This document shows, piece after piece, positions 1-23,413 of a stretch of DNA of 23,413 nt. Made by a program: the position numbers and the translations under genes. Numbering within the stretch: the first letter of the stretch is position 1; each line of letters begins with the position of its first letter. Source of the DNA: a virus. Location: positions 1-23,413 of the IMG/VR virus record IMGVR_UViG_3300006921_000165; one strand, written 5' to 3'. A model generated the notes under the pieces. The model saw only the letters and a list, made by a program, of their open reading frames with translations, was not told the origin of the DNA and ran no database searches.

Positions 1-65
1 CCTGCAGCTGAATCCTGCAGCTGAATCCTGCAAGTAGATCCGTCAAGTCGGACCCGCAAGTAGTA
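1..65. repeat. 13-bp tandem repeat array, cut by the window edge
   Basis: Five consecutive 13-bp units are visible. Units 1 and 2 (1-13, 14-26) are identical, CCTGCAGCTGAAT. Unit 3 (27-39) is CCTGCAAGTAGAT, unit 4 (40-52) is CCGTCAAGTCGGA and unit 5 (53-65) is CCCGCAAGTAGTA. The word AAGTAGATC recurs at about 94. The array starts at base 1, so it probably continues to the left. It lies in a non-coding stretch in front of the first early gene. A part in replication origin, packaging or a terminal repeat is possible, but nothing in the sequence decides between them. Confidence 0.7.
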
Positions 66-167
66 CTTTGTGGTTCTCAGAGTAGTTAACATGAAGTAGA
101 TCACGAAGAATCCGTGAAAACCTGCATCAGTGCTAACTTCTAGTGGTACTATAACCACACCTAAACC

Positions 168-189
168 AAAAATACTCAAACGTATTTTT
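168..189 (+). promoter_or_regulatory. Hairpin element, copy 1 of 4
   Basis: The stem is AAAAATAC (168-175) paired with GTATTTTT (182-189), around the six-base loop TCAAAC. Three related hairpins lie at 1093, 3462 and 5280. The three stem pairs next to the loop differ between copies but always stay complementary. This copy stands about 40 bases before the first gene of the early block. TATAAC follows at 197-202. With a single G-C pair this would be a very weak terminator, so a promoter or RNA-processing role is at least as likely. A small additional inverted repeat, GTGGT/ACCAC (143-147/154-158), lies just upstream. Confidence 0.55.
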
Positions 190-227
190 TAATTACTATA
201 ACTTAAAACTCATGGAAGGAGTTTACA

Positions 228-728
228 ATGACTAAAGTATTAAAAGCAATCGAAAATATCGTAGATCACATGGATCAAGTATTAATGGGTAAAGATAAAG
301 CCTATGATATAATAGACTACGAAGTTGATGTAGATAATAGAACAGACTTAGCTAAGTTCTATTACGACATAGCATCACAGAAAGGTACATCAGTACCACT
401 TAGAGATGTTAAATGTCATCACTGTTTAAAACCATTTGTAGTGTTAGAAGATCGTGCACCAGAAGATACATGTACATGTGTATATAAACGTATAGTTAAT
501 CCGTATACTAAAGGATTCAGTCTACGTAATCTAACAGAAGAAACCTATGCAGTAATGTTCAAAGCAAATGCTTACGAAAATAATGTAAGTAATCCGCTTC
601 CGAATGCAAAGCAAGCTGTGTGGAATAATAAATATGCCGATCGTATAAGTGTATCACGCTCTTTCGGTAAAAATAATATGCTTAGTAATAGTGGTACTAC
701 TCTAGGCTTAGCAAAGGATTTTGTATAA
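228..728 (+). CDS. Early protein of unknown function with Cys cluster
   Basis: This 166-aa protein is the first gene of the + strand early block. The start is supported by a strong ribosome site, GGAAGGAG, just before the ATG. Residues 63-84 contain CHHC (Cys63, Cys66) and CTC (Cys82, Cys84), which could bind one zinc ion. The remainder is mixed charged sequence with no signal peptide or membrane segment. The stop codon shares a base with the next start (TAATG), which implies translational coupling. I do not recognise the family. Its position suggests an early role, such as host takeover, but that is inference only. Confidence 0.75.
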   Translation: MTKVLKAIENIVDHMDQVLMGKDKAYDIIDYEVDVDNRTDLAKFYYDIASQKGTSVPLRDVKCHHCLKPFVVLEDRAPEDTCTCVYKRIVNPYTKGFSLRNLTEETYAVMFKANAYENNVSNPLPNAKQAVWNNKYADRISVSRSFGKNNMLSNSGTTLGLAKDFV

Positions 729-985
729 TGCGTATAGATAAAAAGATAAATGATGTAAAATGGTTTGTAAAAGACAGCAATACTTATGTCAGTGAACCAT
801 TAGTCATGGAATCAGCAGCAGGCTGGTACATTGGTAAAATATGCGAAGTCATATATGAATACGACGATGGTATACAGAAATGTGTAGAATCATGGGAAAG
901 ATGTACAGAATATATGACATACGATGAAGCAAAAAGATATATGGAAAGCATGGAAAGATTAGAAGAAAATCATCTAGATTTGTAA
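728..985 (+). CDS. Small early protein, unknown function
   Basis: This 85-aa acidic, tyrosine- and tryptophan-rich protein has a start that overlaps the previous stop by one base. The AAAGGA at the end of the upstream gene serves as ribosome site, about nine bases ahead. The C-terminal third (YDEAKRYMESMERLEE) looks helical. No known domain is apparent. It is followed by about 160 non-coding bases that hold hairpin copy 2. Confidence 0.65.
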   Translation: MRIDKKINDVKWFVKDSNTYVSEPLVMESAAGWYIGKICEVIYEYDDGIQKCVESWERCTEYMTYDEAKRYMESMERLEENHLDL

Positions 986-1092
986 GTTAATAGCATAGAT
1001 CATATGTCGATACATAGATAAATAATGTTATGAGATTAAATTAAACCTACATCTCATTCCTACATCTCCTTCCACCAACTAAAACCTACAAC

Positions 1093-1114
1093 AAAAATGC
1101 CCGAAAGCATTTTT
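1093..1114 (+). promoter_or_regulatory. Hairpin element, copy 2 of 4
   Basis: The stem is AAAAATGC (1093-1100) paired with GCATTTTT (1107-1114), around the loop CCGAAA. Relative to copy 1 the stem changes TAC/GTA to TGC/GCA, a compensated change. It lies in the 164-base gap between 985 and 1150, 35 bases before the next start codon. A T-run follows (1110-1115), so this copy could also act as a weak terminator. The rest of the gap (986-1092) is AT-rich with no ORF of note. Confidence 0.55.
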
Positions 1115-1149
1115 TAAACAACTAAATAAACTAACTTAAATGAGGTAAC

Positions 1150-1398
1150 ATGGATACAGAGTTAAAAATAGTAATACAAGGTTTACTCAGTCTTGCAGAC
1201 AAAGCTCAAGAAGATATAGACAGTCTTGATTCTATTAGTTCTGTTGCTGAGTTAAATAATCGTGGTTTAATTCTTCAAGATATCGAAGAACATATAGAAG
1301 GTTTATCGTTCTATATTACAGCCAATACGTTATTACGTAATAAACTAGAAGAACTAAGTAATAAAATCGTTAAAAAGAAATTAGTCACATTACATTAG
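1150..1398 (+). CDS. Small early protein, helical, unknown function
   Basis: This 82-aa protein is predicted by eye to be almost entirely helical, with leucine, isoleucine and acidic residues at heptad-like spacing (residues 5-75), so a small coiled-coil protein is plausible. GAGGT sits just before the ATG as ribosome site. It is the first gene after hairpin copy 2 and is followed after 12 bases by another small gene, so the two are probably co-transcribed. I recognise no family. No cysteines or membrane segment are present. Confidence 0.65.
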   Translation: MDTELKIVIQGLLSLADKAQEDIDSLDSISSVAELNNRGLILQDIEEHIEGLSFYITANTLLRNKLEELSNKIVKKKLVTLH

Positions 1399-1410
1399 AA
1401 AGGTTACACA

Positions 1411-1668
1411 ATGGCTATGATGAAAAGATTATATAATGAAATGCAAGATGAAGTCACTAACATAGTTCAAGAAAGCTGGGACAATGCTGTATCAGATATG
1501 GAATCCATACGTGAACAAACCGTTGAAAATGCATGTGACGCAGTATATAACTTAGGTCGTGAAAAAGGTTTAGATCCTGAAGATGTCGAATGGCTTCTCA
1601 AAGGTTCTGAGCACGGCACAGTAGAAGACTTTGTTATAGATCACTTCGATCATTGTTGGGATCTATAA
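1411..1668 (+). CDS. Small acidic early protein, unknown function
   Basis: This 85-aa strongly acidic protein has the ribosome site GAAAGG seven bases before its ATG. The first 45 residues are probably helical. The C-terminal part ends in a short His/Asp/Trp-rich tail (DHFDHCWDL). Small acidic early proteins in phages often act as inhibitors of host DNA-binding proteins, but nothing in this sequence identifies a target. The 66-base gap that follows leads into the SSB gene. Confidence 0.65.
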   Translation: MAMMKRLYNEMQDEVTNIVQESWDNAVSDMESIREQTVENACDAVYNLGREKGLDPEDVEWLLKGSEHGTVEDFVIDHFDHCWDL

Positions 1669-1734
1669 TAAACGGACCTGAGTATGTCCATTAAACTGCT
1701 TTTAAATCTAAAAACAACTGAAAGGTAATTCCTA

Positions 1735-2217
1735 ATGAATAAGTTTGAACCAAGAAATTATAGAATAAATAACGTAGAACTAAACTGGGCTAAGCTAACA
1801 AAGCCTGTCTCACCGTTTGGTCAACCACAGTACGAGCTGCAAATTGCTACAAAAGACAAAGCAGTCGCAGACGAGTGGTCTAATAATCACTTCACTGTCA
1901 AAGAAAAAGACGGTAAATATAGTGTATCACTAAAGCGTAAAGCTCTCAAAGCCGATGGCTCTGACAATGGTGCACCAAAAGTTGTAGGCGCAGATGCTAA
2001 ACCAGTAGATGCTTCTTCGCTTGGTAATGAATCAACAGGTAATGTAATTGTATATCAAATGTATTACAAAACTGCAGGTCGCGAAGGTATTGCAAGTTCT
2101 CTTACTGCTGTACAAATCACAGACTTCAAAGAATATACAGGTTCTGCAGACTTCGAACCAATCACAGATATTCATGGTCCTTCTGAAGAAGTATCACAGT
2201 CTGAGATTGCATTCTAG
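1735..2217 (+). CDS. T7 gp2.5-like single-stranded DNA-binding protein
   Basis: This 160-aa protein is probably the ssDNA-binding protein of the replisome. It would coat single strands and contact the polymerase and helicase at the fork. The N-terminal half (residues 10-60, with LTKPVSPFGQPQYELQIAT) fits the OB-fold pattern of gp2.5-like phage proteins. The C-terminus (SEEVSQSEIAF) is acidic and ends in an aromatic residue, as the essential gp2.5 tail does. It is shorter than T7 gp2.5 (232 aa). The ribosome site is GAAAGGT. A hairpin terminator follows directly at 2284, so the gene is partly insulated from the next. The family call rests on the tail and overall pattern, so it is likely but not certain. 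Confidence 0.7.
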   Translation: MNKFEPRNYRINNVELNWAKLTKPVSPFGQPQYELQIATKDKAVADEWSNNHFTVKEKDGKYSVSLKRKALKADGSDNGAPKVVGADAKPVDASSLGNESTGNVIVYQMYYKTAGREGIASSLTAVQITDFKEYTGSADFEPITDIHGPSEEVSQSEIAF

Positions 2218-2283
2218 TGATTGCTCTTTACCTTAAAGTGCAGCTATTTCTCATAGTTGCATCAGCATTCATATAAACTTACA

Positions 2284-2310
2284 GGCGTCTACATTCGTGT
2301 AGGCGTCTTT
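2284..2310 (+). terminator. Rho-independent terminator with TTCG loop
   Basis: A ten-pair stem, GGCGTCTACA (2284-2293) with TGTAGGCGTC (2298-2307), includes three G-U pairs and is closed by a TTCG tetraloop. It is followed by TTTAATAA. It stands after the SSB gene and 18 bases before the next start. A second hairpin (GCAGCTAT/ATAGTTGC, about 2239-2261) precedes it. Confidence 0.6.
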
Positions 2311-2327
2311 AATAAGAAAGGTAAATC

Positions 2328-2915
2328 ATGGCTACATTAGACTTCACAGATAAAAGAACTTCAAGCGATTACAAATTTACAATAAAAAGTAAATCAGATC
2401 CTGCATTAGCTAAACTAAAACGTATGGTTGCAAGTCGTAACAAAGATATACGTATCAGCTGTAGAAAATATAATCGTAAAGTAATCGATGGATATCAATT
2501 ACAAAGAGTTCTCTTAATGGCACGTGGTAAACGTGTAGATAACAAAGGGAAATTATTACATGGAAATGCAAGAACTTGTCTTCAGCATGGATACGCAGAG
2601 CGCTTTGATGTGTACGTTAGCAATGATAGGCATAATTCTGATAAGCTTAACGAAGAAATAATGACAGGCTTAACAGCTCATCAACAACGTTTAGTATCTA
2701 CATACGAAAGAGATATACGTGACTACAAGCGTATAAATCAAGCTATACTCAAAGATAGTGGTATCTATACTTACTACCTCGATGACGTAGAATGTCAAGG
2801 TACTAAAGATAGAATGTACAAAGATCTATACAACTGCTATGTAACTCACGGTAATGCGTCTCCTAATCGCTTCGATAATATGGTAGATATAGGTTGTTGG
2901 CAGCATGCAAGATGA
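2328..2915 (+). CDS. Basic early protein of unknown function
   Basis: This 195-aa protein is basic, unlike its acidic neighbours, with many Arg and Lys residues in the first 90 positions and several tyrosines. That composition suits a nucleic-acid-binding role, but no known motif was found. The ribosome site is GAAAGGT, and the gene starts just after the terminator at 2284-2310. The last 11 bases overlap the next gene in another frame. There is no P-loop, no cysteine cluster and no membrane segment. I do not recognise the family. Confidence 0.7.
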   Translation: MATLDFTDKRTSSDYKFTIKSKSDPALAKLKRMVASRNKDIRISCRKYNRKVIDGYQLQRVLLMARGKRVDNKGKLLHGNARTCLQHGYAERFDVYVSNDRHNSDKLNEEIMTGLTAHQQRLVSTYERDIRDYKRINQAILKDSGIYTYYLDDVECQGTKDRMYKDLYNCYVTHGNASPNRFDNMVDIGCWQHAR

Positions 2916-3189
2916 TGTAACGCATGAGATTACTATCGATATTGAATTAACAGATCAAGAATGTATAGACCTTATTGCTGCAGGTATCATGGTTAATGTT
3001 AAAATTATTATAACAGAATCAAGACGTATAGTAACACTTCACACTGATTGTATTCAAACAGTTATAGATATACTATCGTCTTTAAATCTAATCACATCAC
3101 TTGTTAAACTTCGCGGCATACATGACTACGATCTAGCATATATCGAAGATCCTAATAAATATGAAATAGCTTTTGAACCAGAGGTGTAA
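2905..3189 (+). CDS. Small acidic early protein, unknown function
   Basis: This 94-aa protein starts inside the end of the previous gene and has only a weak ribosome site, so it is probably coupled to upstream translation. Residues 8-60 are rich in isoleucine and valine and look like alternating strands. The C-terminus is acidic. No family was recognised. Its stop lies two bases before the next ATG. Confidence 0.6.
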   Translation: MQDDVTHEITIDIELTDQECIDLIAAGIMVNVKIIITESRRIVTLHTDCIQTVIDILSSLNLITSLVKLRGIHDYDLAYIEDPNKYEIAFEPEV

Positions 3190-3190
3190 C

Positions 3191-3463
3191 ATGAAACAAC
3201 CAACAACTCGTAAAAAACGTCTAAGTTTACTAGATAAACTATACTTTATACAAGAACTGATACGTGATCTTGAAGATCAAATAGAAGATCATGACACAGG
3301 TCACATACATACTGCAATAAACGTATTACATACAGAAGAATATAAAATCGCAGATAGCATATCATTCGCATTAAAAAATCAAAAAACTATAAATGACGAT
3401 GATTATGTCGACGACTTAAAAGATATCTTAGGTGATAATCTTTCATACGGAGGCACTGCGTAA
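3191..3463 (+). CDS. Small helical early protein, unknown function
   Basis: This is a 90-aa protein. I choose the ATG at 3191, since GAGGTG lies five bases ahead; an upstream in-frame start at 3173 has no ribosome site. The N-terminus is basic (MKQPTTRKKR), followed by a helical acidic segment (LSLLDKLYFIQELIRDLEDQ). The first codons contain an 18-bp sequence that recurs in non-coding DNA at 5157-5174. The stop codon overlaps the first bases of hairpin copy 3. The function is unknown. Confidence 0.65.
   Translation: MKQPTTRKKRLSLLDKLYFIQELIRDLEDQIEDHDTGHIHTAINVLHTEEYKIADSISFALKNQKTINDDDYVDDLKDILGDNLSYGGTA
3195..3212 (+). repeat. 18-bp direct repeat, first copy
   Basis: AACAACCAACAACTCGTA occurs here inside the start of a gene (codons for QPTTR) and again, exactly, at 5157-5174 in the gap before the + gene at 5187. 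The two copies bracket roughly 2 kb that includes the minus-strand island. Confidence 0.7.
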
Positions 3464-3481
3464 AACGCCCAAAAGCGTTTT
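3462..3481 (+). promoter_or_regulatory. Hairpin element, copy 3 of 4
   Basis: The stem is AAAACGC (3462-3468) paired with GCGTTTT (3475-3481), around the loop CCAAAA. The first two stem bases are part of the TAA stop of the upstream gene. After the stem comes CACAATAG, not a T-run, so it is a poor terminator. TATAAC follows at 3491-3496, a similar distance from the stem as in copy 1. It precedes the 27-aa membrane protein gene. Confidence 0.55.
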
Positions 3482-3501
3482 CACAATAGTTATAACTAAA
3501 C

Positions 3502-3528
3502 ACTTTTAGAATAGTAACGGCTAAAAGT
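3502..3528 (+). promoter_or_regulatory. Inverted repeat in the leader of the 27-aa gene
   Basis: A perfect eight-base inverted repeat, ACTTTTAG (3502-3509) and CTAAAAGT (3521-3528), surrounds an 11-base spacer. It ends five bases before the ribosome site AAAGGT of the gene at 3548. It could be an RNA hairpin that tunes translation or an operator; the sequence does not say which. Confidence 0.35.
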
Positions 3529-3547
3529 AGCGAAAGGTAAACGTTCT

Positions 3548-3631
3548 ATGTTAACAGAATTTATGATTTTTCTCGGCTATTTCCTACCAGCTTTATTTAT
3601 AGTTCGAGCAATCAATTATTATTTGAGGTGA
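3548..3631 (+). CDS. 27-aa hydrophobic small membrane protein
   Basis: This very short gene runs ATG to TGA and encodes MLTEFMIFLGYFLPALFIVR followed by AINYYLR. Residues 5-20 form one hydrophobic segment long enough to span a membrane. Positive charges (Arg20, Arg27) lie after it, suggesting the C-terminus faces the cytoplasm. A good ribosome site (AAAGGT, about nine bases ahead) supports translation. Its stop lies within the GAGGTG ribosome site of the next gene, so coupling is likely. Small single-span phage proteins can be holins, superinfection-exclusion factors or inhibitors; I cannot choose among these. Confidence 0.55.
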   Translation: MLTEFMIFLGYFLPALFIVRAINYYLR

Positions 3632-3635
3632 ATAT

Positions 3636-3890
3636 ATGACTTTACAACTACACAACGATCCTATTACATGTACGAAGGTATCTAATGATATTAAAATGAT
3701 ACAAAGTATTAAAGAACATTTAAATTATCTACGATGGTTAGTCAAACAAAATTATACTGAAACAAAAATCGCAGAAAACTTATATATATTTATGAAAAAT
3801 CAGCGTAGCGATATAGAACGCGAAGACAGACGTGAAGCAATAGAACGTAGAAACTTGCTAAATAACGGCTATACGAAAGGAGCTCACTAA
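3636..3890 (+). CDS. Small early protein, helical and charged, unknown
   Basis: This 84-aa protein has the ribosome site GAGGTG six bases before its ATG. Residues 20-75 look like a long helix that becomes strongly charged (RSDIEREDRREAIERRN), compatible with a coiled coil. Start and stop codons overlap the neighbours closely, and the stop shares a base with the next ATG (TAATG). I know of no family with this sequence. Confidence 0.65.
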   Translation: MTLQLHNDPITCTKVSNDIKMIQSIKEHLNYLRWLVKQNYTETKIAENLYIFMKNQRSDIEREDRREAIERRNLLNNGYTKGAH

Positions 3891-4300
3891 TGGCATCTAT
3901 AACTTTAAATGACAAAGAATATCTAACAGAATGTGCAGTAAGATTTCAAGCTCATATGATATCTACAAGAAGACATGTCAATGCTATGAAAACTTGTATT
4001 TCTGAATTAGCTGTACTTTTCGAAGACGAAGAATGTGCAGTCGACATGGATACAGCTGACGATGCAAGATCACTATTGCAAAATCAAGTTATTCCATATT
4101 TAAATGAAATAGATAATATGATTAATGATATAGTTGAAGTCGAATCAGAAGATGAAATACACTTATTAACTAAGCAATACAAAGAAGCTCTTCGAGATAT
4201 CGAAGAACATAAAAAGTTTATAAAGTCCTTCAAAAAGTGGAGTGCTTATGAATTTAGTAATTATAAATTAAACAACGTCGTACCAATGTCATCATCATAA
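3890..4300 (+). CDS. Acidic helical early protein, unknown function
   Basis: This 136-aa acidic protein is translated from GGAG eight bases upstream, and its start overlaps the previous stop. Residues 10-125 are almost all helix-forming, with glutamate and aspartate clusters (LFEDEE, EVESEDE), suggesting an elongated helical bundle. The C-terminus is a flexible Ser-rich tail. No domain was recognised. It is followed after 14 bases by the next gene. Confidence 0.65.
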   Translation: MASITLNDKEYLTECAVRFQAHMISTRRHVNAMKTCISELAVLFEDEECAVDMDTADDARSLLQNQVIPYLNEIDNMINDIVEVESEDEIHLLTKQYKEALRDIEEHKKFIKSFKKWSAYEFSNYKLNNVVPMSSS

Positions 4301-4314
4301 TGAAAGGATACTAA

Positions 4315-4509
4315 ATGCCAAGCATGAAAATACCACATAATAAAGTAACTTATCCCGAAGAGCTTGTATGGCCAATCGGTTCCCAAGACTTACGATTTAT
4401 AAGAACTACTGATCGTTATGACGATAAAGGCACTATCAGTAATAATCGCGGTTACTTAAAAGTAATGCGAGATATGTCTACTGGTCAATTCCGTAGTATA
4501 TCATGTTAA
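4315..4509 (+). CDS. Small early protein, unknown function
   Basis: This 64-aa protein has ribosome site AAAGGA eight bases before the ATG. It is mildly basic, with a Pro-rich N-terminal part (residues 1-20) and a probable beta-rich remainder. The stop overlaps the start of the 43-aa gene at 4503 (ATGTTAA). The function cannot be inferred. Confidence 0.6.
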   Translation: MPSMKIPHNKVTYPEELVWPIGSQDLRFIRTTDRYDDKGTISNNRGYLKVMRDMSTGQFRSISC

Positions 4510-4634
4510 AAACTGAGTTCTTTACTTGGCTTCAATCATGTCCATCAGTAGAGTGGATTATTACAGAAGAAAAAGTAACTGCAAGTGATTATGATATAAT
4601 ACAGATAAGCTTTGCTGTTGATAAAGAAAAATAA
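4503..4634 (+). CDS. 43-aa protein at the end of the early block
   Basis: This short gene overlaps the end of the 4315 gene by seven bases in another frame, so translation by stop-start coupling is likely. The product begins MLKTEFFTWLQSCPSVEW and ends DIIQISFAVDKEK. It contains no known motif and is not strongly hydrophobic. Its stop comes seven bases before a terminator stem, exactly where the last gene of an operon would end, which supports it as real. Confidence 0.5.
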   Translation: MLKTEFFTWLQSCPSVEWIITEEKVTASDYDIIQISFAVDKEK

Positions 4635-4640
4635 AATAAG

Positions 4641-4680
4641 CCGCTAAGAATACGAAAAGTACTCTTAGCGGCGTTATTTT
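4641..4680. terminator. Bidirectional terminator between converging genes
   Basis: The stem is CCGCTAAGAATAC (4641-4653) with GTACTCTTAGCGG (4659-4671) and a five-base loop, with one A-C mismatch on the + strand. On the minus strand that position is a G-U pair. A T-rich tail follows on both strands (GTTATTTT on +, TTATTTTATTTTTC on minus). It ends the + early block and the minus gene at 4710. Its inner core CTAAGA/TCTTAG recurs in the terminator at 14903. Confidence 0.8.
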
Positions 4681-4709
4681 GTAAAGACATTCTTATATAA
4701 CCTGCAACT

Positions 4710-5111
4710 CTAACCCCCATCCGTTAATTCGCGTATTTTGCGGTCAAGTTCGTCTTCAGATAACTCAGAAGTATCTAAGTTCTTTGTTGTCTGATCTATT
4801 CTTTGCAGCTTTGGCTGCTCATATTCTGCTAAGGCTATAGCTAAACGCTCAATAGTATCTTGATCTTCAAGCTGCATAGCTTTAACTAGCTGCACCTTCA
4901 GTATCTCTACAGCTGTGGGCATCTCTGTAATTATCTCATCTCTGATTTTTCTAAATTCAGACGCAGATAATTTCATAGACTCCCTAAGTTGCCTGTTCTG
5001 TCTTCGTGCTTCTGCACCTTTCGCCTGCATCTCACGAGCTTTCTCAGAGTCCATATAGGGCTTGAGCTGCTTGAGAGAATTAGGGTGCTTGCCACAGTTC
5101 TCGTAACCCAT
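4710..5111 (-). CDS. Possible small terminase subunit
   Basis: This is a 133-aa protein. I take the ATG at 5111, because GGAGG lies six bases ahead on the minus strand; a TTG at 5123 is upstream but overlaps that site. The N-terminal SLKQLKPYMDSEKAREMQAK and the basic helical stretch after it recall the DNA-binding head of small terminase subunits. The acidic C-terminus (SELSEDELDRKIRELTDGG) also resembles such proteins. If correct, it recognises viral DNA for packaging. It is alone on the minus strand within a + strand region, the strand used by the late genes. An alternative is a small transcription regulator. The family call is tentative. Confidence 0.4.
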   Translation of the reverse strand: MGYENCGKHPNSLKQLKPYMDSEKAREMQAKGAEARRQNRQLRESMKLSASEFRKIRDEIITEMPTAVEILKVQLVKAMQLEDQDTIERLAIALAEYEQPKLQRIDQTTKNLDTSELSEDELDRKIRELTDGG

Positions 5112-5156
5112 GTAAACCTCCAAGTTAATTGTCTTTTAGGAGACATTTAAAATTTT

Positions 5157-5174
5157 AACAACCAACAACTCGTA
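5157..5174 (+). repeat. 18-bp direct repeat, second copy
   Basis: This exactly repeats 3195-3212 (AACAACCAACAACTCGTA). Here it is non-coding, in the 75-base divergent gap between the minus gene at 5111 and the + gene at 5187. The bases before it form a 12-bp AT palindrome, TTAAAATTTTAA (5147-5158), which may contribute to a promoter or operator. Confidence 0.65.
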
Positions 5175-5186
5175 GAAGGGATTTAA

Positions 5187-5615
5187 ATGACTGACTACTT
5201 AAAGATTATAAAAGAATGTCAAGAAAGATTAGGTATTAAAGACGACTCAGTTCCTAATTACTTATCAGGTACTAAGTCAAAAACGCCCGAGAGCGTTTTC
5301 TATAACAATAAAAGAAAGGATAAACCAATGGCTAAAGTAACTGCCGTGCAGATTCTCAAAGAAGCTGCTGAACTTAAAGAAAGAAAGAGTAAAGATTATC
5401 AAGGTGGCATGTGGTCAGAAGAAGATTACTTTCCGTTCGGAGATAAATCTTATGTTCATATGATACATACAAAGTATTTACGTATGAGAAATATAGTTGA
5501 AGGCGATCAAGAAACAAACTTCGAAGCCTTAGAAGATACACTTGTAGACATGGCAGTATACTGTGCAATGTTTGCAGCACATATAGAAAACGTTAAAATG
5601 GAAAAGGATAACTAA
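5187..5615 (+). CDS. DUF1599-like (nucleotide modification associated) protein
   Basis: This ORF encodes 142 aa. Residues 48-138 contain the pattern KSKDY, then HTKYLRMRNIV, then EALEDTLVDMAVYC, which matches my memory of the DUF1599 / nucleotide-modification-associated domain 1 family found in phage nucleotide operons. Its biochemical role is not established. Two starts are possible. The ATG at 5187 has GAAGGGA ahead. The ATG at 5328 has AAAGGA seven bases ahead and gives a 95-aa protein made only of the domain. Hairpin copy 4 lies in frame between them, so both forms could be made. The next gene starts on the last base of the stop (TAATG). The operon continues with a TS-fold enzyme and a pyrophosphohydrolase. 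Confidence 0.65.
   Translation: MTDYLKIIKECQERLGIKDDSVPNYLSGTKSKTPESVFYNNKRKDKPMAKVTAVQILKEAAELKERKSKDYQGGMWSEEDYFPFGDKSYVHMIHTKYLRMRNIVEGDQETNFEALEDTLVDMAVYCAMFAAHIENVKMEKDN
5280..5299 (+). promoter_or_regulatory. Hairpin element, copy 4 of 4 (inside a reading frame)
   Basis: The stem is AAAACGC (5280-5286) paired with GCGTTTT (5293-5299), around the loop CCGAGA. The stem is the same as in copy 3, with a different loop. It is followed at once by CTATAAC and, 29 bases after the stem, by an ATG (5328) with a good ribosome site. Read as protein it encodes KTPESVF in the long form of the DUF1599-like gene. Confidence 0.5.
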
Positions 5616-6331
5616 TGCTTGTAGTTAAAGACATCAGGAAATTATTCCGAGATGAATATAAACTAAACAAGACAAGAAACGGTACAGTAGAACTGCAAGG
5701 CGTATCATTTAAAGCAGATGAAGATTACATATATGGTACACCAAATAAAGAATATATACAAGCTGAGATCGCATGGTACTTATCACAAGATAGAAAAGTC
5801 GATAGACTGTTCGAGTTGTATGGTAAACCTGTAAAAATATGGAACGATGTCAAGGACATAAACAACGAAGTTAACTCTAATTACGGCTGGTGTATATTCA
5901 GTGGAGAACGTCATAAACAGTTTCACAAAGCATATAGAGCTTTACTAAAAGATCCATACACTAGACAAAGTGTTATGATATATACTACACCTGAGATGCA
6001 TGATATAGCAGGTAAAGACTTCACATGTACTAACGCACAACAGTTCTTTATTAAAGATAACAAGCTGCATAGTGTAGTACAAATGAGATCACAAGATGCT
6101 GTATTCGGCTATAATAACGACATAGCATGGTTTAAGCACGTACTGTTCTCAATGCATTTAAAGTTAACAAGTAAGTGTATACTAGAATATCCTGAGCTAT
6201 CAACGCCTATGAAAAACTTAAAGATAGGTGATGTGACTATGCAGATAGGTTCACTACATGTATATGAAAGACACTTTAATTATATAGAAAAAGATAACAA
6301 ACAATTAGCATTAGATTTAGGAGAATTATAA
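5615..6331 (+). CDS. Thymidylate synthase-fold dCMP hydroxymethylase-like enzyme
   Basis: This 238-aa enzyme has the thymidylate synthase fold. The motifs align with E. coli ThyA in order: phosphate-binding Arg21 (RNGT), catalytic Glu51 (AEIAWYL), catalytic Cys138 (FTCTN), Arg158-Ser159 and Asp161 (MRSQD), and His215/Tyr217 (LHVYERH). The key position equal to Asn177 of ThyA is Asp169 (GYNNDIA). In T4 dCMP hydroxymethylase this Asn is also Asp, which selects cytosine over uracil nucleotides. The likely reaction is therefore dCMP plus methylene-tetrahydrofolate to 5-hydroxymethyl-dCMP, or a dCMP methylase. The length is close to T4 gp42 (246 aa). It overlaps both neighbours by one base. An ordinary thymidylate synthase is the alternative, but less likely. 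Confidence 0.75.
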   Translation: MLVVKDIRKLFRDEYKLNKTRNGTVELQGVSFKADEDYIYGTPNKEYIQAEIAWYLSQDRKVDRLFELYGKPVKIWNDVKDINNEVNSNYGWCIFSGERHKQFHKAYRALLKDPYTRQSVMIYTTPEMHDIAGKDFTCTNAQQFFIKDNKLHSVVQMRSQDAVFGYNNDIAWFKHVLFSMHLKLTSKCILEYPELSTPMKNLKIGDVTMQIGSLHVYERHFNYIEKDNKQLALDLGEL

Positions 6332-6783
6332 TGCCTTACGTAATATACCCTGAAGACCAATGGCATAATACCATAGACTCGTTTCACGATAAGTTTGGTG
6401 TGCATGACTGGATTAACAATAAACTAACTGATAAAGACTATGATACTCTTAAAAAGTTCATGGACTTTAGATTAAACTTTTTGAAAGAAGAATTAAATGA
6501 AACAGAAAAAGCAATTACAGAAGGCGATGCTAAAGAAATCGTTGATGGTCTTATTGATCTATGTGTTATCGCCATTGGAACGTTGGATGCATTCGGCTGC
6601 GACGCCCATGGTGCTTGGTCTACCGTTATGGAAGCGAACATGGAGAAAGAAGTTGGTGTTAAACCTTCGAGGCCCAATCCTCTCGGTCTACCTGATCTTA
6701 TTAAACCTGAAGGTTGGAACGGACCTGACCATACGCACACTACAGGAATACTAGAAGAAGTTTATAGAAAGGAATCAACATGA
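6331..6783 (+). CDS. MazG-like / all-alpha NTP pyrophosphohydrolase
   Basis: This 150-aa protein has the metal-binding signature of the all-alpha NTP pyrophosphatase superfamily: Glu53, Glu54 and Glu57 (FLKEELNE), followed by Glu69, Asp72 and Asp76 (EIVDGLID). Such enzymes cut dNTPs to dNMP and pyrophosphate. Placed right after a dCMP hydroxymethylase-like gene, it is a candidate for removing unmodified dCTP, as T4 gp56 does, but its substrate cannot be read from the sequence. The C-terminal part (residues 105-150), rich in Pro and Gly, is typical of phage members. The stop overlaps the next start (ATGA). Confidence 0.75.
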   Translation: MPYVIYPEDQWHNTIDSFHDKFGVHDWINNKLTDKDYDTLKKFMDFRLNFLKEELNETEKAITEGDAKEIVDGLIDLCVIAIGTLDAFGCDAHGAWSTVMEANMEKEVGVKPSRPNPLGLPDLIKPEGWNGPDHTHTTGILEEVYRKEST

Positions 6784-7316
6784 CAAGACATGCAATGGAC
6801 CAAGTTAAAGGCATTGGTAACTGGATAACAATACCTGTACTACAGGAATTTATAGATCAACGTGATGCTCGTGCTGAGAAGTATAATCCTCGTGGTAGAA
6901 CACTAGATAAATTAAAGATGGATATTGAATGTGAAATCTTTGAATGGTGGATGATACATGAAGGTAAATGGGATGACTCAGATCGATGGGAAATCGATGG
7001 TGTATGTCCTGTATATGGTAATGTAGATGTAAAGTTTGTAAAGAAATGGTACAACTTAACATGTCAGAAACTTATATACTTACTAAGACAACGTGATATT
7101 ACAGAACATTTCTTATTCTGTGAATGGAAATATAGACCTAGTCATAATGGTGAAGATCGTTTGTTAGTTGACGGTGACACAGTTCAAGTCAGCATCTTAG
7201 GGGCCTTAGAGTACTGGGATTTAATAAACAACTTGAAAACTTCTAAATACAATGGATTTTATGCTGATGTCAAAACTTTACTTAAAATGGATGAGGCTGA
7301 ATCAAATGACGATTGA
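6780..7316 (+). CDS. Protein of unknown function in nucleotide operon
   Basis: This 178-aa protein is rich in tryptophan and tyrosine. The first 90 residues include RDARAEKYNPRGRTLDKLK and a Trp-rich stretch (EIFEWWMIHEGKWDD). The C-terminal half looks helical. It overlaps the pyrophosphohydrolase gene by four bases and, at its end, the zinc-ribbon gene by 11 bases. It should be co-expressed with them and may serve nucleotide metabolism. No catalytic motif was recognised. Confidence 0.7.
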   Translation: MTRHAMDQVKGIGNWITIPVLQEFIDQRDARAEKYNPRGRTLDKLKMDIECEIFEWWMIHEGKWDDSDRWEIDGVCPVYGNVDVKFVKKWYNLTCQKLIYLLRQRDITEHFLFCEWKYRPSHNGEDRLLVDGDTVQVSILGALEYWDLINNLKTSKYNGFYADVKTLLKMDEAESNDD

Positions 7317-7464
7317 TGATACAGACTTTTTAACAGGTAAACCTTACGATACTTATACGTGTGAAGTATGTAATAAAGAAATTTCTCGCATATCAATAGA
7401 TAAATCAGGAGATACATGTCCAATGTGTGAGAATAGAAAGGAACAAGATGAGACTAACGTTTGA
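7306..7464 (+). CDS. 52-aa zinc-ribbon protein
   Basis: I place the start at the ATG at 7306, which has GGATGAGG nine bases ahead; a longer in-frame form from 7252 lies inside the previous gene and lacks a ribosome site. The product has two CxxC knuckles, CEVC and CPMC, 18 residues apart, typical of a zinc ribbon that binds one zinc ion. It could be a nucleic-acid or protein adaptor. The gene overlaps the start of the DNA polymerase by 17 bases, so it may couple the two. Confidence 0.6.
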   Translation: MTIDDTDFLTGKPYDTYTCEVCNKEISRISIDKSGDTCPMCENRKEQDETNV

Positions 7465-9277
7465 CATAGAAACAGACGGACTAGACGCAACTAAGATATG
7501 GTGTCTAGTAATAGAAAATATAGATACCGGTATGATAATGAAATATACCGATGAAAATAGCAGCTATCATGGAAGTATTAATGATGGCTTACAATTATTA
7601 AAGAATGCAGATATGCTTGTAGCACATAACGGTATAGGCTTTGATGCTCTTGTTATACTTAAACTATATAATATAGATTTGTATGATAAAAAGTTCTTTG
7701 ATACATGGCTTGCTTCATTAGTACTTGACTATCGTAGACCTCACAAGCATGGACTTGCAGGATGGGGTGAACATCTAGGCTATCGTAAACTAAACTTTGA
7801 TACATGGCATGAGTTCTCAGATGAGATGATGACATATTGTGTACGAGATGTTAAACTTAATACTGTTATATTTAAGAAGCTAGCAACAGAACTCAATGAG
7901 CTTGCTGCAAAACAACCTAATATAAGCAACGGCTTACGGGCAGAAATGGAAGCAGCTAAGTTTGATGCTTACTGTAGACACTATGGCTGGCAGTTTGATG
8001 TTGATGCAGGTGTAAAGCTTTCTGAGAAATTAGTATTACAGATGAGCGAGATAGAAAAAGTTATAGAACCTAACTTACCCGATGTAATAAGATACAAAGA
8101 TAAAGTAGCTAAGACTCCTAAGTTTACTAAGAAAGGAGACTACACTGCAACTACAGCTCGTATGCTTAGTGAATATCTAAATAGAACTGTTAAACCTGGA
8201 GATACACATTTGTTTCCAGCGGGTAAAGAGTTCCAACGTAAGACTGTAACTAAAGCTACACTAGGTAATATGGAACAGGTAAAAGAATACTTGTACTCTA
8301 TTGGCTGGGAACCTGATGACTGGAAAGTAGTTAAGACTGCTTATGGTTGGCAAAAGACTACGCCTAAACTTACATCAACTTCGCTTGCTAAAGTAGGCGA
8401 GCATGGTGTATTGATAGATAAGTGGACAACCTTGCGATCTCGTAAAGGTGTAGTTGAAGGTTGGTTCCGTGAGCTAAAAGATAACAGACTACATGGTAGA
8501 CTGTGGGTTGTAGGTACACCGACATTCCGCTGCCGTCATGAAGTTATTGCTAATCTACCTGCTGTAACAGCTCCGCTAGGTAGAGAGTTACGTGAATTAC
8601 TAGTAGCAGAACCAGGTCGTAAGATTGTAGGTGCTGATTCTAGTGGTAACCAATTCAGATCACTAGCTCACTATGTTAATTCACCTGATCTTACAAATCA
8701 AATATTATCTGGTGATATACATCAATACAATGCGGATGTTATAGGTACAGATAGACGTACAGCTAAGACGTGGATCTATGCATATCTATTCGGTGCAGGT
8801 GCAGCTAAGTTAGGTCAAGTACTATCAGGTAAGAAATCACCTAAGGTTGGCAGTGAATCAATGGAAAGATACGGCGATGCTATTCCTGGATTAAAGGTTC
8901 TACGTGAAAAGATAGAATCTATATGGAAAATAACTTCAAGCCAAGGTAATGTAGAAGGTTACATACCAGGTCTTGACGGTCGTAAAGTATATACTCCTCA
9001 ACCTTATCAAGCACTTAATTATTTACTTCAATGCTGTGAAGCTGTGACAACTAAGTCTGCTGTAGCTTATCAGATGAAGAAAATTAAATGCGAAGGTCTT
9101 GATGCAGAACCTAGGTTATACTATCATGACGAGGTTGCATGGTCTGTAGCAGATAAAGATGCAGACAGAGTTCTTGAAATATTAATCGAATCATTTGCTG
9201 AAGGTCCAAAGAAAGTTGGTGTTAATATAATGGCAGGTGAAGGTTCAATCGGTAACAATTATGCAGAGGTACATTAA
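7448..9277 (+). CDS. T7-like family A DNA polymerase
   Basis: This is the replicative DNA polymerase. I use the ATG at 7448 (AAAGGA six bases ahead), giving 609 aa; an earlier in-frame ATG at 7427 lacks such a site. The 3'-5' exonuclease domain shows Asp6/Glu8 (DIE), HNGIGFD (Asp66) and Tyr130/Asp134. Polymerase motif A is DSSGNQFR (Asp397). The O-helix is RRTAKTWIY (Arg436, Lys440, Tyr444), and motif C is HDE (Asp561). Tyr444 matches the T7 Tyr526 position. Motif A has Gln402 where T7 and Klenow have Glu. The protein is about 95 residues shorter than T7 gp5, and the thumb region (about 225-340) seems to lack most of the thioredoxin-binding insertion. Confidence 0.93.
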   Translation: MRLTFDIETDGLDATKIWCLVIENIDTGMIMKYTDENSSYHGSINDGLQLLKNADMLVAHNGIGFDALVILKLYNIDLYDKKFFDTWLASLVLDYRRPHKHGLAGWGEHLGYRKLNFDTWHEFSDEMMTYCVRDVKLNTVIFKKLATELNELAAKQPNISNGLRAEMEAAKFDAYCRHYGWQFDVDAGVKLSEKLVLQMSEIEKVIEPNLPDVIRYKDKVAKTPKFTKKGDYTATTARMLSEYLNRTVKPGDTHLFPAGKEFQRKTVTKATLGNMEQVKEYLYSIGWEPDDWKVVKTAYGWQKTTPKLTSTSLAKVGEHGVLIDKWTTLRSRKGVVEGWFRELKDNRLHGRLWVVGTPTFRCRHEVIANLPAVTAPLGRELRELLVAEPGRKIVGADSSGNQFRSLAHYVNSPDLTNQILSGDIHQYNADVIGTDRRTAKTWIYAYLFGAGAAKLGQVLSGKKSPKVGSESMERYGDAIPGLKVLREKIESIWKITSSQGNVEGYIPGLDGRKVYTPQPYQALNYLLQCCEAVTTKSAVAYQMKKIKCEGLDAEPRLYYHDEVAWSVADKDADRVLEILIESFAEGPKKVGVNIMAGEGSIGNNYAEVH

Positions 9278-10075
9278 ATGACTACTATAAATATGCTTGT
9301 AGATACTGACTCTATCTTCTTTAAGGTAGCGTACGGATCTGATAGTGAAGCAGATTTGCGTGTACACTATGATAGATTCTGTCGTAAGATGGAACTTAAT
9401 GTAAAGGATAAACTAGCAAATCCGTTTGACGAAGAAGAACAGTTCAATATATTATATGCTGTTAAAGGTAGTAAGAATTTTCGTAAAGATTTATACAAAC
9501 CTTACAAATCTAATAGACCTGAGCTTGATAAAGATATAAGAAAGAAACTTAATTTCTTATTTAACTATGCTAAATCTAAAGGTGCTATATCAGCTGACGG
9601 TATGGAAGCAGATGATCTTGTAGCTATCTGGGCTTATGAAGCTAGAGAAAGCGACGATCAATATGTTATATGTGGTATAGATAAAGACTTACTGCAAATT
9701 CCAGGTAATCATTACAACTATAACAAAGATACATGGCAGTTCGTTGATGACGATCAGGCTTATAAGTCATTGATGTTGCAGTGTTTAACCGGTGACAACA
9801 CAGATAATATACCAGGTCTTAAAGGTATAGGTCCTAAGAAAGCTGAGAAAATACTAGCTGGAGTTCCATCTAAAAGACAGTGGAATATCGTAAAGAAAAC
9901 CTGGCGTGAGCATAAAGCTTCGCTTAAACAACTTGAAATAAGTTATAAGCTACTACGTATGCTAACAACATGGAAGGATTATGAAGATATTAGAACACAC
10001 CTTTATGGTGAAGCCGTTGTCAGCGAACAACATGACGTACCGCAACAAAGCGATAAAGCAGAGGCAGTACATTGA
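9278..10075 (+). CDS. 5'-3' exonuclease (T7 gp6 / FEN-like)
   Basis: This 265-aa nuclease removes RNA primers and degrades DNA from 5' ends, likely supplying nucleotides and recombination substrates. Metal-binding acids appear in the expected order: Asp9 and Asp11 (DTD), Asp112-Asp113 (EADDL), Asp135 and Asp137 (GIDKDLL), and Asp173 and Asp176 (GDNTDN). They are followed by a helix-hairpin-helix, IPGLKGIGPKKAEKIL (178-193). The start follows the polymerase stop without a gap, with GAGGTAC as ribosome site. The last 95 bases overlap the RusA-like gene. Confidence 0.9.
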   Translation: MTTINMLVDTDSIFFKVAYGSDSEADLRVHYDRFCRKMELNVKDKLANPFDEEEQFNILYAVKGSKNFRKDLYKPYKSNRPELDKDIRKKLNFLFNYAKSKGAISADGMEADDLVAIWAYEARESDDQYVICGIDKDLLQIPGNHYNYNKDTWQFVDDDQAYKSLMLQCLTGDNTDNIPGLKGIGPKKAEKILAGVPSKRQWNIVKKTWREHKASLKQLEISYKLLRMLTTWKDYEDIRTHLYGEAVVSEQHDVPQQSDKAEAVH

Positions 10076-10409
10076 CTATCAAAACGAACTACGTGATGAA
10101 ATCCGAGGGGTTGAATGGCCCTTCGGTTCAGATCAAGTAGAATTCTATATTGTAGCAGGCTTCTCTAATAGAGCAGCCGATCTTGATAACGTAATTAAAC
10201 CACTCTTTGATACATACCAAGGTATATTCGAAGAGTTTAATGACAATAAGGTATATCATGCAGAATTACATAAAACAATCGTGCCGAAAGGACGAGAGTA
10301 TATTTACGTCAGAGTTAGACGAGTACACAAAAGCAAAGTTAAAGAAGGAGCAACGTATGCAGAAGAAGCTGCAAAGCTCTATGAAAAGAAGGAAGATACG
10401 ACAAGCTAA
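9981..10409 (+). CDS. RusA-like Holliday junction resolvase
   Basis: This 142-aa protein probably cleaves four-way DNA junctions. The RusA signature is present: Asp67, Asp69 and Asn70 (DLDN), Lys73, and Asp88 (FNDNK). The spacing Asp67-Asp69-Asp88 and Asp69-Lys73 equals that of Asp70, Asp72, Asp91 and Lys76 in E. coli RusA. The N-terminal PLSANNMTY is also typical. T7 uses an unrelated endonuclease (gp3) for this job, so this is a functional replacement. The start is fixed by GGAAGG five bases ahead and lies 95 bases inside the exonuclease gene in another frame, an unusually long overlap. Confidence 0.82.
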   Translation: MKILEHTFMVKPLSANNMTYRNKAIKQRQYIDYQNELRDEIRGVEWPFGSDQVEFYIVAGFSNRAADLDNVIKPLFDTYQGIFEEFNDNKVYHAELHKTIVPKGREYIYVRVRRVHKSKVKEGATYAEEAAKLYEKKEDTTS

Positions 10410-10428
10410 AGAAAGGTTATGGAAATGA
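10357..10428 (+). CDS. Possible 23-aa basic peptide
   Basis: A short frame, MQKKLQSSMKRRKIRQ followed by AKERLWK, lies within the end of the RusA-like gene in another frame and overlaps the start of the primase gene. A strong ribosome site, AAGAAGGAG, lies six bases ahead. Ten of 23 residues are Lys or Arg, so nucleic-acid binding is conceivable. It may instead be a device that couples translation into the primase gene, or a chance ORF. Confidence 0.25.
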   Translation: MQKKLQSSMKRRKIRQAKERLWK

Positions 10429-12053
10429 CTAGATACATACAAACAGAGTGTCCTAAATGTGATTCGTCAGATGCATTTACTATCTACGATGATGGTGCAC
10501 ACTGTTTCTCATGCAATTATTCTACAAAGAAAGTGATGAATAACATGGAACAATTAGAAGAAATTACTACAGAATTTACAGCTAAGCAAGATATCATGCA
10601 AGAAATTAGTGAGCTTAACAGCTTTGCTATTACAAGTCGTGGTATATCTAAGCAAGTTGTAGACTATTTCGGTATAAAAATGGCAGTAAATCCTGATGGA
10701 TCAGGTGGATCTCATTTCTATCCGTATACTAGAGATAATAAAGTAGTAGCTTACAAAGAACGTAGGCTACCTAAAGATTTCCTTACACACGGAGATTACA
10801 AAAAGATAGAGTTGTTCGGTCAAAACGCTGCAACAAGTGGTAAAATAGTTGTTGTTACTGAAGGAGAACTCGATGCTTGCGCAGTTGCTCAGGCATTTAT
10901 GGATAAATATAACAAAGTATTTCCAGTTGTTTCAATACCAAGCGCTACAGGTACTAAACATTTACTTGATAATCGCTCTTGGCTGAGACGATTTGAATCA
11001 GTGGTGCTACTATTTGACTCAGATGATGCAGGAAAAGAAGCAGTTGAGCGTGCAGCTAAGATAATAGGTGCAGGTAAAGTTAAAGTAGGAGACTTACAAG
11101 GCTGTAAAGATCCATGCGAATTACTTATGAAGAACGGTTCGCATAGTATACTACAAGCAATATGGAATGCACAGACGTGGTCTCCATCAGGTATAGTAGT
11201 AGGTGAACCTATATGGCGAGAGTTTAAGAACAGACAAACAACTATATCTGTTCCGTATCCTTCTTGTTTGCAAGGATTAAACGATAAACTACAAGGAATC
11301 AGACACGGTGAAATTACTTTATTTACTTCCGGTACTGGCAGCGGTAAGTCTACTGTCATTAAAGAGATCGCTCTTGATTTACTTGATAAGACTGATAGTA
11401 AAGTCGGACTTATATCTCTCGAAGAAAGTATTGGCGACACTGCAGAAAAGTTTATTGCCATGTCTCTTGAGCGATCTACAATGGATATCAAGAATATTAA
11501 GGATGAGCAATTACGAGAAGGATTTGATGACGTATTCAAAGACGAACGACTTGTTCTTCTTGACCATCAAGGATCTTGTTCAGATGCTTCGCTCTTGGAT
11601 AAGATCGAGTATATGGCTCTCATGGGTTGTAAGTATCTTGTACTTGACCATATTACCATTGCAGTATCTGAAGGTTCTGAAGGACGTAGTGGTAACGAAG
11701 CGATAGATAAATTGATGAGTGATCTACTTAAGATCGTAAAGAAACATAACATATGGCTAGGTCTTATATCACACTTAAGAAAAGCTCAAGGTGATAAACA
11801 ATCATTCGAAGAAGGTAACCTAGCTTCTATCGATGACATCAAAGGCAGTGGCTCTATTAAACAAATATCATTTGATATTATTGCATTTGCTAGAAACTTA
11901 ATAGCAGAAGATGATATTAAAAGAAATACAATAGAGTTTACAGTACTTAAGTCTAGATTCACAGGTAATACAGGTAAAGCTGGTCGTGCTACATACGATG
12001 TAAATACAGGTAGACTTAGCTCGATACCAGATGAGAGGTTCGTAGCTGTATAA
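10419..12053 (+). CDS. T7 gp4-like primase-helicase
   Basis: This 544-aa bifunctional enzyme of the replication fork starts with a zinc-binding primase domain (Cys11, Cys14, Cys29, Cys32). The TOPRIM domain has TEGELDA (Glu148) and FDSDDAG (Asp200, Asp202). The hexameric helicase domain has Walker A SGTGSGKST (304-312), Walker B YLVLD (Asp410), His452 and a terminal RFTG (513-516). It is close to T7 gp4 (566 aa) in length and order. Unlike T7 gp4, the C-terminus (DERFVAV) lacks the acidic tail that contacts the polymerase. The start used has AAAGG ahead; an ATG two codons later is also possible. Confidence 0.93.
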   Translation: MEMTRYIQTECPKCDSSDAFTIYDDGAHCFSCNYSTKKVMNNMEQLEEITTEFTAKQDIMQEISELNSFAITSRGISKQVVDYFGIKMAVNPDGSGGSHFYPYTRDNKVVAYKERRLPKDFLTHGDYKKIELFGQNAATSGKIVVVTEGELDACAVAQAFMDKYNKVFPVVSIPSATGTKHLLDNRSWLRRFESVVLLFDSDDAGKEAVERAAKIIGAGKVKVGDLQGCKDPCELLMKNGSHSILQAIWNAQTWSPSGIVVGEPIWREFKNRQTTISVPYPSCLQGLNDKLQGIRHGEITLFTSGTGSGKSTVIKEIALDLLDKTDSKVGLISLEESIGDTAEKFIAMSLERSTMDIKNIKDEQLREGFDDVFKDERLVLLDHQGSCSDASLLDKIEYMALMGCKYLVLDHITIAVSEGSEGRSGNEAIDKLMSDLLKIVKKHNIWLGLISHLRKAQGDKQSFEEGNLASIDDIKGSGSIKQISFDIIAFARNLIAEDDIKRNTIEFTVLKSRFTGNTGKAGRATYDVNTGRLSSIPDERFVAV

Positions 12054-12502
12054 TGCCTGATATAAATAAACTAGATAAATTATTCATGGATATTACTAAT
12101 AGAATAGCTAATATGTCTCATGATAATGGTACAAAAGTAGGTGCTATCATTGTTAAAGATGGTAACATACTTAGTATGGGTTATAATGGCATGCCTTCGG
12201 GCATGTCTAATAACTGTAAAGATGAACATGGTGTAACCAATAAAGAGGTTATACACGCAGAGGCTAATGCCATATGCAAACTAGCGCAGAGTACAAGCTC
12301 GTCTAAAGGTGCAACACTATACTGCACGTACTCACCTTGTATTGAATGTGCTAAACTAATACTACAAAGTGGTATTGAGAGAGTAATATATGCTAATGAT
12401 TATCGTGATGTTAATGGCAGACTATTACTAGACGATCAAATTAAAATAGGTAAGGTACAATATGCAGGATCAACTTCACTATATACAGGAGAAGATACGT
12501 AA
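12053..12502 (+). CDS. dCMP deaminase
   Basis: This 149-aa cytidine-deaminase-fold enzyme has the zinc site HAE (His68, Glu70) and PCIEC (Cys96, Cys99). It converts dCMP to dUMP, feeding dTTP synthesis. The substrate would be shared with the dCMP hydroxymethylase-like enzyme at 5615, so the two compete for dCMP. T4 also carries both enzymes. The start overlaps the primase stop by one base. The last 41 bases overlap the RNA polymerase gene. Confidence 0.88.
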   Translation: MPDINKLDKLFMDITNRIANMSHDNGTKVGAIIVKDGNILSMGYNGMPSGMSNNCKDEHGVTNKEVIHAEANAICKLAQSTSSSKGATLYCTYSPCIECAKLILQSGIERVIYANDYRDVNGRLLLDDQIKIGKVQYAGSTSLYTGEDT

Positions 12503-14654
12503 AGCTAAAGCCCATATAGCTTGCAGCTTACTAAAGATGTCTACTGCTGCAGACTTAAAAGCCTACCTTGTGTTTAGTATGGATACTATACAACAACACT
12601 TCACCCGTAATAGTATACGTGGAAATAAATCCTACCAAGGTGAAGCTAATCTTACTCATTTAAGTACAACGATTGGCACATATATCTTAGATGATATAAA
12701 TTACTATCACGACGATCAACCACCTTGGGAATGGTTTAAACTACGTGTAATGATGGGTGACTTAATGTTAGAAGCATTCTACCAAACACACCAGATAAAT
12801 ATTGGTAAGAATAAAAATGAAGAGTTCGTACCAATGGAAAGTCTGGATCGTAGTCTTAAAAGAAGTCGTACGCACTACATAGTAGTACCTGAACTGTGGA
12901 ATTTACAGGTACCAGAAGGCAGTAAAGATCTACTAATAGGTACAGTTTTCACTAGACCTTTAGATATATCAGATCTTATGCAGCCTACTGATAGACCAGT
13001 TATTAAAGGCTGGACAGATCAGAGAACAGCTGAGTTTAAATACTATGTACGTAGAGATTTCATTCAGAGTATGAATGTATTACAACAAACTCCTTGGAAA
13101 ATAAATACTCAAGTACGAGATATACTACATCGTAATCGTAATAAAATATTAAATCAACATAAAAAGTTTCCAAAGAAATACAAGTCAAAGATTATAGAGT
13201 TTGATTTAACTATGGCTAGATCAGATATGATTGATGACAGAACTTTCTACCAATATACAGAAGCAGATTATCGTGGACGTATATACTACACTACACCCTT
13301 CTTAAACTTTCAAAGTAATGATATCGCAAGAGGTCAGATGCTATTCTCTAACGGAAAGCGTATGACAGCCGCGGGTATGAGAAGGTTATACATACATGTT
13401 GCTTGCTGCTACAACGAAACATATCATAAAGATGAGTTACCAGAGTGGCTAACGACAGACTATAGACCATACCTTGAGGACGAGGGACTAGAAGATATAT
13501 CAGTAGATAAGATGACGCTAGACGATCGCGAGGCGTGGACAGAGAATAACTTAAGATTAATACTAGAGATAGCTCATGACGAAAGAATAGAGTTATCTGC
13601 AGAAAAACCTATTACATTACTTGCTTGTGCATTAGAAATATATAATGCTACATCAACTGATGAACCTTGGTATACGTATTTACCTATACCTATAGATGGT
13701 AGCAATAACGGATGGCAACATCTTTGTGCTATGTCTAAAGATAAAGAAGCTGCTTACCTTGTTGGTGTTGTACCTCAGAAAATACAAAAAGATTTCTATG
13801 TACAGTGTGCCAAGAATTTAATAAGCAGACTACCCGAGTGGTTTGAAGAAAGGCAAATGCCTATGAAACATATCCGCAAAGGTATCGCTAAACGTGGATC
13901 TATGACCCGTGCTTACAGTGCAGGTGCTAAGAAGATTGCAGAGAATATGTATCTTGATTGTCACGTAGAAGGATACTTAGAACGATACAACATTACTAAA
14001 GACGATTGTCAACTGCTAGCTAAGCATTTAGTAAAAGCAATTGACGATGTATGTGCTGGTCCATTACAAACTATGAAGTTTCTACAGAAGATAGCTGAAG
14101 CAGAAATAGCTTCTGACTATGCTAAAGAAACACAGCAGAAATCTATAAAATGGAAAGCTCCGAGTGGATTTCCAGTTATATACGAAGCATTCATAGATAA
14201 TGAATTCAAAGAGAAAGCTATCATAAGCTGCAGCGAAAGAAAAGTTAAACCTGTTATTAGAAAAGAGGACGGAACAGAAGAAGTAACAGATACTATACGC
14301 ATACAGCATGTTGGTAAAGAGAATACAGACAAACCTAAAATTAAATCATTTATGTCTGGTATATCTCCTAACTTTGTACATTCAATGGACGCAGCTCATA
14401 TGTCTAATGTAATACAACAATGGGATGGAGACTTCGGTGCTATCCATGATTCATTCAGCGTACACGCATGTGATGTTGATGAGTTACTACAGATAATCAA
14501 AGACGAGTTTGTACATATGTACGATCACAGTAATTACTTTACTATAATTGAGCGTATGATTATTACAAACCCAGATAATTTTAACTATACACAGCCAAGG
14601 ACAGGATCTTTGGAGATAAGAGAGGTGCAAGACAGTGAATACTTCTTCGCGTAA
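12462..14654 (+). CDS. T7-like single-subunit RNA polymerase
   Basis: This 730-aa DNA-directed RNA polymerase has all the core motifs: YRGR (Arg273, as T7 Arg425), motif A DGSNNGWQH (Asp412, as Asp537), motif B KRGSMTRAY (Lys477 and Tyr485, as Lys631 and Tyr639) and motif C HDSF (Asp663, as Asp812). The C-terminus YFFA resembles the FAFA foot of T7 RNAP. It is about 150 aa shorter than T7 RNAP, with the loss mainly in the N-terminal, promoter-contacting part. The start at 12462 has AAGG ahead; the ATG at 12537 is an alternative. It probably transcribes late genes. Its place after the replication genes differs from T7, where RNAP is early. Confidence 0.93.
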   Translation: MQDQLHYIQEKIRKAKAHIACSLLKMSTAADLKAYLVFSMDTIQQHFTRNSIRGNKSYQGEANLTHLSTTIGTYILDDINYYHDDQPPWEWFKLRVMMGDLMLEAFYQTHQINIGKNKNEEFVPMESLDRSLKRSRTHYIVVPELWNLQVPEGSKDLLIGTVFTRPLDISDLMQPTDRPVIKGWTDQRTAEFKYYVRRDFIQSMNVLQQTPWKINTQVRDILHRNRNKILNQHKKFPKKYKSKIIEFDLTMARSDMIDDRTFYQYTEADYRGRIYYTTPFLNFQSNDIARGQMLFSNGKRMTAAGMRRLYIHVACCYNETYHKDELPEWLTTDYRPYLEDEGLEDISVDKMTLDDREAWTENNLRLILEIAHDERIELSAEKPITLLACALEIYNATSTDEPWYTYLPIPIDGSNNGWQHLCAMSKDKEAAYLVGVVPQKIQKDFYVQCAKNLISRLPEWFEERQMPMKHIRKGIAKRGSMTRAYSAGAKKIAENMYLDCHVEGYLERYNITKDDCQLLAKHLVKAIDDVCAGPLQTMKFLQKIAEAEIASDYAKETQQKSIKWKAPSGFPVIYEAFIDNEFKEKAIISCSERKVKPVIRKEDGTEEVTDTIRIQHVGKENTDKPKIKSFMSGISPNFVHSMDAAHMSNVIQQWDGDFGAIHDSFSVHACDVDELLQIIKDEFVHMYDHSNYFTIIERMIITNPDNFNYTQPRTGSLEIREVQDSEYFFA

Positions 14655-14895
14655 GAAAGGAATACTACCAGTAAGACTAGGTATAGAGCCAGATACTAAG
14701 ACAGCTTTATCAGAACTTAATATGGATACATCTTTAGCTGATACAATGTCTGACAGAGAATTAGATTTATTAATAATAGATAATGAATACAAGAGAATAC
14801 TAGAATATTATGACAGTAAGGATAGATCTAAAGAAGGTAAATATTCTGCAGATAAATGGAAAAGCTATGCTCTTAAACAGATAAAGAAAAACTAA
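14635..14895 (+). CDS. Small protein of unknown function after the RNA polymerase
   Basis: This 86-aa charged protein begins with GTG at 14635, with AGAGGTG eight bases ahead, and overlaps the end of the RNA polymerase gene by 20 bases. The N-terminus is basic (NTSSRKKG). The middle (residues 30-60) is acidic and leucine-rich, and the C-terminus is basic again. Tight coupling to the polymerase gene suggests a related job, but no motif supports this. It is the last gene of the + block before the terminator. Confidence 0.6.
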   Translation: MNTSSRKKGILPVRLGIEPDTKTALSELNMDTSLADTMSDRELDLLIIDNEYKRILEYYDSKDRSKEGKYSADKWKSYALKQIKKN

Positions 14896-14902
14896 TAAAA
14901 AA

Positions 14903-14945
14903 CCCCTAAGATTACCATACGGTATTCTTAGGGGTATTTTTTTTT
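14903..14945. terminator. Bidirectional terminator between + and late minus genes
   Basis: The stem is CCCCTAAGATTACC (14903-14916) with GGTATTCTTAGGGG (14921-14934) and loop ATAC, with one T-T mismatch. It is followed on the + strand by TATTTTTTTTT and on the minus strand by TTTTTTATTAG. It separates the + replication block from the converging late operon. Core bases CTAAGA/TCTTAG are shared with the terminator at 4641. Confidence 0.88.
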
Positions 14946-17900
14946 ACAAGTCTATATTTAAAACAGTCGACGTATCTTTAGCAAATTCTTTTCCAAAGGC
15001 TTCAGCTTTTCTTGCAACATCCAAACTTCTTTTGGTAAGATCAATTTCTTGTGTTATAATTTTTACTATTCTTATCCATTGTTTACCTGTTATTGTATTA
15101 GCTGTTCTTAAATTTAAACCTAAATCAGCTTTAATACGTTTTTCAATTTTAGTAGCTGCAGTTTGAGCTGCTGTATCTATACGTTCTTTAAATTCATTAG
15201 ATGTTTCAGCAGTATCTGAACGAGATACCTTAAAAACATGAGACAATTCATTAACAAGATTTATCTGCTCACCCGGTCTACCCGATCTTTTAACAGCAGA
15301 TCTAAACAAATATCCAAGACCTTTTAACTCACCGACACCAGACTCTCCTTCATCTCTAGCTTCTTTAAAGTTTAAAATGCGATCATTATTATGCAGCTTA
15401 ACAAATTCTGCAGTAGTATCAGGATACCAGTTACGCATAACATCAACAAGAGCATTATGATTTATAATGCCGTCTTTTAAATTCTTATTAGTTTCTGGTC
15501 TAAGTTGACCTAATGTACCTAAATCTGTTAGATAAGCATCAAATATTGGTTTAACCCATGCACCTTGAGTGGATCCGTTTAACTTAGCTTTTTCATTTAA
15601 ACGTTTTAAAGAAGCACCACTTAATGTAGAAGCAACCATGTTACCATCATAGCTTTGTACAAGTGTAGCAATGATTCTAGGGTTAAAACCTCCTGGGCCA
15701 AGGCCCTGTCTAACAGCAGATCCTTGTACATTAGCGCCATAGTATTGAGTTGTAATTTGTTTTAAACCAGCGAAATCAACACCAGTTTGAGTTTGCATTT
15801 GACGACCTTCTTTATCAACCATAATAGTTTCTTTACCAGATGCAACTGATTCAAAACCTAATGCGTTTGTAAAAGTTAAAGGCATGTTAGTTATTTGTGA
15901 TACTAAACCCATACCCTTAAGAACTTTACTAGTTTCAATTGTTGCTTCATCAAGTAAATTAAATATAGAATTAACAAGCATCGTATGTAAAAAGTTTATA
16001 GTCTCTTGTTCTTTTTGCTGATACATTAAAGGGTTACCAGCATCATTATTACTCGGAGGTAACTGGTCTTTAATAAGCCTTTGTATCTTATCCGATTGTG
16101 GACCTACTTGTACTACGCTTTCAACATGTTGTTTAAGTGATTCAATGTTCTGCCCATATCCCATAGTCATAGGAGATTTTTTAAGATACATATCTCTATC
16201 TGCGATAGCAAATTCTAAAATAGATGCCATCAAAGGTAGCTCACCATCTTTAACTAACGACGCACCAACAGAACTATTAATAGTAGTTCTCATATCTTCT
16301 GCCATTGCATCGCGTAAATCTATTTCATCACGAGCGTAATAGTTCTGAGTTCTTATTAATCCACCACGCTTAGCCATTTCAGGAACACCGATAAGAGCTG
16401 CGTTAGTAGTATTACCATGAGTCACACCATCAATTTCAACAGTGATAGATGTTGTAAATGGTTTACTAGTTTTGTCGTTTAAAGCTTTATCATATCGATA
16501 TAAATCCATGTAATATTGTATAAACATTGGAAATTCTTTACCGTGTTTAGCAAGAATTTCTTTTATATTACTGTTAGTTCCTAAAGGATCTGCGTTAAAC
16601 TCTGGCATTTGCCGTAGTTGTTCTCTTAATTGTCTTACTTCTTGCTCACTTGTGGCATTAGCTAATTTACTTATCGCATCTTTTGAAAAACTGACAGGTA
16701 AATCTTTTTCTATTTCAGATAATGTTTTACCTATTTCAACAGCTGTATAATAAGACGAATCTCTCTGGTTTTTTAATCTATTAAAAGCGTCTACTCTATA
16801 CTCAGGTGAAAGTGTTTCAATACCTTTCTTAGTTCTTATATCATTATCAAGTACAGGATCATTTAATATTTTAGTAGCTATGATTTCTTTCCAAAGCTTT
16901 TCTAAACGAGTATCTTTTCCTGCTGGAAATCTATAAGGAACTCCACTACTTAGAACTGCTCTTACACTTTTATGAGCTTGATAATCCCATATGTCTTCAT
17001 CAATATGCAATCTACCTGTCAACGCTTGTACTACATATCTATTGTATGTTGCGGCATCTCCATATCTAATAATAGCATCTATTTGATTAATAGTTTTTTG
17101 AGCTTCTAATGTCTGAAGTTTTTGAGGATTATACATTCTTATAGTAAGCTCTAACATTTGTACTATACGAGGGTTAGGAGAATCTTTAGCTAACTCTACA
17201 GCTAAATCAGCTTTATAAACTTCTTTACCTTTTATAAATTCTCTAAGTCTTGCTTGACCTATTTCAAACATATCAGAGTATAGATCACTAGTACCATCTG
17301 TATTACGATCTGCTTTTAATAAAGCATGTAAACCAAAGACAATAGAAAAATCACCTTTAGTTTTATCAACAACATTAGGTATGTTAGATAAGTTTCTTGC
17401 TGCTTCACTTACTCTATTAGACATAATTTCTTTGACAACACTAGGCTTCATAACTGAAGTTATTGGTCTAAAAGTATTTGCTCGTTCACCGAGAGCTTTA
17501 TTATTAGGCGGTGCTAACGCAGGTCTTTTTTCTTGTGATTTAAAAAGTCCTTTAGTAGCTTTAGCTTGGTTCTGTAAAACTTGTCTGCCCACAGGAGTTA
17601 GTACAAAATCTATTGCACCTATATCAGAGTCTTTATTTGTTCTAAATAATATTTCTGGGTTAGCTTCAGCATAAGCTTCTTTTAAAATATCTCCTAATAA
17701 AGTAAAAGACTGTGGGGTTATTTTATTCTGATCTTCTAAATATGAATCAGTAGGTTCTCCTATTGCTTCTGATTGTATTCTTCTCCACTCTCTAAATACT
17801 TCTTGACCTAACTTTAAATTATCTTTAGATTTTTTTATAGCTAAAGGTTTTGCTAAAGATTCTGCAACAATTCCTTTAAATTGTTCAGGATTAAAAGTAG

Positions 17901-18720
17901 GCATACTTTCTATAGTATCGTATACATCATTTTCAATTATAGCATCTGGTGAAGAAGCCACCATATCTGAATGTAAAAAGTTTTCTACTATCATAGATGC
18001 AACGACACCAAAACCAGGATCAATTCGTGTAAAACCTGTATCAGGATCTTGTTTACCTGCGTTTAAAATATTAGGATTAAAGAAAATATTTTTAGCATTA
18101 ACAGCCGTGTTATCAACTGTTGTAGCTTTCTGCCAAGATTCTAAAGGCTTAACGCCTGTTTTTCTTTCTCGCTCTTCTACCAACGCATCGGCAAAACCTT
18201 TTGTCTCTGCTTCTGCTTGAAAGAAATTTGATAAAGAAGTTTTTACTTTAGTATTTAATATTTTTGCAAAGACATCAGCTCTAAGTAAACTACCTGATAC
18301 TACTTTATCGTCAGTAGCTGATAGCTTTAACTCTTCAAGTCGAGTAGTAATAGGTTTTACTCGTGACTCTTCAATTTCTCTCATAGCTGCATCTGAAGTT
18401 GCGTCAACAGATATGTCTTCTCCTTCTACAGCTTCTTGAAATATATCACCTGGTACACTAAGATCTCCTCCAAGATTTTCAGCTGCAAACTTATTTGTTT
18501 CAGAATCTATTTCTCTAGTAACTTCTGCAACTTCTGCATCTGGATCTATTGTAAATTTAGGATCTGCAACTGTTTTATCTTCTACTGTTTTATCTTCTAT
18601 AGCAGCAGTATCTCGTACAGTAGGCATAACGTTACCTAATCTATTATGTAGTTGTTCTACAGCTGTTTGACCTAGTGTAGATATTGCTTTACCTGGCTTT
18701 ATGTTTACATTAATAGCCAT
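14944..18720 (-). CDS. N4-type virion RNA polymerase-like protein
   Basis: This 1258-aa protein is the last gene of the late operon. It appears to be a single-subunit RNA polymerase. In order it shows TGR (Arg570, T7 Arg425), motif A EIDGVTHGNTT (Asp764, T7 Asp537), motif B KKSPMTMGYG (Lys847, Tyr855; T7 Lys631, Tyr639, same spacing) and motif C IFDAY (Asp1061, T7 Asp812). The TGR form and the EIDG motif recall the phage N4 virion RNA polymerase, which is packaged and injected to transcribe early genes. About 560 residues precede the core, the first 120 of them acidic. About 190 residues follow motif C. The ribosome site is GGGAG, and the start overlaps the upstream stop by one base. An internal virion protein without polymerase activity remains possible. 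Confidence 0.72.
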   Translation of the reverse strand: MAINVNIKPGKAISTLGQTAVEQLHNRLGNVMPTVRDTAAIEDKTVEDKTVADPKFTIDPDAEVAEVTREIDSETNKFAAENLGGDLSVPGDIFQEAVEGEDISVDATSDAAMREIEESRVKPITTRLEELKLSATDDKVVSGSLLRADVFAKILNTKVKTSLSNFFQAEAETKGFADALVEERERKTGVKPLESWQKATTVDNTAVNAKNIFFNPNILNAGKQDPDTGFTRIDPGFGVVASMIVENFLHSDMVASSPDAIIENDVYDTIESMPTFNPEQFKGIVAESLAKPLAIKKSKDNLKLGQEVFREWRRIQSEAIGEPTDSYLEDQNKITPQSFTLLGDILKEAYAEANPEILFRTNKDSDIGAIDFVLTPVGRQVLQNQAKATKGLFKSQEKRPALAPPNNKALGERANTFRPITSVMKPSVVKEIMSNRVSEAARNLSNIPNVVDKTKGDFSIVFGLHALLKADRNTDGTSDLYSDMFEIGQARLREFIKGKEVYKADLAVELAKDSPNPRIVQMLELTIRMYNPQKLQTLEAQKTINQIDAIIRYGDAATYNRYVVQALTGRLHIDEDIWDYQAHKSVRAVLSSGVPYRFPAGKDTRLEKLWKEIIATKILNDPVLDNDIRTKKGIETLSPEYRVDAFNRLKNQRDSSYYTAVEIGKTLSEIEKDLPVSFSKDAISKLANATSEQEVRQLREQLRQMPEFNADPLGTNSNIKEILAKHGKEFPMFIQYYMDLYRYDKALNDKTSKPFTTSITVEIDGVTHGNTTNAALIGVPEMAKRGGLIRTQNYYARDEIDLRDAMAEDMRTTINSSVGASLVKDGELPLMASILEFAIADRDMYLKKSPMTMGYGQNIESLKQHVESVVQVGPQSDKIQRLIKDQLPPSNNDAGNPLMYQQKEQETINFLHTMLVNSIFNLLDEATIETSKVLKGMGLVSQITNMPLTFTNALGFESVASGKETIMVDKEGRQMQTQTGVDFAGLKQITTQYYGANVQGSAVRQGLGPGGFNPRIIATLVQSYDGNMVASTLSGASLKRLNEKAKLNGSTQGAWVKPIFDAYLTDLGTLGQLRPETNKNLKDGIINHNALVDVMRNWYPDTTAEFVKLHNNDRILNFKEARDEGESGVGELKGLGYLFRSAVKRSGRPGEQINLVNELSHVFKVSRSDTAETSNEFKERIDTAAQTAATKIEKRIKADLGLNLRTANTITGKQWIRIVKIITQEIDLTKRSLDVARKAEAFGKEFAKDTSTVLNIDL

Positions 18721-21700
18721 TATCGATTCTCCCGTGCTTGTTGAATATCATATATACGTTGATTTTCTTTAGACATTTTGGAATAAGGTGTTTCGTACTT
18801 TTTAGGAGGAGACTTTCCAAATAATCCTTCAGCTATTGTTCTATTAAGTCTATTAAAAGGTCCTATAAATGGAGCTGTTTTCATTATATCATAAGCTCCT
18901 TTATCAGGTTGACCTTGTATTATTTTTCCTGCTCCACCGTATACACGAGTAACATTAGATAATGCTGCAGCTTCACCAGAGATAGTATTAAATAACCATT
19001 CAGCTGGACTATCAGAAGACTGTTCATATATAGGATACATAAAGTTCATAACTCTTTCACCAGTACCTAATAATCCTGATGCACCTATACCTCTTTGTAT
19101 TTTCTCTACAGGATCTAAGTAAGGAGTTGGTTCTCCATATTTTAATAGATCTTTTAAATACTGAGATAAGAATCCTAAGAATATCATAGTCATCATAACA
19201 GCAAATGCATTATACTTAAGCGAAGGGTTACCACGTTTAATGTATTCACCCCACATTTTAGGTATTTGATTAGCTGTAAATGTAGATATAAAACCTTGGA
19301 ACTGTGTGAACAAAGCAAGATGCTGGTTCTGATAATACAATGGTCTGTTAGCTGTGTTAGGTAAAGCAATAGCTATATTAACAAAGTTAAACTCTGCATC
19401 AAGCATCATAGCATCAAAATCTTTTAGCTGCTTGGGATTCCAAGGACCTTGCTGAGTTTGCATTCTAATAAGTAATTCAACATCTATACCTAAGTTTCTT
19501 AACAATTCTTCAGATTCTTGCATATCATTTGTTTTAGCATCACCACTTTTTCTACCATTTATAATAGTTTCTAAGTGACTCATAATATAATCATCTGCAA
19601 TAGAAGCACGTATGTTACGTGTATAATCAGTCCACTGTTGTAACCCAATTACTCTAAAATATTTATCTAACAAACGCCTTGATGCATGTGTAGTTTCTGT
19701 AGCACCAGTTGTCTGAGCTGCACCAACATCCCAATCAAAGAATCCTAATTGTTTTATACGTTCTTGTCTTTGCTCTTTCTTTAATTGACGATTAGTAGAG
19801 TTCCATCTAGGATCTGTCATAGTCGCCCACATAGCTTGTGCTGCTTCTTTAGATGCGTTACCTATTTCTTTAAATATTATATTTGGAGGAACGCTTACTG
19901 CAGTAACTGCTAGCTCTACAAATGAAGATATAGTAGCTAAAGGTAAACCTGCTATTGTAGTCCATACACCTAAATTCTTTTGTATCTTAGATATGTTAGC
20001 ATTTTTAATACGCTTGTAGTTACCTGATTCTGCATTTAAATAGTCTTGCATTTGCTTAGCAATACGATTTACGTTTTGCTCAGATACTCCTTCCTTCTCA
20101 GCTTCATTTAAAAGATAAGCAACTTTTTCATTGTTATCTCCTAAAAATTCTTGATATGTTATAACTCTTGAAGCTGACTTAGCTGCGTTAGATATATTTA
20201 CAAACGCATCTCTTTCCATAAACTCATTAAACTCAGGTCGTTGTGATAACCCTAACGTACGTTTCTTATGTGCAGCTGGAATAAATTTACTACCACCTAC
20301 TTGGAAATCTTGATCTGCTACTAATGTATCTTGATTAATAATATTATCTGTTAGTGTTGTTGCATCAGCTTTATTAAACTTAAATGTAGTCATAAGTGTT
20401 TGTATAAACTTTGCTCTATTCTTTTCAATAGCGCCTTTATTAAAAGATTTATACTTCATTAAATAATTATTAAGTCTTTTAACATCAAACTTTTTATTGT
20501 TTTCTTTATAAGATTTCTCTTGATCTGCTAATAGCTTATCTGATAGCATAGCTTGTTGGTTGTAATATTGTTTTAAGAAAGTTTCATAAGGTTTTAAATT
20601 AGCTGGAAGTGAATTCCAATTTACATTACTACCTTCCTTATCGTTATTACCTTTAGGATCTACAAGCCAGTATCCAAAATCATTTATTATTTCAGATAGC
20701 TTTGCTTGATCTACTGTTTTAATACCTGCTATACTAGCAAACTCTGCTGGAGTAGAAACTAAATTACGATATGTAGTTAATAAATGTTTCTTTCTATTCT
20801 CAAAGTTAACACCACTAAACGTACGTTGTAAGTTAGCACCAAACATATCAGCAAGTTTACGAAGAGATCTAGAACTATCTTGTAAAGCATCTGTGAATAT
20901 AAATCTAGTAGAACCTCTCCATAAACCTGGTATAGATTCCCATGTTCTTTTAACTCGATCCCATGTAGACATTTCTTTAGTATCAACTTTACTATCAGCT
21001 GCACGTTGATCTACAGTTTTAGTATTAACTTTAGTAGAAAATCTATCTTCAAGTTTTTTAGCTTGCTTAAGTCTTTTATTGTACGCGTTATCTGTTTCAT
21101 CAGCTTTAGCTATACTTCCATCTCTAAATTTATCACCTTTATTATATCTAGGTCTTATTAAATAATCATACGTATTTGATATATTAGGTGGCATAACTAC
21201 TTTATTTCTTTCGTTAGCTACTTTTTCACCAGCTTCTAGTGTTAATTCTTGTATAGATTCTACTCTTCCAAACTCTTCTAAGTCAGCTTCATATTGTGAA
21301 CCAGCTCTTGATAGTTTATTTGGATCAGCTTCAGCCTGTCTAACAGCTATATCAGTCCATGCACCTACATCAATCGCTGCTCCTGGTATAGAAAATCCTG
21401 CACCGAGAGTACCACCTGCTATAGTAGCATTTAATAATCTGTTTTGTAATTCATAAGCGTCGAATACTTTCTCACTACCTACTACAGCTGCCATGTAAGC
21501 AGTAGCTTCTTGCATTGCCTCAGTAGCACCCTCTGTTACTGCGCCTCTTGCACCTCTTTGAAATAAAGATCTTAAAACATTACGAGCTTTAAGCTGTTCT
21601 TTAGCTACAGTAGCTGCTGCTCCTGTAAGTAATGCAGCTTCTTTTCTAGTCATTTGTGCTAATATTTTTCTAGCATCACCAGGAGTTACACCATCTCTCT

Positions 21701-22934
21701 TAACAATAGCAGCAACCGCTTTATCAGCTACTGATTTATTCATTAGTGTTCCGCTAATACCTTTTAAACCAAGTCTATCTAATACTGCTTGAGTTATACC
21801 AGCACCTACAGCAAGTGTAGCACTTTTACTATCGCCTTCCATTTCATTCCAAGTTTGTCCTGTATACATAGCTACTATTGGTAACATAGATGTACCATAA
21901 GTAACAGGAGCTAACGCTGCTCCACCCATAGTAGCTGCCATATAAGGAAGAGAAACCATAGCATTGTTACCTAAGAATTCAAAGAACTCTCCAACATTAT
22001 CTATGTCCCATTCATTACCAATAGTGTTACCATCTTCATCTAGCTTAGGTATAAGAGCACTTAATTTTACTTTAGGCATATCAGCTAGCTTTGTATGAAG
22101 TCTATTTATATTAGTCTCACCATAATGTTCTAACCAATTAAAGCCTGTTTTTTCTCCAAGCATATCAGCAACGCCATACAATCCTTCCATAGCACCAGTA
22201 ACACCAACGTCCCATGATGTACTTAAAGGATTAAGAGCATTATTAAAAAGATCTCTATCATTACGACGTACCTGTACATTGCTATAATCATAAGTTTTAG
22301 CTAGAGCTTGTCGCCTTTTATACTGATCTATTGATTCTCCAGGCTGACGCTCTGCTGTTAAGTTAGCTATTTCTTTTTCATCAAACGCTATCTTTTTAGC
22401 AGTATCTATATAGTCCCCAGTTTCTGCATCTTTAGCTACACGCATTAACGTTTCTGCAACTTCCCATTCAGACATATCTTGTTCATAAGCTGAACCGGCT
22501 CTCATTGCTTTACCATATGCTGCAGCAGCTAATTGATTATCACTACTATATAAATTAGGTTGTGATATTCCTTCTGCTGCGAGCATAGATGTAAAGTCAT
22601 TACCGTATTTATCTACTAAATGAACTAGCTGACGAGTATTTGTAGTATCCATCATTGGACTACCGTCTTCATTAAAAAGATATTTTATTTTATTAAAGCC
22701 TTTTTTCTTAGCTAATCTTGGAATAACTTCATCGGCCATAGCTCCGCCAGCAGTACCAGTTGTTACTGTACCATCAGGTAATATACGCTGTATCTCAGGC
22801 GCTTCATATCCTTGAATACGAAGCAGGTTACCTGAAGAATCTATAAGTGTATCAGGATCAGAGAAAACAAAACCACTTTCTTTCATAAGTTCTTGACCGG
22901 GTATTATTGCATTTTGTAAACGATTACTACCCAT
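18720..22934 (-). CDS. gp16-like internal virion protein with nuclease-like N-terminus
   Basis: This 1404-aa protein is probably part of the ejected inner core, similar in size to T7 gp16 (1318 aa). Residues 20-130 resemble a staphylococcal nuclease fold. They have DPDT (Asp28), LRIQGYEAPE (Arg39, Glu44, Glu47) and TRQLVHL (Arg101), matching Asp21, Arg35, Asp40, Glu43 and Arg87 of the nuclease, with Asp40 replaced by Glu. Ala/Gly-rich hydrophobic stretches lie near 325-385, 465-525 and 985-1015, with a clear membrane-like segment at 1243-1260 (AVMMTMIFLGFLSQYL). T7 gp16 has a lytic transglycosylase at this end; none is seen here. GGAG lies before the ATG. It is co-transcribed with the polymerase-like gene. 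Confidence 0.72.
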   Translation of the reverse strand: MGSNRLQNAIIPGQELMKESGFVFSDPDTLIDSSGNLLRIQGYEAPEIQRILPDGTVTTGTAGGAMADEVIPRLAKKKGFNKIKYLFNEDGSPMMDTTNTRQLVHLVDKYGNDFTSMLAAEGISQPNLYSSDNQLAAAAYGKAMRAGSAYEQDMSEWEVAETLMRVAKDAETGDYIDTAKKIAFDEKEIANLTAERQPGESIDQYKRRQALAKTYDYSNVQVRRNDRDLFNNALNPLSTSWDVGVTGAMEGLYGVADMLGEKTGFNWLEHYGETNINRLHTKLADMPKVKLSALIPKLDEDGNTIGNEWDIDNVGEFFEFLGNNAMVSLPYMAATMGGAALAPVTYGTSMLPIVAMYTGQTWNEMEGDSKSATLAVGAGITQAVLDRLGLKGISGTLMNKSVADKAVAAIVKRDGVTPGDARKILAQMTRKEAALLTGAAATVAKEQLKARNVLRSLFQRGARGAVTEGATEAMQEATAYMAAVVGSEKVFDAYELQNRLLNATIAGGTLGAGFSIPGAAIDVGAWTDIAVRQAEADPNKLSRAGSQYEADLEEFGRVESIQELTLEAGEKVANERNKVVMPPNISNTYDYLIRPRYNKGDKFRDGSIAKADETDNAYNKRLKQAKKLEDRFSTKVNTKTVDQRAADSKVDTKEMSTWDRVKRTWESIPGLWRGSTRFIFTDALQDSSRSLRKLADMFGANLQRTFSGVNFENRKKHLLTTYRNLVSTPAEFASIAGIKTVDQAKLSEIINDFGYWLVDPKGNNDKEGSNVNWNSLPANLKPYETFLKQYYNQQAMLSDKLLADQEKSYKENNKKFDVKRLNNYLMKYKSFNKGAIEKNRAKFIQTLMTTFKFNKADATTLTDNIINQDTLVADQDFQVGGSKFIPAAHKKRTLGLSQRPEFNEFMERDAFVNISNAAKSASRVITYQEFLGDNNEKVAYLLNEAEKEGVSEQNVNRIAKQMQDYLNAESGNYKRIKNANISKIQKNLGVWTTIAGLPLATISSFVELAVTAVSVPPNIIFKEIGNASKEAAQAMWATMTDPRWNSTNRQLKKEQRQERIKQLGFFDWDVGAAQTTGATETTHASRRLLDKYFRVIGLQQWTDYTRNIRASIADDYIMSHLETIINGRKSGDAKTNDMQESEELLRNLGIDVELLIRMQTQQGPWNPKQLKDFDAMMLDAEFNFVNIAIALPNTANRPLYYQNQHLALFTQFQGFISTFTANQIPKMWGEYIKRGNPSLKYNAFAVMMTMIFLGFLSQYLKDLLKYGEPTPYLDPVEKIQRGIGASGLLGTGERVMNFMYPIYEQSSDSPAEWLFNTISGEAAALSNVTRVYGGAGKIIQGQPDKGAYDIMKTAPFIGPFNRLNRTIAEGLFGKSPPKKYETPYSKMSKENQRIYDIQQARENR

Positions 22935-22950
22935 TATATTACTCCTTTAA

Positions 22951-23403
22951 TTAGTTACTTCTAAGTTCTCTTCTTAACCATGACATGAATAATGTCTCAT
23001 CAGGTTGTGTATTTTTCTTAGCTATTTCTATAGCTTTACTTTCACCTTTTAATTTAGTTGCTTTACCGTTAATATCTGAAACACTTATTTCACTTGGATT
23101 ACCGTTAAAGGCTGACAGATCCGCTGTAAATAGTTGATGATACATTTTCCATTTATCGCTAAGTTCATTTCGACCTTCTGCAGAAGCCCAATCTAACGTT
23201 GGATAAGCAGTTGAACCTGCAACAGCTTCATTAAGTTTCTTTATAGCGTTAACATTCTTGGGAGTAACTGCGTCACCAAATAAGTTTGGATCAATAGTAG
23301 CTACCGCTGATCTAATAAATCCAGCTTCTATCCAAGGTGTAATTGACTGCGGTTTATAGGTTGGATCAGCACGCACAGCCGCTAACATATTCTCATGGGC
23401 CAT
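22951..23403 (-). CDS. Late virion-operon protein, unknown, start uncertain
   Basis: This 150-aa protein lies upstream of the gp16-like gene in the late operon, with a 16-base gap. The visible start is an ATG at 23403, only ten bases from the window edge. No ribosome site is seen in those ten bases, and the frame stays open to the edge, so the true start may lie outside. The protein has no membrane segment. In T7 the gene before the large core proteins is gp14, and a small internal virion or connector-linked role fits the place, but no similarity was recognised. Confidence 0.6.
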   Translation of the reverse strand: MAHENMLAAVRADPTYKPQSITPWIEAGFIRSAVATIDPNLFGDAVTPKNVNAIKKLNEAVAGSTAYPTLDWASAEGRNELSDKWKMYHQLFTADLSAFNGNPSEISVSDINGKATKLKGESKAIEIAKKNTQPDETLFMSWLRRELRSN

Positions 23404-23413
23404 TATAGCTATA

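Follow-up and report, generated by a model that had tools for sequence, protein, structure and literature searches.

The stretch of DNA analysed here (the window, 23,413 nt) comprises positions 1 to 23,413 of IMG/VR record IMGVR_UViG_3300006921_000165 and belongs to a marine phage. Its early region carries four small hairpins on the plus strand that conform to a common pattern, AAAAYRCNNNNNNGYRTTTT (AAAAYRC-N6-GYRTTTT), with exact matches at 169-188, 1094-1113, 3462-3481 and 5280-5299; an additional eighth A-T pair extends the first two to 168-189 and 1093-1114. Hairpin 1 (168-189; AAAAATAC-TCAAAC-GTATTTTT) lies 5′ of the ORF at 228-728, and hairpin 2 (1093-1114; AAAAATGC-CCGAAA-GCATTTTT) lies 5′ of the ORFs at 1150-2915, which include an SSB-like gene (1735-2217). 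Hairpin 3 (3462-3481; AAAACGC-CCAAAA-GCGTTTT) precedes the ORFs at 3636-4509, and hairpin 4 (5280-5299; AAAACGC-CCGAGA-GCGTTTT) precedes the replication operon, which extends from a conserved gene starting at 5328. All four are early promoter candidates. Hairpin 4 adjoins, and lies directly past, a gene like that of the terminase small subunit (TerS) within the early region (4710-5123, minus strand), which is conserved in relatives and whose match to TerS is weak (E 0.13). Since this gene starts divergently, a new promoter is necessary at hairpin 4. The first-pass annotation had placed all four hairpins upstream of gene starts; each is indeed 5′ of ORFs, with the qualification that hairpin 3 begins within the stop codon of the previous ORF (end at 3463) and hairpin 4 sits inside an open frame (5187-5615).

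Two polymerase genes lie further along the window. The first encodes a 730-aa T7-like RNA polymerase (12462-14654, plus strand), which by analogy with N4 RNAPII may serve later genes. The second encodes a cysteine-free 1258-aa protein (14944-18720, minus strand) and is adjoined by the gene for a 1404-aa virion structural protein (phrog_6958; 18720-22934, minus strand), likewise cysteine-free and probably co-injected, a role that is inferred.

Covariation and distribution of the hairpins

The hairpin pattern did not occur once in 100 dinucleotide shuffles of the window, so its density is not that of shuffled sequence; the bare core, GCTNNCGC, is too short for genome-wide counting. In the window-class copies 98 of 98 stem cells are paired, with 13 two-sided changes, no one-sided change and no G-U pair, which bears out the original impression that stem changes are compensated. 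Stem covariation reaches 0.386, whereas shuffles give 0.194 ± 0.031 and slid partners no more than 0.165. Covariation is present in two more hairpin classes as well. The loops, also thought to be related, share the consensus YCNARA. A covariance model built from 14 distinct copies (window and relatives) recovered 34 copies in 690 kb of the window and its relatives, all on the early strand. It returned only the known four in the window, as the first-pass annotation had it, and gave no matches in late regions, in Roseobacter phage CRP-7 or in N4. An Rfam scan had no match for the hairpins, and a search of the window for direct repeats revealed no further promoter-like family.

Close relatives have the same hairpins, on the early strand in every case. 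The counterpart of hairpin 1 lies between divergent genes, at the junction of the terminase large subunit gene (TerL) and the early genes, in four relatives (G002, G012, G024 and G039). A hairpin is present at 38 of the 38 in-family TerS/early junctions examined, against 2 when the reverse strand is scored and 0.63 expected from shuffling. The association of the hairpins is with divergent junctions and early genes rather than with the ends of genes. Their form varies: AAGAAGC-TAAC-GCTTCTT in G012, AGAGGC-TTC-GCCTCT in G023, and CGACC-ACRGG-GGTCG in a further clade, while other relatives show either template-strand loops of 4 nt (GNNA type) or an outer stem of 8-9 bp together with an internal loop. 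No hairpin family was found in the group at 40% polymerase identity, for which the DNA at hand may miss the earliest region. Single pattern matches in three seemingly unrelated contigs (G051, G053 and G059) were set aside as chance or terminators.

The segment at 186-197 (plus strand), with an AATARTA-like motif some 15-16 nt away from where the loop begins, is the probable initiation region of hairpin 1, the start position being inferred; similar segments also follow hairpins 2-4. The mean match to the motif is 5.39 of 7 versus 3.56 ± 0.21 in shuffles, bearing in mind that the motif was derived from the same sequences as were tested and that these are related. As a sign of an N4-like start, which would lie some 11 nt away from the centre of the loop, the fixed motif is only suggestive, recognition and starts being inferred. 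Sites resembling those of sigma70 (TTGACA/TATAAT-like) are not enriched just upstream of the hairpins (7.65 of 12 versus 7.81 at random positions).

A compact RNA polymerase resembling the N4 virion enzyme

Judged by profile comparison and a structural model, the 1258-aa protein, already described as polymerase-like in the first-pass annotation, is a single-subunit RNA polymerase, and the profile closest to it is that of the N4 virion RNA polymerase (vRNAP). Its family matches the N4 vRNAP family with a profile probability of 96.7 (E 3.4e-10), as against only 0.1% for the phage's own T7-like polymerase family. The alignment covers TxxGR, motif A (VEIDGVTHG versus VEADGVTNG in N4) and motif B, with 16% identity over the aligned profile columns; motif C, PIFDAYLTD near position 1059, was assigned by eye. 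These motifs have residues that are invariant or nearly so in 24 aligned sequences. The match required the N4 family profile: used as a single sequence in hhalign, N4 gave only 16% probability, with the correct motifs aligned. Searches of PDB sequences with the family profile yielded nothing meaningful, and the protein had no match in PHROGs, in Pfam or, by tblastn, in the isolate collection.

The AlphaFold model (pTM 0.73) retrieved T7 (E 5e-14) and N4 (2po4, E 1e-12) polymerases with Foldseek, and its longest VIA structure alignment was with the N4 mini-vRNAP (731 residues, Z 22.0), though the fold by itself cannot separate T7 (Z 26) from N4 (Z 22). Cysteine is absent from the protein, from 24 orthologs and from N4 gp50 (3500 aa); in 15 early/middle window proteins it makes up 1.58%. 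The LUZ7 and LIT1 vRNAPs have also been reported to be cysteine-free (PMC3715699). The gene lies within the late cluster at the convergence point, as gp50 does in N4, and the protein shares with the polymerase domain of gp50 (PDB 2po4, 3c2p, 3c3l) its catalytic motifs, fold and map position as well as its lack of cysteine. Orthologs measure about 1160-1430 aa, and the family is present in 8 of 10 searched group records of at least 44 kb, as well as in shorter ones; the two records without it are G055, which is a fragment, and CRP-7, where gp33 is a candidate, though a diverged one. In size the 1258-aa protein falls far short of the giant N4 enzyme (about 3500 aa), leaving no room for that enzyme's N- and C-terminal domains, and we did not file it as a Schitoviridae vRNAP. 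Its packaging is inferred, with gene position and absence of cysteine as the sole pointers. Nor does the phage have the heterodimeric second polymerase (gp15/gp16) that accompanies the giant vRNAP in that family; its second polymerase is the single 730-aa protein.

Discussion

Hairpin promoters in DNA that are read by an injected polymerase, an enzyme of 3500 aa, are known in N4 and its family, Schitoviridae. In our view the four hairpins most likely serve as early promoters for an RNA polymerase that the phage itself encodes, carries in its virion and injects along with its DNA, in the manner of N4. Observed here are the hairpins themselves, how their stems covary, where they lie and their confinement to the early strand, together with the identity and fold of the polymerase, its lack of cysteine and the fixed downstream motif; packaging, transcript starts and binding are inferred. 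The initial guess that the hairpins are promoters of the 1258-aa protein appears largely right, supported by the vRNAP profile match, the junction placement and the N4-like forms in relatives.

The N4 early promoters P1-P3 (at N4 90, 557 and 4546), the promoters proposed in LUZ7 and LIT1, and the hairpins described here are all small, lie on the early strand 5′ of early genes and have differing stems; an inner GC-loop-GC in most forms and a short T-tract are also common to the N4 promoters and our hairpins. The G012 and G023 forms come close to the N4 promoters AAGAAGC-TCC-GCTTCTT and GTTGC-TTC-GCAAC. As expected of N4 early promoters, the hairpins have compensated stems and lie 5′ of early genes on the early strand, but the N4 combination of a template-strand GNA loop of 3 nt and a 5-7-bp stem is lacking in the window and occurs only in a relative (G023/L225). 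N4 has three early promoters with 3-nt loops, a GG start after TTTT and a G at -8, whereas the window has four copies, in which the loop on the coding strand measures 6 nt and the stem base is A4/T4; these lack a following GG, and there is no constant G, an A occupying the equivalent position in 5 of 14 copies.

Could the hairpins instead be promoters of the T7-like polymerase? The 730-aa protein is clearly a phage RNA polymerase, promoters of T7-like enzymes are short and repeated, and we found no alternative motif for it, a search of the late gaps giving nothing above the opposite-strand control. However, late genes have no hairpins upstream, and this enzyme would appear too late to open up the early region, through which its own gene has to be reached. 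Moreover, the resemblance of the hairpins is to N4 vRNAP promoters, and one would not expect covarying stems in double-stranded T7-type promoters (see PMC4496689 for a comparison of T7 and N4). We regard this possibility as improbable, although the T7-like polymerase cannot be fully excluded as a user of the hairpins.

It is harder still to see the hairpins as attenuators or as intrinsic terminators of low strength that separate early genes. They do have the plan of a terminator (A-tract, hairpin, T-tract), copies 1 and 2 end in a T-run, and copy 3 comes directly after a stop codon. Yet an intrinsic terminator should have a stable G-C-rich stem and a T-run at the end of a gene or operon, whereas these stems contain merely 0-3 G-C pairs, copies 3 and 4 have no T-run beyond the stem, as noted from the outset, and the TAT copies of relatives fold with only -0.5 kcal/mol as RNA. 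Copy 1 occupies a divergent junction that early transcripts do not reach, and loop sequence, orientation and downstream motif are all conserved. What a terminator looks like in this phage is illustrated by a control, a terminator-like hairpin of 14 pairs (7 G-C) at 4640-4672, the true point at which the TerS-like gene and the early genes converge; none of the four hairpins was listed by the terminator scan. The early doubt about terminator function was justified, and promoters fit better.

When the template strand was folded as DNA, four of five window-type copies tested gained an inner T-G pair, leaving a 4-nt loop that is impossible on the other strand. Thus, despite conserved purine-rich loops, compensated stems and a location in early-gene leaders, the hairpins are very unlikely to be RNA elements of early transcripts (a processing site, as once suggested, a 5′ stabiliser or a boxB-like antitermination site), given the absence of G-U pairs from 98 window-class cells, the poor RNA folding of some copies, the extra pair on template DNA only, the lack of host-type promoter enrichment just upstream and the lack of an Rfam match.

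If the hairpins are promoters of the injected polymerase, early infection may be envisaged as follows. The 1258-aa enzyme would enter with the first DNA, and negative supercoiling of the AT-rich early region would extrude the hairpin on the template strand, where the polymerase would recognise the loop and inner stem; extrusion, like packaging and recognition, is inferred. Transcription would start no more than a few bases away from the conserved AATARTA, itself 15-16 nt from where the loop begins. The four promoters would supply not only the early genes and the SSB-like gene but also the replication operon on the far side of the opposing TerS-like gene; that operon includes the T7-like polymerase, which would then serve later genes, a division of labour that is again inferred. 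Transcript, binding and virion proteome data are lacking.

This phage stands outside Schitoviridae, the family from which hairpin promoters were previously known, in an unrelated phage group and with a much smaller enzyme. More broadly, we think it likely that a whole group of marine podoviruses outside Schitoviridae injects N4-type polymerases of compact size, with which hairpin promoters of several different designs co-evolve (loops of 6 nt, of 4 nt (GNNA) or of 3 nt (GNA), a long outer stem combined with an internal loop, and CGACC-ACRGG-GGTCG). If so, hairpin promoters would represent a general regulatory mode whose recognition code shifts between lineages, and a 1258-aa enzyme with the same motifs, together with a natural promoter series, would offer a small, tractable system for studying how such a code is read and changes. 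Early infection in widespread ocean phages, probably including the CRP-7 group, would then also be seen to depend on injected polymerases. A vRNAP has been proposed in podophage StenR_269, assigned to a new family, on the basis of size, helical content and absence of cysteine, without mention of promoters or hairpins (PMC10747016).

The closest isolate by T7-like polymerase (33.8%) is CRP-7 (MK613349), which has the same gene order and a TerL 62% identical to that of G002; its publication reports a T7-like polymerase only (PMC6918029). The window-type hairpin is absent from CRP-7, and the two hairpins that it has with a TGTAATG loop, at positions 331 and 1133, are no more than suggestive. CRP-7 gp33, for which no direct profile match to the 1258-aa family was obtained, occupies the same place as the 1258-aa gene, is cysteine-free and has EAD and IHDA segments resembling motifs A and C.

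Hairpins in the window and related viruses

The window, a 23.4-kb IMG/VR virus record whose nearest isolate is Roseobacter phage CRP-7, encodes on the plus strand an SSB-like protein, thymidylate synthase, MazG, DNA polymerase, exonuclease, primase-helicase and a 730-aa T7-like RNA polymerase (12462-14654); the leftward late cluster (minus strand) starts at 14944. Short, imperfect direct repeats (CCTGCAGCTGAAT...) at 1-60 are possibly an assembly or terminal-repeat edge.

The first-pass annotation had described four early hairpins with compensated stems, at 168-189, 1093-1114, 3462-3481 and 5280-5299 (plus strand), and all four are present. Their form (AAAAYRC, 6-nt loop, GYRTTTT) matched four times in the window and never in 100 dinucleotide shuffles, and so lies far above chance. 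Relatives of the T7-like polymerase were found in 62 viral contigs, and close relatives with the early region on the contig carry the same hairpin in up to five copies each, on the early strand. A covariance model built from 14 distinct copies gave 34 matches in 690 kb of the window and its relatives, every one at a hairpin site on the early strand. Among 2.9 million viral contigs, 15 stretches matched the degenerate consensus exactly; most came from the window's phage group, and the rest were single copies on apparently unrelated contigs. In one sequence (L119, minus-strand coordinates 3631 and 4034) a hairpin and its flanks are present twice at a distance of about 400 nt, which looks like the copying of a promoter unit.

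The proposed stem compensation held throughout: all 98 cells of the window class are paired, 13 cells of the three inner pairs carry two-sided changes, and changes of one side only or to G-U are absent from the 98. A second class, with loop TNNC, from more distant relatives (covariation 0.536 versus 0.222 in shuffles) and a third, in which a long outer stem encloses a GC-TGYC-GC core (0.327 versus 0.101), also covary. Such strict Watson-Crick exchange fits a hairpin formed in DNA. In DNA folding, the template strand of four of five window-type copies tested formed an additional inner T-G pair, which leaves a loop of 4 nt; neither the coding strand nor RNA can form this extra pair, because C and A face each other at that position. 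In N4, too, the template strand is the one used (PMC4496689), a point on which its P1 oligonucleotide bears as well (PMC12633501).

Placement at gene junctions

Four related contigs (G002, G012, G024 and G039) have their first hairpin in the gap that separates the leftward gene for the terminase large subunit (TerL) from the first early gene. The fourth lies directly beyond the leftward TerS-like gene (4710-5123, minus strand) embedded in the early region. A hairpin was found at all 38 non-redundant in-family junctions of this gene: 33 with the core GC-T(N)1-2C-GC, three of the window form (one of them, L202, cut off in the 300-nt junction stretches and visible in the companion junction scan) and two AGAGGC-GTT-GCCTCT. 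Controls gave two on the reverse strand and a mean of 0.63 (maximum 4) in shuffles; since many junctions are related, 38 is not the number of independent events. A 14-pair terminator-like hairpin (4640-4672) sits at the convergent point. Judged by position, the window hairpins are markers of divergent points and of leaders; the convergent point is marked by the terminator-like hairpin. The TerS-like gene is reversed within the early region of relatives too, with the 14-pair hairpin at its 3' side.

The fourth hairpin lies inside an open frame (5187-5615) continuous with the gene at 5328. Close relatives keep this frame open as well, so that two products, one long and one short, are possible.

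Immediately upstream of the hairpins, host-type promoters are not enriched. Downstream, 15-16 nt from the loop start, both main classes have an AATARTA-like motif (mean match 5.39 of 7 versus 3.56 ± 0.21 in shuffles, none of 5000 equalling it), a figure that is only descriptive because the motif was derived from the same, related sequences. If N4 spacing applied, the inferred +1 would fall at, or adjacent to, its first base.

The 1258-aa polymerase

The 24 aligned members of the 1258-aa protein family (14944-18720, minus strand, in the window) have in common the motif A residues E and D, the motif B pattern K...M...YG and a D fitting motif C. The family profile matched that of thirteen N4-type virion RNA polymerases (vRNAPs) at 96.7% (E 3.4e-10), aligning TGR...YQAHKSVR with VGR...NPQSAKLVR and VEIDGVTHG with VEADGVTNG, motif B being nearly in register; against the phage's own T7-like polymerase it reached only 0.1%. 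T7, mitochondrial and N4 polymerases all match an AlphaFold model of residues 151-1258 (pTM 0.73). T7 and N4 cannot be told apart by fold alone, since the longest alignment is with N4 mini-vRNAP (731 residues, Z 22.0) but the highest Z is with T7 (26.0, 541 residues).

Cysteine is absent from the 1258-aa protein, from 24 orthologous sequences and from N4 gp50; it averages 1.58% in 15 early and middle window proteins. The LUZ7 and LIT1 vRNAPs have been noted to lack cysteine, which was related to their passage through tail or periplasm (PMC3715699), and for StenR_269, of a suggested new family, a vRNAP was proposed from size and lack of cysteine (PMC10747016). The adjoining 1404-aa virion protein (18720-22934, minus strand) also lacks cysteine and is likely co-injected.

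A probable N4-like mode of early transcription

The analysis shows the anatomy, covariation and placement of the hairpins and the identity of the enzyme; an N4-like mechanism is the most likely for early transcription, with packaging, extrusion, recognition, start sites and hand-over inferred. The 1258-aa polymerase would be injected, the template-strand hairpin would be extruded, early genes would be transcribed from the hairpin promoters, and the second phage polymerase would then take over.

On the coding strand, the sequences of the three N4 early promoters are GTTGC-TTC-GCAAC, AAGAAGC-TCC-GCTTCTT and AAGCTGC-TCC-GCAGCTT. N4-like forms occur in the window's relatives, AAGAAGC-TAAC-GCTTCTT in G012 and AGAGGC-TTC-GCCTCT in the contig G023; the 6-nt-loop form occupies these junctions in the window or its close relatives. 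Unlike N4, the window group has a different loop size, a variable -8 position, no GG start, a small enzyme and a single-chain second polymerase. Because these differences are real, we call the group N4-like in its way of working and do not place it in the Schitoviridae. In the literature searched, whose coverage is incomplete, we found no description of hairpin promoters outside N4-like phages. N4 itself (L154, 45092) has AAAGCC-CCGAAG-GGCTTT, resembling the window form, between gp51 and gp50; it is probably a terminator.

In those passages of the CRP-7 publication that were searched, a T7-like polymerase is the only one reported (PMC6918029). CRP-7 gp33 (L068, 17859-21566), annotated as hypothetical, is cysteine-free, occupies the vRNAP position, carries motif A-like (EAD) and motif C-like (IHDA) segments, and matches the compared sequence L051 by tblastn (E 6.6e-6); it is probably a diverged vRNAP.

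A further clade, with TerS 40-45% identical, has another hairpin, CGACC-ACRGG-GGTCG (L286-L295; contigs G061-G066 and G075). Three of the contigs (G061, G062 and G066) have two copies on the same strand, separated by about 3.9 kb. Several contigs of this clade encode the 1258-aa polymerase family. Its hairpin shows a compensated stem change, AATCCGACC/GGTCGGATT and AATTCGACC/GGTCGAATT.

Follow-up and report, generated by a model that had tools for sequence, protein, structure and literature searches.

The three-gene cassette at positions 5187-6783 of the DNA analyzed here is likely to be a T4-like phage cassette for cytosine hydroxymethylation, through which 5-hydroxymethylcytosine (5hmC) would stand in place of cytosine. 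This DNA, the 23,413-base IMG/VR virus record IMGVR_UViG_3300006921_000165 (positions 1 to 23,413; hereafter, the window), carries at that site the three open reading frames from which the original prediction had read a possible cytosine-modification operon. All lie on the + strand, are joined by stop/start overlaps, and encode proteins of 142, 238, and 150 amino acids: a DUF1599 (nucleotide modification associated domain 1) protein (5187..5615), a predicted dCMP hydroxymethylase (5615..6331), and a MazG-like/PRA-PH all-alpha NTP pyrophosphohydrolase (6331..6783). At the sequence level, the operon reading is supported. A predicted dCMP deaminase (12053..12502, + strand; 149 aa), absent from the original prediction, completes the T4-like set.

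The window derives from an uncultured phage of marine origin, whose relative Roseobacter phage CRP-7 is its nearest isolate by RNA polymerase (34%); megablast of the phage collection returned no near-identical isolate. CRP-7, a marine podovirus, has a 58.1-kb genome and an RNA polymerase with only a distant relationship to those of the Autographivirinae (PMC6918029). By blastn, two relatives that are nearly identical to each other, G003 (40 kb) and G004 (44 kb), overlap at each end and together span ~58.6 kb, a sum calculated from the overlaps rather than by assembly. The label "T7-like" is a loose one: the relatives make up a CRP-7-like group whose genome is ~58.6 kb and whose RNA polymerase is a distant relation of that of T7. 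A Pfam scan placed, 3' of the cassette, a family A DNA polymerase, a 5'-3' exonuclease, a RusA-like protein, a primase-helicase, the dCMP deaminase, and a single-subunit RNA polymerase. Directly after the cassette lies a conserved 178-aa protein (6780..7316, + strand) with no assigned function and no Pfam or PHROG matches, which is found 3' of the MazG gene in all relatives that have the region, with inserts intervening in some; its membership in the modification pathway is uncertain. Just 5' of the cassette, on the opposite strand (4710-5123, -), a conserved 137-aa open reading frame resembles terminase small subunits at sub-threshold scores only.

By every test available, the product of 5615-6331 is predicted to be a dCMP hydroxymethylase and not a thymidylate synthase. 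The protein matched the Pfam family Thymidylat_synt (PF00303) over its cut-off (E 5.6e-14), and a search of solved structures returned T4 dCMP hydroxymethylase (PDB 1b49) first (155 bits, E 1.9e-44), whereas the best thymidylate synthase reached 35 bits; NCBIfam thymidylate synthase equivalogs scored 24-45 bits against cut-offs of 108-405. Residues were compared in a 29-sequence alignment including T4, ThyA, and SPO1-type enzymes. Asp169, previously proposed to occupy the position of ThyA Asn177, did align there, and also with T4 Asp179; the catalytic Cys and Glu of T4 (C148 and E60) aligned to C138 and E51. More broadly, E51, W76, V79, S88, Y90, and D135 of the window protein correspond to T4 E60, W82, V85, S94, Y96, and D145, and C138, D161, D169, H215, Y217, and R219 to T4 C148, D171, D179, H216, Y218, and R220. 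The hydroxymethylase signature pairs Ser/Thr-x-Tyr with an Asp (or Glu) located three positions ahead of the catalytic Cys; this Asp activates the attacking water, and a separate Asp selects cytosine (PMC6400193). The window enzyme has the signature (Asp135, Ser88-x-Tyr90, and Cys138), with Asp169 for cytosine. At the positions of T4 residues 145 and 179, ThyA has Leu and Asn, SPO1-type dUMP hydroxymethylases have Asp and Asn, and T4 and the window clade have Asp and Asp. Where ThyA carries Asn177 and a hydrophobic residue at 143, the window enzyme thus has Asp169 and Asp135, and where the SPO1 and SH-Ab enzymes have Asn, it again has Asp169. The Asp at the T4 179 position was present in 12/12 IMG/VR relatives, and this Asp combined with the hydroxymethylase signature in 13/13 clade sequences.

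Phylogeny, which had been proposed as a check, gave the same answer: in a maximum-likelihood tree, the window enzyme fell in an 18-row clade with T4 gp42 (support 99/99) that also takes in enzymes of Aeromonas, Acinetobacter, and Microbacterium phages, while thymidylate synthases and dUMP hydroxymethylases lay outside; the long-branch warning attached to this tree concerns branches mostly outside the gp42 clade. The bit scores, the signature, and the tree placement agree with the original view of a dCMP rather than a dUMP enzyme. With T4 gp42 (PDB 1b49, 1b5d, 6a9b; ~38% identity), the window protein shares the fold family, the catalytic Cys, the specificity Asp, the water-activating Asp, and the Ser-x-Tyr. 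It differs in having Gln118 for Arg124, Ala50 for Arg59, and Asn167 for Arg177. The Gln at the position of the phosphate-binding T4 Arg124, shared with the SPO1 dUMP hydroxymethylase, counts against the dCMP hydroxymethylase reading. The two also differ in gene context, which is gp43 and beta-gt for gp42 but DUF1599 and MazG for the window enzyme.

The cassette is conserved. Scanning viral contigs revealed 15 homologous loci, and about ten related marine contigs keep the three-gene cassette. The order persists in relatives whose proteins are as little as 44-57% identical, and dN/dS values of 0.21-0.25, calculated against three relatives, show purifying selection on the TS-fold gene; the arrangement is thus not due to chance. 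In two groups, with hydroxymethylase identities of ~72% (L002-L006) and ~57% (L007-L011 and L013), the DUF1599, hydroxymethylase, and MazG genes lie beside the same replication genes, joined by the deaminase where the contig extends to it; in L013, the hydroxymethylase gene is shifted upstream. A further group (L014-L016) has DUF1599, hydroxymethylase, and deaminase in another genome context. Some contigs carry additional genes nearby. In G003, a tryptophan halogenase gene (L004:11130-12677 = G003:19320-20867) is inserted immediately 3' of the MazG gene, with a gene for a 2OG-Fe(II) oxygenase on the 5' side (G003:16499-17056); the near-identical G004 has neither at these sites. In the second group of relatives, a SAM-dependent methyltransferase-like protein is encoded between the MazG gene and that of the 178-aa protein (L007:11814-12653; also G009), and G006 too carries a SAM methyltransferase near its cassette. 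At L014:3213-5410, translations judged by eye suggest an NAD-dependent epimerase, and possibly a protein resembling glycosyltransferases, beside the more distant hydroxymethylase homolog and deaminase.

The flanking protein described as DUF1599-like fell just under the Pfam cut-off (PF07659, E 3.1e-04, 21.5 bits vs 25), and the assignment is backed by PHROG matches of ~1e-13 to 1e-15, including PHROG 18404 (E 3.8e-15), where the match covers the DUF1599 portion of a fused MazG-DUF1599 protein. Each sampled phage context has DUF1599 immediately upstream of a TS-family gene of the Asp179 type. These contexts (the window clade and L014-L016, together with four Pamexvirus/Bradleyvirinae phages and Pelagibacter phage Kolga) were picked from hit lists and do not constitute a census. 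In Pamexvirus-type phages, the MazG and DUF1599 domains form one protein, and the window's two flanking proteins matched this fusion separately (33-39% identity for DUF1599, 38-48% for MazG). The conserved order and gene fusions support the view that both proteins functionally belong with the hydroxymethylase. Given this association, DUF1599 is probably a dedicated accessory of the modification pathway, acting on nucleotides. Profile comparison of DUF1599 with MazG gave a probability of 4%, leaving homology between them unsupported. RS21-C6/DCTPP1 dCTP pyrophosphatases occupied the top Foldseek rows for DUF1599, but with E values above 1, too high to assign a fold; the AlphaFold model is weak (mean pLDDT 60.5) and drew only generic helical matches with VIA-align.

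The third protein belongs firmly, as far as sequence can assign it, to the all-alpha NTP pyrophosphohydrolase (MazG/PRA-PH) superfamily. It scored over the Pfam cut-off for PRA-PH (PF01503, E 6.4e-08), its best solved match by phmmer was DR2231 (E 1.7e-05), and it keeps the E-rich ExxE...ExxD motif, with E53, E54, E57, E69, and D72 invariant in nine sequences. Pyrophosphohydrolases also topped the structural list for its model (pLDDT 70); Z values up to 7.8, the highest obtained with VIA-align, do not rise above the background expected between helical models with no relationship, and the assignment to this family therefore rests on sequence. The superfamily named in the original prediction therefore stands, while a specific likeness to T4 dCTPase gained no support: comparison with T4 gp56 gave an hhalign probability of 0.4% (with a shallow profile), and gp56 itself matches dUTPase_2, and PRA-PH weakly, whereas the window protein is of the MazG/PRA-PH type. 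It could plausibly, though not demonstrably, be a dCTPase or a dCTP/dUTP pyrophosphatase. Because its nearest solved relative, DR2231, was crystallized with dUMP/dUMPNPP and because no specific gp56 kinship was found, the odds of a preference for dCTP are roughly even. We give a little under an even chance to the alternative that this protein acts on another nucleotide (e.g., dUTP or an alarmone), in which case cytosine would be only partly replaced. Marine phages often encode MazG-like proteins, which are diverse; that of CRP-7 is encoded in a genome without a TS gene (no PF00303 matches), and neither fold nor sequence discriminates the substrate; on the other side stand the MazG-DUF1599 fusion beside an Asp-type TS and the conserved adjacency of the genes. 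The window's MazG gene shares 95% identity with those of L002-L004 and ~75-78% with those of L005 and L006, while its flanking genes are equidistant from both sets, an unevenness that suggests recombination at the cassette.

In the 5hmC pathway that we favor, (i) the MazG-like pyrophosphohydrolase would clear dCTP to dCMP; (ii) the hydroxymethylase is strongly predicted to convert dCMP, methylene-THF, and H2O to 5-hydroxymethyl-dCMP and THF; (iii) the predicted deaminase may route remaining dCMP to dUMP for the host thymidylate synthase; (iv) host kinases would raise hmdCMP to hmdCTP; and (v) the phage polymerase would insert hmC instead of C. The deaminase matched PF00383 (E 8.5e-25), PHROG 174, dCMP deaminase (E 1.3e-50), and the solved deoxycytidylate deaminase 4p9c (E 5.4e-31) and T4 enzyme 1vq2 (E 3.5e-20), and it is present in all contigs of relatives that are of sufficient length. 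The T4 precursor pathway (gp42, gp56, cd, and gp1) likewise unites a hydroxymethylase, an all-alpha NTP pyrophosphohydrolase, and a dCMP deaminase in one genome; the window differs in the type of pyrophosphohydrolase and in having neither a gp1-type kinase nor a glucosyltransferase, as the original prediction had noted. Our searches extended that observation to near-complete relatives: no dNMP kinase was detected in the window or its relatives with PF21448 and phrog_139, for which the T4 control scored strongly, and a Pfam scan of 45 G003/G004 proteins found no kinase or glycosyltransferase. T4 requires gp1, annotated as active on HMdCMP and not on dCMP, for hmdCMP, and the absence of a kinase here is the main gap in the pathway; phosphorylation of hmdCMP must consequently fall to host kinases.

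No glycosyltransferase, carbamoyltransferase, or other decorating enzyme was recognized in the window, and with no glycosyltransferase the DNA product is probably plain 5hmC. It is unlikely that 5hm-dCMP is later deaminated or decorated, leaving 5hmdU or a hypermodified cytosine, rather than 5hmC, as the virion base. The encoded dCMP deaminase would suit such a route, as would the extra enzymes near the cassette in relatives (the halogenase and oxygenase of G003, the methyltransferases of G006 and G009, and the glycosyltransferase-like protein and epimerase of L014), but the extra genes are absent from the window and differ among relatives. Ratios of observed to expected palindromes, calculated for the window, its relatives, CRP-7, Kolga, and T4, did not separate modified from unmodified genomes. 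Unglucosylated 5hmC DNA, as in T4gt, resists ~82% of Type II enzymes and is cut by Mcr-type enzymes (PMC7653180). By analogy with T4gt, the DNA of the window phage is expected to be protected from most Type II enzymes and open to Mcr-type modification-dependent ones.

Two relatives of the cassette bear on a different outcome, in which the central enzyme would be a dCMP methyltransferase (an Asp-type TS working by hydride transfer) that yields 5-methylcytosine DNA, as in Xp12. In Pelagibacter phage Kolga EXVC016S, gp36-gp35-gp34 have the same order of DUF1599, TS family, and MazG (DUF1599 69% and MazG 40% identical); no dCMP deaminase was found when looked for in Kolga. The middle enzyme (L017:11232-12017, annotated "putative thymidylate synthase") has Asp179, but TS-like Leu145, Trp85, and His147, and lacks the water-activating Asp; from these residues, we predict a dCMP methylase in a cultured SAR11 phage. 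For the Pamexvirus type, we used Pamexvirus/Bosavirus AXL1 in place of its relative Xp12, in which all cytosines are 5mC (PMC9206674; PMC7653180). As in the window, MazG and DUF1599 of AXL1 (gp64-gp61; L068:2219-4879) adjoin an Asp179-type TS-family enzyme and a dCMP deaminase; in contrast, its MazG and DUF1599 are fused, and its TS enzyme, like others of the Pamexvirus type, carries Asn145 and is accompanied by a DHFR. AXL1 DNA resists 26/31 restriction enzymes by a modification mechanism that its authors called unknown (PMC9206674). The Asp residue of gp63 makes it a candidate dCMP methylase, and gp64-gp61 a candidate pathway for the restriction resistance of AXL1. Although these neighbors lend the methyltransferase reading some weight, it is improbable for the window enzyme, which has Asp135 (T4 D145), Ser88-x-Tyr90, and Val79 as in the T4 enzyme, has no DHFR gene annotated nearby, and clusters with T4 gp42 rather than with TS-like proteins; moreover, T4 D145N yields no 5hm-dCMP (PMC6400193). 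A thymidylate-supply module without base modification, composed of a divergent TS, the deaminase, and a dUTPase-like MazG, would fit the encoded deaminase, the dUMP ligands of DR2231, and the usual annotation of such marine phage genes as thymidylate synthase, but is highly improbable given Asp169 rather than Asn, the hydroxymethylase signature throughout the clade, and NCBIfam scores far under cut-off.

Cytosine hydroxymethylation by the window cassette also finds parallels elsewhere. In MetaGPA, Asp177-type TS, PRA-PH, and dCMP deaminase co-occur and are enriched on contigs with experimentally modified cytosine, the contigs studied further carrying a carbamoyltransferase (PMC8670742), which was not seen in the window. 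Microbacterium phage HerculesXL, likewise a small non-T4 phage with a dCMP hydroxymethylase-type enzyme and a MazG-like protein, differs in having its own thymidylate kinase and glycosyltransferase and in having no annotated DUF1599. Roseobacter phage RDJL Phi 1 gp18 (L069:1950-2996, annotated "Cof hydrolase") apparently joins a MazG domain and a dNMP-kinase-like domain in one protein and, in contrast to the missing kinase of the window, is encoded directly 5' of an Asp179-type TS, a dCMP deaminase, and a DHFR. Alteromonas phage R8W was rejected as a T7-like precedent, its thymidylate synthase being reported as ThyX, which has a different fold.

The enzyme family is already known; the phage group and the minimal gene set are the new part, and we found no earlier report in the literature of such a pathway in the CRP-7-like group. 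We suggest, tentatively, that DUF1599-TS-MazG is a mobile, exchangeable cytosine-modification cassette, found in phages of marine and other origin, whose center is swapped between a hydroxymethylase (5hmC, in the window clade, which has no phage dNMP kinase or glycosyltransferase) and a methylase (5mC, in Kolga and the Pamexvirus type), with DUF1599 and MazG as shared pool-handling partners; if Kolga does encode a dCMP methylase, the base made through this cassette would be 5mC there and 5hmC in the window phage. If the hydroxymethylation reading is true, T4-style cytosine replacement extends to small marine podoviruses of the CRP-7-like group, which would accomplish it with a smaller set of dedicated genes than T4. 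Such phages would then withstand most Type II enzymes and be susceptible to modification-dependent ones. DUF1599, an uncharacterized domain, would gain a concrete partner in the Asp-type TS-family enzymes, and many phage genes annotated as thymidylate synthase would gain an alternative reading.

Follow-up and report, generated by a model that had tools for sequence, protein, structure and literature searches.

The window, i.e. the whole stretch of DNA analysed here, is a 23.4-kb contig (23,413 nucleotides) of an uncultivated marine phage, and only a part of the late operon lies inside it. The rightward part starts with small early genes, followed by replication genes (thymidylate synthase, family A DNA polymerase, exonuclease, primase-helicase and dCMP deaminase), and ends with the gene of a canonical T7-like RNA polymerase (RNAP). 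The leftward late operon is convergent to this gene, and its part present in the window consists of a gene cut by the window end, the gene of a 1404-aa gp16-like protein and, as the last one, a minus-strand ORF (start at 18720, running to 14944), which is open over 1258 aa and encodes a cysteine-free product (Table 1). The strand of this ORF was left unstated in the sequence-only reading of the same DNA, which had described the product as a virion RNAP (vRNAP)-like protein.

At the place of the cut late gene the relatives have an ORF of at least 460 aa. The 1404-aa protein belongs to the virion structural family phrog_6958, and the TAA of its gene shares one base with the ATG of the 1258-aa ORF (TAATG overlap), in agreement with the earlier claim that the ORF resides in the late operon beside a gp16-like gene. 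In all loci with sufficient flank the T7-like RNAP gene is convergent, the gp16-like gene is located upstream and the compact vRNAP gene is the final gene of the late operon. A split T7-like RNAP in one relative (L159) was considered and rejected, as this enzyme is one 787-aa chain.

Table 1. Positions of genes, catalytic motifs and stem-loops in the window.
Feature	Positions	Strand	Remarks
Candidate early hairpin promoter AAAAATAC-TCAAAC-GTATTTTT	168..189	+	39 nt 5' of ATG at 228
Candidate early hairpin promoter AAAAATGC-CCGAAA-GCATTTTT	1093..1114	+	36 nt 5' of ATG at 1150
Candidate early hairpin promoter AAAACGC-CCAAAA-GCGTTTT	3462..3481	+	End of an early gene, upstream of the next gene
Terminator-like stem-loop, long, GC-rich	4633..4679		At the convergent junction; distinct in form from the early hairpins
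Candidate early hairpin promoter AAAACGC-CCGAGA-GCGTTTT	5280..5299	+	28 nt 5' of ATG at 5328; divergent genes
Canonical T7-like RNA polymerase, separate gene	12462..14654	+	730 aa; PF00940 2e-54; phrog_414 5e-94
Compact vRNAP-like gene	14944..18720	-	1258 aa, no cysteine; homologs, motifs, profile, predicted fold
Motif C IFDA, residues 1059-1062, catalytic D1061	15535..15546	-	D1061 in 39/39
Motif B KKSPMTMGY, residues 847-855	16156..16182	-	K847 in 39/39, Y855 in 39/39
Motif A EIDGVTHG, residues 762-769, catalytic D764	16414..16437	-	D764 in 37/37; ExDGxxxG signature
TGR motif (T/DxxGR), residues 568-570	17011..17019	-	R570 in 35/35 aligned
gp16-like ejection protein gene	18720..22934	-	1404 aa, no cysteine; phrog_6958 match 2.8e-31
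Next late (virion) gene, C-terminal part, cut at window end	22951..23412	-	ORF open at the edge

Homologs, catalytic motifs and predicted fold

Used as the sole query, the window protein has no match in Pfam, PHROGs, PDB sequences, 50,697 phages or viral contigs. For this reason the relatives were sought through the adjacent T7-like RNAP: 80 loci were gathered and the syntenic minus-strand ORF was taken from them, which resulted in 38 homologs with BLAST identity of 21–38%. The scan with the homolog alignment revealed 67 loci on viral contigs, many of these contigs being repeats of earlier ones, as well as one contig of a MAG binned as Candidatus Pelagibacter. Dozens of related ocean viruses carry the compact vRNAP, which is widespread in ocean viromes. 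Only Schitoviridae vRNAPs were found, as weak matches (E 0.03–0.5), by tblastn of one homolog against the 50,697 phage records. Among 23 family members, nine match the RNA polymerase phrog_414 (best 7e-8) and one the virion RNA polymerase phrog_2206 (6e-5). PDB sequences had no match to the family profile in hmmsearch, and the case for homology was therefore built on profile-profile and fold comparison.

The motif set of single-subunit RNAPs is present in the order D/TxxGR, motif A aspartate, Lys-x7-Tyr and motif C aspartate, and it is far above chance. The residues named in the sequence-only reading (TGR at 568–570, D764, K847, Y855 and D1061) are all in the sequence, and the alignment of 39 homologs contains no substitution at R570, D764, K847, Y855 and D1061 wherever these positions are aligned (counts in Table 1); the spacing claimed for Lys and Tyr of motif B is confirmed as Lys-x7-Tyr. 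The motif contexts in the window protein are VEIDGVTHG (D764), LKKSPMTMGYG (K847, Y855) and PIFDA (D1061). Upstream of the motif B lysine it has an arginine, R842, and some homologs are without Arg there. The N4-like character ascribed to the TGR and EIDG forms was also borne out: ExDGxxHG occurs in 36/39 compact proteins and 12/12 Schitoviridae vRNAPs and in 0/35 T7-like RNAPs, whereas the HDS form of motif C is found in 35/35 T7-like RNAPs and in no compact or Schitoviridae protein. The ExDGxxxG signature defines N4 vRNAPs in PMC10654107, and EIDGVTHG of the window fits it. On this sequence evidence the motif forms can be assigned to the vRNAP type, distinct from T7-like RNAPs.

For the profile-profile comparison 12 diverse Schitoviridae vRNAPs were used. 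The family profile matches their catalytic domains with E 2.2e-15; the 458 aligned columns include all four motifs, and E 1e-16 is reached in the core-restricted comparison with vRNAPs. With full-length vRNAPs the match falls on N4 residues 1370–1929 only, and there is no match to the N-terminal (E 0.59) or C-terminal (E 0.35) parts of vRNAPs. The controls, i.e. the reversed and five column-shuffled profiles, do not match the vRNAP core (E 0.16–0.92), and the T7-like RNAPs encoded by the compact-vRNAP phages give values below significance (E 0.05–0.09, with 0.085 in the comparison made alongside the vRNAP catalytic domains). The profile test against RNA polymerase families proposed earlier has a positive outcome (N4 vRNAP core, E 2e-15 to 1e-16, with failing controls).

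The AlphaFold model of residues 130–1258 has a pLDDT of 78.5 and a pTM of 0.75. The best matches of this model in the PDB according to Foldseek are T7, mitochondrial and N4 RNAPs (E 3e-14 for T7; E 2.5e-13 for N4, 2po4), and VIA-align gives Z 25.7 over 542 residues with T7 RNAP and Z 21.8 over 745 residues with N4 mini-vRNAP. The predicted fold is that of a single-subunit RNAP with right-hand palm, fingers and thumb, as anticipated in the sequence-only reading, which had suggested these two structures for comparison. The fold alone does not tell the T7 type from the N4 type but the sequence does, and it places the 1258-aa protein, by homology, in the family of N4-type vRNAP catalytic domains.

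Virion signs and early hairpins

Cysteine is absent from the window protein, 23/23 aligned family members, 9 CRP-7-type relatives and 12/12 Schitoviridae vRNAPs, and two further homologs contain one cysteine each. The gp16-like family has 0.13 cysteines per 1000 aa, as compared with ~15 in T7-like RNAPs and 10 in DNA polymerases of the same phages. The absence of cysteine has been tied to ejection in LUZ7 and LIT1 (PMC3715699). From the position of the gene in the late operon, its TAATG overlap with the gp16-like gene and the absence of cysteine we infer that the compact vRNAP is packaged into the virion and ejected. The idea that the N4 giant protein is a fusion of a gp16-like protein and the core was rejected as only a hint: the 1404-aa family matches the N-terminal part of vRNAP over ~60 columns only (E 1e-5), and the C-terminal part is unmatched.

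The hairpins of the window are confined to the early region and to the + strand. Those at 1093, 3462 and 5280 share one pattern, which has 0 occurrences in 100 shuffles. Three hairpins of the window type are present in the early region of the relative G004, and related early-region hairpins with 4-nt loops and other stems in G003, G001, G002, L023 and L025; the element was not found in G005, G006 and G007 (the last one is a 30-kb fragment). Most relatives that possess the gene at 5328 also retain the hairpin preceding it, its stems varying and the pairing being preserved; this hairpin is missing immediately upstream of the 5328-type gene in L037, L038 and L051. No sigma-70-like sites scoring 10/12 or better are found on the + strand of the first 6 kb, and no convincing repeats of linear promoter words of the T7 type turned up in the intergenic regions searched.

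The N4 vRNAP promoter is recognized by contacts at -8 and -11, with four A's acting as a ruler (PMC4496689). P1, P2 and a third site of N4 have the form arm-GC-loop-GC-N3-TTTT. The ruler-based scan of N4 yielded + sites at 90 (P1), 557 (P2) and 4546 (presumably P3), and besides them one minus-strand site. The same scan of eight relatives yielded 5 sites against 1.0 expected, all on the + strand and early, which is a modest excess. The window hairpins have 6-nt loops, as compared with 3 nt in N4, and fit the N4 ruler inexactly. It is because of this misfit of the 6-nt loop class that the early hairpins are regarded as candidate vRNAP promoters with moderate confidence only.

Proposed role and its alternatives

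The computed polymerase homology, fold, invariant catalytic residues, gene order, lack of cysteine and repeated hairpins are consistent with a protein which would be catalytically active, ejected from the virion and able to use the hairpins as promoters. We consider it likely that the 1258-aa protein is a vRNAP of the N4 lineage cut approximately to the catalytic domain, which is packaged, ejected and starts early transcription. Such a single-subunit RNAP would be produced late, packed alongside the gp16-like ejection protein and ejected together with the DNA, and once inside the cell it would begin to transcribe the rightward early region, with the short N4-like DNA hairpins as probable start sites. 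Early and middle expression would then supply the separate T7-like RNAP (12462–14654), which would take over like RNAPII of N4. A wider proposal, which we slightly favour, is that these viruses form a widespread marine podovirus lineage outside Schitoviridae with an ejected natural mini-vRNAP, hairpin promoters with other loops and a handover to a one-chain T7-like RNAP. If so, the ejection and polymerase functions fused in the 3500-aa chain of N4 are split here over two overlapping genes.

A chance origin of the motif set, or kinship with family A DNA polymerases, which also have the K-x7-YG form of motif B, is extremely improbable: the family profile does not match the phages' own family A polymerases (E 0.19), and the fold matches are RNAPs. 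The protein might instead descend from a vRNAP and reside in the virion with the gp16-like protein as a catalytically dead ejection or structural component. Its position and cysteine-free make-up would suit any ejected protein, and the motif B lysine is replaced in the divergent CRP-7 protein (see below); a dead enzyme, however, should lose some of its catalytic residues, and R570, D764, K847, Y855 and D1061 are invariant down to ~21% identity in the fastest-diverging of the long genes of these genomes, so we consider this explanation unlikely. That the protein is an active second RNAP made late and staying unpackaged in the cell, e.g. for late transcription, would also agree with a gene in the late operon, but is quite improbable, since the 23 aligned members share the lack of cysteine with vRNAPs, in contrast to the RNAPs that act inside the cell in these phages, the gene has a translational overlap with that of the ejection protein, and the known members of the ancestral vRNAP lineage are packaged.

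More serious is the possibility, to which we give somewhat less than an even chance, that the polymerase acts as proposed and the early hairpins serve as weak terminators or in RNA processing. Their A-stem-loop-T form resembles weak intrinsic terminators, the 6-nt loops are unlike those of N4 and the copy at 3462 overlaps a gene end. On the other hand, several lineages have one site placed between divergent genes, 28–50 nt 5' of the start codon, the stems differ between lineages with the pairing kept, the stem-loop at the convergent junction (4633–4679) has a different look, and the scan with the N4 ruler gives three + sites in N4 and five in the relatives, all + and early.

The single-subunit kind of virion RNAP has been represented essentially by the giant protein of Schitoviridae. 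What is new here is the combination of a one-chain T7-like RNAP with a compact vRNAP outside this giant type. The sequence-only reading had called the arrangement unfamiliar; this holds for the compact form and not for the presence of two phage RNAPs, which is already known in N4 and R22Y. No vRNAP close to 1200 aa was encountered in the open-licence literature searched, where the shortest one named has 2083 aa (PMC11705849), and within this literature the 1258-aa protein is the smallest vRNAP type. The compact vRNAP was probably overlooked because earlier searches dropped short versions; a published IMG/VR survey removed candidates below 2500 aa to exclude T7-like enzymes (PMC10654107). A naturally short version makes it testable whether the terminal parts of the giant serve packaging, ejection or regulation, and thus what the reason for its size is. 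This version also points to early transcription independent of the host being commoner in ocean phages than assumed, and a compact hairpin-reading RNAP acting on single-stranded templates could serve as a laboratory enzyme.

Comparison with known systems

The phages phiKZ and crAss-like phages carry an RNAP in the virion as well (PMC4666361); those enzymes are of the multi-subunit type and their fold is unrelated to the compact vRNAP. T7 RNAP and the phage's own 730-aa RNAP share with it the single-subunit fold and catalytic residues but differ in the DxxGR, FDG and HDS forms of the motifs, many cysteines and a profile match which is not significant.

The label of a T7-type phage given in the sequence-only reading is appropriate for the replication and RNAP module and was rejected for the virion. 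The major capsid protein of the relative G003 is SU10_MCP/phrog_1328, while that of N4 is phrog_1357 (the gene is outside the window), and the portal of G003 is SU10_portal/phrog_1216, to which the portal of N4 also belongs. It may be that phrog_1216 is wider than Schitoviridae. These matches do not establish the compact-vRNAP phages as Schitoviridae, G003 having an SU10-type capsid and yet a portal of the N4 PHROG.

The nearest cultured relative is Roseobacter phage CRP-7 (MK613349), published with one RNAP only (PMC6918029). Its gp33 has the same genome place, the same length and no cysteine, and matches the family with a profile E of 2e-8 to 4e-9. It is very divergent: the aspartates of motifs A and C and the Tyr-Gly of motif B are kept, and Arg replaces the motif B Lys. 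Early hairpins were looked for in CRP-7 and none were found. The protein of the relative L071 is 83% identical to that of CRP-7. Alteromonas phage R22Y, compared here by description, also combines a shorter vRNAP with a second phage RNAP; its vRNAP has 2083 aa, i.e. is longer than the window protein, and the phage closely matches (>60%) an Alteromonas schitovirus according to PMC11705849.

The closest likeness is to N4, which has vRNAP and RNAPII (PMC4496689), the second being T7-like. The gp50 gene of N4 is the last one of the late operon, beside those of the ejection proteins gp51 and gp52, and the gp50 catalytic domain (998–2103, mini-vRNAP) shares with the compact vRNAP the TxxGR-type, ExDGxxxG, KxPxT..YG and [FH]D[AG] motifs, the fold and the lack of cysteine. 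Besides their different capsid family, the compact-vRNAP phages differ from N4 in hairpin loops (4 or 6 nt vs 3 nt). Schitoviridae vRNAPs have 3000–3800 aa, the window protein being about a third as long as that of N4, and the aligned core is ~13% identical. The window protein is neither above 2500 aa nor equipped with the terminal domains characteristic of the giant type, the ~1000-aa N-terminal and ~1400-aa C-terminal domains of N4 having no counterpart in it. Its 1258 aa correspond to the isolated N4 catalytic domain plus ~150 aa, so that its earlier description as a minimal natural version of the N4 enzyme is apt.

Divergence of the vRNAP-like gene

Among the long genes compared between the window and the related contig G004 (locus L007), the vRNAP-like gene diverges fastest, and the only other gene with equally low identity is the cut gene at 22951. 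The low identity of the vRNAP-like gene may reflect either rapid evolution or replacement of the gene.

Features, with identity between the window and G004 (L007)
Feature	Position	Strand	Length	Identity
Direct repeat at the left end	window 1-32
Conserved gene within the rightward early region	window 4710-5123	-
T7-like RNAP	window 12462-14654	+		94%
DNA polymerase				87.5%
vRNAP-like	window 14944-18720	-	1258 aa	36%
gp16-like	window 18720-22934	-	1404 aa	72%
Cut gene	window 22951-23412	-		35%
CRP-7 gp33	L002:5860-9567
Gene 3 of the late block without cysteines; phage tail lysozyme domain (PF18013)	L103:1553-4792 (contig G003)		1079 aa

Early region and left end

In nearly all relatives checked, the counterpart of the conserved early-region gene likewise lies on the minus strand within the early region; in the oriented G006 record it is on the plus strand. 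The gene has no family matches, and our guess is that it encodes the small terminase subunit.

The leftmost 32 nt of the contig contain a direct repeat of CCTGCAGCTGAAT, which may lie close to a genome end or may be an assembly artefact.

Late block and related phages

The PF18013 protein of G003 is likely an ejection protein that opens the cell wall. The window's three-gene arrangement recurs in contig L117 (NZIO01000029.1). This contig is included in a Candidatus Pelagibacter MAG bin, a weak hint at the host.

In the cultured phage CRP-7 the vRNAP-like protein is gp33, which is highly divergent, lacks annotation and carries Arg at the position of the motif B lysine. The gp16-like family matches the N-terminal domain of N4 vRNAP over ~60 columns (E 1e-5), an ejection-protein segment that the two may have in common.
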